Source: Nereocystis luetkeana
Taxonomy: Eukaryota; Sar; Phaeophyceae; Laminariales; Laminariaceae
NCBI GenBank assembly: GCA_031213475.1
Contig: JARUPZ010000025.1
Span: 2,368,077 to 2,432,076 of the forward strand
Length of the DNA stretch: 64,000 nucleotides
Direction of reading: 5' to 3'
Numbering within the stretch: position 1 is the first letter of the stretch; each line of letters starts with the position of its first letter. Under the pieces are notes generated by a model, which saw only the letters and a program-made list of their open reading frames with translations, was not told the DNA's origin and ran no database searches. Positions 1-64,000 of the stretch are shown one piece after another. Made by a program: the position numbers and the translations under genes.

Positions 1-104
1 TGCAGTGCTTGCTGCATACGTGGCTACGTTGTATCTCTGTGGCGTAGCTTTGTGACCACATAACTTGTATCTCTTCTGGGATTGGAGAATCGGCACGGAC
101 ACTG

Positions 105-420
105 AGTAGGTTTAGCAGGTTGGGAGAAGGGATCTTTAGGGATGTTTTTTACTTGAAAAATGTGTAGCGTGGTCTGCACTTCGGAATCGTCGTCCGCAAC
201 TGAGAAATTTCCTGGTTCGATGCAAACTCGGCGCAGCCGCGTTTGTGGCGAGTCTTGGCCCGTTTTGGCTGCGGTTTGGGGTCAGGGTTAGGGTTAGGGT
301 TAGGGTTAGAGTCAGGGGTGGGGTTGGGTCTTCGCCCGTATCTTGATCCCAACAGGAACCAAAACACCCGAAAAGCCTACCATCCTAAAGATCCCTTCTC
401 CCAGATTGTTAAAGGTCCTC
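105..420. mobile_element. Mutator-like MITE with 9-bp target duplication
   Basis: The 316-bp insert is flanked by the direct repeat cggacactg at 96-104 and 421-429. The uninterrupted relative near 52,710 carries this 9-mer once. The ends are imperfect inverted repeats with a core of about 18 bp, gggagaagggatctttag, at 122-139 inverted at 384-401. A 9-bp target duplication with long inverted ends is the hallmark of Mutator-like elements. No transposase fits in 316 bp, so this is a non-autonomous copy. It carries a short telomere-like repeat inside. Confidence 0.8.
283..330. repeat. Telomere-like GGGTTA repeats inside the MITE
   Basis: About four units of GGGTTA, followed by degenerate G-rich variants, lie inside the Mutator-like MITE. 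The array is short and flanked by ordinary sequence, so it is not a chromosome end. Confidence 0.7.
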
Positions 421-479
421 CGGACACTGGTTGTGCTGGATGTCGACGGGTAGAAAGAACGGTTTAATGTGAAGAACAC

Positions 480-1305
480 ACACAGAGGTGATGACTGATG
501 AAGACGTATTTCCGTCGTTTTATCACTTTATTAATCTTGGGAAATATGAAATTGCTCCGCACCACCTTTAAATCTTTTTTTAGCACAAACAAGGGGTGCT
601 GGCGTTCATGTTCAGCAGAGCTGCTGTATGGCTGGACTTTATGTTTATATATATGTTGAAATAAAAGTAGGTACTACCACACCGGTTTGTAGCCGCGAGC
701 TCGCCACTACACACGAGTAGAACAGAGACGACACTGAACTCACGGCGACACCACCACCAGTATATACTGGTGTGGCCCAAAAAGATTTCAGGTGACCTGT
801 CATCAAGCGAGACGCAAAGCGTGCGCTGTCAACGATGTAGGGCCGAGTGTTCCACACTAAACCTAGTGGTTTCGTGTCAGTCAAAATATATATGTATGTG
901 TCATGAGGCAAACTTGCTGTCTGTCAAGGAATAATATTGCTGTCTCTTACCATGTAGCATATTTGGTATGACCGGTACGGACGCCATGGACGTTTATCTC
1001 ACGGGCGGAGTCGATCGATCAGCAACGAGCGGCGCTAGAATCACCTCCGCCGTCGCCACCACCTACGCCACCACCTACCTCCACAATCATCAGAACAGCC
1101 ACCACGAGCTGGCACCGCAACAGAAGAGTACTTGGTGCAGGGGTGGAAAAAAATCCGAAAAAAATGTCGCCCGTGTAGTGGTAGCACTTCTCGGAGCTTG
1201 TGGGCCGCGGGTCGAGCAGAACAACGCCTGCGTCGGGCCGGCTCCCTTCGCGCAATCAGCAGTGCGGGAAAATCTTCACGTACAACCGCGCCGACCTTGC
1301 AGCCG
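480..1305. repeat. Dispersed unit D, copy 1
   Basis: This matches 11,340-12,425 in the same orientation and order: an A/T-rich start, the phrase 'gtgctggcg', a block holding 'atcaagcgagacg', a block holding 'ggtatgaccggtacggacgc', and a block holding 'gtagtggtagcacttctcgg'. Both copies then run into the GTCCCGTCCC minisatellite. A shorter piece lies at 7,210-7,350. The open frames here are not conserved between copies, so I treat the unit as non-coding. Confidence 0.6.
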
Positions 1306-1600
1306 GTGGAAAGAAATTACAGTCACGCCCCGTCGAAGAAAATCAAAATTACCGTCCCTTCCCGCCGAGGGAAAAAATGTTTACCGTCCCGTCCCACCGA
1401 GAAAAACGATAAGAATCGTTCCGCCCCGCTGGAGAAGAAAATAATTACCGTCCCGTCCCTTCGTGAAAATATATCCCGTTGAATTTGACCGTCCCGTCAC
1501 GTCGAGAAATTGTGCACCCGCCGTGCCGTCCCTCCAACTTTTTGAGTCTTCATTTTACTGTCCCGTCCCGTCCCGCCACGATTCTCAGTCACTGTGATAA
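1305..1600. repeat. GTCCCGTCCC minisatellite
   Basis: Degenerate units of about 30-40 bp, built on 'accgtcccgtcccgccgag' followed by an A-rich spacer. The same array follows unit D copy 2 at 12,425-12,870, and a third array lies at 2,520-2,760. Long open frames read through it because the unit lacks stops in one frame. Confidence 0.75.
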
Positions 1601-1604
1601 GCCT

Positions 1605-1990
1605 TGGATTTTTCGTATCGGTGCGGTGCGGTTTGATGCGTTTAGCCGCATCGCAGCGCACCGTAGGATTTTTGCCTCTTGAAAACTGCACCGTAGGTTT
1701 TACGAAATTGAAATATGGAAACCGCGCCGAACCGCACCGTAGGATTTCGAATATAACCGAGAACCGCACCGCAGGGTTCCCGACATCTGAAAACCGAACC
1801 GAACCGCACCGAAGCATTTTTTAAGATATTATAAAACCGCAGAGGGCCGCATCGTAGGAGATATTACAGCACCGAACCGCTCCTTATTGACAACATCTGA
1901 AAAAAGCACCGAACCGCGCCTTAAGATTCCTGACTTATTTGTACCGCAAGGTAGGAATGCGATTGAAGTCGCACCGCACCGTGTACGTCA
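1605..1990. repeat. CGGTGCGGTT minisatellite, array 1
   Basis: Degenerate units of about 25-40 bp around 'aaccgcaccgtaggattt' and its variants. Further arrays of the family lie at 21,085-21,485, 22,085-22,410, 27,285-27,680, 31,610-31,870, 33,240-33,570, 60,850-61,150 and 61,965-62,335, in both orientations. Confidence 0.75.
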
Positions 1991-2519
1991 AGATACGGTG
2001 AAATAAACCGTTATATCGGTTATTTAACGGTACGGTTGTCTTGAAGCAGTAAAAAAAACGCCGTTGCATCGGCCGCGGAACGGTGCAATAGGGTCACGGT
2101 TTCGCACGGCTCATGAAGGTTTCTGCACGGTTTCTTGTCAAAACTGTTCCCGCTGGCTTGGTTGATATTATGGTATTTGATATTTTGAATATTTTTGTGG
2201 TTGAAAACCAAATAAAAAGGTCAAGTATTTGCATACTTCATTGCAGATATAAGTAAGTACCAAATGGACTTTTTTTCCCGGAATAGTTCACTTTTCTCGT
2301 TTGGTCGCGGGTCCTTTCTCTTGTTTCCTGCTGCGTGGCCCGCAAGTGGGCGGCGTGGACAGTACGGTACAACCGTTGGCTCCGGCCGGGCCCCGTGGCC
2401 CATGCATGCTCCACATGGTCAAAGCCACGTGACCCAGCAAGCAACTCAGGGGATGGCGTCCCACTTCCGAAAAGCTATCCTACCCGGATCTTCGTATTTT
2501 CCAAAGCTTATCACGGTAT

Positions 2520-2760
2520 TTCAACGGGGCGGTAACGGCGTGACGGGACGGGACGGTAACACCGCCGTCAAAATGGTCCCGCCGTCCCGTCCCGTCCCGC
2601 CGACAAAATCCCCGACCATCGTCACATACGGTCCCGTCCCGCCGATAAAATATCTCCCGTAGAAAATTACCGTCCCGTCCCGCCGTGACATCGGACAATT
2701 ACCGTCCCGTCCCGCCGTGACATCGAACAGTTACCGTCCCGTCCCGCCGATAAAATCTTT
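2520..2760. repeat. GTCCCGTCCC minisatellite, second array
   Basis: Same unit as at 1,305-1,600 and 12,425-12,870. The first part is in inverse orientation ('acgggacgggacggtaac') and the rest is forward. The sequence from 1,990 to 2,520 shows nothing I can assign. Confidence 0.7.
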
Positions 2761-3292
2761 TCCGCGAAATTATGGCCTCCGGCGGACATAACTTGCCTGT
2801 TTCCCTCCCTGCGAGATACATTCATTCGTGGCCGTCTGTTCCCATCCATTCCCACCACGAATCAAGAAAGTAATGAAATCAAATCGAGTTGTACTAAAAT
2901 TGAGTAGTAATTCTTAAAACCAGGTAACTACCAGGTAATAAATGTTATCATAATTATATAGAACTCCCATACCATTATGAATGAAATACGTATAGAACAG
3001 AAGTAGTACTAGTAATTGGTGGTAATGAGGCACGACCTCGGTAATACCTGCAGTAGTCATATCTGCGATGCATCATGCTGGGCGCATACGGATTATTTTG
3101 TATTGTTGTGCTGAACGAACGAACACGAAGGAATAACTACCACGTACGACTAATGTACTACTACTGTAGTACAGTACGCCGTCGTGGGTGCATCTCAATA
3201 ATTTTCGTAAATAAATGTTCTTGGCCTCTCCTGGCTCTTGATATGAAGAAGTACTGGATTTGGTCGTGTGCATCCTGGTTTCCATCTCGAAC

Positions 3293-4140
3293 TCCGGCAT
3301 AAAAATTTGAAGACGAAATCTGCACTGCTGTACCACAGAACTTGTATCTCTCATCAGGGATTGAGGAATCGGCACGGACACTGCTGTGGTGCTGGATGTC
3401 GATGGGTAGAAAGAGTCAAGAACACACAACACTCGACATGTTTTGTCCAGAAGAGTGTTTTCTGGTTGAAATTCAGCACAATAAAAATCTGCATCTCACA
3501 TGTTTTGTCCAACAGAAAGAGTTTTTTTTTCGCAACAGGTGTCACCACAACTTAAATTGGACTGATGTACGACATCTACAGCAGCAGTGCGCCTCCCATA
3601 CCATAACAGCAGCAGCAGCACCAGTAGTAGCAGTAGGTCACACGAGGCCAGGGTCAGCGTCGCCGTACGCTCGGCTTGTCGGTCTAACCCTTGCACCCTT
3701 TGTACGCGTACATATACACACACGTACTGTAGTACGTACCCTGCACTCGTTTTTTTCATGTTTCCTGCTTCCCACCTCGAAAGTCGGCATAATATTTTCG
3801 AGACGACAACACGAACATGGCATGCCCAACAAGAGCTTCTCGTAGCAGGTGCCACAACTACTGCTGCTGTGCAACATCTACATCATCAGAGCTTCTCCAG
3901 CAGCAAAACAGCAGCAGCAGTAGCAGTAGGATCCACGAGGCCAGGGTCAGCGTCGCAGTACGCTCGACTTCTGCCCTTTGTACACCGTACTCGATGTTGT
4001 GTGTGTGGTTCCTGATTCCACCCTCATAATTTGAAGACGAAATATCCGCAACCTCTGATACGACATACATGTATCCAACAGAGGTTCTTGAGCAGGTGCC
4101 ACCACTACTACTGACTGCTGTACAACTACAGCAGATCTTC
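3293..4140 (+). repeat. ~250-290 bp tandem repeat, three units
   Basis: Three diverged units each hold a 'gcaggtgccac'-like segment, a CAG/GTAGTAG-rich segment, 'cacgaggccagggtcagcgt' (units one and two), and a 'gaagacgaaat' or 'cgagacgaca' segment. The same order is visible in the inverted copy at 29,520-30,360. Confidence 0.55.
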
Positions 4141-4324
4141 TCCTGTTTCTCCGTCCCCTCGTCAGTAGGAGGGTAGCCCTGACAAGATCACTTGCAGCAC
4201 ATGGCTTGAACGTTGCTGTGGACAGACAGGCGAAGTCTGCCTATGACTACTCGTAGTTGGGTTTCGTTAGTTATTACCAGGTACGTACGTAAGTAGAAGA
4301 AAGAGCTAAAAAAATAAAGCCGTC

Positions 4325-4545
4325 TGCCTGCTGCTGTGGACAGGCCCAGTCTGCCTGCTGTTCGGTGCTGCGGACAGGCTCAATCTTCCTGCTGTGGATA
4401 GGCCCAGTCTTCCTGCTGTGGATAGGCCCAGTCTGCCTGCTGTAGACAGGCCCAGTCTGCCTGCTGTGGACAAGCATAGTCTGCCTGCTGTGGGCAGGCA
4501 CAGTGTGCATGCTGTGGACAGGCGCAGTCTGCCTGCTGTTGGCAA
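4325..4545 (+). repeat. 24-bp VNTR, about nine units
   Basis: The unit is close to 'ctgcctgctgtggacaggcc' plus 'cagt' (24 bp). The inverted copy is at 29,120-29,345. Because 24 is a multiple of three, open frames with an eight-residue repeat appear on both strands. They are not evidence of a gene. Confidence 0.85.
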
Positions 4546-4767
4546 AGGCACAAAAACCGTTATGATTTTGTATTTTGAACACGGCCCAGCACAGACGTGC
4601 CTACACACTTTGCCGCACCTAGCTCGACGAACTGTGAACGATTTTCCACCCCACCAGGACGACAAAGTGTCTTGCGTGTCTGTGCGTGCACAGAGCCCGC
4701 CGGGACTGGATTTGGTGGCGTGTGCGTCGAGCACGGTGGTGAAAGGTGGACCAAAAAAATGTTGGAT

Positions 4768-4922
<155 letters not shown>

Positions 4923-5000
4923 AAATCAAAACAGGCACCCTACCCTCGTACCCGAGCCGTTATGAAGAGGCTTTTTTTTTACTTGGTTAAAAACCAGGGT

Positions 5001-5545
5001 ACACACGTGGCCAATCGGCTACCACCAAACACCCTCTGGAGGGCAAGATATATTACCCTTTGGAGGGTGCCCAAAAATGGGCTATACTATCGTGCGGTAA
5101 ATTTTAGGCCCACCACACCGACGTACAGAGTGGTCGGCCGCGCACGCTCTGGAGGCCGACGTCACAACAAAAACCCTCTGGCGGGCAGAATATCTTTCCC
5201 TCTGGAGGGTGACCAAAATTGGGCGATACTACGGTGCGGTAAATTTTAGACCCACCACTCCGACGTACAGAGTGGTCGGCCGCGCACGCTCTGGAGGCCG
5301 GCATCACAGTAGAAACCCTCTGGAGGGCAGAATATCTTTTCCTGTGGAGGGTGCCCAAAATTGGGTGACACTATCGCGCGGCAATTTTCAGACCCACCAC
5401 ATCGACGTACAGAGTTTTCCGGCGCGCACGCTGTGGAGGCTGACGCCACCCCCCAAAACCCTCTGAAGGGTATGCGACCGTACCCGCTGGAGGGTGCCCA
5501 AAAAAGGGCGACCCTACAGTGCAGTCGAAAACGCACCCACCACAC
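5001..5545. repeat. 142-bp satellite built on CCCTCTGGAGGG palindromes
   Basis: About four units. The anchor 'tggagggtg' recurs at 5,061, 5,203, 5,345 and 5,488, a spacing of 142-143 bp. Each unit holds two near-palindromes of the CCCTCTGGAGGG type and a 'gacgtacagagtggtcggcc' block. The array starts with 'acacgtggccaatcggctac', which recurs inverted at the end of the satellite near 11,238. Confidence 0.85.
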
Positions 5546-6003
5546 CGACATCTAGTGGGTTTGTACGGTGAACCGCCACAAGACGCTGACAGTCATACGC
5601 GCCCCCTGTATTTATAGATATGCGGAAACAGTACACATTGTTGCATCGAATATTTTGCTTTATATTATGAATCTACTACATGTTTGCTCAATCCAACTGG
5701 CCCTGTGTGGACAGTTGTTTACACACGATGTCCTATATCTGCCACGCCTTTCGAGACTATTATACGCCATACAAACACCGGTTGCGGGCATGTAATGTAC
5801 AACAATGTGTACAGTATGTCGACCGTGCGGCGTGGTACCCGCCTAACCTACCCCTTGCGTGTCCGTCTGCCTCCTCCCTGCTCAATGCATCTACGTGCAT
5901 ATGCTTCGGGGAAGCCCGTGCCTCTCTTTGACGAGTTCTAAACCAATGCGCCACGATGAGGCAACAGTATAACAACTCCCCACATGTCGTGGTTGAGCGA
6001 GTA
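5546..6003. other. No recognisable feature
   Basis: Mixed-composition sequence. The overlapping frames at 5,680-5,941 on both strands have no family resemblance, so nothing is assigned. Confidence 0.4.
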
Positions 6004-6882
6004 TCATACGTAATTCACAAATATTAGTAACCCCCCTGTCTTGAGCTTTCGCCGACAAACAATTCCAATATAGGCAGCAGCCAGACACAGAGATGTGGAT
6101 ATTGAAATTCCCAGCATGAACTGGCCAGAATACAAAAACGAAGACGGTATCATCATTCGAACACAAGAGGGGGCATCACATTGTGGCAACCTGTGTGAGC
6201 TAAACACGCGCTTTGAACAAAACACACCCTGCGGGCACTGCAACGGAACAGAGATGGCGCAGCCACTACACATGGGTCAGGGACATCCCAACAAAATTAC
6301 TCACACCTGCCACCATCGAGCACGGGAAAACAACGAATATGAACGCAATCCAATAGATAGAAAACAGACATGCCCTGATGCTCTGATCCCCCCCTCCCCC
6401 CGACTAATCAGAATCCTAGTAATCATCCACGACTGTTCAGGCGCCAGCCGCCTCACCCCCTTCCCCCCTCCTTGTCGTCTATGGCTGAAAGGCCGTAACC
6501 TACACAATAAGAGTCTTCGTCCATGGCAGGTTATCCCCGCGAGTGGAGGTTTCTTCGACCAGGCCCCGGTGATCGTCATCGCAACAGCTGTCTTGGCTAT
6601 AGCCCTCGCCATCGCTACTCCTCCTGCCTGTGGATTCCTCTGAATTTCCTCCGTGTCGTCGACGGGGCCACTCTGACTTCTATGAGCTCTTGTTTTCAAC
6701 CTGCCGTCGCCGTCGGTTGATGGCTGTGGCTCATCGTCATCGGTTCTACCTGAAATATGGTACGTGGGCCGGGCCGAATATGTGCGAGTGCAATCAAGAG
6801 TACATAGTCGACGTTTGGGAGAATGCAACGGAATTGAGTTGGGTCGTCGCAACTTCAATAACTGGCACGGTATAGTTCTCAA
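6004..6882 (-). CDS. Possible decayed or spliced gene, unknown product
   Basis: Two minus-strand open frames lie next to each other. The downstream one (6,004-6,273) ends with a plausible single membrane helix (core FMLGISISTSLCLAAAYIGI) followed by basic residues. The upstream one (6,301-6,882, 193 codons) has an acidic, Ser/Thr-rich middle and a basic end. They could be exons of one gene, but I cannot show splice sites that join them, and overlapping plus-strand frames of similar length exist. No family recognised. The locus lies inside the palindrome-satellite block. Confidence 0.2.
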
Positions 6883-7767
6883 ATGGGATGCGGAAAATCC
6901 TGGCCGACCTCTAGCTACGTAGCTTTATCTACGTGGTACATATTTCAAAAAGGGCTGTGACCAAAATCAGGTACGTATACCTGGCGATTTTTGGGCCAAA
7001 ATCAGTTACATACAAAAACCAAGTACAAAACGCGAGGCACAATCGGCGTTTAGCCCATGGAGATCTATATAAAAACACCTGCGCCTCAACATATATAGCG
7101 TGTGGCCTCCCAAATCTGAATTATTTCGTTTTATTTAGGTTATAGGTTATAGAAAACAACAGAGTACACATCATAACAACTGAAGTACATCGTACACCGA
7201 AGATATCAGGAGTAAAACGTGCGCTGTCAAGGATGTAGGGCCGATGTTCCAAACTAAAACCTAACAGGTACTGTACCACAGTAGTTTGGTGTCAGTCGAG
7301 GCATGTCGAGGCAAAGTTGCTGTCCGTCAAGGGGTGAAAATGCGGTCTCCTGACATACTTGCCGTACACCCCAAAGAAGGAAAAACGGAATCACCGTGCG
7401 ACATGTATGCATAAATACGTACGTACTACTGGTACGTACAAGCACAGAGCGTTCGAGTGTACGCACGAATGTGTACTTAAGTACGAGTTTCTACACAAGA
7501 ATTGTGCAACCGATGGACCACACACGCATACGCGGAGAAAAAACTGTGTACGTATGGCCCCTATCATTGGTTCAAAATAGGCCCAAATCAGTTGAACGTT
7601 GAAAGCTAGACAGAGTACTTGTAGATAAATCGGGTAAACCCTCGACCAATTCGAACCAAAATCAGTGACGATGTCAGTCTGGCCAATAGCAGGGCTCCTG
7701 GCGTGTGTTTTGAACTTGTTCCTGGTATAATTGATTTTGGCCTAAAAATGACCAGGTATACCTGATT

Positions 7768-8410
7768 TTGGCTAAAACTCTTTCTAAAACAAGTTCCAAC
7801 AGTGGTCAACTGCTTGTACAGCAGCGGTGGCGACATGCACTCACCGAGGAGATAAGGGCAGAGACAGAGGCAGAAAGTTGCCACGGCGTCCGCCTCTTCG
7901 CCGATGTAGGTTGCACGTCTGTTTGGAAGGTTGAACGCAAGCCGGCCTTTCCTGAAAGCGAACAGACGCAGCATCTGCCACACCAAAAAAAATACCTGGT
8001 ACACAATACGGATAGCATTCAGCGTAAGAAGGATGCAAAACAACCACAAGAACATGTTTACGTCGATGAGGTGTTTGGCACTCTCGACGCCGACATGGCC
8101 ATCGGGATAAACCGCCTGCAGATAATCACTCCCCAACTGCACGCTACAGGGGTAGCGCTATGCGGTTGAACTGCTGTATGTAGTTGAAAAACCTTTAATG
8201 GGCGAGACAGAAAAGTAGAGTATCCGTGGCAGAAGTCTACCAGACAAATCCAGCAGTACAACAGCACAGCAGTACCCGTAGGACTGAGACACAGAGAAAT
8301 CCCACGAACGTCCAAGGCTCTTCAGTGCACGTAGCTTCAAAACGGCTGTATGTGTAGCAGATAGCATTGGAGTTGTTGTAGATCTGCATGGCCTATTATA
8401 CACACATGGC
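7768..8410 (-). CDS. Possible membrane protein exons
   Basis: The minus-strand frame from 8,155 down to about 7,790 reads like a protein. An acidic/polar lead is followed by a hydrophobic stretch, MFLWLFCILLTLNAIRIVYQ, then basic residues, an acidic loop and a Cys-rich hydrophobic segment. It has no ATG near its 5' edge, and an in-frame TAG lies just upstream, so it would have to be an internal exon; 'ctacccctgtag' is a possible acceptor. A second open frame upstream (8,158-8,410) also has a hydrophobic core. The family is not recognised. The alternative is chance open frames. Confidence 0.28.
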
Positions 8411-8469
8411 ACCAAATGAGACCAGGATGCCAGGTGGGCGTTCGGCGGTTCCTGCGGAGGGTTGATCAT

Positions 8470-9110
8470 ATTTCTGCGCTTCCAAGCGGGAGTAGGGTGT
8501 CAAATGGGATGGGTCAAATGACCAAATGGGAAAATACAAGGTGATGTAACATATACGTGCCAAGCTACTGCTGAAAAAAAAAAAGTTAACCCTTTTAGAA
8601 CCGCAGTCCCGTTTTGGGGACAAACCACTCAAATTTCAAGTTTGCACGTACGTAAATTTTTCTCCGCTGGTGGCTGGAGAGTACCAGGATGTACGTACGT
8701 GAAAAAAATCAAAGTTCAAAATTCAAAAATGCAGCCCGTTTGGGTTTTTTAATGGATGCCGTGGAGCATGAAAAACTCGTACAACATGTATTTCTGAACC
8801 TCCAAGTGGGAGCCGGGTGTCGAATGGGGTGGGCCCACTGCGGGGTCAAAGTACCAAATAAATGGGCAAACACCAGGTGATGCCTAACATACGTATCATA
8901 CAAACAAACGTACTGCACAAAAAATCTCCGCTTGTGGATGTAGAGTACAGCAGTACCAGGATGGATGTACACATATACGTACCAGGTGCGTAATACTCGT
9001 ACGAAAAAAAGATGCTCGAAGTTCAAAATTCGAAATGCAGCCCGTTGGGTCTTTAAATTTATGCCGTGGGGTAAAAAAAAAACTTGTACAACAGGTACAC
9101 CAGCAGGGCA
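8470..9110 (+). repeat. ~310-bp tandem duplication
   Basis: Two diverged units follow each other. Each holds a 'gggtgtc' plus 'aatggg' segment, a 'caggtgatg' or 'aaggtgatg' segment, a 'gtaccaggatg' segment and 'gttcaaaattc' with 'atgcagcccgtt'. No gene is supported in either unit. Confidence 0.65.
8586..8640 (+). mobile_element. Half of a short TIR element (TTAACCCTTTTAG family)
   Basis: The stretch 'ttaacccttttagaaccgca' and the following 'gtcccgttttggggacaa' match the left arm of the ~105-bp element inside the LINE at 49,918-50,022. The right arm is not present here. Confidence 0.5.
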
Positions 9111-9251
9111 TCACAAAATGAAGAGCGCAGCAGTGATCTACTTGCTGCTGTGGGTCTAACAAGAGGGATAGAATTAGGTGGCGAGAAGGAAATCTGGTAG
9201 CATCGCTCCGATTGGCTAGGAGAGCTATCACTGATCAGACGTACAAAAAGC

Positions 9252-9941
9252 GTGACCCCCTTGTACGATACCACAGCCGCAGTATCACGAGTAGTAATAG
9301 TTGAGACAGGGGGACCCACTGCTGTATATATCACGCGGTCCACTCCAAGCTATGATGTGTTGCCCACCCACAAGGAAAGTAGCATTCGAGTACTCTCACC
9401 TTGGGATAGCTGCCATCAACGCTGTCGCTGGTCGTCTAGTCCATGGAGAGAGCTGTCCTCTCCAGCTCTCCAGTCTCGTCCATTTCGAAAAAGGCTTCTG
9501 TTTTGGAGGGACGCTCGCGTACTGTACCTGGTACCTGGTAGTTGTATTTCAAATTGTCGGCCTAGGTGCCCCTCCACGCCCTCACCCACAGCGTTTCGAC
9601 TCAATGATTTCACATGCTCAGAGCTACGAGTATATGCGATGGGAATGTGTATATCGCCTGTAATCGCTTGCTGCGAGTGCTGCCATCGGCAAGAGCTGTG
9701 GCGTGCAGCGTGTGGCTTCAACGGACTGGCGGTTTTTGAGGGTTTCGAAATGCTTGTGAAGCTTGTTTTCATAGGGGTTGAAGTAACGTATTTTGAAGAA
9801 AAAAAAACTGGCCGCTGGATACAGGCTGCCGCTGTGCAGCGGTATGTGTGTATGTGCGGTCTGGACCCGGGGCGTATAGTACGCGACATGTGTCGAGAAT
9901 CAAGTAGTCAAGAATTCAGGCTGAAATATTTCGAGATATAA
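9252..9941 (+). CDS. Open frame of 229 codons, unknown
   Basis: A stop-free frame with no ATG near its start. It has a Cys-rich middle and an ordinary-looking C-terminal third. A 120-codon frame overlaps on the same strand and a 157-codon frame on the other, so coding is not established. It lies inside the palindrome-satellite block. No family recognised. Confidence 0.15.
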   Translation: MTPLYDTTAAVSRVVIVETGGPTAVYITRSTPSYDVLPTHKESSIRVLSPWDSCHQRCRWSSSPWRELSSPALQSRPFRKRLLFWRDARVLYLVPGSCISNCRPRCPSTPSPTAFRLNDFTCSELRVYAMGMCISPVIACCECCHRQELWRAACGFNGLAVFEGFEMLVKLVFIGVEVTYFEEKKTGRWIQAAAVQRYVCMCGLDPGRIVRDMCRESSSQEFRLKYFEI

Positions 9942-9996
9942 GGAATCGCAGCGAAGGGTTTGTGCTCAGGCAGAAACGCCATTCTATAGGCTGTCT

Positions 9997-10254
9997 ATGC
10001 TCGATGTTCGCATCACAATTCGCGAGCCTTGGCCAGAAAAGGATCGCGTTGTTACTGGTGTATACGCCACGGCCACCCCATGTCCTGTAATGCTCAATTC
10101 GCAAGCGCCGGAGGGTTCGTCAAGCAAGACACTGGGAGGTAATTTGGATAATTTCCGTCCAAAGAAAGGCTCGAGCAAGCCACGAATCACTCAAGGGAGG
10201 GCAGGTGCAGCCAGCCTCACACGCGTGCGCAATCTCAATGCCTCTGGTGGGTAG
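9997..10254 (+). CDS. Small open frame of 85 codons, unknown
   Basis: Opens with ATG and ends just before the 230-bp satellite. The product would be basic and Gly/Ser-rich toward the end. It is not recognised and may be chance. A 68-codon frame overlaps on the other strand. Confidence 0.15.
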   Translation: MLDVRITIREPWPEKDRVVTGVYATATPCPVMLNSQAPEGSSSKTLGGNLDNFRPKKGSSKPRITQGRAGAASLTRVRNLNASGG

Positions 10255-10299
10255 CATGTTGTTCCACCTTCAGCGGGTGCAATGTCAATGTGCCTCCAG

Positions 10300-11238
10300 A
10301 GGCTGCCCATTCTCATAGACCTCCACCGGAGCAACTATTTCCCACGGCGCTCCAGAGCGAACGGCACGCAAACACTCTAGAGGCTAGCATTTAGTAGAGA
10401 CCTCCAGCCGTCGCATCAGAAAAGAGCTCCCTCTACAGGGGCGAAACCCTAAACAATCGCCAACGCGCTCTGGAGGGTGAAATGCCGACCCCCCTCCAGA
10501 GTTTTCAATATAAACCCCTCTAGAGGGTTGAAACGGTCATTACCCTCCTCCGGAACAAACCTGCCGCACGGCCCTCCAGCGGTATATACACAGCCCACTC
10601 TAGAGGCTAGCATTTAGTAGAGACCTCCAGCCGTCGCATCAGAAAAGAGCTCCCTCTAGAGGGGCGAAACCTCATACCCTAGACAATCGCCAACGCGCTC
10701 TGGAGGGTGAAATGCCGACCCCCCTCCAGAGTTTTCAATATAAACCTCTCTAGAGGGTTGAAACGGTCATTACCCTCCTCCGGAACAAACCTGCCGCACG
10801 GCCCTCCAGCGGTATATACACAGCCCACTCTAGAGGCTAGCATTTAGTAGAGACCTCCAGCCGTCGCATCAGAAAAGAGCTCCCTCTAGAGGGGCGAAAA
10901 TTCAAACCCTAGACAATGGCCAACGCGCTCTGGAGGGTGAAATGCCGACCCCCCTCCAGAGTTTTCAATACAAACCCCTCTAGAGGGTTGAAATGGCCAT
11001 TGCCCTCCTCCGGAACAAACCTGCCGCACGGCCCTCCAGCGGTATATAGACAGCCCACTCTAGAGGCTAGCGCACATGACAAGCCTGTACAGGGTACCAA
11101 TGGAAACAAAATCCCTCTAGAGGGCGAAAGGCCTGACCCTCCAAGCCTCAAACACCCTCTGGAGGGTGGCCACGCCCTCTGGAGGGTCAAATTGTTCCCT
11201 GGAGGGTTTTTGGGGGTAGCCGATTGGCCACGTGTGTA
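10300..11238. repeat. ~230-bp satellite built on CCCTCTAGAGGG palindromes
   Basis: Three near-identical units, with 'cactctagaggctagc' at 10,373, 10,596, 10,826 and 11,056 (spacing 223, 230, 230), and diverged flanking units. Each unit has several CTCTAGAG or CTCTGGAG palindromes. The array ends at 11,238 in the inverse of the sequence that starts the 142-bp satellite at 5,001. The 123-codon and 93-codon open frames here are repeat translations. Confidence 0.9.
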
Positions 11239-11530
11239 TAGAACAGCAGTAAGTAGTATTAATGGTATAGGCGTGTTACGCAGCTAGCAAAATTGAAACT
11301 GAAGTGTACCAACTATAATACCAGTCGAAGTCATACCTAGCTCATTATGTCTGATGCCGGCGTATTTTCGTAGTTTCATCATTCTAATTTTGGAATATAT
11401 TAAATTGCTCCACAACATATTTAGTTTTTTTTTTAGAACAAAAGGTGCTGGCGCTGATGATCAGCAGCTATACTTTATTTTTCGTACGTTGAAATGAAAG
11501 TAAGTGCTGCCTGCCACAGCAGTATACCTG

Positions 11531-11531
<1 letters not shown>

Positions 11532-11577
<46 letters not shown>
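11532..11577. repeat. (GT)22 tract at the tail of a LINE fragment
   Basis: About 44 bp of GT directly abuts the inverted LINE 3' end (11,577-11,745). On the minus strand this reads as LINE end followed by an AC tail, the same arrangement as at the other LINE copies. Confidence 0.85.
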
Positions 11578-11578
<1 letters not shown>

Positions 11579-11745
11579 CTGTGTGTGTTCTTCACATTAA
11601 ACCGTTCTTTCTACCCGTCGACATCCAGCACAACCAGTGTCCGTGCCGATTCTCCAATCCTAGGAGAGATACAAGTTCTGTGGTCACAAAGCTACGCCTC
11701 AGGGATTCTACGTTGCCACGTGTGCAGTATGCACTGCAGCCTGCT
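11577..11745 (-). mobile_element. LINE 3'-end fragment
   Basis: The reverse complement matches the end of the LINE at 52,600-52,775, including the 'ggtagaaagaacggttta' core and the AC-rich end. It is 5'-truncated and non-coding. Confidence 0.7.
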
Positions 11746-12424
11746 GTGGTGTGGCCCAAAAATATGTCAGGTGACATATGTCATCAAGCGAGACGAAAAT
11801 CGTGCGCTGTCAACTGATCCTGCTGTGGTGTGGCCAAAAAAGATGTCAGATAGATGACATGTCATCAAGCGAGACGAAAATCGTCCGCTGTCAACTGTCA
11901 ACGATGTAGGCCGAGTGTTCCCCACTAAACCTAGTAGTTTTGGTGTCAGTCAAAGCATATATATATGAGTCACAAGGCAAAGTTGCTGTCGGCCCAGGTA
12001 TAAAAATGCTGTCTTCTAGAATCTTGGTATGACCGGTACGGACGCCATGATGGGTGCCTATCTCACGGGCGGGGTCGATCGACCAGCAGCGAGCGGCACT
12101 AAAATCACCGCCGCCGCCGCCGCGGCCAACACCTCCACCACCACGTATCTCCACCTACCTACCTGCACACAGCCACCAGTAACACAGCGCAAGCACAAAA
12201 ATCATCAGAACAACCACCATGATCATTGAGCTGGCACCGCAACAAAAGTACTTTGAGCTTGGGGCAGGGATGGGAAGAAATCAGAAAAAAACGTCGCCCG
12301 TGTAGTGGTAGCACTTCTCGGAGCTTGTGGGCCTCGGTTCGAGAAGAAAAACGTCTGCGTCGGGCCGGCTCCCTTCGCGCAACCAGCAGTGCGGGAAAGT
12401 CTTCACGAACAACCGCGCCGACCT

Positions 12425-12870
12425 GTTATATTTACCGTCCCGTTCAGCCGGGGAAAACATATTTGCCGTCCATCCCCGTCGAAGAAAAATAAAATTACCG
12501 TCCCGTCCCGCCGTGGGGGAAAATATTTACCGTCCCGCCCCGCCGAGGGGAAAAATATTTACCGTCCCGTCCCACCGAGGGACAAAATATTTACCGTCCC
12601 TTCCCGCTGAGGGGAAAAATATTTACCGTCCCGTCCCGCCGAGGGAAAAAATAATTAACGTCCCGTCCCGCCGGAAGAAAAAAAAAATACCGTCCCGTCC
12701 CGTCTTGAAAATCTGTCCCGTGGTATTTTACCGTCCCGTCCCGTCGAGAATTGTGGACCCGCGGTCACGTCCAGACCCGTCCTGCCAACTATTATGTCTT
12801 CATTTTACCGCCCCGTCCCGTCCCTCTATCATTTTTTCCTCCGACAAACAAGAAAAATCTGTCCCGTCCC
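12425..12870. repeat. GTCCCGTCCC minisatellite, third array
   Basis: About 12 units, each with 'accgtcccgtcccgccgag' or a variant plus an A-rich spacer. It carries a 391-codon open frame that is only the array translated. Confidence 0.85.
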
Positions 12871-12959
12871 GTCCCGCCACGATTCTCAGTCACTGTGATA
12901 AGCTTTGGTATTTTCAGCTGCAAAGATTGTGTTTTTCTAGCTTTTTGGTGCAACTGCAA

Positions 12960-13640
12960 CTACAGCACACAGCAGTGCTGCTCGAGTTCGCAACAGCAAC
13001 AACAGGCGTACGAGTGCTGCTCAAGTCGAGTGTTGCTCCAATGCCGCTGGGTGCTGAGTGCTCGTGTACCCGTGACTGCTTGGCCCCAAGACATGACAAC
13101 ACGCTGTATCCACCACGTACATGGGATTGTTTTTTTAGTATCTCGGTGCGATTCATCTTTTTTTATCGGATCTTTGTATGTAATACCATGTACAAGGTAC
13201 CAGGTATTGCCTTGCGTGTTACTCGTACAATGTCGAGCTCAATCGTGCTCGAGCAGTACGCAGCAGCAAAACAACGGCAACAACAGGCGTACGAGTGCTG
13301 CTCTAGTCGAGTGTTGCTCCAGGGCCGCTGGGTGCTGCTGTTGCTGCTGCCGCTGAGTGCCCGTGTGCCCGTCATTGCTTCGCCACGCCGTGCTCGTGTT
13401 TGTCTCGTGCTCGTTGCGCTTGAGCAGGCGAATGATCGTGGTCCCAGGTCCTTTGTTTTGCGGTGCAATTGGCTTGACACCTACTCATGCTCGTGCGCTT
13501 GAGTCCCGCTCGAGCAGTACGCAGCTGTACAAGAACAGCAACAACAGGCGTACGCGTGCTGCTCGAATCGAGCGTTGCTCGAGTGCTGCTGGATGTTGTT
13601 GTTGTTGCTGCTGCTGCTGCTGCTGCCGCGGAGTGCTCTG
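12960..13640 (+). repeat. ~260-280 bp CAG/CTG-rich tandem repeat, three units
   Basis: 'caacaacaggcgtacg' recurs near 12,998, 13,279 and 13,540, each time followed by 'gtgctgctc' and 'gttgctc' blocks. A (CTG)n run in the third unit (13,600-13,625) is absent from the first. Chance Gln/Cys/Leu-rich open frames follow from this composition. Confidence 0.7.
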
Positions 13641-13989
13641 CTTGGACACAATACGCGAGAACACGCTGTATCCACCACGTCACCAAAGCGTCGGCCGGTA
13701 GCCCGTCCCTCACTGCCGACACATACCGTACACGTTGCTAGAGACCACGTACTACTGTATGCCCTAACGACGCTGTGGCCGTGCACTCAAATGGCGGTCG
13801 ACGGTGAGAAATTATGTGCCGGCGCAAGCCTCGAGGCCGGCGCCAACGCGTCGGCCCTTGGCCCGTCCCTCACTAACGATACAACCATCAATGCCGCAGT
13901 AGTACACAATGAACGACGTATGGTAGTGTTTTTCTAGGTTTCTCGGTGCGAATAATATTTTGTCGGATCTTCTAACCACGTATTGTATT

Positions 13990-14335
13990 GTTTTTTTTTT
14001 TGTTTTTTTTCTATCCCATTCATTATCTTCGCACATCTTCTTCTCTCTCTCCTTCCAACTCGTAACTCAGATCCGGGGTCACATAGCAGGCTCTTCTCCC
14101 CCCTTCCCGCTACGGTACGTGCCTTCATTTTTTATCGCGAGAAGATTTCAGCCTTTTCTTCCCTCGTCGACTCGCATCGAATTGTGCCTACCCACGCTGC
14201 AAGGCGCTCTCAACAATTGAATCCCATTTTTTATTTTTGCAAATAAAGTCAAAGTCCGACCCTCCTAGGGCTCGAACCCAGGACTCAAACAAGTAGAATT
14301 CGAGGTTAACCACTTGAACCACCGGGGCGACCGGC
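13990..14335 (-). mobile_element. tRNA-derived SINE, family A
   Basis: On the minus strand the element begins with a tRNA-like head carrying an A box (tggttcaagtgg) and a B box (gggttcgagcc). A body follows with 'cgatgcgagtcgacgaggga' and 'gtgaccccggatctgagtta'. The end is 'aatgggat' plus an A-rich tail, seen here as a T run at 13,990-14,010. It matches 46,388-46,738 and 52,864-53,219 along its length. It has no coding capacity, so mobility would depend on a LINE. Confidence 0.85.
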
Positions 14336-14460
14336 TTACAGTATAGCGTTGTGTGTTATATATTATTATTGTAGCCGAGTGTTTACTGCCTTTTGTACAA
14401 TGTGCGCGTGCGACGCGGTTTGGTAAAAATCCTGATAACACTACGGTTGTTGCTGCCGCT

Positions 14461-14535
14461 ACTACTACTACTTACTACTGTACTACTCCTACTACGAGTA
14501 CTACTACTACTACTACTACTAAAAAAAAAAATGCG
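14461..14535 (+). repeat. TAC/ACT triplet tract followed by poly(A)
   Basis: Imperfect 'tactac' runs followed by 11 A residues. Confidence 0.85.
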
Positions 14536-14699
14536 GTTTATCTGCTATTATTACTACTGCTGTTGTTGGCACAGGTTGCTGTTCCTGCTGCTACCCTTAC
14601 TTTATTTTTGCCCGTTCCACGCAATTGCTTGTATTATTGCTGCTCCTGTTGTTGCTATTAATAATCATGCTGAAACAATTGTGAAGTATCCAGCTTTTA

Positions 14700-15440
14700 C
14701 AGATCCACCGGAGCATACAGACATCCTGCAGGTCATACAGATCATCCAAATCGTACAGACGGTATCCCGGTTAATATGTACAGATCATTCAGATAACACA
14801 GATTCCACCATAGATCATGCAGATCGTGCAAACCCTATCTCGCTAAAGATGTACAGATCGGACAGATCCCATCCCGGTCAAACTGTACTGATTGTACAGC
14901 TCACACGTATTCCACTCAGATACACACATCTAGGAAAATTGTAATCAGACAGATTCCCACCCAGTTAAACATTATTAGCATGTCATTGAGATAAACCAGA
15001 TCCCACCTGGCATACAAGTGGAAAGGATACGAAACATACCTGTCTCTCCAGGCAAAGTACAAGTTGGAGCTTGTAGATAATCGATCATGCAGATTCTCGG
15101 CATCATGCACACATACATGGCTTTCAGATTATCCCACCTTGCACGCAGGTGCAATGATAAAGACCAAGCAGATCTGACCGCCAAAGAAATAAGTGATACA
15201 TCTACATTTAATAGACCCTGCGGATCGTACAGATCCTTCGGATCATGCGGGCCCACCCACGCAAAGCTATTCATCAGTTACTTAATCACGGCACATGTAT
15301 GTTCGATTAGGGTTAGGGTTAGGTTCATGCAGGTCGTGCAGACCCCACCCAGTACAGGTGTGTTCAGATAATCAATAAGGATCACCTATCCTAAATCGAT
15401 GATACAGATCTCACCCAGGCGATAATTACCTGGATGATGC
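14700..15440 (+). repeat. Degenerate CAGATC-rich tract
   Basis: 'acagatc', 'cagatcat' and 'catgcag' recur every 15-30 bases with no fixed period. A short GGTTAG tract lies at 15,307-15,323. No gene is supported. Confidence 0.5.
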
Positions 15441-17850
15441 ACACCCCTTCAATTACGGGGCTACGCTTTCCTTTAACCAATACAGTAGTCCATGTCTCCT
15501 ACCAGGTATGCGCCAAGACATGCGAGAGCATCGTTGACTAGACCACTCCTCTTCGCTTTTAGCAACAGATCAGTAGACCATGACTCAGTTTTCTCCGAGA
15601 TCAGTTTTATTCAAAACAGAGGTGCAAGGATTTTACCTGCTTATTCTCCCTTTTCAACTTGCGACACCCCCCGGATTTCATGCCACCCACATCCCAAAGG
15701 GGAACCTTGTATTATTATGTATCAGTCTCCGGAAGTACACCTGCCTGAAAATTTGAAATCACAAGTTGCCGACCTGCGAAGTATGTTGTCGTTGACTGTT
15801 CCTTATGAGCGAACAGGGCCCAGGTACAAACTGCTAATTTGATGCTGCTCATGGCAGCTCGTAACATTAAATATTCTCGGTACATAAAACCGTAGTAGTA
15901 GTAGGAGGGTTCGTAAATACTTACTATGTGTCTACGTACGTTTATCAAATTTTCGTAATTTTCCCAATTTTTCTCTTCGTACCAGCACTTTTCGGCAAAA
16001 CACCAAGTATTCGGGCACATCAAGCCCGGCCGGACACATTGGTCCAAGTATCTGCGCGATCCGTACACTCTGGAGCACGTGGCAGGCGCTTGAAGTTTTT
16101 TTCCGGCGGGAGTGGATAAGACGATTTCCCTGGTTTCAGCACGAGAGACCTTATTTTGTCCGTACCTATAGGTAAATTGTTGTCCAGGTCTATGTCTGTT
16201 TACCTCACACCAGGTACAACATAATCACAGATAGATCCCATCGTTCCAACGCTGCCGCCCACACGCCGTGAGTATGCGACACACCCATATGGGCAGTTTT
16301 GCTGAGGCACGTTGTGTTTGTTGGAGCCTGCCGTCCGTATTTCACCATCTGCCTGCCCAGGTACCAGATTTGTTTTTCATACTTTTTCACGTGCAAACCC
16401 AGGCTGGCGTACCTGTATCATCACCTCTCTCCTTGCTGCTTCTTCTGCGTATTATTCCTGTGTGTGATCCAACAATGCCACTGCTCCAGCTGTGCTCGGC
16501 GCAGTACGCCAACTGCAGGAACAGGCAGCATACTATGCGCATACGGCAGATGCGCGCTGCACTCTCAGTGCTACAGCAGTAATGTTTGTTGTTGTCGTCG
16601 GCATTGGCCTATCTATGCATATACATACCCGCAGCTGCTGCTATGATGAGTGTGACCGGCTTTTTTTGCTCCATACCGATCATCTCTGGATCGTGTGCAT
16701 TCACAAGGAATCGGTCGTACGAGCATGGTGTCCAGCGGCATTCGTACGAAACTACGTACAGTAGTTACTGTCCTACACTGCTGACCGATAGGTCCTTGCG
16801 CCAGTTGAAAGAGCACAGCGGCGGTACACGTCCCTTTGTTTCAGTACGCGTATCGTCTGCTGCCGTATCTTATAACCCGGTATTTTACAGCAGTAGCAAA
16901 GCAGTACCGCTGTACATACATACATGCAGTTGTACCTGCACAAGCTACTCTAAACGTTGCTCGGGTCTTGTATTTTTACATTTTTACTTATTTCGTACCA
17001 GTGCATCCACCTCTCTCCTCCGACCTACCTGGTACCTGGTATTATACATATTAATATTTATGCGTACGTACGAGGTATGATTCAATATGATAATAAACGA
17101 GTTGTTGTGTGTGTTTTGTGCCAGGAAGACCGCGGAGTTTGGGCGCGCTTTCACGTGTGGCGTGCGTACATACCTCAATCTTTCACAGTTGCTCCCATCA
17201 CTTGGGACTGAAAGAAAGTATGCTCGAGAAAACACTGTACGTACTTCGTACACTCGCAGCATTTCGGGTTTGTACTGCTGCATGCAGCAGATAAGATACT
17301 GCGAGTGTTTTTTTTATGTATCTCGGGGTTCTGTACTGATGCGGGTACTGCAAGTATACTTGAAGTATTTCGTCGGTTGGTTCGTACGTCGAGTACTCGA
17401 AGTACCAAAATACTCTCGATATTTTAAGTGATACTTAAGAGTATGACCCTATACTTCGACCGTCTGCGCACCGTGTCGACAATTATCAGGCCCATTGTTC
17501 GCCACAAATTACTCGTAGATGGTCCGACGAGTGGGAGTTGGAGCAAATTACTCACGCTGGCGACAAGTCGAATACTTTGAGCACTGGCAGTATTTCGGGA
17601 ATATGTACTGTGAGGAATACGTACTGCGAGTATACTCTCAGTATCTCGAAGTTATGTTTTTTTACCCTGAGCGCGAAGAAAGAAAAAACTGCGGGAATAT
17701 ACTGTGTATGTGCTGGATTTTACTCAGCCGGTCACAACGTATCATGTCTCAACCTCGACCTCGCGCACCTTTTTTGTACGTACGTTTAGGGCGCAAGCAT
17801 TGGACTGATCGCCGCGTCACATCGGCTTAGGTTCAATATCCATTCCCCCG
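15440..17850. other. 2.4 kb without a supported gene
   Basis: Several 60-160 codon frames overlap on both strands without family resemblance. The stretch 17,230-17,700 has degenerate repeats of 'tactgcgagtatac' and 'agtatttcg'. Nothing further is assigned. Confidence 0.4.
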
Positions 17851-18239
17851 TGTACCCTATTTTATGTTGTTGTAGCAATAATGATCCCACACTATTGCCA
17901 CAAAGAGCGGTGCATGGTCTGTCTTCAGAAATCCGTGCGTGTGTTCTTCACCTTATTAATAATGGTGGGTGGACGCAGTTACGGTATGTAGTTCTAAACA
18001 GACAGGTGTGCAGGTATTGCAAACGATGGCGAGTATTTTTCTTGCGCCACTCCCCTAGGCACGTCCCGGAGGGGAAGCTCGTATGTATAATACCAAGTAT
18101 CATACTTGTAATACTGCTGTTGTTTGTGTGCTCCAGGGACATGTTCATAAGTGAGCACAAGGGGGGAGGGGGGGTAGTGGCCTCTGTGACTGCTTTCTTG
18201 GTTATCCGCAGGAAGATAAACACTCGGTGCTCTGTATAG
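17850..18239 (+). CDS. Open frame with one possible membrane helix, unknown
   Basis: A 129-codon frame without an early ATG. The middle has a hydrophobic run, KLVCIIPSIILVILLLFVCS, followed by a Gly-rich patch and a basic end. It could be an exon or chance. No family recognised. Confidence 0.2.
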   Translation: MYPILCCCSNNDPTLLPQRAVHGLSSEIRACVLHLINNGGWTQLRYVVLNRQVCRYCKRWRVFFLRHSPRHVPEGKLVCIIPSIILVILLLFVCSRDMFISEHKGGGGVVASVTAFLVIRRKINTRCSV

Positions 18240-18469
18240 TACCTGGTGTAGTATAGAGTAAGATGCTGGCGTGTGTTACACGTAGATCTACTATGGAAGA
18301 TGGCAATGCGCCACATTTAGCGTCACGTCGCTACTCAATCTGAAGCGTGCACATTACCGGTATAATATATATTGTGCCGGCACGCATCGTGCAATTTATG
18401 TTTTCATTTTATTTACTCCTTATTTCTCAATATTTTACATTACTTTTTTATCGTTGAATCCGTTTTGTT

Positions 18470-18720
18470 CATGTGTTCGTGCTGTTGCTCTCTTGACTTT
18501 GCCTGGAAAGTATAAAGGAAACAAGATGGAGGAAACCGCACGAATCCGAGGGCTTGTACGGTTTATTCATACGCTGCCTGTAGCGGTTTCGTGTGTAGTG
18601 CGTTGTTAGTGGCCCAAGAAAAAGCGTCAAAAACCGTACAAAATCGCTGTTTTGTACCTGGTACGGTTTATTCAGACGGTGCACCGTAGAAAAACAGCAG
18701 TTAGTTGCGTTACTAGACAT
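18470..18720 (-). repeat. Fragment of the composite repeat CE
   Basis: Matches the palindrome-rich central part of CE (27,690-27,890), in inverse orientation and degenerate. Confidence 0.5.
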
Positions 18721-18852
18721 ATATATTATATGAAACTCACGAATATCGCGATATTTTACTTTTTTTAGAGCCAATTATGTGCCTCTCGAGTTTTAGATGA
18801 ACGTCGGGTATAGGCGATCATTATCGCGATACGTGGTCCGCAACACACGAAA

Positions 18853-18884
18853 ATATGCTTGGGGTGTTTTCACCCCAAGCATAT
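18853..18884. other. Perfect 14-bp hairpin with TTTT loop
   Basis: Arms atatgcttggggtg and caccccaagcatat around a four-base loop. No T run follows. It could be a short structured RNA or the remains of an inverted insertion. Confidence 0.8.
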
Positions 18885-18990
18885 ACCTGTGTTCTCTTTT
18901 TGTTGGTAGAGCCGAATTCGGCTGACAAAATTGGAAACAGCCTGTCCCCTCGACTAGGTCATCCGATCATGACCTTGCCAGCAGCAAGGA

Positions 18991-19382
18991 CTACAACAAC
19001 AGCAAGCAGTGGCCGCCACGACTTTTGGTTGAATGAGTACGGCAGTATGGCAGACGGGTGCTCCCTTGGTCGGGCAAGGGCGAATGCCCGGGATGGCCGG
19101 GATCACCGCACCAGCACATCATCCAGTAATCCGGCTGGGCGTCTTTCTGCCGGCGCTGCCCCAAACCCACAGGCCCCCAACACACGCCACGCCCCACCTT
19201 ATCCGGGAACAACAACCGGGTAGCGCCAACCAGGTATTTCGTTGCTGGCGGACACGGCTCAGCACGAGCACGAGGCGCGTCCGCTCTGCGGCCTCGTCTA
19301 TGGCAACAGCCAAGTGGTTTACGCGGGCGCTGTAGCCTGCCGAGCTACCAAGAGAAGCAGCAGCAACAGCTACGTCCTCCAC
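18991..19382 (-). CDS. Possible gag-like remnant
   Basis: Two overlapping minus-strand frames. One contains MMCWCGDPGHPGH, which resembles a retroelement zinc knuckle (Cys-x-Cys, GH, second H) but lacks the standard spacing and final Cys. The other has an ordinary helical-looking stretch. A decayed gag or nucleic-acid-binding exon is possible. Plus-strand frames overlap. Weak. Confidence 0.2.
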
Positions 19383-19740
19383 CCCATCCCATGCTGTATC
19401 CTCCGTGTTTGTTGGTGGACTTGCTGACGACTATTCATTTCACCCATGTTTTACATCACGTTCTACGGGCAAAAAAGCATATATAATATAGAGTTTTATG
19501 CCAAGGGATTTGCTTTTTCGAAATTCGCGACCTTCAATTCGGCGCATAGAGTCGAAATATCACCCTCTCTTGAGTTTTTTATATGTCTACTAGACCTATG
19601 CTAATGGAAACGCGAAGTTCAAAAGTTATTTTTCAAATATATCGCTGTCAAAAAACAGCCGAAAAAATTCTCGTGCCGCCTCTCCTTCTTCTGTGGGAAA
19701 AAAAGAGAAAAATGTTTGATTTCTTCTCTTTTTTCCCCCC

Positions 19741-19984
19741 AACCGTTACGGCTGCAGGCGGCGCAATTTGTGTTTTTCTGGTCGCAAATTGTCAACACGG
19801 TGATCGAAACCAGCTCGTGCCACGATCGACGCTCGATGTCGACATAGACTCAGCCCACGGCCAACCTACTCAGTATCTGGCAAGCCCAACGAATATAGAT
19901 GACGGCCTCGATAATATCAGGTGGATTCCTGGTCTAGGGGCCGAGAGCTTGCCGGCGGCGTCCTACGGTATCCTCCCAAATTGA
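19741..19984 (+). CDS. Protein-like exon cut short by a TIR element
   Basis: The frame reads like a real protein from about 19,760 to 19,980, with an acidic stretch (residues such as TLDVDIDSAHG). Its stop codon TGA is created by the first bases of the TIR element at 19,981. A pyrimidine-rich run ending 'acggctgcag' just inside the frame could be a splice acceptor. A second protein-like frame resumes on the far side of the element (20,384-20,526). The family is not recognised. Confidence 0.35.
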
Positions 19985-20383
19985 ACAGACAAATCTGAAA
20001 AATGGGAACGAAACAAAAAATGAGAACGGACGTTTTTTTTTAGAAAGCAAACCAATTGTGTACAACTCTTAGAAAAAAAGTTGACAGTCCTGTGGGGCTG
20101 TACAGCAGCCTTCGAATGAGCTGTCGCTCAGGCTGGAAGTCCTCAGCATCGCCGCGGTAGCCAGCATCTAGAGAAATCACAATAAATAGAGCCAGCGTAT
20201 ATCGCTTTTTGCGCCCACCCGAAGGAACGAGATGGAGCATGACCGTTCTGACGAGCTCCTCTCACAGGGCTGGCCAAAGGGTTTCGCAGGATCATTTTGG
20301 TTATCTGATACACCACATGGTTCTGGAGACGGCTTGGTTCTCATTTTAGGCTTCGTTCCCATTTTTCCGATTTGTCTGTTCAA
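19981..20383 (-). mobile_element. TIR element T, full copy (403 bp)
   Basis: Inverted ends of about 30 bp, 'gaacagacaaatctgaaaaa' and the following 'tgggaacgaa', with one mismatch between the two ends. The same element lies inverted at 55,353-55,750 and as a partial copy at 60,015-60,157. A frame of about 45 codons ending HNWFAF is conserved between this copy and the 55 kb copy, but this one appears to carry a frameshift upstream of it. No transposase motif, so probably non-autonomous. I could not define the target duplication. Confidence 0.7.
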
Positions 20384-20526
20384 ACCTGAGAAAAAGTACC
20401 AGGTGTATTTTTGGCCATTCGAGACGGATGGAGAAGTTTTGTCTTCTGTTTTGTGCAAACCAGCCGCCAAATGTTTTTTTATCACACGCCTGGTCAGTTC
20501 CCGCCACATGACACCGGCCATGGTGT
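20384..20526 (+). CDS. Possible continuation of the exon at 19,741
   Basis: Protein-like frame starting right after the TIR element, with YQVYFWPFETDGEVLSSVL near the start and a stop at about 20,526. The reading phase across the element is not proven. Confidence 0.25.
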
Positions 20527-20859
20527 GAAGACGGTGACCCTAGGGTAGGTCGGAGCCCCTAACGAGCGCCCTCCGTTCAGAACTCAAGACGCAATCGTTG
20601 GTTGTCTTGATCGATGTCTGTCGAGGACCCGGAATCTCGCTGCTTCGAACCAAGATCTGCCTGAGTTTTTCTCAAGCCGATGTTGGCCCAACATCGGCCC
20701 CAGATTTGCTTTTTGTGGGCTTTTCCAAAAGTTAGGAACTTTTTTTTTTTTAACGTGGCCCATAGGAAGCGTGTTCTGATTTTTTTTGTCGGGTATCTTT
20801 GAAATTCAAACCTTTTATTGCAATTTCGCTGTACCATTGGCATAGATCTTAGTGCCCCG

Positions 20860-21510
20860 AGAAAAATGCCTGAGAACCGTGCGAAAACCGCGGTATAAGT
20901 TCTTTCATACCGTGCACCGTAGAGAAACAGCCGTTTCGTTAGTGCCCCGATTAAAAGCTTTACAACCGTACGAAACCGCGGTTTTGTACGGTTTATATAT
21001 TTTAAAATGTTATACGGTATAAATATAGATATTATACATACGGTGCACCGTAGAGAAAAACGTGTGCTGTATGGGTTTTCCTTCCTACAGGGATTGGAAC
21101 CGCATCGTAGAAAAACCTCTTAAACGGATAACGGACAACCGACCCGAACCGGACCGTGTGATATATTACAAAACCGAACCGTACCGAAAGATTTATGATT
21201 TACTAAAACCGCACCGAACCGCACCATGGGATTTAGCACAAATAAATCCGAACCGCAGCGTAGTATTCACAACATCTGAAAACCGCACAGACCCGCACCG
21301 TAGGGTTTCGGAGTTGTGAAAACCGCACCAAACCGCACCGTAGGATACATCACAAAACCGAACCGCACCGTACGATTTACAACAAAAAAAAACCTCAGGG
21401 AATCAAGCCGTAGGATATCCGATTCTTCTCTAAAACCGCACCGAACCGGACCGTAGGATTTTCGATTTGAAAAAAACGCACCGTTCACGGACGGAAAACG
21501 TAAATATATA
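20860..21510 (-). repeat. Composite repeat CE, truncated inverted copy
   Basis: Reads on the minus strand from a degenerate CE left end (near 21,500, 'cgtccgtgaacggtgcg') through the CGGTGCGGTT array to the palindrome-rich middle. The CAG-rich second half is missing. Confidence 0.55.
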
Positions 21511-22084
21511 TCCCTGATTTTGCCTTGCGTGTATTGCCCATATTACCCTTTTATTGAACACGTAGGCCTCTCCTCCAACGTAGCACAATTGAGCGGGGGT
21601 TGTTTTTTTTCATGGTTCATAACCTAATCGTCATGGTGGGTTGTTTTTGCACCTATTGTAACTCATGATGACTATATTTGTCTACATTACTTTGAAATAT
21701 CCACCTAAACCGTTTTTCGGCGATTTCACCTTCGCTTCTTCTCCAATCAATGTAAAAAAAAAATTTGCACCATTTAGGTGTATTAGATCTGGAGATGTGC
21801 ACGAACGTTCAGTGCAACATTCATGAGCGATCTCCCGCGCTATGCTCTTGACTCTTTCGGATTTTCATACACCGAAATCGATCAATTCTACGGTGTGTGG
21901 AGGCATCGGCTTTCCGGTCGGGGATGTTTTGTTTTTTGCTGGTCGATGTCGCTGTTTTCAGGAGGTATCGATAAGCAAAAAATAGCACCCCTGACATAAT
22001 AGACAGATAACATACCGTTGCCCCTACAGCAGTTACTAGTCGCCCCGTACCCGTGCCTACAGATCGACATTGTTGACCGACAAA

Positions 22085-22410
22085 TGAAAACCGTACCGAA
22101 CCGCACCGTAGCATTTGCGATATTTGAAAAACGCACCGAACCGCACCTTAAGATATACTTCGGAAGTATCACCGCACCGAACCGCGCCGTAGGATTCACA
22201 CTATCGGAAAATCGCGCCGAACCGCACCGTAGCATTGGAAATACAACCGAACTGCACCGAAGCGTTCCCGCCTTTTCAAAACCGCACCGGACCGCACCGA
22301 ACCGCACCGTATGATACATCACAAATCCGAACCGCACGGTAGCATTTACAATACCTGAAAACCGCACGGAACTGCACCGTAAGGTTTCCGATATTCTAAA
22401 ACCGCACAGC
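22085..22410. repeat. CGGTGCGGTT minisatellite array
   Basis: Same units as at 1,605-1,990, mostly in the 'accgaaccgcaccgtag' orientation. The long minus-strand frame here (270 codons, 21,888-22,700) is mainly a translation of this array. Confidence 0.75.
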
Positions 22411-22534
22411 GTGCCATGAAATCCTATGCCACGCCAAGAGAGGCCGTGGAGATGCCGTGGGTATGCCATGGGTGATCCTTGGCCATACCTCGAAATAATC
22501 AAATACCTGGTAGTGTGGAACCCTGGCAGCAGTG

Positions 22535-22700
22535 CACCAGGCCGACTAGAATAGTCTAACATTTCTGCCAAGTATGCTACTCGTGCCGCCATCTTCTGCA
22601 GCTGGTTCGAACGTGGCCTTATTTGTCCCTTTCCCCCTTTCGCGCTTGATCCTCCGTGATTATCTCGTTGTTCCTTTCTCCTCGTTTTTCTTGTCTTCAC
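22535..22700 (+). mobile_element. LINE segment-A fragment
   Basis: 'gcaccaggccgactag', 'gctactcgtgccgcc' and 'cagctggttcgaacgtg' match the LINE 3' untranslated segment at 51,870-51,950, then decay. Confidence 0.45.
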
Positions 22701-23074
22701 GGAAGGAAGGAACCTTGTCGCGTGGGTGGATGGCGAGCCCGTTTTGCTTTTTTCATGCTGTCTGAGAAAATATGTTTATGCATAAGACGGCCAATATCGT
22801 CCTAGTGTACATGCCTGATGCCAAGTGTGATTAATCCGATAGTCCACTGAATATATAGAATAGAGTTTGGGCCGCCGTGCTTACACTCCACGCGCACGGA
22901 AACGTCGCGATAGTCAATCCCCTTTTCGGACTATCTATCCAGAAATACACATACCACATTCCCCGGAGCACCAGGGACCAGTGTATGATACGATGCAAGG
23001 TTAGATCAAGAACACCCAGTCTATGATACGACACCAGGTGAAATATTGTTCAGGGGAGACCTCGTCGTTCGTTG

Positions 23075-23345
23075 GTCGCTCAATAATCGACTCCACTTCG
23101 TGAATATTGTTTTTCATGAGCACTATGCTGTGCATCAGATCCTGGAGGACATGATTGGAGCCCTCTCCGACAAGGTATCCAAGTCAAAGCTGTCGCAAGC
23201 CGTCGGCCAACGCTGGGTCAGCCTCTGCACAATGTGTTGCTGCGCTTCCTGGAAATATGGGACATCGTCGAGCAGCTATACCTCTAGAGGGAGCAAGAGT
23301 TGTTCCCCTTGAAGTGTAGAAAAGCTGGTAGCTGCAAATCAAGGA
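23075..23345 (+). pseudogene. Probable hAT-type transposase relic
   Basis: The plus strand reads first through ILEDMIGALSDKVSKSKLSQ and an ending QRW. After a +1 shift near 23,217 it continues as PLHNVLLRFLEIWDIVEQLY. An in-frame TAG then interrupts the next protein-like stretch (QELFPLK). The order of a Trp-containing 'RW' motif and a 'RFLE' helix resembles the C-terminal half of hAT transposases. Family assignment is by eye and uncertain. At least one frameshift and one stop make it non-functional. Confidence 0.35.
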
Positions 23346-23640
23346 GGTTTCTTCCAGAATATGTGACACCTGGTACCCTTTGTTTTTCCAGAGGCCTGTG
23401 CTTCCCATAATGCACGTGGTTTCCGGACAACCCGCACGTTGTCTTTGTTGGCCCCCCGTATATGCTATTAATAGTGACAGTGTCATTATTGAGGTCACCG
23501 AAACATATGTAAAATAAAGTGATACAGTTTGTGGATTTATCGATACAACAATCGGGGAGCGGCACGGAAGGAAGCTTTTCATTATTGATCTCAATGAAAC
23601 ACCAGCCAGACAAAACCAACATTATCGTCGTGCGATAAAC
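23284..23640 (-). CDS. Protein-like minus-strand exon, unknown
   Basis: A 112-codon frame beginning at an ATG near 23,622. It has ordinary amino-acid composition, several Cys (GWCFIEI, DCCIDKS, YICFGD) and no low complexity. The frame stays open a little upstream of the ATG. It overlaps the end of the hAT-like relic by about 60 bases on the other strand, so at most one of the two readings is right there. No family recognised. Confidence 0.3.
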   Translation of the reverse strand, partial: VYRTTIMLVLSGWCFIEINNEKLPSVPLPDCCIDKSTNCITLFYICFGDLNNDTVTINSIYGGPTKTTCGLSGNHVHYGKHRPLEKQRVPGVTYSGRNLLDLQLPAFLHFKGNNSCSL

Positions 23641-24009
23641 GTCGGTGGGTCTCGTCTCCCGCCTCCCCCCCGTGTCGTATTTCGAGCGCCTTGCCTCCCC
23701 TCTACATAAATATTTGGTTGTCGTGTCAACCTGTAGGTTTCTCCCAAATTAGGCGTTGCTCGATAATGCACATTATGACAAACGTATCGTTGTTCCAAAA
23801 TCAGGTGAAAGAGGTCTTCGCTATCGTCGAGGTGCAGGCGATCGTCACTTTCAGGCAAATTACCTACACGTCAACAACGCTGGGTGGCAACGGCTCGTTC
23901 TGCTCGCAGCAGACCGTGCTCGAACCGAATCTCCTGCTCTCGATCAAGCATATGCAGCTTGTCGGATAGAACAAAGAGACCATTCAACAACCTGCTTCGC
24001 GACCCCACG

Positions 24010-24089
24010 CTGACCTGACAGTGGTCGGGGCCGCGACACACTTTTTGGCCTCTTCACTTACTTGCTAACGTCATCTGGTTTTTGCCGCC
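24010..24089 (+). other. Intron 3' end: branch point and acceptor
   Basis: 'ttgctaacg' holds a textbook CTAAC-type branch point. It sits about 30 bases upstream of a pyrimidine-rich run ending 'cgttgcag' at 24,098, which opens the frame of the next entry. The donor is not identified; 'caggtgaaag' near 23,812 is a candidate. Confidence 0.45.
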
Positions 24090-24098
24090 ACGTTGCAG

Positions 24099-24332
24099 TA
24101 CGAGGGCTATCGAACCAAAATCAATCACCGTTGCGACATGAGCATGAGATACCTTGACACCCTGAAGAAATCGACCGTCAGAGACTTCGACGGGTACGTG
24201 AAGCCAGCCAGCCAGGTTAAGGGTAGGATAATCAACCAGGCGCGCGAGCTTATTATCGACGGCATCAAGTCAAGAGCTAAGGCGACGACTCCCATACGTG
24301 TAGAGCTCGACAATAAATCGCAAAGCGGTTGA
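24099..24332 (+). CDS. Exon of an unknown protein
   Basis: The frame opens directly after the acceptor 'gcag' and reads a basic, helix-rich protein of about 77 codons, with TKINHRCDMSMRYLDTLKKS near the start and ELIIDGIKSRAKA later. It stops at TGA 24,330. A further protein-like frame follows in another phase up to about 24,530, suggesting either a second splice or a frameshift. No family recognised. The splice signal makes this one of the better host-exon candidates. Confidence 0.35.
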   Translation, partial: YEGYRTKINHRCDMSMRYLDTLKKSTVRDFDGYVKPASQVKGRIINQARELIIDGIKSRAKATTPIRVELDNKSQSG

Positions 24333-25696
24333 AACCCGCCGTCGACACCACAGACGGTCCTCACCAGGCATCGCTCGCCCCAGCCGGGGTAAAGAAGTCC
24401 AGCATGGACCGAGAGACGGTTTCCGCTGGTACAGGTCAAGGGTAGAAGCAGACGGCAGACGACGAAGGTGAGAAGAAGACAGACATGGCTTGTGTGTGGG
24501 TTACGCTTAAGAAATTCATTGCAATATGATTCACGTGTATGTCCCGCAAGCAATGCAGAGTTTGCGATTCCGTACACAGGCGCAGTCACGTGGCATACTA
24601 GTTTTCGATACTTGGCCATCTCCTATAGGAGGGTTTTGAAAACCGAACGACTTACCCGAAACCGTGTTTTGTACGTGCTTTGACCTATCTATGTTAGTTA
24701 CACCCGCAGTCCGATCGAATCATGGGCGCTCTTCTCATAGTACTTACAGTCCTTTAGACCCCTTTTTCTTTTCTGCAGGGGTGTCGTTCGAATTTTTTAC
24801 AATGTTGTCATTTATTTTCAGAGAAACAATATGAATACGGCATTTTCAGATATATATATATACCAGGTACCTGGTACCTGGTATCGACGTTTCAGCCTAA
24901 ACAATCGTGCTGTTTTCTGATAAATCGCGTCCGACACTGAATAATATAGAACACTGGTGTGTATGGGAAAATTTTCAAACTGATCTCCTGAAGAAACGGC
25001 AAACGGCGTTGCATGCCGCTCGCAAAATGGCTGGTGGAGCTTCAAGAAAAACGGGCCCGATTAGCTTGTGTCCCTGCTTAAACACGCCTGCTGAGGTGCT
25101 GAAACCTCGATTTCCAGAAACCAAAACCGGCTTGCCATAATATAAGATGACCTTCGAACGTATTTATCTGGGTCGTTCATATTTTTTTCTTTATTGTGCA
25201 AGCCTGTAAACACGCAACCCGTCTCAAACTGGTTCGATAAATGCTCGACGAGGAGCCCGTACTACTTCTGTAGGTTGTCAAATATCAGGGCGTGTTTGCA
25301 AGTAAGTGTATCCAAACAGAGCAATCACTTACCTTATGCATTACATTATCGTGAATACAAACGGTCAACTAGTTTCACTTGCTAGTTTGGCCAATCCCGA
25401 AACAGTGTACCAGCGTATATTCTGCTAAAAGTAATAGTTGTGCTATGGCTGACTCGTATGGGATCAGAAAAAGAAAAAAAACAGACACGGTTTTCCCTTG
25501 ATTGTAAAGAAAACCCAGGGTAGTGCCGTCGGTAGACATGAAAATCCATTCCCGATCACTGCCCAAAAATGAAAACCTGTGCTTTCAACACGCAACACCT
25601 GCCACCGCCGATGATTCCTCGCCTCACAGGGCACGAAATGACGTCAACCCTTCAAGACCGTATGTTCCACTGCTCTGAGAGTGATTCTTACCAATC

Positions 25697-25845
25697 TTGG
25701 GGGTCGTTGATGCTGTGTGGCCGGAGTTCTTGCTCGAGACGTGAGAGTCTGACCCATTTCGTCTCAACCTCAGCCGACCAGAAATGGGTCAGGCTCTCCC
25801 GTGTCAAGCGAGACCTCCGGCCACACAGCACCAACGACCCTCAAA
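25697..25845. repeat. Foldback hairpin, ~64-bp arms
   Basis: Left arm 25,697-25,760 and right arm 25,781-25,845 are reverse complements with about eight mismatches around a 20-nt loop. The outer arm carries 'gctgtgtggccgga' and the inner arm 'tgacccatttc'. An RNA made here would fold into one long stem. It could be a foldback MITE or a small-RNA precursor. Confidence 0.85.
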
Positions 25846-26662
25846 CCAGGTAGCGAGCACTACTGGGAGCAGTGGAGCATACGCCCTCGAATATTTGATG
25901 GCATCTCGTGCCCTATGAGACTACGCATCCTCGGCGCGGTGGTAGGTGTAACATGTTGTGTGTTGAAAGCGCAGTTTTTCCCTGGTGCGACATACCAAAT
26001 AACATATTCCATCGGCTGCGTGGGTTTCAGCACCATAAAGGCGAAATCCTGTTCTGCGCTCTGGTTTCTGGTCTGATGAGAGTCACTTAAGGAATAGACT
26101 GTTTTCGTTTTGGAAAAAGAGGGACAAGTGTGATTTTATTGATACGAAGTATGTTTGGTGGTCGTTTCTGCGACGTTTGATGTTTGCTTCGAGTACCAGG
26201 TCTCGAGACAGTTTGTCGAGATCGATTCGAAATATATGTTTGAAATTTGTCATGAAAATATATATGTATGCACTGGCTGTACACACGCAGTGCAGTACTT
26301 ACTTCCTGGGGCTACAATGCTGTGTAGAAACGTGAAAAACGTCATACAAGATAGTAAAATCCGTTTCCCCCGCCCGAGGCACATTGTTGAATGTTCGCCC
26401 CTCCGCCTGGCAGATTGATCCAAAATTACCAGTATGTACTGCCGTGTACACAAGTAGCGCAGTATTGTTTGGGGTACGGTGTTGTGTGGAAACCTAAGAA
26501 CACCATAGAGCCAGTAGTAGCCCTTTTCCCCCAATCAACACCCGTTGTTGGAATTTTCGTCCCTCCGCTTGTCAGATTGACAGAACGCCGCGGCAGCCAA
26601 GATTGGCCGCCCATCTTGCTAGCGCTGACGCAGGAGGTGTTTTGGCGCCCCTTTCTTTGCAG

Positions 26663-26979
26663 GCATCACGGAGCGGGGTATCTGCGTCGAATACATGTTC
26701 GTACCACGCAAGCGCGGCGGGATCAACCTCGCTCACAGTGGCCTAATGTGTTCTATATACAGCAGCTTTCCCACATCGCGCAAGTCATCCCGAAGATGAG
26801 CTATGAAAGAGGTGGCAAAGGCCATTCCCGATCACTTAAACGGCCTGAAAACGCAGCAGAAGGTGCGACGGTTGTTCAACTACAACGTTAAAGACGAGCG
26901 CGATGCTGGTGATGACGAAGAAGAGATGCCGTGGGGCGACCAGAAGGGGCGGGGGACAGCGCGGAAGTGCGGGCGTTGA
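26663..26979 (+). pseudogene. Decayed exon with an acidic C-terminus, unknown
   Basis: After a possible acceptor (tttctttgcag, ending at 26,662), the frame reads ITERGICVEYMFVPRKRGG onward and meets a TGA at about 26,797. The same frame then opens with ATG at 26,803 for 58 codons: an amphipathic start (MKEVAKAIPDHLNGLKTQQK), a basic patch, then DAGDDEEEMPWGDQKG, stopping at 26,977-26,979. Both halves look like real protein. The family is not recognised. The alternative is a short intact gene of 58 codons. Confidence 0.3.
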
Positions 26980-27227
26980 TGGCGAGAGGAGCGACAGTCG
27001 GCTGCAGGATTTCGGCGACGACCAATTTCAAGGCTGACCGTAACGTCCACGGTGATGCGCAAAGAGGACTTAGTCGGTTAACAATGACACGGGGCGGGAG
27101 AGGGGCGAGGTGCCGCCCGTGGTGGAAGAGGCGATTACAGAACGGCAATGGGATTTTGCGGGCTTCCGTGCGTTTCTGGCTCTGTTTAGGTTTTCTGGTC
27201 GTTTTGGGTTGTAGCAATATTCGCAGA

Positions 27228-28521
27228 GATCTTTACGGTTATTCGTCCGTGCACGGTGGGTTTTTGTTTTATTGAAACCCCTACTGTCCGGTTCGGTGCG
27301 GTTTAAACAAATCGGAAACCGTACGGTGCGGTTCGGTACGGTTTTGAGGTAGTGTAAATCTTAGGGTCCGGTTCGGTCTTGAGATATATCCTACGGTGAG
27401 GTTCGGTGCATTTTTCAAATATCGGAAATCCCGCGGTGCCATTCAATGCGGTTTTCGGATATATATGGTGCATCCTACGGTGCAGTTCGGTTTGGTGATA
27501 AATCATACGGTGCGGTTCGGTGGGGTTTACAAAGATCGGAAATCCTACGGTGCGCTTCGGTGCGGTGTTAGGAAATCAGAAATCGTACGGTGCGGTTCGG
27601 TTTAGTGATATATCATACGGCCCGGTTCGGTTCGGTTCCCCGTTGAATCGGTTTTCTACGGTGCGGTTCCAATCCCCGTAGGGAAAACCGTACAACACAC
27701 GCTTTGCCCTACGGTGCACCGTGTATATAACCCGTACCAAACCGGGGTTTCGTACGGGTACGGTTTCGTACGGGTCTCAGGCTTTTATCGGGGCACTCGA
27801 ACAGAACCGCTGTTTCTCTACGGTACACCGTATGAAGGAACCGTTCAAACCCGCGGTTTCGCACGGTTTTCTGACGCTTCGGTCGGGGCTCTACGTACCG
27901 CAAGCGAGCGCTGCTGCACAAGCAAGTTCAACTGCAAGCAAGCGCTGCAGCAAGCAAGCGCTGCCGCAAGCAAGCGCTGCTGCAAGGAAGTGCTGCTGCG
28001 AGCAAAAGAGCCACCTCGAGCAAGCGCAGCTGAAAGCGCTGTTGCAGGCGCTGCCACTGCTTGCGGCTGCTGCTGCTGCTGCAAGCGCGCGCCCTTGCCG
28101 CCACGCTTCTGTGAACTTCGCCGCTCCGATCCCCTCTCAGGCAGAGGTGACAATGAAAAAGAAGGAGGGCCGGTACGCTCGTCGTGGCGGCGTTGCTTGC
28201 ACAGCGAGTCTCGAGAAGCTCAAGTTGGATCGTACGTCTGCCTGTTGGTGCGTGCTGCTGCTTACTGCTTCTTAAGCTTGCTGCTGCTACTGTGCTGCAG
28301 ATAGGTACTTCTGCTTGCACGCCTTCAGTTCTGCTCGAAGGGTGCTGCAAAAGTCCTGCTGCTGCTTCATGTATGTATGTGTTTAATTTTCGGACGTAAT
28401 AATCCAATATTTAGCAATTTTTAGACTCCGATTAAGCGCATGGCGGAAGGCTTTCGATTTTGACTATCTTTCCGATGGAAATCCTTGATACACCAAAAAT
28501 ATTATTGGCAGGCACTCTAAT
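27228..28521 (+). repeat. Composite dispersed repeat CE, copy 1
   Basis: Matches 60,837-61,958 from end to end. Order: left end 'gatctttac' with 'cgtccgtgcacggtg', a CGGTGCGGTT array, a palindrome-rich middle ('gtaccaaaccg', 'ctgtttctctacggt'), a stretch of 'caagcaagcgctgc' repeats, then a CTG-rich part, ending at 'gcactctaat'. A truncated copy lies at 20,860-21,510. The 184-196 codon frames here (27,714-28,304) contain Ala/Ser/Gln-rich repeats and are not preserved in the second copy, so I do not call a gene. Confidence 0.75.
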
Positions 28522-28659
28522 GTTTCTCTTGTTTTTCTTCAGCTTTTTTTTACAGATATATATTATCGTATTTTTATTGATATTTTAATTTTTCAATATC
28601 TCATATTTTCAACTGTTTCCCGGCAGGTGTACTTCCGGAGACTCGGAGTATATATTATA

Positions 28660-28735
28660 TATATATCAGAAATATATATATATAACAATTACCTTTGAAA
28701 AATCATCCTTTTTTTGTAATGAGGCGAGCGAGCGA
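28660..28735. other. AT-rich boundary of the inverted duplication
   Basis: TATATA-rich sequence followed by 'gaggcgagcgagcgaagcga', related to the hairpin repeat H. Between 28,521 and 28,660 nothing is assigned. Confidence 0.4.
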
Positions 28736-30400
28736 AGCGAGCCTTTTTTTACTTGGTTTTTAATCAAGGAAAAAAAAGCCTCTTCATAACGGCTCGGGTA
28801 TGAGGGTAGGGTGCCTGTTTTGAATTTTTTCTGTATGTACCTGGTATACACATTGTGTGTTTGTGTGTGTGAGTTGGTGTGTGTAATTCAACATGTTTTT
28901 GGTCCACCTTTCACCACCGCGCTCGACGCACAAGCCACCAAATCCAGTCCCGGCGGGCTCTGTGCACGCACACACACGCAAGACACTCTCTTGTCCTGGT
29001 GGAGTGGAAAATCGTTCACTGTTCGTCGAGCTAGGTGCGGCAACGTGTGTAGGCACACGTCTGTGCTGGGCCGTGTTCAAAATACAAAATCATACCGGTA
29101 ACGGTTTTTGTGCCTGTGCCAACAGCAGGCGGACTGTGCCTTTCCACAGCCTGCACACTGTGCCTGCCCACAGCAGGCAGACTATGCTTGTCCACAGCAT
29201 GCAGACTGGGCCTGTCCACAGCAGCAGGCAGACTGGGCCTATCCACAGCAGGAAGATTGAACCTGTCCGCTGCACTCAACAGCAGGCAGACTGGGCCTGT
29301 CCACAGCAGGCAGACTGGGCCTGTCCACAGCAGGCAGACGGCTTTGTTTTTTTAGCCCTTTCTTCTGCCTACGTGATAACTAACGAAACCCAACTACGAG
29401 TAGTCATAGGCAGACTTCGCCTGTCTGTCCACAGCAACGTTCGGGTTATATGCTGCAGGTGATATTGTCAGGTCTACCCTCCTACCGACGAGGGGACGGA
29501 GAAAGAGGAGAAGATGTGCTGTAGTTGTACAGCAGTCAGTAGTAGTGGTGGCACCTGCTACGAGAACCTCTGTTGTTGGATACATGTGTGTCATATCAGA
29601 GGTTGTAGATAACTCGTCTTCAAATTATGAGGGTGGAATCAGGAACTACACACACATCGTGTACGGTGTACGAAGGGCACAAGCCGAGCGTACTGCGACG
29701 CTGACTCTGGCCTCGTTGATCCTACTGCTAGTGCTGCTGCTGTTTTGCTGCTGAAGACGCTCTGATGTAGATGTTGCACAGCTGCAGTAGTTGTGGCACC
29801 TGCTACGAGAAGCTCTTGTTGGGTATGCCATGTTCGTGTTGTCGTCTCGAAAATATTATGCCGACTTTCGAGGTGGGAAGCCGGAAACATACCCGGTATA
29901 AAAAAACGAGTGCAGGGTACGTACTACAGTACGTATGTGTATATGCACGCGTACAAAGGGTGCAAGGGTTAGACCGACAAGCCGAGCGTACGGCGACGCT
30001 GACCCTGGCCTCGTGTGTCCTACTGCTACTGCTGCTGCTGCTGTTATGGTGCGGGAGGCGCACTGCTGCTGTAGATGTCGTACATCAGTCCAAGTAAAGT
30101 TGTTGTGACACCTGTTGTTGCGAAAAAGCTCTTTCTGTTGGACAAAACATGTGAGATGCAGTTTTTTTTTGTGCTGAATTTCAACCGGAAAACACTCTGC
30201 TGGACAAAACATGTCGAGTGTTGTGTGTTCTTGACTCTTTCTACCCGTGCGCCGACATCCAGTACCACAGCAGTGTCCGTGCCGATTTCTCAATCCCTGA
30301 GAGATACAACTTCCGTGGTTTTACAGGAGTGCAGATTTCGTCTTCAAATTAATTATGCAGGATTTCGAGGTAGGTGGAAACCAGGATACACACGACGAAA
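28735..30400 (-). repeat. Large inverted duplication, right copy
   Basis: Inverse of 3,235-5,000. The 24-bp VNTR (29,120-29,345), the tandem units and the LINE-like 'gacatccagtaccac' fragment (30,225-30,330) are all present in mirrored order. It lacks the long CA tract. No gene. Confidence 0.8.
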
Positions 30401-30649
30401 CGTGCGATGGAATGGCGACCGTGTCGATCACGTTCCTCAAATCAATAGCGATTTTTTTTCTGTCCGTGCAGGTCCCTGTGGTCGATACACATACCAGGCA
30501 CGTTATCAACACATATCTTTTCACCCCGAGAACTTGTTGAACTTCACACACACGGTGACACAAATCTCATCATGCAGTGCTATAACACTCGAAGTATCGT
30601 GGTGTATCCACGCCCAGGCTACCCAGAGTTTCCTCGTACGTACGTGATC

Positions 30650-31440
30650 TCTCGCTATCGATTACGGGTATCATAACATATTATCTGCCTTCGAGTATGG
30701 TATATCTGCCTTCGAGTATCAGAGTATACCAGGTATCTATCTGCCTTCGCTCAAGGTGGGTGGTCCGATGGCATCTCGCTGCCACGTTTTCTTTTTTTTA
30801 TTATTATTTCATTTGGATTAGATCGATCAGAAGGTCCATCCATACATAGCTATTCCCCCGTTTTTTGTTGTTGCATTATACATGCAGTACAACTCGATCA
30901 CCGAGCCAAACGCACACACGCCCTCAGCCCGTAAGCGTCGGGGTTAAGGATACAGATGACTGCCCGTTTCTGCACATACTACCGGTCGATGCGATGCATT
31001 GTGCCCATGCTTCCGCGCTCGCTGGTTGCCTGTGCCACGCATGAAGCCCTCCACCTCCGCTCCACAGCCGATGTTGAATCATAATGCACCTAATACCTCA
31101 TCAATAATTCACGAATACCTGGCCCAGCGAGCGACCGCTGTCCAGGTGCAAGCCACGGGCCCTGTCTGTTCGCTTGTCGTAACAGTCTGCCGGCACCGTT
31201 CCGTGCGGTATCCACTTGGTAGTTCCCCGAGCGCGAGCAACCAAACAGTGCCCGCTGCTGCTGTCGAAGTGAGCTACGTACTACTGATACGTACTCAGAC
31301 AAATAATATGTGAACCATAACGCCTAATTCTCTCTACAACAACAATCTCCAGATTATTACAATATCGGTTCCTGATCTCTAATAAGCTTCTCAATATTTT
31401 TTTTCCCAACCACAACAAGATTCAAATTAATTATGAAATA
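30650..31440. other. No supported gene
   Basis: Short repeats of 'tatctgccttcgagtat' near 30,685-30,720. Other frames here have no family resemblance. Confidence 0.4.
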
Positions 31441-31870
31441 AATGCCGTAAGATCAAAAACTCCAGCGGGAACACGTTTGACACGAAACCGTGCAGAAACC
31501 GTCATGAGCCTTGCGAAACCCTGTCCCTATTATTGCACCGATGTTCCGCGCCCGATGGAACTGCGGTTTTTGTACGGTTTCAAGGTAACCGCACCTTCAA
31601 GTACCCGATCTAACGGGTTTTTGGCACCGCATGTTGACGCTCACGGTGCGGTGCGGTTTCGATAGCTTTCCGAAGGTGCGGTTCGATGCGGTTTTCAGAT
31701 AATAATGTGAATCCTACGGCGCGATTCGGTAAGGTTTTCCAATTTCGTAAAACCTACGAGCGTTGCGGTGCGGTGCGTTTTTTTGAAGAGGCAGAAGTTC
31801 TCCGGCGCCGTGCGGGGCGGTGCGGTTGACCGCACCGAACCGATAGGAATGGCCGCACCGTAAAGACCCC
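31440..31870. repeat. CGGTGCGGTT array with CE-like start
   Basis: A degenerate 'gaaaccgtgcagaaacc' region is followed by the CGGTGCGGTT array at 31,610-31,870. Confidence 0.6.
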
Positions 31871-31889
31871 TGAATATGTGCTCTTTTTT

Positions 31890-32104
31890 TTAATTATCAC
31901 GTGGTTTGCCTTCGAGAGCCGGGGAAGATGCCTTCGAGATGAGCTGGTGAAGACCTTATCTACTTGATTGTGGGGTAGGGTGATATTCAAGAATCCCCTC
32001 TGGCCTTCTCGTTGACCCACCTGCAAGAGTGTCGTGGACGGTGTAGACCAGATGTTGTTTGAAAGTTTTAGCGGTCGAAGTAAAAATTGCAGAATCGTCC
32101 ACAC
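31890..32104 (-). CDS. Possible exon, unknown
   Basis: The minus-strand frame reads ILQFLLRPLKLSNNIWSTPS and continues with a basic end. It has ordinary composition and no ATG near the start. Downstream the frame enters the minisatellite. Weak. Confidence 0.2.
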
Positions 32105-32146
32105 CTCCTATGACTTGGATGGTGAACCCTTGGATGAAAAGGAACC

Positions 32147-32260
32147 GTGAATGGTTGGGACCAAATATTTAATGTAGAGATCAATCTGATGAAAATTAAC
32201 TGTGAATGGTTGGGACCAAATAAATGTAGATTAACCTGTGAACGACATGTAGAATATCTT
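32147..32260 (+). repeat. ~58-bp tandem duplication
   Basis: 'gtgaatggttgggaccaaat' occurs twice, followed each time by a TGTAGA-containing stretch. Confidence 0.7.
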
Positions 32261-32517
32261 CTGTACCGTACTTGCATAAAGGTTTATGAGCTGTCGTCCT
32301 TGGGGACAGTGGGAATGAGGGTTGAATCTCGCCGGCTTTGTTTTGCACAAGACGTTATTCTTGGTCTCCCCATTCGTCCGAAATTCAAGAGCGGGAGTTG
32401 GCTTTAGCCTATACCTGGTAAATAATAACGAACAGTGGCGAAGATAGACGGTTGCCCTGCGTACTGTGGCAGAGAGTAATAATAACTGACCTTCGAGCGT
32501 AAGTCTTCAGTACTTTA

Positions 32518-32716
32518 AAGCGCGAGGTAGCTATATTCGATGAAAATCGGCGGACAGTGGGAATGCCGAACCCTATGCGCGACAAACAAATGACAGAGCG
32601 TACCGGATCCGAGGGGTAAAAGGGGCGACACCTGTTACCACGGCTTGCCCGGAAGAAGACCGCTGAGGGTAAAACCTCCTACGAATGAAGCTGGAAAGTG
32701 AATGTGATGCTAAAAC
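32518..32716 (+). mobile_element. SINE family B, 5'-truncated
   Basis: Matches 53,350-53,552: 'gatgaaaatcggcg', 'aatgccgaaccctatgcgcg', 'accacggcttg', 'gctgagggtaaaacctccta' and an A-rich end. The tRNA-like head is missing, as expected for incomplete reverse transcription. Confidence 0.7.
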
Positions 32717-33092
32717 AAAAGAGCACTCATTTGTAGCACTAACATTGGCTTCTGCATCAATGGCATGGAAAGAAACGATTGCATTACCGTGCAATCGCAT
32801 ATCTGTTGGACCCGTGAGTCGAAGGATCTCGGGTACCTCACAAGCAGCGCGGTATCCATCTCGCGTAGTTATCGGAGCAATTTTGAATTGCTTTTTAGTA
32901 TTTATTTGCGAAATTTGCTTCCAAATACGGACGCGTTCTCTGTTATTATTAGGGAAAGTGACAGGTATCGAAAGTCCGGAACACCTATATATACGGGTGA
33001 ACATACAGTATTTCCACCTCGTGAAGAACAGTAGTGCTGTACGGCAAGTTTTTGGACAACCTGATCAAATAAATGCAAGGGAGTATTGCTAG
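32573..33092. other. Overlapping open frames of uncertain meaning
   Basis: A 135-codon plus-strand frame and a 143-codon minus-strand frame overlap and both include SINE sequence at one end. The part from 32,720 to 33,000 looks protein-like on either strand, so I do not choose. Confidence 0.2.
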
Positions 33093-33239
33093 GAGTTACC
33101 CGGCAGTTCGTATGTTTTTGGTAGGGCAACGGGAGTCAGTTGAGTTGTGAGAACCTGATGCCACCACCGGCATGCATCACAGCTGCTTTGTGGGAATGGT
33201 GCCATGCGCCGTGAGTTTCTTCTGAAGTTTATCATGGTC

Positions 33240-33570
33240 TAACTCAGAACCGCAGTGCGGGAGTTTGATGCTGTAGAGTCGAACTGTGCGGTGCCCAACT
33301 TCGTTTTTGAGAATTGTTCGGTGCGGTGCTGTGCTGATTTAGTTTTTATTGGTATATACCGCGTGGGGTGATTTGTGAAAAACAGCCCCTTAGCTAGCTA
33401 TAGGCCAACGGTGCGGTGCGGATTTTCATAATTAGAACCTTACATTGAGGTGCGGATTTCCTGTTTTGACGATCCAACGGCTTGTTTGTCGCGGTTTGTG
33501 CATGAGAAAAACTCGTACTGCTGTGTGGTGCGTTACGGTTACATTCCCACCGAACCGAACCGCACCGCAA
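33240..33570. repeat. CGGTGCGGTT array, degenerate
   Basis: Units are more diverged than elsewhere and interrupted by unrelated bases. 33,570-34,200 shows nothing I can assign. Confidence 0.55.
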
Positions 33571-34199
33571 GAAAAAAATGCAGAGTGAAAACCTCGGTTT
33601 TTTGCGATCTCTACTCTGGAATGTCCGAGTATACTGGCTTTGTGGTCGACGCTGAGAACGAGTCTTCATATTGTTTTGTACTACGCGAATCGAACCTAAG
33701 GGTAATTTTTATCCGAGAGTTTGTTTTCCTAAATTTCGGTATTTTTTCGCGCAATTTTTCAAGGTTCCATATTTCCCTGATTTATTTTTTCCAAAAATAC
33801 ATGAAATGTAACGAACTTGATTTTTTTGTCTTGTGGAGAATTTAACTAATTAATTGTGACAGAATACCTCCGTATAGTGGTACATTTATTTCTCCAATTA
33901 TTTCCAAACTTTGGAAATCATGGAAAAAAAGCTGTCCGATAAGAATGAGCCTAAGAAGGGTCGTTTCGAACGACCGAATGAAATATATTATAGCAAAAAA
34001 CATGCTATTGTGGCAGGACATATTTTCCATGAAGTTGCCAAAACCTCCTTTCGTGAAACACCGTGAAACACTACATATATATATGTGGCAATATTTGAGA
34101 TTTGTTCGCACCATAACGCCCTCAGTTTGTCTGTCAAACCCCTTGCAGCAGCAGCAGCAGGTAGTCGACGGCAAGCCGACGCGTTCTATAGAGTAAATA

Positions 34200-34517
34200 A
34201 TGCTGCCGCAGAAAGGACTCCAGGCCCAGCCCAGGAACCTCAGAGGTCGGCAGTTCTTCCAGCCCGGCAAAAAAACCCTGGGAAACTCTGGGACGGCTGA
34301 GAGAAGCTGGGACGGCTGGGAAAAGCCGGGACGGCTGGGAAAAGCCGGGACGGCTGCTGTTTGTGATTCAGTTTTAGTTCCCGCACAAAACGATACCCAT
34401 GTATGTCTCATCCACCCGGGGCTCACGGCCAGTGTCGCCAGCCCTATCGTCGATGTGATCAATGCCACCGGGTATCCTTCGTATCTCCCTCTATTTCACA
34501 AGTTAGAGCGACTCTAG
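34200..34517 (+). CDS. Open frame with protein-like C-terminal half
   Basis: The first half contains the 18-bp repeat. The second half reads VPAQNDTHVCLIHPGLTASV onward to FHKLERL and a stop. A 208-codon frame overlaps on the minus strand. No ATG at the start and no family recognised. Confidence 0.2.
   Translation: MLPQKGLQAQPRNLRGRQFFQPGKKTLGNSGTAERSWDGWEKPGRLGKAGTAAVCDSVLVPAQNDTHVCLIHPGLTASVASPIVDVINATGYPSYLPLFHKLERL
34285..34365 (+). repeat. 18-bp tandem repeat
   Basis: Four units of 'gggacggctgggaaaagcc'-type sequence. Confidence 0.85.
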
Positions 34518-34842
34518 CGTGGGGCGTCGTGGGGTCGTCTGGTTTGTACTACCTTGCGTTGGCGTTATATTGGGCTAAAATAGCAAATAAATAACATAGC
34601 TAATTTCACGTTCCATAAACTTGCCAACGAAGCAGAACGGAAAATATATTGAAAAAAAATGGGAAGCTTGTTGGTATTTAGCTAGTCCACATTTATTTCC
34701 ATAAACATGCTATTTTGGCAATAAGAAATAAATAAATGCCAAATATGTGTCGTTAGAAATTCTCCCAAGTAACACTTTCCTCAGTATGTCATGAACAATA
34801 AACAATAGCCTCCCTTAACATTGACGGCCATCCTCACCGATT

Positions 34843-35547
34843 ATGATCAAATGTATCGAACTCGTCGTTGCTTCCGAGATCTGTCTTTTAACTGTGTTGC
34901 TGGCGATTACTATCGGTTGGCAAAACCATCAGTCCGTTGATCGATGAAGAGTTCTCCGTCACCGAGAAGTGGTAGTAGAGCTTCAACGAGCACTACTACT
35001 GCTGTTTCTCTTCCTCAGAAGTACGGAGGCCCCAACAATTCCCATTGATTGGTGGATAGTTGCCACGAGGTATTGCTGTCGACGATGGGCCTCAACGGAA
35101 GCGGTTTACAGTCTTTTTTGTCGTCGACAATGCCTACTACATGCACGGCGATACCCGATACGGACCTCCGTTCGTCCAACCGGCGCAGCAATAGTCTGGA
35201 GCTTGTTGCTGGCGGTGATCTTCATCGTCCTGGTACGATGTGTGGCATTTCCTCACAATATCGAAGAAATGTACCCAATGAAGAACCGATCGGCATCTCA
35301 GCTATACTATTTTGAAATGAATGGGAAACACGATTACACCAAGCCAGTGCCGGGACACCAGACACGAGCTAAAGCAAGAAACGAAGTAGATTCGGGGTTT
35401 CACCCTACGACAGGATATCGGACTCAGGTGTTTCCGGCGATTCAAGAACGGTTGGTGGTTGAGCTACAACAACAGAAACGAATGCCGGGGATGCGTTATT
35501 GTAACCGCTCAGGACCAACCAAGAGAGGTGGAGCTGAGTTTAGTTGA
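34843..35547 (+). CDS. Possible broken or spliced membrane protein gene
   Basis: Several protein-like pieces follow each other in different frames. An ATG at 34,843 opens 34 codons with a hydrophobic run (EICLLTVLLAITIGW). An ATG at 34,944 opens 34 Ser/Thr-rich codons. A third frame reads PQRKRFTVFFVVDNAYYMHG (about 35,085-35,190). A fourth reads IVWSLLLAVIFIVLVRCVAF as a membrane helix and stays open to 35,547. They could be exons or one frameshifted gene. I could not prove any splice pair. Confidence 0.25.
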
Positions 35548-35879
35548 GATTGGTCCTTACATACCAGTGGCTATCACAAAGGAGTGCACGATCAAGGCGG
35601 CCACATAGACGTCCGGAAAAATATCCAGAGAACAGCAGTAGGTGATCATCGGTTCCAAACCCGCTGATATCGGCGATTTTTGCTTTATATCTTGGAACAT
35701 TAATTTCTACAGTAGTAACATCTGCGCGGACCATATTCTTCATTTAGATTTTTATATATATATTATGTAAATATATTATCCTTCGCGGCCCCCGTGAGCA
35801 AAGCTTTCGCTTCCGATTTCGTCCTCAATTCAGACTGGGACTCCAGACGCCTTCGCTTTCCTGGCTTCCGGGTTGCTTT

Positions 35880-36630
35880 TTAGACCGCTTTCCTCGAGGG
35901 TCCCTCTCGCCGGGCTGGGACAGATTTTCTCCCGTGCGCGCGTCTTGGAGTCTCGCGCCACCGACGAGCGCGGCGAGCCCGGACTCGAAGGATATTCGCT
36001 GAGGCGAAGCGACACGGAATTTCTTTTTTATTCGATCCTGAAGTTTGGTTTGGCTGTTGGTCTACTAGGTCTAAGGGTGGCACGCTTGGACAGCACTCGT
36101 GTACTCAGGATCTCAACAATTGAACGGCGGATAATCCGTTCGGAGGATGTTGTGTTGGTACGCGTTGACAGTCTCGTTTTCGTGTGCGCGATATATGCGT
36201 TGAGAGCCCCGTTTTCTTGGGTGCGAGAGCGTTGTTCGAGATCGTATCGCGCCACTGACGAGCGCGGCGAACCCGAACTCGAACGATCTTCGCTGGGGCG
36301 AGGAGTCAGGGAGTTTCTCCTTTCTTCGGTCCTGGAGATATGTTTCGTTGTTGTTGCTCCGTGAAGAGCTTCTTGTGACAGGCTCGATCTTAACTTTGTC
36401 CTCGCCGAAGTTCGATCTCTCGGTCTTGCTAATGCTACCGCTTGATACCGACTCCCTTGTTTTGCGGGCCGACATCGGCCTGTTCGAACCCCTTGGTGTT
36501 GCCTTACTCGGTGGCTGCTTTCCCTTGCGCCTTTCTCTCCGCGGGTCGACTGCACGCGTCTTCTCGGGGTATCGCGCCGTTCTTGGTGCCAGATCGTTGA
36601 ATATCCCGGTGATTTGGCGTTTAGAACTAA
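35880..36630 (-). CDS. Basic Ser/Arg-rich open frame with internal duplication
   Basis: A minus-strand frame of about 170 codons (36,630 down to 36,113) is highly basic and Ser/Arg/Thr-rich, with FEFGFAALVSGAIR as its only ordered-looking part. The DNA holds a degenerate direct duplication of ~290 bp: 'gacgagcgcggcga' at 35,960 and again at 36,258. It could be a decayed gag-like or nuclear protein, or a repeat with chance coding. Not recognised. Confidence 0.2.
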
Positions 36631-36662
36631 CTCGTCACGTCATTTTGTTTGCCGGTGGAATC

Positions 36663-37192
36663 CAATGAAGGTAGTTGGGGAGAACGAATTTGGCCGAGTG
36701 TTGTGAGTTCGATGAGAAACACAAACCACTCACCTCAGAGGATATCATACAAGGTGGTCGTACATGCACGCGCTGTCTACTGCTGCTGCAATGTCTGATC
36801 TCTGGAGGCGCCTTGAAATACGAGTACTACTACAGCAGCAGCAGCTAGCTATGTACATAGCTGTACAGTTGTAGCTCAGAGACGTTCTACGACTTCGAAT
36901 ATGTGTGTACAAAGCTTTGTTTTCGCCGGTCAAATTGAATGGAGGTTGATGGAGAGTATGGATTCGGTCGGGTGTTGTGAGTGCGATAACCAAAATAGAC
37001 CAATACCATCGGAGGATATCATACAAGGTGGTCATACATGCTCGGGATGTCTACTGCTGCTGCAAGATCTGATCTCTGGAGGCGCATTGAAATACGAGCA
37101 CTACTCCTATTAATACTACTATAGCAGCAGCAGCTGTACAATAGTAGTAGTTCTAAGGCGTTCTAGTTCGAATTTGTGCGTACAAAGCGCGC
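36663..37192 (+). repeat. ~278-bp tandem duplication with a shared Cys-rich frame
   Basis: Two units (36,663-36,917 and 36,941-37,192) match along their length. One frame is kept open in both across about 45 codons. Unit 1 reads CCEFDEKHKPLTSEDIIQGG then RTCTRCLLLLQ, and unit 2 reads CCECDNQNRPIPSEDIIQGG then HTCSGCLLLLQ. Both continue LISGGALKYE before stopping. The spaced Cys pairs could bind metal. Neither has an ATG in a good position, so these would be exons or relics. Function unknown. Confidence 0.45.
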
Positions 37193-37489
37193 GTGATGAG
37201 CGTGTCTGACGTATCAGGGCGTGTCTTTACTTCCTCCTAGGAGCATGGGAACGGGCGAAACAGAACGAGGCTGCTCGTGGTCGTTTGTTTTGTTCATATC
37301 TGAAACAAGGTGTATGGCAACGTGCAGAATCCTGGGCCTCGCCAGCGGAATCGACACGAAGGTATATTTTGCACATGCCACGGCAACTTGGTGTTCACAC
37401 CCATCTTCGGTGGTTTCCACCTACATCAACTAATCTGATATCTGTTCCCATTCCGTCCGGTTGTTCATTCCTCCCAAACGACAAAAAAG

Positions 37490-37850
37490 GGGTGTGTAGA
37501 TTGATCTCTAAAGGTATAGGCGCAGCTGGAACGGGAACGCGTGGTTGACTGCAGACAAGAACACGGAACTCCTCTTGTATGTTATGTATCCGAGCTGTCG
37601 GGCCAACTCGCTTGATATGGAGCTACATCTAACCAGTGACAGCCGAGGGCGAAGCATGCACGTCATTATCCACCACATTGCCGGCACAATGAATGTCCCG
37701 TTTGCCCCGCAGATTTTCCGCCTACATCTCCAGTTCTTATTATCCCACATATATACCTGGACCCTAATGTGAGATGAAATATCTCCGTCGTGTTTCTTGA
37801 GGACAATCAATATCCCCCCTGCTCATTATACACGACGATGCTTCAATATT
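37490..37850 (+). repeat. Repeat R, uninterrupted copy
   Basis: Matches 54,555-54,749 joined to 57,671-57,815. It therefore shows the sequence before insertion of the 2.92 kb TIR element: 'ccggcacaatgaatgtcccg' stands where the other copy is split. The frames here have no family resemblance. 37,850-38,680 holds low-complexity and unassigned sequence. Confidence 0.7.
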
Positions 37851-38684
37851 CCCCCAGGTTGGTAACATGACAGCGTACGACTTCGCTGGGTCAATATATT
37901 TTTTCTTTATGACCGAATCATGTAAAAGGCAGAAACCTCGGAAATCTATTATGTGATTCAAAAATCAAAATCTCGAATCAATACCCCACTCCTCAATTCA
38001 GTATTCAAATGGTCAAATCCACGGCCTCTTTCTGTTGCAAACTCCAATGCACCGCCTCTCCCTCTCTGATACAAACAGATAAATATATCGACATTCTTAT
38101 CGGATTCAGCCAGTTGAAACGGCATTTTCCGCGGAACTGGTCCAAATGTGTTCGTACACTCTCAAGAACGAGAAGGTAAGTCGTCTCTGAATATCTTCGA
38201 TTACTTGGATATATCAGGACCTAGTATAGGGCCTAACTGAATCAGGAAGGATACACTCTACACGAACGTAATTGTAGAACTTCCTTTCCCTCACTCGTGT
38301 GTATTCTACGTTATTTCGAGAATAGGTCGAATCCCGCTCGACAATTAATCACCGGGTTATTTATGAAAAACAAAAAACAAAAACATTCACCCCTGACCGT
38401 ATGCGCCCCCGGCATTTCATTGTCTCTTTAGTCCTATATTACCAATCACCTTTCTATCAATTTTCCGAAGGACTATCCAAACCTTCCCTGCTCAAAAAAC
38501 ATTTCCATATGGACCCCACACGCCCCCAGGCGCTCCCTAGTCGCTCTCCAGCTTCATCAAAAGTTCACAATATCCAGAAAAACAAACCAGTCCTTCGGAA
38601 ACCTATATCACAAAATCCACTCGAAATTAACACCTCCTTAATGAAACTATATCACACAATTCACCAGAAAATCCAGTCTTCCTT

Positions 38685-38740
38685 CAGGAAACCATATAAC
38701 AATATTCACCAGAGAAATCACTACAGCAGTATTAGTACTA
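38685..38740 (+). repeat. DIRS-like element, left repeat
   Basis: Shares 'aaatcactacagcagtatta' and the flanking 'ttcaccag' with the two right-hand repeats. Confidence 0.6.
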
Positions 38741-39195
38741 TATGTCGACGCTTTCTTACAAAGTCTTGCTTACTTTGTACCATGGGGGAAGAATTATGCC
38801 CCTCGTTGAATCGATTACCTCACCAATGTTGTCACGCGTGTCTTCGCGGGGCTGCTTTTGGCGCGATACAACATTCCGTATACGATGCTTGCTGTCAAAG
38901 ATTAACTTACTCCGTACCAGGGTGGCAGAGGTCTGCCCCTGGTCGATCCGATTACTCCCATTCAGGATACACGCGTGCCTCGCGCGGTTCCCCTCTGGCA
39001 CTATGTGGTACTCCGTACTTTTATGGATATCCTCACCCCCTTTCCCCCCACGGCGCGCTGTAGGTGGTCGCCGATGGTTGGCCCCGTCGCCTCGATCGAC
39101 GCCATGACCACGTGCGGTCCGTTCTTCTTCCTATGCCCCTCTTGGATACCGACGAACGCGAGTGGGTGCGCACATGAGCCCTGCCCGACTCGGGA

Positions 39196-40115
39196 GTGGG
39201 ACCGTCCGTGGTGGACGTCACTCGAGACCCCTTGCAGGGTCTCCTACGGCGTATGCCGTGGGATGCTCCCATATGGAATGCGGGGGGGGATGGGAACCAA
39301 TTCGTGCCGGGGTTCGTTCGCCGGCATGTAGGCTTCTGGCATGACATCATCCTCGACGAGCACCCGCTTCGAGACACGCTGGTGGCGTACTTACGCGACG
39401 GAGTGGATCCTCACGATCTTCTCCTGAGGCAATATCGGGGTCCGTCGAGCGCCTGCGCGTATGACGTCGCCCGTTTTCCCGGAGCGGTGTTCCACAACCG
39501 CATCACCCCAAGGTTCACCAGGTTTGTGGAGGACGAGGTACGAGCCGTCGTGGATCGGGGGGGTCTTGTCGAATAGGCGGATGTCCGAGTCCCCGGTGGG
39601 CCACAGCAGCCCCGCTTAGTCATGGCATTGTCGGTGGAGGAGACGAAACCGCGCCTCATTTACAACGCGAGACCCTTACATAAGCGGTACAAGAAGGTCC
39701 ATTGTTCGATGGATACGGTGGCGCGGGTGGCCAGCGTCGCTTCGAAGGGTTGTTATATGACTTCGCTGGATGACGCTGCCACATTTCACCACATTATTTT
39801 GCGCCCCTCCGCCTGGCCGCTCTTCGGCTTCTCGTACGGTGGTCTTGATTATTTCTGTGCGTCTTGCCTTTCGGATTCAGTTTACGTCCATGGGGCTACC
39901 ATACTCTTAGCGAGGCGAAAGCATCTTACCTTCGTTCCAAAGGGATCCCGGCGTTAGCGTACCTCGACGACTCGTGGTTCAGGTATTTCCGAACATCCCA
40001 CAGGCAAACGGCGCGGGAGCAATGGCTGGCAGTCGCGGACGTCACACACGTGTCGATGCTGGTGTCGTTCCTGCGTGGGCAGTTTCTGTCGGCCAAGAAG
40101 TGCGACTTCCGGTCG
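39196..40115 (+). pseudogene. DIRS-like reverse transcriptase, broken
   Basis: Copies RNA into DNA during element movement. The reading starts with a conserved lead-in (HDIILDEHPLRDTLVAYLRD), meets TAG at 39,574, then reads through KPRLIYNARPLHKRY and TSLDD. The first Asp of TSLDD, at about 39,769, is the motif-A aspartate. After a frameshift near 39,860 it reads PFGFSLRPWGYH and YLDD (39,960-39,971), the catalytic motif C in the form usual for DIRS-type enzymes. The catalytic residues survive, but the frame does not. Confidence 0.75.
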
Positions 40116-40118
40116 ACT

Positions 40119-41009
40119 TGACTGCAGCAATATCTAGGGATGTGGTTTGACTCAGACACCACCTTCCGGGTTCCGCGAGACAAGATAGATAAGCTGCAGT
40201 AGCTGCTGCAAGCCGCCCTAGACGCGGGAGGTCTGTCCTTCCGTACTCTGCAGCGTACCGCGGGCAAGTGCATGAGCATGTCGGTTGCGATTCGGCCGGC
40301 ATCGCTGTGGACGCATGCTATGTTCGCGATGCTCGCGGAGCTGGAGAAGTCCGCTCTTCTCATGGTCGACCTTACGCAAGATTCAAGGGCCGACCTTCTA
40401 GGCGAATTCCAGCTGTGGCTTAATTTGTCTGCTACCTCGCAAGAGGGGCCGTGGTAGCGGGCGCGGCACCTCGTGGCGGCCCTGACGAAACGATCGTTGG
40501 ATGCATCGTCTGTCGCATGGGGGGGGATGGTGAACACAGCCTCGGGTGCCTTCCCCGTGTGTGGCGTGTTCCCATCAGATTGGTTGTAAAAAAATGTCAA
40601 CCAGAAGGAGATGTATGCCCTCTACCATCTACTGCGGCAATTCTGCACGCGACACCCAGACGTGTTGCGGCGAGCGCAGGTACACATAGACGTGGACAAC
40701 CAGTCAGTGGTGGGTGGCTTTAACAGTGGGCGCGCGAAGAACCGCGAGACGCACGCGCTACTAGTGTGGTTGTTCGAGTTGCAAGTGGCGTATGGATTCA
40801 TGCTATCGTTGAAGTGGATCCCGACGGCGGACAACGAGGTCGCAGATGCTAGTTCGCGGCCGTCACGAGGCGCCATCATCCGCATATCGCCGGCATCGTT
40901 CCAAGCGGTCTGGGACGCCATGGCCCCGTTTAACGTCGACCTTATGGCATGCACGGCGTCGGTGCTGTGCTCACCATGCACTGGGGAGGCATTGCCCTTT
41001 TTCTCTTAG
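40119..41009 (+). pseudogene. DIRS-like RNase H and linker, broken
   Basis: Stops at 40,119, 40,200, 40,455, 40,587 and 41,007 interrupt an otherwise continuous frame. The RNase H part reads KEMYALYHLLRQFC, then VHIDVDNQSVVGGFN, then PTADNEVADASSRPS. These supply the acidic E, D and D positions of the fold. The frame continues into FNVDLMACTAS, a segment placed after RNase H in DIRS-type polyproteins. In the intact ancestor this would join the upstream RT without a break. Confidence 0.7.
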
Positions 41010-41357
41010 TACGACTGTGCGGGTTCCGCGGGGGCCGACGTGTTCGCGCACGACGTTTCCTTCGCTCCGGGTACCAGTGCCCCGGCCGTGGGGTTTTGTT
41101 TCCCACCCCCGATTATGGCAGGCCACATTGTGCAACACTTGGTGGAATGCGAGGCCCGCGCACTGTCCCTTTTGCCCGATGTGAAGGCTTACTGGTTCCC
41201 TTTGGTGCAGCTAGCCGCAGTGAGATCGATCGAGGTGGCCGCGGTAGCTGAGAAAGGGTGCTTTCAGTGGCCCAGCCCAGATGGTGGTCTCAAGAATTGG
41301 CGGTACCCTCGCTGGAGGATGATATCATACGCTTTAGACTGCCGTACCAAACGGTAA
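41010..41357 (+). pseudogene. DIRS-like methyltransferase-like domain
   Basis: After the TAG at 41,007 the frame reads GADVFAHDVSFAPG, FCFPPPIMAGHIVQHLVE and AYWFPLVQLAAVRSIEVA, then stops at 41,355-41,357. DIRS and PAT elements commonly carry a DNA adenine-methyltransferase-like domain after RNase H, and the position fits. The typical catalytic DPPY-type motif is not obvious; 'FPPP' is the nearest. Assignment rests mainly on position and general likeness. Confidence 0.45.
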
Positions 41358-41478
41358 CTGGTGCCCAAGTTTCCTCTACTATCGTGCAGGGACGAGCAGC
41401 CATCACGTAGTAGCTTCCATATATATCGATTCTTCGGACGTCCTCGAGCACTCACCGAGGCTTACGTTCCCCCTTTCT

Positions 41479-42803
41479 TTGGTGTCCTCTTTCAAACAGA
41501 ACCGCACGGGCGGGAGTCACTTTCAGGGTGGACCACCTCTCGGTCGGGCGGCAACGGCCAGGGACTTGGTTCGGTTTCTGGTTTTCTCTACGTGTCAGGA
41601 AGAAAACCTAGCACAGTTTAATTTCTGCTGGAAGTGCGGCATTCAGCCGGCTCGACCATTGCCGGCCCCGCGGTATCCGGAGCGGGTGCCGGTGGTTGTG
41701 GTTGTTGATAAGATGCAAGCACGTCGACACCATGTACTGACGGCGCTGCAAGGGCGCCCCGGGCAAGTCCGAAAAAAACAGGGTGGCCGATGAGGATGAT
41801 GCGTTTGTGCCCGGGGTTTCGGCGGGATCCCGGGGTTGGCAAACAGCTACCCCAGACGATGTGTTTAATTTCCTCTGCTTCATTGACACTCAAGAGAAAG
41901 GCACCAAGATGGTGCACTAGGCGTCTTGTCCCGGTGTGGGCCATGCGAGCGACGATACGTGCCTGACGGAGTCTTCGTGTTCTAAACGGTATGCGGCCGA
42001 GTCTATTCGAAAAGGTTTTGTGTCGAAGCTAAAAATGGCGATGAAAGAAAGCGGGCAGGGAGAGGAATGTGATCTGGTCCGCCGGGTAGGAAATCCGAGT
42101 TCGAGCCCGTTTGGTAGATTCGGACGTTACCTTCGATTCTGAGGAACCGAAGCAGGTCGGGGTTTAGGTGAATCAGGCCGCGCTGATGCTGGAACACACG
42201 CTCATAGAGCTGCTAAGCGACATGCGGTTGCGCGCTCAGATGGTCAACTCTCTGGCTGAGCGTATTTTCCTGACCCGAGATATCGCTTTGTATTCATTGG
42301 TTTCCTATTCGATGCGTAGGGGTTACGATCCTTCCTTTACCATGGGTTCGCATGTCTTGAGGCTCCCAGCGTCTAAGGGTTTGATCTTCAACTTTCAATT
42401 TGGCAAGACGCTGAGGGCCTCTAGTGGGGCGGTGGTAGTGTTAGCGGACCGGGACTGCCCGGCGATTTGGGCCTTTCGGGCAGTTACAGAGTACATCTCG
42501 GCCGCACAGCGGATTGAGGGGGACTTAAGCACTGGGCACCTCTTCCCCGTTGCCACGGCAGAAGGTGGCCGGGGCCATCTCTCTATATCCGCGGCCCGTA
42601 TGACGGCGAATTTGCAGAGCTATCTGCGAATGGCAGACCTGCCAGACCACTTCACGATGCACTCCTTTCGAGTGGGAGGCTCGCTCAGCAAATCCCTCGC
42701 AGGGACGGCTGTGGACGAGATCAGGAAAAATGGTGGCTGGAAGACAAGAGTCAGTTGCGAAGTACTACATCGGGGCTACCTTGAGCGGACAAGTTCGAGG
42801 TAG
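41479..42803 (+). pseudogene. Tyrosine recombinase of the DIRS-like element
   Basis: Integrates the circular DNA form of the element. The N-terminal part (41,479-41,793) is broken by a frameshift near 41,790 and stops near 41,918 and 42,140. The catalytic domain lies in the last open frame (42,168-42,803, 211 codons). It has an arginine pair in YSMRRGYD (residues 50-51), HSFR (165-168), GGWK (189-192) and a possible nucleophile Tyr at 204 in HRGYLE. This R...HxxR...W...Y order is that of tyrosine recombinases. The frame ends 16 bases before unrelated coding stops. Confidence 0.7.
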
Positions 42804-43005
42804 CAAGAAGGAACGGGGCCAGAGCTATGCGGACGCTAGCGAGCTACCGTTCTCGCTGGAGTTCAGAAAGAACTTCGCGGCGTGTGCGGGTAAGGACTGA
42901 GTTCAGGTGATAAAAGTTTGGGTGCGACAGTTCTGCCCCGGACCAGCGGTCAACAAAACAAAGGCAATCTGAAAGGAGGCGTAACGAAGTATGGGCGGGA
43001 CCACA

Positions 43006-43572
43006 GGCCGGCGCAGGAGGCCTCATCAAATCCAATACTTACATTCAATGGTCCACGGCAAAGAGCCAGAATACTACAGGAAACCATAACACGAAATTCA
43101 CCAGATAAATCACTACAGCAGTATTAGTAGTACTATATATCCCCCCTTTCTATATCGGTGGTCGAAAGCGTGACACATATCTTGGAATTAGTATCGAAGC
43201 GAGGCAACTTTATCCTTTCGCTCCCGAAACCTCGGGAGTAGAGTTGGTCGCGATATTTCTGGACAACATCCCACCCACCCGGCAGAAGGGTGAACATTCT
43301 TGGGCTTGTATACCCAGATCCTTTACAGGCACTAACCCCGCGCAGAGTTTGTGATTCGCCACTTTACTCATCTCGGGGGGAAATACCGGACGTGATCTCC
43401 TGGCCGGCGCAGGAGGCCTCATCCAATCCAATACTTACATTCAATGATCCACGGCAGAGAGCCAGAATACTACAGGAAACCATGACACGAAATTCACCAT
43501 GTAAATCACTACAGCAGTATAAGTAGTACTATATATCCCCCCTTTCTATATCGGTGGTCGAAAGCGTGACAC
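43006..43572 (+). repeat. DIRS-like element, right direct repeats
   Basis: Two ~170-bp copies (43,006-43,175 and 43,398-43,572) about 396 bp apart. Both begin near 'ggccggcgcaggaggcctca' and end 'gtcgaaagcgtgacac'. They share the left-repeat segment, giving one partial and two fuller copies. Confidence 0.8.
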
Positions 43573-43972
43573 GTATCTGCGTCCTCCAGTACCGCCACAC
43601 GCAGTCACTTGCGCATGTCATAACTCCACCTGAGACGGACATCCTGTCCGTGGCTTGTCTGGCATTCCTCGCGTCAACAAACGCTACCAACTCATAACCA
43701 CTGCTTCTCTGAAAAGTAATACAGAAATCACTCCAGAGTACGACGTACATTAACATGAATAAAATGAATTCTACATAATAATGAAAGAAATATCACCCCT
43801 CCGACGAATGCTATGAGGAGAGGGAGGGAGGGAGGGAGGCAAGAATGGACGAACATACTCTGACACGGCAATCATTCGTCAATCTCGCGTTGTTATTATT
43901 AGTTTCATATTCAATCAAATAATAAAACTACATACTCAGATTACAACCCCTGAGCGTGCTAGGTTGGTGCAT

Positions 43973-45240
43973 CCATGGCCTCTCAGAGCTCCCACTTCCA
44001 AACCGCCTCCTTTCATTACTTGCCGGACTTTTCCAGCAGTTCTTTGTTTTCTCGGTCCTTTCTTCGTTTTTTCTTCTTTCGTTTCGTGTGCGTGCGTATA
44101 CTCCGAGCACGGCATCGCGGGAGGACCCGGCACCGTCGCGGGTGTCAGCGGGCGCTGGCGGGTAAAGGGGGGGTTGCAAGGAGCGCGGTCGCCGCTTTCG
44201 TGCCTAGGCGTCGCGTGTGCCTCGAGACACGAGGGGTGCATAAACGGGCTTCGTCCGGCTTCCGTTTATGATTGTCGATAGAGTATGTACGAGTTATAAA
44301 GGTCATTCAGGAGGGCAAGATAATATTCAAGCGGTGCTTTTTTTTGCGACCGGGCGGAAGTTGAAAACGGGAGGTGTGCAGTTTGAACACCAACGTTATC
44401 GAGCTGGCGAACGACGGCCACGGTGAACACCGGGGTTCACGCGAGGCGGGCGACGGGGCTGATTGTGGCATAGAGTGATGAAAGCTTTACCCGGACCGAA
44501 TCGGTAGCGAGGTGGTCGCGAGAGCGGTGGGCGGCGTGCGAAGCTGAGAGAGAAGCTCTGCTGTTGGATTTGTTTCTTTTCTTCTTTTAGACCGGGCGTA
44601 ATGTGTTCCAATCAGGCAGCTTTTCATTACTACTTGCCGGACTTTTCCAGCAATTTTTCGTTTTCTCCATTTATTTCTCTTGCCATGTCCTTTCTTCCTT
44701 TTTTCGTCTTTCGTTTTGTGTGCGTGTGCGTGCATGTACTCCGAGTACGGCACGGCGGGAGAGCCCGGCACCTTCGCGGTTGTCAGCGGGTGTTGGCGGG
44801 TAGAGGGGGGGTTGCAAGGAGCGTGGTCGCCGCTTTCGTGCCTAGGCATCACGTGTGCCTCGAGACACGAGGGATACATGGGCGGGATTTGTGACAGAGT
44901 ACGTACGATTTATAACGGTCGTTCAGGAGGGCAAGATAATGTTCAAGCGGTGCTTAGTTTGGCGACCGGGCGGAAGTTGAAAGAGGGAGGTGTGCTATTT
45001 GAACACCAACGTTATCGAGCTGGTAAACGACGGCCACGGTGAACACCGGGGTTCACGCGAGCCGGGCGACGGGGCGGATTGTGGCATAGAGTGATGAAGG
45101 CTTTACCCGGACCCAATCGGCAGCGAGGTGGTCGCGAGAGGGGCCGGCGGCGTACGAGGCTGAGAGAGAAGCTCATATGTGAGCATTTTTTCTTTTCTTC
45201 TTTTTGACCGGGTGCAAGGTGTTCCAATCAGGCAGAAAAT
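43973..45240 (+). repeat. 616-bp tandem repeat, two units
   Basis: 'ccgggcggaagttgaaa' at 44,350 and 44,966, and 'gtgttccaatcaggcag' at 44,602 and 45,219, give a period of 616-617 bp. Each unit holds a T-rich tract, 'cttgccggacttttccagca', a G-rich stretch and 'cacggtgaacaccggggttc'. A third partial unit lies at 46,140-46,340. Open frames of about 100-130 codons on both strands come from the repeat and are not shared consistently. Confidence 0.85.
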
Positions 45241-45458
45241 TATTGCAGGAGAGGGCACGGGGATTTTTTGTCCTCTCCGAGTTTTCGGTTTCATTTTCAT
45301 TGTTTTTGCTGCTGTGCCGTGCTGTGCTTTCGCTTTCTTCGTGTATAAGAGTACAGACACAGAGCATATCGAAAGAAGAAAATAGGTACAGAGAGTATTA
45401 ATAGTATCCTACCTGGGGTACGTACGTACGTACGACATCCGCGACGCGAAGCGTATGG

Positions 45459-45660
45459 GGCATCCGAGCTGGCGTCGGAGCTGTATTTTTTCTGAAGCAT
45501 GGCGGCGGGACTCTTGGCATTATCAAGTCGCCGGTTTGCAATTACGAACTAAACTCAGTCGTGGACCTCTGTCACTTCGCATAATTTGATGTACTTGTAT
45601 CCTTCCTGAGCGAGCGTAGCGGGCGGCATAGGCCGCCCGCGGAGCGAAGCGCCTTGTATC
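45459..45660 (+). repeat. Short dispersed repeat H with GC hairpin at its 3' end
   Basis: Matches 63,238-63,439 and, partly, 46,800-46,968. All copies diverge right after 'gcgaagcgccttgta'. Near the end a 9-bp stem, gcgggcggc with gccgcccgc, closes a 4-base loop. A GC hairpin close to a fixed 3' end is reminiscent of Helitrons, but the CTRR terminus is absent. Confidence 0.65.
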
Positions 45661-46139
45661 TACTACTTACCTATATTACTCGCTCCATCTACTCTCTGTT
45701 CGCTCCACCTACGTGGTATCCGACCTCCAACGAGTGCATGCTGCTGGTAATGTAGCCACATGTCATGTGTGTGGTATACGATAGCAACAATCTAAAGACC
45801 CTCCGTACGTCGCACAGGGCAAGGTTTCGCAATTCACAGCTGGTTCAGCGTATATATATATACACATGCTTAAAGTTACCCTTTTCCTAAAATCACTTGA
45901 TTATAAGCACCTGCCTCACGCTCAGCGAGTCTCCCACGATTTTTTGTCGCTTCTTCGTACGATCTTTCCTTTCTTCGCCTTCTTTGCTTTCTTTGCGTGC
46001 TTGCTTGTCGTGCCACACTGTTTTTCTCGGAACACTACAAAAACAAATATCGGAGAAAGAAAAGGTCGATTTTGTTTCTTCAGCGGTTTGGGAGGCTCTC
46101 TTTCGCTTTTCTTCACCGGCTGGTTTATATTCTTTTCGC

Positions 46140-46340
46140 ACTTTCAGTTATTTTTTCCTTTGTTTTTCTTCCGTTTCGTGTGCGTGTGTGTAGTCGGAGC
46201 ACTGCGACGCGGACGAGCCTGGCGCCGTCGCGTGTGTCGGCGGATGCCGGCGGGTCGAGGGGGGGTTGCAAAGAGTTCGGTCGCGGTTTTCGTGGCTAGG
46301 CGTCGTGTGTGTCTCAGGGAGGGAAGCATGAATGGGCTCT
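46140..46340 (+). repeat. Third, partial unit of the 616-bp repeat
   Basis: Shares the 'ttccgtttcgtgtgcgtg', 'gttgcaaagag' and 'ctaggcgtcgtgtg' segments with the units at 43,973-45,240. Confidence 0.6.
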
Positions 46341-46387
46341 CTTTTGCCTCCATCTGAAAATTTGACTGGGTATGTACGAGTCCATGG

Positions 46388-46738
46388 CCGGTCGCCCCGG
46401 TGGTTCAAGTGGTTAACCTCGAATTCTACTTGTGTTTGAGTCCTGGGTTCGAGCCTCAGGTGGGTCGGACATTTGACTTTATTTGCAAAAATGAAAATGA
46501 AAAAGGATTCAAGTGCTGAGAGCGCCTTGCAGCGTGGGTAGGCACAATTCGATGCGAGTCGACGAGGGAAGAAAAGGCTGAAATCTTCTCGCGATAAAAT
46601 AAAAGGCACGTACCGTAGCAGGAAGGGGGTAGAAGAGCCTGCCATGTGACCCCGGATCTGAGTTACGAGTTGGAAGGAGAGACAGAAGAAGATGGGCGAA
46701 GATAATAAATGGGATGAGCAAACAAAACAAAATATATA
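46388..46738 (+). mobile_element. tRNA-derived SINE, family A, full copy
   Basis: The tRNA-like head carries an A box (46,401-46,412) and a B box (46,446-46,454). The acceptor arms do not pair, so it is not a functional tRNA. The body runs through 'gaaggcacgtaccg' and 'gatctgagttacgagttgga' to an A-rich tail. Transcription by RNA polymerase III from the internal boxes is expected for such elements. Confidence 0.85.
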
Positions 46739-46799
46739 CCAGGGTATATATATAAGGATCGTTCGGGGTTGCAAGCAAACATTCAGCGGGTACGTACGT

Positions 46800-46968
46800 A
46801 CGTGGACTATTGGCATTATCAAGTCGCCAATTAATTCGCAACTACAACAATAACCATTAAAATATATGTTCAATATTTGACCTTCTGTCCGCTTCGCGTA
46901 ATTCGATGCACTTTTTCTTCCAAAGCGAGCGTAGCAGGCCGCCCGCGGAGCGAAGCGCCTTGTATATA
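46800..46968 (+). repeat. Repeat H, second copy, hairpin damaged
   Basis: Shares 'tggcattatcaagtcgcc' and the 3' end with the other copies. The left half of the GC stem is deleted. Confidence 0.55.
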
Positions 46969-47162
46969 TACATATATTTTGTTTTTTTTTTATTTCGATT
47001 TGTCCTTTGTTTTTTGTTTTCTCTTTGATTGTTTGTCAGAGAGTCGTGCTGTACGTGTATCGAACCTGGATGTCCAGTATTAATAGTAGCGTTGCTTGCA
47101 TGTACATAACACATAATGGGACCCCGTTGGCCCTCGGCGCTTCCCTATACAACCCTTTCCAG

Positions 47163-47290
47163 CCGTGACAGAGTAGCTCAGTGGTCTATTATTTAGAAGG
47201 TGCGCTGAATGAGTGGCATATTAACAGCAGGTAGTGCTGTATAACTCCCAAGGGTGGGTCGGGGGTTCGAATCTCGCCGAATTCATAATG
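47163..47290 (+). ncRNA. tRNA-like sequence with A and B boxes
   Basis: 'tagctcagtgg' (47,174-47,184) and 'ggttcgaatc' (about 47,264-47,273) are good polymerase III boxes. They are about 80 bp apart, wider than in most tRNAs. The T stem pairs four of five bases, but the acceptor stem does not pair. It is a tRNA pseudogene or a lone SINE head, less likely an intron-containing tRNA. Confidence 0.4.
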
Positions 47291-47759
47291 GTGTTTTTCG
47301 AGCGTGCGCGCTGGAGATAATTCGAATGGTTACGATAGTGTGCCTTAGGAAAAGAACGCCATGTATCGGTCGCATACACCAGTAAGTATGAATATCATAC
47401 CGAATACCCTGGCACTTCATTGTTCATTCTTGAATAATTGCACAAAATTCAGATGCTTGTACGAGATACATCTTCTTGACGTTATGGTGCTCCGCTGGCC
47501 AAGCAACGCGACGGGCAGGATGGTGCTGCGCTGGGCAAGCAACTAAATAGAAAGACATCCAGCAACAACAGCGCGTATCGGCCGTCCGTGCTCAGTACAA
47601 CATCAACGCAACTCAACTCCGTTCGAACTTTGCGCACTTACTTGTCTCCTGTACTTCATTATTTCCCGAATCCTCGGTCACTACTCGAATTTTACACTGT
47701 CTCATATACTCTACTTTCTTAATTCTGTCCTTGTACTCGAACGTGGTCTTCCCTTGTGA

Positions 47760-48010
47760 TACCCTTTTGTTTTGTTTTTTTTCTTTCTTGCGCTGATTCC
47801 CCGTGATTCTCATTTTATTTATTTCTCTTCTTTTTTTGATTGACAAGCCGTATTGAAGGAGTCGTGTGGCGTGGTTGGATCACGACCTTCGCCAAGGGGC
47901 TGGGCATAGTTGACGAACTCAGGGCGGAGACGGCAGTCAAGGTAGCAAGGTACCATGCGGACTAGCAGGGAGAACCTGGCTATGCTACTCGTACCACAAA
48001 CTAACTGCTG
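47760..48010 (+). mobile_element. LINE 3' untranslated segment A, fragment
   Basis: Matches 51,960-52,215 ('aagccgtattgaaggagtcg' region, 'ggctgggcatagttgacgaa', 'gtagcaaggtacca'). It is followed by unrelated sequence to 48,420. Confidence 0.65.
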
Positions 48011-48419
48011 CCGCTACCAAGATCATATAAACTAAAACACCGTTCTTCGTATTATTTCCAGAGGGGCAGTCCGTGCCAAGCACCGGACCTGCCAAAAAGA
48101 CACACGTTCACGCTCTCGCTGAGTTCATGCAAAGACTGACCATTGTGCCACGCAGCCTGTTGTCCTTACTGGTGAGCCATGGTCTAGCGTGGTTGTTTTG
48201 TCCAGGACGCTCCTTCCGTAGTGTAGCACCGAGGATACCAGAACGAACTTCCTGAGCTACAGGTGTTGTGCGCCCGAGAGGCCCTCATCACTGAACTCCG
48301 TCTCTATGGGCAGGCGTTATTCTCCGGGTTCAATTCCCATTGTCCCCTTTGATTATTACGCCGTGCTCTTCTCTGGAAACCCCTCGGATCCTTGCAACAC
48401 CGTCGTAACATGTTTTCTT

Positions 48420-48660
48420 TCCTTTCTCTATTTCATAGAATGTGTATGTCGTGCCCGTCGTACCTACCATGATGACATGGCATTGCATTGCCCACTGCTG
48501 TGCTTACTGCATACATACGTGACAATGTTGTATATCTGTGGCGAAGCTTTGTGACCACATACCTTGTATCTCTTCTAGGATCGAAGAATCGACACAGACA
48601 CTGGTTATGCTGGATGTCGACGGGTAGAAAGAACGGTTTAATGTGAAGACCACACACACC
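48420..48660 (+). mobile_element. LINE 3'-end fragment
   Basis: Matches the last 220 bases of the LINE and ends in an AC-rich tail ('gaagaccacacacacc'). Confidence 0.7.
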
Positions 48661-48841
48661 TCTCTTATCATACCATCAAATGCGGAGTATTTTTTCCGCT
48701 GTAGTACACACCACCTCTTCCCCACTGTCTGCAAGCGTGATGCTCAGACAGTACAATCTGTAACCTGGATCACATGTCCTTAGTAGCCCAACCAAGTAAC
48801 AGTGATCTCCGGGGTCCTCCCCTCGGCAAACGCTACTAGTG

Positions 48842-49337
48842 TCTAGAGGCACCTGGAGGGTGCTTGGGGCTTTGGCCTGCCAGTTTTTTTTTCCTTGCTT
48901 CTTCGTCTAACTCTGTTTACAGGCAGCGGTGGTTTTGTTATTTATTCATTTTTCCTTTTTTTTCCAGCTCGTTCTTTTTTTAAGTGTTGGCCACCTCGCC
49001 TGCGGGCGGGGGGCACGACAGATTGGTTCTTCAAGTTTTTTCCCTAGATTTTTTCTTTTTTTATTCCGATTTGTCTTCTTCGTTTTTTGTATTTTCCTTT
49101 CGTTTCTCTATTTCATATAATGTGTATGTCGTGCATGTCGAACCTACTACGATGACATGGCATTGCATTGCCCACTGCTGTGCTTACTGCATACATACGT
49201 GGAAACTTGGTATATCTGTGGCGTAGCTTTGTGACTACATAACTTGTATCGCTTGTAGTATTGAAGAAACGGCACAGACACTGGATGTTCTGGATGTCGA
49301 CGGGTAGAAAGAACGGTTTAATGCGAAGAACACGCCA
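48842..49337 (+). mobile_element. LINE 3' segments B and C, directly before the RT
   Basis: A ~500-bp copy of 52,246-52,775 lies immediately upstream of the RT reading frame. The RT is therefore flanked by direct repeats. The simplest reading is two head-to-tail LINE copies, the second truncated at its 5' end. Confidence 0.7.
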
Positions 49338-51850
49338 GCCTATCCAGCCCCGTAATACGTCTGGTATGGTTGAGTTTTTCACTACGGCTGTTATTGATGC
49401 GGTCGAAAAAGAGGTACCTTGCACGTCGCCACCGCAGACATGGGTGGTGTGAGTCTGCCGAAACCATGGCCGCATTCATACCAGCATGGACAGCGAGGGA
49501 GGATGCACGACAATTCTCGCGTGCCCACCCCCGGGAAAAAACCGCATTGAAGACCCTGCGATCTGCGTGTGCGAACCTGCAGAAGGTGATTGCCGCAGGA
49601 CTGCATGCGTACTTCGAAGCGTACCTTGCCGAAACCGAACGACTCCTAGCGAACAACGACGAGAGAGGCTTTTACAAGCACCTCAAGAGTACGGTAGGAT
49701 TGGAATGGACAAAAGCGAGGAGCGAACACTTCACTAGGGACGAGGATGGCACGCTGATACGGGAAAAGGTGCGAATTCGTGTACGATGAGCTGGGTTTTA
49801 CCACAAACTCTTGAACACGAAGTCGCTGAAACTCGATCCCACGATCATCGACCTCTTGCCACCGCGACCGCCTAAACTGTTGCTTAAAGATGAACCATCC
49901 ATAGACGAGATGACAGAAGTTAACCCTTTTAGGACTGCAGTCTCGTTTTGGGGGCAATAGGGAACAAATTACTAGGAATTTGAGAGCCTTGCCCCCAAAC
50001 CCTGACTGGAGTTCTAAAGGGGATGTCGAATTGAAAAGCTGTCGGGCCAGATGGTCTCCCGGTCGAACTCCTAAAAATCGGCCGCCCGGCATTCGCTCAG
50101 TGCCTTCACAACATCCTTGTCAATGTTTGGTTAACAGTAGAAGTCCCTCAGCAATGGGAAGATGCGATCATCAAGGTCCTTCACAAAAAGAAGGATCGAA
50201 CTGGCTGCAACAACTACCGAGGGATTTCGCTTGTTGCCCACGCAGGCAAAGTGTTGTTGAAAATCGTCGCGTCCCGCCTCAGCAACTACTGCGAGACCGA
50301 GGAACGACTCCCTGACGAACAGTGCGGCTTCCGCCCCGCACGATCAACGATTGATATGTTGTTCGTCGTGCGCCGGTTGCAAGAGGTCGGACGACCGAGG
50401 AAAATCTCCTTGTATGTGTGCTTCATCGATCTGCAGAAAGCGTACGACTCTGTCGACCGAGAGCTCTTATGGAAGGTACTCACACGCTTTGGAGTACCAA
50501 CCAAGATGCTGAGAATTATCCGTAATTTCCACGATTGCATGCGGGCTCGCGTGCGTACTGATGACGGCGAGCACTCGGAATGGTTTGATGTCATGCAGGG
50601 GCTGCGGCAAGGCTGTGTACTATCACCGTTACTGTTCAACGTGTTCTTCGTTGCTGCGTTACACGTTGTACTAGTACGCTTTAGCCAAGACGATGCTATC
50701 GCAAGGGATTTGGTCCAACTCAGTGAAGCTGGAGTAGTTCGAACAGGGAAGCAGGAGCCATTGGCGAGCGGGCGAAGGCCTGTATGGGGCATGTTGTACG
50801 CGGATTATGCAGGAATTGTCTCGCAGTCGGCTGAAGGCCTCGCGAAAATGATGACAGTCATCGTGACTGTCTTCGAAGCAGCAAGCCCCACGGTGTCGGA
50901 AAAGAAGACATAGACAATCGTCCTACAAACACCAGACCAGACAACCCTCGCACCACCGCTCGTCATCGAAGCGGCAGGCCAGAGGTACAAGCAGACGACC
51001 CAGTTCCTATACCTAGGCGGCGTATTCCACGAAAACGTTGCCCTCTAGCTCGAAATCGACCGACGGATCCGCCTCATCATGCGAGCATGCCTCAAACGGT
51101 CGGCCCGGAGTTGTATGATACGACGACCGCCCCCCTTAGCCTTAAAGTCCGAATGCTGAAGGCCGAGGTGATTGAGACCCTGCTGTACGGATGTGTGACG
51201 TGGACCCTCAGAGCGGAATTCTTTGCCAAGCTTCAAACGGCTCACCACCAAGTCCTGCTGCGAGTCATTGGCTGCCAGCGCCGACTTCGTACTGACCATG
51301 CCACCCCATCGTACACGAAGGCCCTCAAGATGACACGTTGCGAGAGCATCGAAACGACCATTCGTAAACGGCGGCTCGTCTTTGCGGGGGGCGTGGCACG
51401 GCAAAGCAAGGAGCGATTACCCAGTCGGGCAATGTTCGGGACGATAGCTGGTGGGGAGAACCCGAGACCAAGCGGTCAGTGTAAGACTTTACATAGATGC
51501 ATAGTCGAAAACCTTAGGGAGTTCCGAGCCACCGAAGGGTGAACGGAAGTTGCCCCCTTGGTGTTTGGAGTTGAGACCGCGTTGTGGCTTACTGCAGCCA
51601 AAAAGGCGGGGAAGTGATACCGGGGGATCCTTGAAGCAGCCGAACGGTTGATGGTGAGGTGGCATGAGGCTGAGGCTAAGATGAGTAGGCAGCGCCGCGC
51701 ATCCGCCGTGAATGGTGTCCGAGAGAATGGGGGTGGAGGGGGTAACAGGAGAAGTGGCAGAAAGCCCGACCAAGGGAATGCGGAGAGGGGGGGGAAGAGG
51801 AGGGGTAGAAGGGAAACTGCGGTAGACGAAAGTAGGAAGGAGATTATCTG
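49337..51850 (+). pseudogene. LINE reverse transcriptase, 5'-truncated and broken
   Basis: Copies element RNA at a nicked target. Order: a pre-RT segment (49,370-49,789), RT core (50,130-50,913) and C-terminal region (51,087-51,542). Visible motifs are [16 protein letters not shown]-like [22 protein letters not shown] (motif A) and [17 protein letters not shown] (motif B). Motif C reads YADY at 50,797-50,808 instead of YADD. Breaks are a stop at 49,789, a short TIR insert at 49,918-50,022, TGA in place of Trp just after it, TAG at 50,911 and a frameshift near 51,080. No endonuclease domain is present. Confidence 0.85.
49918..50022. mobile_element. ~105-bp TIR element inserted in the LINE
   Basis: Left arm 'aacccttttaggactgcagt' and right arm 'gactggagttctaaaggg' pair over about 35 bases around 'ttactaggaa'. 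It interrupts the conserved LINE frame between a TEV-coding and an SN-coding part. The left end reads TTAA-CCC as in piggyBac-type elements, but the right side lacks TTAA, so the family is open. Confidence 0.65.
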
Positions 51851-51869
51851 ATGTCAGAAAGGGTAGAAA

Positions 51870-52775
51870 GGCACCAGGCCGACTAGGAAGTAAAGCATGA
51901 CGATGCTACTAGTGCCACCTACTGTTGCAGCTGGTTCGAACGTGATCTTCCCTTGGCTTCTCTTTTTGTTTTGTTTTTTTCTTTCTTGGGTTGACTCTCC
52001 GTGATTTTCATTTCTTTTTTTTTCTCTTCCTTTTCTGATTGAGAAGCCTTACTTAAAGAGTCGCGTGGCGTGGTTGGATGACGAACCCTGCTCTGCTCGT
52101 TTCGTATCGTCTGACGCCAAGAGGCTGGGCATAGTTGTTGACGAACGCAGGGCGGAGACGACAGTCTGGGTAGCAAGGTACCAGGCGGATTAGCTGGGGG
52201 AACCCGGCTATACTACTCTTAATAGTACCACAAAGTGCTGCCGCGACCTGGAGGGTGCTTTGGGCTTTGGTCTGCCTTTTAGTTTTTTGTTTTGTTTTTT
52301 CTCTTTGATATTTTTTTATTTTATTTTTTTCCTTCGTTCTTTGTCTTAATCTGTGTACAAGCAGTGGTGTTTTTTCCTTTTCTCCAGCTCGTTATTTTTC
52401 AAGTGTTGGCCACCTCGCCTGCGGGGGGGGGGCACGACCGATTGTTTCTCCTAGTTTTTGTTATATACATATTTTTTTTCCTTTTCTCTTTCGATTTGTC
52501 TACTTTGTTTTTATTTATTTTTGATTGTCTCTTCTTTTTGTTTCCCTATTTATTTCATAGATTGGGTATGTCGTGCCTGTCGTATCTAGTACGATGACAT
52601 GGCATTGCATTGCCCACTGCTGTAGTCACTGCATACGTCGCAATGTAGTATCTCTGTGCCGTAGCTTTGCGACCACAGAACTTGTATCTCTTGTAGGATT
52701 GAAGAATCGGCACGGACACTGGTTGTGCTGGATGTCGACAGGTAGAAAGAACGGTTTAATGTGAAGAACACACTA
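51870..52775 (+). mobile_element. LINE 3' untranslated region and AC tail
   Basis: Three segments follow the RT. Segment A (51,870-52,240) has 'cagctggttcgaacgtgat', T-rich tracts and 'ggctgggcatagttg'. Segment B (52,246-52,480) has 'gtgttggccacctcgcctgc'. Segment C (52,550-52,775) has 'ggtagaaagaacggttta', ending in AC repeats. The same order occurs inverted at 57,645-55,805, so it belongs to the element. The AC-repeat tail in place of poly(A) recalls LINE clades with microsatellite tails. Confidence 0.75.
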
Positions 52776-52863
52776 ACCCACACACACTCGAATCGATGAC
52801 CAGCCAGAGCGCTCGACCAGTCAACAACCATAAGACAGGTACAGGTGTCATTGTCCTGCAGTA

Positions 52864-53219
52864 CCGGTCGCCCCGGTGGTTCAAGTGGTTAACCTCGAAT
52901 TTTCTCCTGTGTTTGAGTCCTGGGTTCGAGCCCCAGGTGGGTCGGACATTTGACTTTTTTTGCAAAACAAGAAATAAAAAGAATTCAATTGTGGAGAGCG
53001 CCTTGCAGCGTGGGTAGGCACAATTCGATGCGAGTCGACGAGGGAAGAAAAGGCTGAAATCTTCTAGCGATAAAAATGAAGGCACGTACCGTAGCGGGAA
53101 GGGGGCAGAAGAGCCTGCTATGTGACCCCGGATCTGAGCTACGAGTTGGATGGGGAGAGAGAAGAAGATGTGTGAAGATAATAAGTGGGATGAGCAAGAG
53201 AAAAAAAAAAAAAAAAAAG
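52864..53219 (+). mobile_element. tRNA-derived SINE, family A, with 19-base poly(A)
   Basis: A box 52,877-52,888, B box 52,922-52,931, body as in the other copies, then A19 at 53,200-53,218. It is the best-preserved tail in the window and suggests the youngest copy. Confidence 0.88.
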
Positions 53220-53552
53220 TCTAGGCGTCCCCGGTGGCTTGGTAGGTTGTCCGCGTTTCGATCAAGATCAATTTCGTGGGCCAAGTCTCACCGAGTGCAT
53301 GCTCGTACGGGTAGGGACTCTTTCTTGAACGAAAAAATGATCAGCGGAAAGCGCGAGAGCGTGAGTTAGCTACATTGGATGAAAATCGGCGAGCAGTGGG
53401 AATGCTGAACGCTATGCGCGACAAAATATGAAGGCACGTACCGGAGGGGAGAAGGGACGACACCTGGGACCACGGCTTGTCCAGAAGATCGCTGAGGGTG
53501 AAACCTCCTACGAGTTAGGCTGGAAGTTATTGCGATGATGAAAAAAAAAAAA
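53220..53552 (+). mobile_element. SINE family B, full copy
   Basis: Begins at the end of the family-A tail. The tRNA-like head has an A box (tggcttggtagg, near 53,233) and a weak B box. The body shares 'gaaggcacgtaccg' with family A, then differs ('accacggcttgtcc', 'gctgagggtgaaacctccta'). It ends in A12 at 53,541-53,552. Truncated relatives lie at 32,518-32,716 and 60,588-60,718. Confidence 0.75.
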
Positions 53553-54031
53553 TCGTCAGCAGGATGACTTCATTGAGGGAGACTATATACGAATACGTCC
53601 GCGCATCTCATTCCAAATTCCAACATTCCCAAATCGCAATCTCCCTTGTCTGGAGAAAATCTACCACTGTTACTCTTAGATCAATGAAACATCAACCTAA
53701 AAACTGAATCAACAACAACAATCAATAAAAAAACACAAACGTGGCTGGCGCGAACGTAACTCTTTGCCGGTCGCGCCCTTTCCCTTCTCTTTCACCATTT
53801 TTCGCTTGGGGCAGTGCCGTGCGCTGATCCCCAAAAGCAGATGCAGACTCCCCCCCCTGCGCCCATCCTCACTTTGCTCATCTCCTTGCTGGGGGAAACG
53901 TCCCCCCTCCATCAACCACCCGGCTCCTCCCGGCCAAACTCGTCCTTCACCCTTTCTTCTATTATTACTTTCTACTTCTACTTCGCCGGCGCGAACCAAA
54001 CCCATATATATTGATTCAGGCAGATACCTGG

Positions 54032-54551
54032 CTATACTGGGGTGTTGCAGCGTCGACGGTTACGCGGCGGTCGAGACGACGGCGGTGGCAGGGACGGTAG
54101 CGAAGACACCGGTTGCGGCGGCGGTGGTGACGGCGGCGGCGATGACGGTGGTTGCTGCGTGCGCTTCATCGTCGCAACAAGCGCAGCAATCCTCTGACTG
54201 CTGCTGTTGCTGACGGTGCTACTGGAGGTGCTGTTGCCCATGCAACTGCTGCTCTCAAGAGCCTTCGCCACCAGTGCCAAGCGAATCTACCAGGTCCGGC
54301 TCACACTTGGCCCTGCTGGGATCGCTGCTGCTTCTGGTGCAGCATCTCCTTTCTGTCCAATCACGTCCTTACCACCAGGACCTCGATCTTCTCCTCTATC
54401 TTCGGCAGCTTCTCTATATGCATATTCTACTCAGTTCCCACGTTGGCTTCCAGACGAGACACGCCATCGAAACCAGACATGCCGGAAGGTTTCCACCTCT
54501 CTAGGTTGGCCTGGGCTACGCTTGCCAATAAAAGATCATCGATTTCACTAG
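54032..54551 (-). CDS. Two-exon gene candidate, Pro/Ser-rich product
   Basis: On the minus strand a protein-like frame (IDDLLLASVAQANLERWKPS near 54,540) runs to a TAG at 54,427-54,429. Directly after it ATG opens MHIEKLPKIEEKIEVLV, ending at a good donor (GTAAGG, first base 54,372). An 86-nt intron (54,287-54,372) ends in TAG. The next exon (54,286-54,032) continues in the same phase with IRLALVAKALESSS, a Ser-rich stretch, then a Pro-rich tail and a stop. Phase-0 joining of two open frames across a GT-AG intron supports a gene. From the ATG the product is about 100 residues. Family unknown. If the TAG is a mutation, it is a broken longer gene. Confidence 0.4.
54287..54372 (-). other. 86-nt GT-AG intron, phase 0
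   Basis: Donor GTAAGG and acceptor CCTGGTAG on the minus strand. Both flanking frames stay open across the join. Confidence 0.45.
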
Positions 54552-54847
54552 TGTGTTGATTGATCTCTAAAGGTATAGACGCAGCTGGCACGGGAACGCG
54601 TGGTTGATTCCAGACAATAACACGGAACTCCTCTTGTATATTATATATCCGAGCTGTCGAGCCGACTCGCTATATATGGAGCTACATCTAACGAGTAACA
54701 GCCGAGGGCAAAGAATGCACGCGATTATCCAGACATGGCCGGCACAAAACACCTGTGTTGCACTGCCCACGAAAAAAAGCTGATATGGCCAAAACTCCCG
54801 ACGACAAAGCCAATGGAAGCACGTCTGCCGCCGTTTTTTTACGAGGA

Positions 54848-55348
54848 CATTTCGTTTCTCTGCTCTAGCTCGGCCGTTCCTTGCGAGCAAAATTTTGTCA
54901 GACAAGATATGAGCTCCTTGGTGCACTCCCGTGAGTGTCAAAGCGACAGCACTTTTCGTGTCCTCCTTCATACCGGACCTTGTCGCTGAAGGTTGAAAAC
55001 GTGGTTCCAGGCGCTCGAATTTTCGGTTTCATTTACCAGGTACTGCTGTAGTCAAGTGTTTCTTTCTGCTGTAGAACGAGACCTGGAGGAACCCAGATGT
55101 CGTATTGAGGACGTTCCTCCTTCTCGTTCTACAGGAGAAAAAAATACTTGACTACAGTACAAGGAACCGAAAATTAAAGCGCCTGGAACCACATTTTCAA
55201 CGTTTCAGCGACAAGGTCCGGAATGAACGAGGACACGGAACGTGCGGTCGCTTTCGCACCCTCACGGGAGTGCACGAAGGAGCTCATATCCGGTCTTCCA
55301 ATCTTTTGCTCGCAAAGAACGGTCGAGCTAGAGCAGACGAACGAAATG
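54848..55348. repeat. Long hairpin, ~240-nt arms
   Basis: Left arm 54,848-55,092 and right arm 55,113-55,348 pair with scattered mismatches around a 20-nt loop. Both arms encode, in outward reading, the same short peptide-like stretch (LTGVH-GAHI... NGRARA), which is a by-product of the inverted repeat. A transcript would form a near-perfect double-stranded stem. Confidence 0.85.
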
Positions 55349-55352
55349 CCCT

Positions 55353-55750
55353 TAAGACAAATCTGAAAAATGGGAACGAAGCCTAAAATGAGAACCAAGC
55401 CGTATCTCCAGAACCATGTGGTGTATCAGAGAACCAAAATGATCCTGCGAAACCCCTTGGCCAGCCCTGTGAGAGGAGCTCGTCAGAACGGTCATGCTCC
55501 ATCTCGTGCCTTCGGGTGGGCGCAAAAAGCGATATACGCTGGCTCTATTGTGATTTCTCTAGATGCTGGCTACCGCGGCGATGCCGAGGACTTCCAGCCT
55601 GAGCGACAGCTCATTCGAAGGCTGCTGTACAGCCCCACAGGACTGTCAACTTTTTTTCTTGGAGTTGTACACAATTGGTTTGCTTTCTAAAAAAAACCGT
55701 CCGTTCCCATTTTTTGTTTCGTTCCCATTTTTCCGTTTTGTCTGTTCTTA
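55353..55750 (+). mobile_element. TIR element T, second copy
   Basis: Inverse of 19,981-20,383. This copy keeps a 106-codon frame opening with MGTKPKMRTKP inside the terminal repeat and ending HNWFAF. The frame ends in the same peptide as the other copy. No known domain. Confidence 0.7.
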
Positions 55751-55804
55751 GCAAAAAAATGGCGGCAGACGTGCTTCCATTGTTTATTGTCGGAACTTTA
55801 TTGG

Positions 55805-57645
55805 TGTTTTGTGTGTGTGGTCTTGACATTAAACCGTTATTTCAACCCGTCGACATCCAGCACATACATCCAGTGTCCGGGCCGATCCTTCAATCCTAGA
55901 AGACATACAAGTTCTGTGGTCACAAAGCTACGCCACAGAGATACTACGTTGCCACTTATGCAGTAAAAAGTACAGCAGTGGGTAATGCCATGCCATGTTC
56001 ATCATGCTATTAGTAGATACGACAGGCACGACATACACATTATATACACGGTATAAAAGAGAAACGAAAAGAAACAATCCAAGAGAAAAAAAAAAATACA
56101 AAAGTAAACAAATCAAAAGAAAAAAAAGAAATGAAAGCAAAAACTAGAAGAAACAATCTGTCGTGCCCCCCCCCCGCAGGCGAGGTGGCCAACACTTGAA
56201 AAAGAACGAGCTCGAAGAAGAGGAAAATAAACAAAAGCACAAATGCTTGTAAACATAGCAAGGGAAGGAACCAAGTGAAAAACCAAAATAAAAAACAAAG
56301 GGAAAACAACTAATATAGGCAGACCAAAGCCCGAAGCACCCTCGGAACCGGTTTGTGGTACGAGTAGTAAAGCCAGGTTCCCCCTGCGAATCCGCCTGGG
56401 ACCTTGCTACCCAGGCTGCCGTCTCCGCCCTGTGTTCGTCAACTATGCCCAGCCCCTTGTCGTCAGACAATACGAAACGAGCAGAGCAGGTTCGTCATCC
56501 AACCACGCCACACGGCTCCTTCAGTACGGCTTATCAATCAGAAATAAAAGAGAAAGAAATAAAATGAAAATCACGGACAGTCAGCGCAAGGAAGGAAAAA
56601 ACAAAACAAAAAGAGAAGACAAGGGAAGATCACGTTCGAACCAGCTGCACCAGTTGGTGGCAATAGTAGTATGGTCATGTTCTACTTCCTAGTCGGCCTG
56701 ATGACTTGCTACCCTGTCTGCCATCTTCTTCCTACGTTCGTCTACCGCAGTTTCCCTTCTACTCCTTCCTACTGTTCGCCCCCCTCTCCTCATTCCCTCG
56801 GTCGGGCTTTCTGCCACTTCTCCTGTTGCCCCCCCCACCCCCATTCCCTTGGACACCATCCACGGCGGATGCGCGGCGCTGCCTACTCATCTTAGCCTCA
56901 GCCTCGTGCGACCTCACCATCAACCGTTCGGCTGCTTCAAGGATCCCCCGGTACCACTTCCCCGCCTTTTTGTCTGCAGTGGACCACAACGCGGTCTCAA
57001 CTCCAAACACTAAGGGGGCAACTTCCGTTGACATTTCGGTGGCTCGTAACTCCCTAAGGTCTTCGACTATGCATCTATGACAAGTCTTACACTGACCGCC
57101 TGGTCTCGGGTTCTCCCCACCAGCTATCGTCCCGAACATTACCCGACTGAGTAATCGCTCCTTGCTTTGCCGTGCCACGCCCCCCCCAAAGAAGAGCCGC
57201 CCTTTACGAATTGTCGTTTCGGTGCTCTCGCAACGTGTCATCTTGAGGGCCTTCGCGTACGAGAGGGTGGCATGGCCAGTACGAAGTCGGCGCTGGCAGC
57301 CAATGACTCGCAACAGGAGTTAGTTGGTGGTGAGTCGTTCGAAGCTTGGCAAAGTGTTCCGCTCAGAGGGTCCACGTTACACACCCGTACAGCAGGGTCT
57401 CAATCACCTCGGCCTTCAGCATTCGGACTTTAAGGCTAAGAGGGGCGGTCGTCGCATCATAAAACCCCGGGCCGACCGTTTGAGGCATGCTCGCATGAGG
57501 CGGATCCGTCGGTTGATTTCGAGAGAGAGGTCGGCGTTTTCGTGGATAACGCCACCTAGGTAAAAGAACTGGGTCGTCTGTTTATACCTCTGGCCTGCCG
57601 CTTCGATGTCGAGCGGTGGTGCGAGGGTTGTCTGGTCTGGTGTCT
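55805..57645 (-). mobile_element. LINE fragment: RT end plus 3' segments
   Basis: On the minus strand: RT C-terminal sequence (57,645-56,760, with RCESTETTIRKGRLFF and GENPRPGGQCKT), then segment A (56,690-56,340), segment B (56,330-56,150) and segment C with an AC-rich end (56,050-55,805). It is broken by frameshifts. Plus-strand frames here are shadows. Confidence 0.8.
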
Positions 57646-57814
57646 GTTTGTGGGCAGTGCAACACAGGTGAATGAATCTCCCGTTTGCCCCGCAGATTAT
57701 CCGCCTACATTTTTCGTTCTATAATCCCACATCAATATTTGGAACCCCCCAGTGTGAGATGGAACATCTCCCTCGTGTTTCTTGACCACAATCAATAGGG
57801 TGCAACACTTCTTC

Positions 57815-58022
57815 CTCTTAGGAAAGTAGATATAATGTTTTTATCGACATGCACTCAATCTATTTCCCGGTTCTCACAACTAATCAGCACAAATTCACGC
57901 GGGAAATCTAATATCTCATCCGGTTTGTCCAAATAAATGCTCTCTGGTGGGGATCAAGACACGCCCGAGGGTGGGCACGCAGCTTCCAAAGTTGAGTTTC
58001 AACCACTCAACATCGAACGGTC
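57815..58022. other. No recognisable feature
   Basis: A/T-rich sequence without supported frames. Confidence 0.4.
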
Positions 58023-58707
58023 CTACTCACAGCAGATGGTTTTAACTGAAAACAAAGCACATGCAAATGCCAGGTAAGTAAATTGGAGATATACTGTGCG
58101 ATCCATTACGCCAGAGTTACCGGTAGACTGTAAATAGGAGATGTTCGTCTGATCATTTTCTGATGAAAAACACGTCAAATTGTCTCGGCGAGCACTACTG
58201 GAGGTCATCGACTGTTGTTTGTTCGAGAATGCTTGCTCTCTCTGCGAGTACTCGCAATATGTCGGGATTCCGTGCTGCTGGAGATGTTGTGCTGCGTGTG
58301 CTTCACTCACGTCCAACCTGAATATTGCGGTTGTCAGGTTGTCGTTCTGTATTGCCGATCGACAACAGGTATCAGGTGTTCGATACTGCTCAAACTCGTG
58401 ACACCTCGGGTTATATACGTGTGCTGCGAGTACTGTCTGTGATCCTGATGGAGTATTTCATAGACAGACACTAAACAAACTGAGAACTGAGACTCGACAT
58501 CGCCTTTTTCCTGCACCACTTGGCATTGACCTGCAGGCTGATGATCCTGTTCGTACGGAAGATTGAATAATTTATTTTAGTAAAGGAATTACGAATGACC
58601 CTGAGGTATATTTCCCTGTCCGGAGCATGGGTACCGCCACAGGCACGCATGCGGAGCCCTTGGTATTTATTTCTATTTAGCCCTCCAAGAATGCCCAGGG
58701 TCGACAT
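58023..58707 (-). CDS. Possible spliced gene, unknown
   Basis: Three minus-strand frames follow each other. An ATG at 58,707 opens 78 codons (MSTLGILGGLNRNKYQG...). A second frame covers 58,519-58,334 and a third 58,316-58,023. Splice-like signals exist: a strong donor GACGTGAGT near 58,312 and a strong acceptor 'tgctttgttttcag' near 58,050. If used, they would make most of the third frame an intron. No family recognised and no unique model. Confidence 0.22.
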
Positions 58708-58728
58708 TTTTCATGTACTCGTTCGCAC

Positions 58729-59708
58729 CAGTGTTGGGGATTGGGATTGAATTGCCCTGAAAAGATCGAAATCTTTTGGGAAATCTCGAGATTGAATTGG
58801 CGGTTTTGACGGCCGATCTTTCAATCTAGATTGAGAATCGAAGATTGGTTGATTCAATCTTTCAACCTCAATCTTTTGGATCCCGCGCAAAAAACGCCTT
58901 ACATTATCACTGGAAACCCCTTGAAAACGCATCTTCTCCCCGTCTATCTCCCCTGCTCTACCCCCACAAAAAACCGCCTGTGCCCAGACACCCTCATCGT
59001 GCAGATGTATGTATGGATACATGTTTATACTTCGAGTATCCACGCTCGCTTTAACGATTTTAATCGTTGTTGTGTTTCATGTGTGTGGGATGTGGGGTTT
59101 ATGGTGGGATAGGGATAAACCAGTGTATAATACGAAGCAAGCCGCGTGGGGTACCAGCAGCAAATGGATAATCAATAATAATGCGCACCAGATATTCTGC
59201 AAGAAGCTGCGCCGTGGGTGGTGTTCTGGTACGTGTGCGCCTTGCGCTCTTGGGATCCTGCGGGGTGCATATTTTGATATTGATTATTGATACCTGGTAC
59301 CTTGTTATAACAATTTGACGTCTATTATTGCCTATTATTCAGATGGAATGCTACACCCTGATGTACACCTTTTTCCGTGGCATAATGAGGATGCATACTT
59401 ACTGCGACTCGTGCACTCTTACAGTAGGAATAGTGATGTATATATATATATCGTTGCTGAATTGGGAACTAACTGGTGCATTTGAGCATACAGCAGACAA
59501 CATGTAATAGAATATTGAGGAACCACGAATGAATGTAAAACTTCTAACTTCCTCGAAATTTGGCGCGCTGAAGATCAAGATTCAGATCGAGATTGAGATT
59601 GCCTCTTTTCGCCAAGATTGCCGAAAATATCAAGATTGGCTTTTTTCGGGCAATGTTTTTCAAGAATTAATTGATCGGCACTGTTTTGGGAGGTAATCCC
59701 CAACACTG
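58729..59708. mobile_element. hAT-like MITE, 980 bp
   Basis: The ends CAGTGTTGGGGATT and its reverse complement pair over 14 bases. The flanking 8-mers gttcgcac and actcgtac agree at five positions and differ by transitions at three, as an aged 8-bp duplication would. Many CAATCTT/AAGATTG motifs crowd both ends, like subterminal transposase-binding sites. No transposase frame is inside. CAG-type ends and 8-bp duplications are typical of hAT elements. Confidence 0.75.
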
Positions 59709-60014
59709 ACTCGTACACTGCCCCCTGTGTACCGATTGTTCACTCAGATTTTTTTTCAGGCTCCTCACATCAGGAGCTCCAAACCACACCCGAAAACAGA
59801 CTTCAGTAAAAATCAAATTCCACCCCGACGAAGAACCCCATGGCCTAGAAGTATAAAAAACACGTAATTTTTCGAAATAAGATTGGCATTCCGACGATTT
59901 GGGGTTGAGGAGCGCCCATCACTAAGAAAACATTTTAGCGGGAAAATGTGCTACGTCCATCGTCAAACGCATCCTTCTCTTCCGATACCTCGGGAACCCC
60001 GACCAATTGTTGGG
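59709..60014. other. No recognisable feature
   Basis: Nothing assigned between the hAT-like MITE and the TIR element T fragment. Confidence 0.4.
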
Positions 60015-60157
60015 TATTTCGATTGAGCAAAGCTGCTGTACAGCCCCACAGGACTGTCAACTTTTTTTCTTGGAGTTGTACACAATTAGTTTGCTTTCTA
60101 AAAAAAAACGTCCGTTCCCATTTTTTGTTTCGTTCCCATTTTTCCGTTTTGTCTGTT
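60015..60157 (+). mobile_element. TIR element T, 3' fragment
   Basis: Matches the last ~140 bases of the copy at 55,353-55,750, including the end 'cgttttgtctgtt'. Confidence 0.7.
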
Positions 60158-60587
60158 AAAACGACTGAATACATCCGTGTTGAAAGTGATCCCGACTCGT
60201 TCATGAGCGTTCTGACCGCCGCCACCATCCGTGCATTATCGTTGCTGGGCACGCTATACGATCCTCGGTAACCACATAGCTCGTGAAGGATGTAGAATTA
60301 TCTGCCTTCTCTCTCTACCAAAGGCATGCACGTAAGTAGCACCAGGTACGAATTAGGGAGCGAAACACGAGTCCCCCTCGTAATATTGGTTCTCTCCGAT
60401 AGTTTCGAGATTTATACCAGCGCGTTGTAGTCCCCGCATCCCCGGGTGGCGTGGCGCATAGTCCTCTTTTGTTACTGACTCCAATTACGTGTGTTCAGAT
60501 ATTACAGAGTGCGCATCCTCCTATTTTCATAGGAGCTTTTTCTTGCAAAATAAATGAATACCCGAAAGAGCGGGAGTGTAGGTATAT

Positions 60588-60718
60588 ATTACATTCAATG
60601 GGAACCGACGAGTAGCGGGGATGCTGAACCCTACGCGCGATCAAGGTGAAGGCACGTACCGGGGGAAGGGGGGATAGGAACAGCACCTGTAACCACGGCT
60701 TGTCCGAAACCGATTACG
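60588..60718 (+). mobile_element. SINE family B, internal fragment
   Basis: 'gaaccctacgcgcg', 'gaaggcacgtaccg' and 'accacggcttgtccg' match the family-B body. Head and tail are missing. Confidence 0.6.
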
Positions 60719-60836
60719 TGGGACCATAGGTAACAACAGGACCTATGGTATACATAAAAATATATATGTTTAACCATTTTTACCGACAATATTTGGTCAT
60801 GTCAACCATGGCCCCCCGTAATGGAAAAAAAGCAGG

Positions 60837-61958
60837 GATCTTTACCGTTATCCGTCCGTGCACGGTGCGGTTTTTACAAACCGAAAATCGTACAATCCGG
60901 TTCGGTGCGCTTCAATAAAATCGTGAATCTTACGTTGCGGTACTGTGCGGTTTTCAGGTATTCTAGTAAATCCTGCGGTGCGGTTCGGTTTAGAGATATA
61001 TCCTACGGTGCGGTTCGATGCGGTTTTCAAAAATTGGAAATCCTACGGTGCGGTCCGGTGCGGTTTTAGAGAATCGGAAATCTTACGGTGCGGTTCGGTT
61101 CCCCGTATAATCGGTCTTTTCTACGGTGTGGTTCCAATCCCCGTAGGAAAACCATACAAGACACGTTTTGTTTCTTTTTACGGTGCAGCGTGTATAAAAA
61201 CCGTACTCAACCGCGGTTTCGTACGGATCTCAGGCTTTTGTCGGGGCACTATCACGAAACCGCTGTTTCTCTACGGTGCGCCGTATGAGTGAACCGTACA
61301 AAATCGCGGTTTCGCACGGTTTCTGACGCTTTTTCTCGGGCCTCTACATAATAACGGAAGCGAGCGCTGCTGCACAAGCAAGCTTTGATGCAAGCAAGCG
61401 CTGCCGCAAGCAAACGCTGCCGCAAGCAAACGCTGCTGCAAGCGAGAGAGCCACCTTAAGCAAGCGCTGCTGCAAGCGCTATTGCAGGCGCTGCTACTGC
61501 TTGCGGCTGCTGCTGCTGCTGCTGCTGCAAGCGTGCGCACCCTTGCCGCCACGCTCCTGGGATCTTCGCCGCTCTTTTCCCTTCTCGGGTAGAGAGGATA
61601 ACGAAGAAGGAAGGCCGATATTATCGTTGTGGCGGCGTTGCTTGCACAGCGAGTATCGAGGAGCGCAAGTTAGATCGCACGTCTGCCTGTTGGTGCTGGC
61701 TGCTGCTTACTACAGCTTGCTGCTGCTGCTGTGCTGTGCTGCACAGGTAGCTACTGCTGCTTGCACGCCTTCTGTTCCGCTCGTTGGATGCTGCAAAAGT
61801 GCTGCCGCTGCTGCAAGTGTTTTTTTTTATACCTAAGAATCCAATTTGAAGCAATTGTTCGTCTCCGATTATGCGCATGACGGAAATGGCTTTCGATTTG
61901 GACTATCTTTCCGACGGATTTTCTCGATACACAAACTATTATGGGCAAGCACTCTAAT
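60837..61958 (+). repeat. Composite dispersed repeat CE, copy 2
   Basis: Same left end, array, palindrome-rich middle, 'caagcaagcgctgc' stretch, CTG-rich part and right end as 27,228-28,521. It is about 170 bp shorter, mainly in the array. Frames over 60 codons here are not the same as in copy 1. Confidence 0.75.
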
Positions 61959-61964
61959 CTTGAC

Positions 61965-62335
61965 GCACACGGTGCGGTTCGGTTTTGTGATATTTCCTAC
62001 GGTGCGGTTCGGTGCGGGTTTCAGATAATGTGAATCCTACGGTGCGGTGCGGTTTTGTGATAAATCCTACGCTGCGGTTCGGCGGGGTTTTCGAACATCG
62101 GAAATGCTACGGTGCGGTTTGGTTCGGTTTCAGAAGCTCGGAAATCTAACGGTGCGGTTCGGTAATTTTTGAAAATTCTATGGTGCGGTTCGGTGCGGTT
62201 TTCCTATTATTTCGTAAAACCTACGGTGCGGTGCGGTGCGGTGCGGTTTTCCAGGGGGCAATAATTCTACGGTGCGGTACGGTGCGGTTAACCGAACCGA
62301 ACCGCGCCGAACCGATAGGAAAAACCTCACCGTAA
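61965..62335. repeat. CGGTGCGGTT array after CE copy 2
   Basis: About 12 units in the 'tcctacggtgcggttcggtg' orientation. Confidence 0.75.
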
Positions 62336-62672
62336 AGAACCCTGAAAAACTGTGATACCAAATAATTTGCGGAAAAACTCGAGTGTACAGACTTAACCTG
62401 TGGGTACACATTAAACAATCTCGTGTGCGCGGATGAACAGTAGTCGACCTGGACTTTTTCCTGGTTTACATTTCGTTGAGTTTTTTCCCGGCTGCTCTCA
62501 CGAGCAAAACTTACCTGGTAGTTCAAGTTGACTCATCCCCACAACATTTTACCGTGCGACGGCCCGTTGTTAAATTCCACAGGATTGAGGCCCGGTCCAG
62601 CGAAGTGCGAGACGGTTGGCAGCATCCATCTGCTTGCTGTGGATCGAGAGAGCCGAATCAGCCCACGGGACA

Positions 62673-62927
62673 ATGCACGGTACCGCCAAGGCCGCGAACA
62701 TGGCGCCCGTAGCTGCCCACACCACGCGCTCGCCCAACGGGGTCGGTCCTTTCTCCTGGAAAACCTTTCTTGACGGCGGTTCGAAGGGGGTCTCAGAGGT
62801 GGTGGTTCTACAGGGGAAGAAGAGAGTGGAGCTATCCTGGGTGGATGGGCACTCGAGCGAATTTTCGCTCGAGTGGTTGCGGGACCACAGCGATGGATCC
62901 TTCCACGTCAATACCAAGCAGCGAAAG
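62673..62927 (+). CDS. First exon, gamma-butyrobetaine/trimethyllysine dioxygenase-like
   Basis: Enzymes of this family are Fe(II)/2-oxoglutarate hydroxylases of carnitine synthesis. The exon encodes 85 residues from the first in-frame ATG (62,673; a second is at 62,700). Residues 51-72 hold WVDGHSSEFSLEWLRDH and end TKQRK, which matches the small N-terminal domain (W-DGH, then WLRDH, then a QR motif). The family's zinc-binding cysteines after WLRD are absent (SDGSFH follows), so metal binding there may be lost. The frame runs into a donor, AAG|GTGAAG, at 62,928. The catalytic double-stranded beta-helix (HxD...H) is not in the window. A SINE and repeat H sit in the presumed intron. It could be intact or a partial duplicate. 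Confidence 0.55.
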
Positions 62928-62999
62928 GTGAAGTGCAGACTCGAGAAAAGGGAAAAAAAAAACGAAATACAATACGTGTCGTTAAAATCGACTCTAATA

Positions 63000-63124
63000 G
63001 TAAGTAGCGGAAAGGGGGTAGAAGAGCCTGCTATGTGAACTCGGATCTGAGTTACGAGTTGGAAGGAGAGAAGAAGATGTGCGAAGATAATAAATGGGAT
63101 GAGCTAAAAGAAAAAAAAAAAAAA
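63000..63124 (+). mobile_element. SINE family A, 5'-truncated, poly(A) tail
   Basis: Only the last ~110 bases and A14 remain. It lies downstream of the dioxygenase-like exon, in its presumed intron. Confidence 0.8.
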
Positions 63125-63237
63125 GTAGTCTTCGGCGACATTGTATGTGCTGGCATCTCTCCATGATTTACAATCAGGACGGACTTGTGGTAGACTGATT
63201 TCGTTGGGGAAAAGACAGATGTGTGGCACCAGAACAT

Positions 63238-63439
63238 GTGGCATTCGAGCTGGCGTCGGAGCTGTTTCTTCCTGAAGCATGGCGGCGGGACTCTTGGCAT
63301 TATCAAGTCGCCGGTTTGCACTTACGACCTAAACTCATTCGTGGACCTCTGTCACTTCGCATAAATTGATGTACTTTTTTCCTTCCAGAGCGAGCGTAGC
63401 GGGCGGCGTAGGCCGCCCGCGGAGCGAAGCGCCTTGTAC
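63238..63439 (+). repeat. Repeat H, third copy, intact hairpin
   Basis: The 9-bp GC stem is perfect. It ends at 'gcgccttgta' like the others. Confidence 0.65.
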
Positions 63440-64000
63440 ATATATTATATACCTGGTACACGTTTTCCCTTCGGATTGGCATGAGCGTAGCGTGTAAGAA
63501 GACTCTTGCCGAAGTACGTATCTGGTTGGTTGGTTTGAACTATTCCACCAATTAATTGAAGTTGTATGTGCTGCAGTTGGGGCAAAAGCTCAAATGTACC
63601 TGTTAACAACCATATCTCTACTAGTATAAGGAAAATAGGAGTGGAACATGCAGATGAGGGTGACGCAAAAGAGCAGTTCTAATGACCGAAAACGCAGGTA
63701 GAAATTATGTATTACAGCGGTTATGATATAATATATGAAGGCGACATGATGAGCGTGATATACAACTTCGACAGTAAGCACTTGCTCGACGAATCGCGGC
63801 GCCAGTAGAAACACGTCCTACGACACCTAACGGTTCGACAACGAACGAAACCATTGGCGGACGCCCAAACCAACTACGACAGGAATTCCTCAAGAAAAAA
63901 CTTCTTCAACGAAGCGTAGCAGTGGGCCCGGGGTCGGCGTGAAACGCAAAGAAGTCGAAGCTCCCTCGCAAACACGCATGTCGCTAATAACAACGGAATC
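63440..64000. other. Unassigned window end
   Basis: No second dioxygenase exon could be recognised. Frames at 63,590-63,893 on the minus strand have no family resemblance. Confidence 0.4.

Follow-up and report, generated by a model that had tools for sequence, protein, structure and literature searches.

A probable large non-autonomous DNA transposon with 12-bp dyad arrays in both subterminal regions

The window analyzed here – a 64,000-bp stretch of a 465 Mb eukaryotic genome – contains a 6,235-bp element at 5002..11236 on the plus strand, with limits defined by its inverted ends. These 35-bp ends read CACACGTGG..., and a TA lies outside each. The left terminal inverted repeat (5002..5036, plus strand) starts with CACACGTGGCCAATCGGCTACC and was delimited by arm comparison and genome matches to the end; the right one (11202..11236, minus strand) was delimited by arm comparison. 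Consistent with an earlier note on this DNA, which described a 24-bp end recurring in inverted orientation, we found inverted arms of 37 nt at 5000-5036 and 11202-11238 that are 95% complementary and identical in their outer 24 nt. A 20-mer of the end matches exactly at 5003-5022 (plus) and 11216-11235 (minus), and none of 100 window shuffles contained two matches to it, even when three mismatches were allowed. Because the outer TA represents a target duplication (left copy at 5000..5001, from the agreement of flanking dinucleotides in 55 of 60 end pairs; right copy at 11237..11238, from the flanks of copies), the inverted repeat proper comprises 5002-5036 and 11202-11236. The ends are of the CA..TG type and their first bases are CACAC.

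Both subterminal regions are occupied by arrays of a short dyad, which we scored as any site within two mismatches of the 12-bp CCCTCTRGAGGG, with sites defined on the window copy. The left array (5023..5591, plus strand) holds 10 sites in a 142-bp unit, the fourth unit being 63% alike, and its period spans 5026-5511. The right array (10240..11206, plus strand) holds 25 sites and includes a 230-bp higher-order repeat (10373..11135, plus strand) that TRF extends to 11071, the period thus spanning 10373-11071, and a repeat finder to 11135. Half- or whole-site centres in the right array number 33, and 23 of the 32 gaps between them measure 24-30 bp. Across the window we counted 39 dyad sites, whereas 50 Markov sequences gave an expected mean of 3.96 per 64 kb; none of the sites lies between the two arms and four lie outside the element. 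These arrays bear out the palindromic satellites with periods of 142 and 230 bp that had been described at the locus and give them a 12-bp dyad as their shared component. The accompanying remark that the two satellites otherwise differ also held – beyond the ends, the left and right arms have little in common except the motif.

This difference between the arms bears on whether the block is a Foldback/Galileo-type element, a class with long, internally repetitive inverted repeats. Galileo carries several transposase-binding sites inside such repeats, as described in an excerpt of PMC3688188, and the ends of the present element are likewise internally repetitive. However, its arms share only ~35 bp plus the motif, and we regard the foldback reading as unsupported and most improbable. 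The left arm gives a better fold than its 20 shuffled versions (z -3.1), but palindromic repeats fold by construction and we gave this score no weight.

Searching the genome for the end with up to three mismatches yielded 102 forward and 100 reverse matches (control, 0 and 0), many of which form convergent pairs ~6.3 kb apart. We selected 60 convergent pairs blind to their flanks, making them a fair test of target duplication. The same dinucleotide flanked both sides in 55 (shuffled mean 15, maximum 27) and the flanks disagreed in five. Since 30 of the matching pairs have flanks other than TA, these results show a target duplication of 2 bp, with TA as the first preference, followed by CA/TG and AA/TT. 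The same counts address a Tc1/mariner origin, which the TA at the window copy and at the left flank of 26 of the 60 pairs might suggest. To our knowledge, Tc1/mariner elements insert at TA only, and the 30 matching non-TA duplications leave that origin without support and extremely unlikely. A second pairing gave 59 matches in 63 pairs, but the dinucleotides had guided the choice of partner and at least one wrong pair was joined (on contig C1, 25.5 kb); given this bias, our conclusion rests on the 60 blind pairs.

We fetched 20 copies, 5,820-6,567 bp in length, and found both arrays in every one. Flanks matched in 20 of 20, though the ends these copies were drawn from were known beforehand to match, and the blind test is therefore preferred. 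Mean identity among the window copy and 19 of the fetched copies (L011 being left out) is 97.5%, with 99.4% for the best pair. Copies broken by later insertions still have matching duplications. An empty site was identified where the joined flanks of one copy match an uninterrupted repeat within the window; this was the only one of 21 joined flanks with a full-length match across the junction, and the site lies in a 24-bp tandem repeat. When 31 unpaired ends were probed 0.5-1.5 kb inward, 21 led into the same element, five partly did and five did not, so that the end is for the most part not a widespread repeat lacking the satellites. Of the last five, two lie on C33 and retain no more than the initial ~165 bp (L066); divergent left arms persist at L067 on C6 and L068 on C7, and the fifth end, on C10, leads into TTAGGG repeats (L069).

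Inverted ends, a target duplication, dispersed copies and an empty site together characterize a DNA transposon with terminal inverted repeats. From the earlier proposal of a foldback-type mobile unit, the mobility thus stands – on ~100 copies, 2-bp duplications at the compared boundaries and the empty site – and the foldback character does not, as the inverted match between the arms ends after ~35 bp. The alternative of a structured chromosomal domain was abandoned, as insertions of the same block are found on many contigs.

The copies differ in their dyad content. Across 21 copies the left array is steady at 10-11 sites and the right array ranges from 14 to 31; the interior has no site in 20 copies and a single one in the remaining copy. 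Among 19 copies, 44 of 414 columns vary at dyad sites; the corresponding figures are 195 of 1116 for the remainder of the arms (p 0.0009) and 671 of 4590 for the interior (p 0.028). This lower variation persists without CpG columns. Array homogenisation could be another source of it.

The interior (5602..10190) has no coding signal and no dyad site within two mismatches. It had been described as holding membrane-protein-like frames, and its longest frame exceeds those of 299 of 300 shuffles. Frame lengths and numbers nevertheless fall inside the range of 11 other window blocks, the longest frame being exceeded in two of them, and a Pfam search of six frames of the window copy gave no match and no transposase. 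Comparison among 20 copies revealed no codon periodicity, many frame-breaking indels and no long frames in common, the long frames differing from copy to copy. Judged from these sequences, the supposed membrane-protein frames look like chance frames. The interior might still have a hidden function beyond that of passenger DNA, as a non-coding RNA or a gene split into short exons, and, L011 apart, the fetched copies keep it almost wholly, some of them having minor gaps or inserts. We consider such a function improbable, both for the frame evidence above, against which the shuffle result has to be set, and because recent amplification alone suffices to account for the copy identity.

We searched for a transposase and an autonomous partner and found neither in the frames and loci covered. 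On the window copy, PHROGs (three of six frames) and phmmer against PDB sequences (two of six frames) gave no transposase, the latter returning two weak matches (E ~0.6) to polyglutamine-binding protein 1. Six-frame Pfam searches of window positions 1-5003, 11240-26241 and 38001-47002 gave no match at E 0.1 except a weak one to Zip. The Zip match falls on a CA repeat. Of the profiles used to look for an EnSpm-type transposase, PF02992 and PF18759 had no match in the genome, although neither matched in any of 14 control genomes either. Among the ends that do not lead into the element, Pfam at E 0.1 gave no match in the parts searched of L067 (four of six frames), L066 (three) and L068 (two). 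Two longer loci were considered as autonomous candidates. A 13-kb locus proved to be the element plus a retrotransposon (Copia from its frames, judged by eye), and a 24-kb locus has two outer parts matching the element, to which the comparison applies, and at least two interruptions.

Outside this genome, a viral contig collection had no match to a 21-mer of the end, the paired palindrome or a 19-mer of the left unit, and a genome contig collection had none to a 20-mer of the end. A 16-mer had two viral-contig matches that lack the exact palindrome and show no similarity past 17 bases; we took these as chance. Viral contigs searched with the window's reverse transcriptase yielded no relative, and a literature search on the motif and end strings returned nothing related by title and abstract.

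These results suggest that the block is very probably a large non-autonomous cut-and-paste DNA transposon present in ~100 copies and CACTA/EnSpm-like by architecture, no transposase having been found that would place it in that superfamily. Alternatively it could belong, still as a non-autonomous element, to a different superfamily that makes 2-bp duplications, for instance as a relative of ISL2EU/PHIS. Harbinger-related (PHIS) duplications are 0, 2 or 3 bp (PMC12730594, in excerpt), which accommodates the 2 bp seen here, but the CA..TG ends and the dense subterminal arrays of 12-bp sites are better matched on the CACTA side and make such a relative rather unlikely.

For a CACTA/EnSpm-like element, a transposase from another element would make 2-bp staggered cuts at the inverted ends. 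The dyads would be bound by that transposase or by an accessory protein, by analogy to TNPA-like proteins on CACTA subterminal repeats. Having many sites per end would make a short motif specific enough in a large genome and could mark the left end apart from the right. We also entertain, as an unlikely but conceivable reading, a lineage outside the named superfamilies. In it, the transposition machinery would mainly engage an iteron-like field of 12-bp dyads at ~26-bp spacing, of which one side has expanded by satellite-like amplification of units and the other has stayed almost constant.

The element shows likely protein-binding sites growing into satellite-like higher-order repeats within a transposon end. 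Closely related copies that differ in site number provide a natural series for asking how many sites per end are needed. Two local 'satellites' are also explained as parts of a transposon, where annotation might list independent tandem repeats.

Some CACTA ends begin CACTG. The ends here begin CACAC rather than CACTA, and the duplication is 2 bp rather than the 3 bp given for CACTA elements (PMC8978399, in excerpt). As in CACTA/EnSpm elements, however, a short-motif array lies in both subterminal regions. The earlier statement that no named family has this layout was thus too strong, since short inverted ends with many 12-bp subterminal motifs are a CACTA layout in the available portions of PMC8978399 and PMC2613891. 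Jozin, a Chenopodium CACTA, has short inverted ends and then 19-23 copies of a 12-bp motif that its two ends have in common (PMC8978399); the motif of En-1 is likewise 12 bp long, and TNPA is the protein that recognises Spm/En subterminal repeats (PMC2613891). In contrast to Jozin and En/Spm, the motif here is an almost perfect dyad embedded in higher-order repeats of 142 and 230 bp, the ends are 35 bp and no transposase was found. The asymmetry of the arrays resembles that of the soybean CACTA Tgmt*, which has four subterminal repeats in 159 bp at one end and 24 in 732 bp at the other, able to form palindromes; unlike the present element, Tgmt* is 20.5 kb and has a transposase gene, 13-bp CACTA ends and a 3-bp duplication (PMC2613891, in part).

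Giant EnSpm/KDZ elements of Ectocarpus also offer a parallel in being large, with nested insertions and, in several cases, without a transposase gene, presumably having moved in trans (PMC12477816, in excerpt). They are generally >10 kb and gene-carrying, whereas the present element is ~6.3 kb without coding signal. According to an excerpt of PMC12730594, ESTA elements combine TA duplications with a RAG1-like transposase; here no transposase is known, and 30 of 60 pairs have matching duplications other than TA. The same source describes a CMCT clade, its transposase defined by C(2)C and H(3-4)H motifs, with mostly CA..TG ends and 2-5 bp duplications – a combination shared by the element described here, with its CA..TG ends and 2-bp duplication.

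The 24-bp inverted ends that an earlier note had placed around the block are correctly located, and across those 24 bp each is the exact inverse of the other. The element that they delimit (window 5002–11236, 6,235 bp) has ends 95% complementary over 37 bp, and two matches to the end 20-mer never arose in 100 shuffled versions of the window. We searched the genome (465,085,209 bases in 1,987 contigs, with the window at C25:2368077–2432076) and found 102 forward and 100 reverse matches to the 24-base end with up to three mismatches; the reversed-sequence control gave zero in each orientation. TA precedes the exact end at 62 places, and the exact 22-bp end adjoins other dinucleotides at 63 + 35 more, for a total of 160.

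Neighbouring convergent ends lying 5–7.5 kb apart were paired by a rule blind to their flanks. Identical flanking dinucleotides occurred on both sides in 55 of the resulting 60 pairs; 10,000 shuffles of the right flanks averaged 15.2 such pairs and reached 27 at most. Left flanks were TA in 26 pairs, CA in nine, AA in seven, TG in six and TT in five, with TC, AT and AG in two each and CC in one; where the left flank is not TA (34 pairs), the two sides agree in 30. Because this agreement includes non-TA flanks, the TA adjoining the window copy is duplicated target and lies outside the element. The five mismatching pairs are on C1, C3, C20, C21 and C38. All 20 copies that we fetched (5,820–6,567 bp) carry the 22-bp end on each side and the same dinucleotide beyond it, but they were preselected from pairs already seen matching, so the 60 flank-blind pairs are the fair test of duplication.

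To these data we can add an empty site. The copy L026 (C1:1122792), whose duplication is TG, is inserted in a repeat also present in the window. When its flanks are joined with one TG kept, the alignment with window 28869–29485 (87% of 620 positions) has no gap at the junction, and window 4777–4165 aligns as well; judged from this alignment, the window counterpart is the empty site. It falls within a 24-bp tandem repeat, so its register is less certain than it would be in single-copy DNA. We compared 21 joined flanks in all with the window and with the loci available at that stage: L026 alone matched at full length through the junction, whereas L013 and L020 matched in part and the rest did not match. 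Dispersed ends, 2-bp duplication and empty site bear out the earlier proposal of a mobile unit: the window element is a transposon.

The host repeat is itself 1.7 kb long and present in inverted orientation (window 3259–4996 and 28754–30400, 88% over the main part), and is enclosed by a second inverted pair (1943–2203 and 31407–31682, 77%). The element starts 5 bp beyond the inner end of the left repeat copy, and L026 is inserted in a copy of this repeat at another place in the genome. ARAGORN calls a tRNA-His at window 29259–29335, within the 24-bp tandem repeat, which is probably a false call.

Amplification of the family is recent. Mean pairwise identity is 97.5% when the divergent copy L011 (87.6% on average to the remaining copies) is set aside, and several pairs reach 99%. 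An interior probe gave 104 first-look candidates; we scored 40 of them, window copy included, and every one is at least 97% identical. Later insertions interrupt some copies, one being a retrotransposon with 302-bp direct repeats 99.7% identical. On C16, two outer pairs (12.6–12.7 kb, matching dinucleotides) enclose inner pairs with matching dinucleotides of their own and, by coordinates, would represent copies inside copies. Fourteen exact family ends cluster in 66 kb of this contig (C16:5682842–5748929 of genome G000), a cluster that apparently includes such nesting.

A separate pairing left 34 ends without a partner, some only through its pairing rule. Two of these lead into the same element and a third, L003, is an internally deleted derivative; among the other 31, 21 lead into the same element, five do so in part and five – short, divergent or truncated ends – do not. 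At one of these five (L069, C10:12400300–12404500) the contig terminates in about 3.7 kb of TTAGGG repeats that directly abut an element copy truncated at about 160 bp, which resembles a chromosome break repaired by addition of a telomere.

We found that one 12-bp dyad, CCCTCTRGAGGG, underlies the left and right arrays alike, whose periods are indeed 142 and 230 bp. Allowing two mismatches, the window contains 39 sites (chance expectation about 4 per 64 kb), with 35 in the two arms, four elsewhere and none in the 4.6 kb between the arms. With half-sites included, 33 centres fall within the 1,039 bp of the right arm, and 23 of the 32 gaps measure 24–30 bp; from this spacing, the sites form a field with a step of about 26 bp, on which the 230-bp unit is a higher-order repeat. 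In the left arm, 11 centres follow a 24/89/29-bp rhythm, and the interior has 2.2 centres per kb. Beyond the ends, the arms share little except the motif, which agrees with the earlier description of two otherwise different satellites and counts against its term 'foldback-type'.

This arrangement recurs across 21 copies, each with 10 or 11 left sites and 14 to 31 right sites; interior sites number zero in 20 copies and one in the remaining copy. With sites set on the window copy and variation taken from 19 others, 44 of 414 site positions vary; the remaining arm sequence (195 of 1,116, p 0.0009) and the interior (671 of 4,590, p 0.028) are both more variable. Shifting the sites 14 or 18 bp either way gave 15.5–21.7% variable positions versus 10.6% in the true sites, and the lower variation persists after removing CpG, or all CG/TG/CA. 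The dyads thus look to be under selection. Since repeat homogenisation could contribute, their low variation supports, rather than proves, the predicted binding of a protein.

The membrane-protein-like frames previously suggested for the interior are best taken as chance frames. The longest interior frame, 246 aa, exceeds that in 299 of 300 shuffles, a point in favour of coding, but longer ones occur in two of 11 other window blocks, and the frame count is unremarkable. Six-frame translation of the window copy, with X at stops, gave no Pfam match at E 1. Variable positions among 20 copies revealed no codon rhythm (lowest uncorrected p 0.047 in sliding windows), indels are often frame-breaking, and frames of at least 150 aa differ from copy to copy.

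Other repeats were also observed. Within the element, an inverted repeat (window 6934–7031 and 7707–7798, about 75% complementary) contains repeats of the motifs CCAAAATCA / TGATTTTGG and may be a nested insertion of older date. Another dispersed family, in which the motif CCGAACCGCACC / GGTGCGGTTCGG is abundant, occurs at window 1.6–2.2, 20.8–22.4, 27.2–28.0, 31.4–31.9 and 60.8–62.3 kb; the motif points in opposite directions at its putative left and right ends, and the family may represent a further transposon that carries subterminal arrays. TTAACCCTTTTAG occurs at 8586 and 49920 with similar sequence after both, one place having, by eye, a hairpin-like partner close by; we take these to resemble piggyBac-type ends. 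A LINE-type reverse transcriptase fragment (50035–50913) adjoins a 1.9-kb inverted duplication (50925–52773 and 55815–57647, 86%). This reverse transcriptase, together with the 465-Mb genome size, marks the host as a eukaryote, possibly a brown alga.

We compared ends and duplication with the broad CMCT clade description (PMC12730594, section 16). The CA..TG ends and 2-bp duplication fit this clade. CACTA proper does not fit, given its terminal letters and 3-bp duplication. Non-TA duplications count against ESTA and Tc1/mariner, and the arms count against Foldback. The profiles PF02992 and PF18759 matched nothing in the genome but were equally silent in 14 of 14 control genomes, so these zero matches do not establish that a transposase is absent. 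Given these comparisons, the lack of a transposase match and the five short, divergent or truncated ends, we class these copies as a new family of non-autonomous elements, of a type already known, that would work like a CACTA element, with no superfamily assigned.

The element has moved by insertion with a 2-bp duplication, and its arrays are restricted to the ends. Transposition machinery would be supplied in trans and would cut at the inverted ends, with the dyad field serving it as a multi-site handle. Comparable arrays are described for the plant CACTA elements Jozin, in which a 12-bp motif is present 19–23 times over the two ends (PMC8978399), and Tgmt*, with four repeats at one end and 24 at the opposite end (PMC2613891). 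In the Foldback-type element Galileo, several transposase-binding sites have been demonstrated inside the repetitive ends, and multiple sites are proposed there as a source of specificity in a large genome (PMC3688188).
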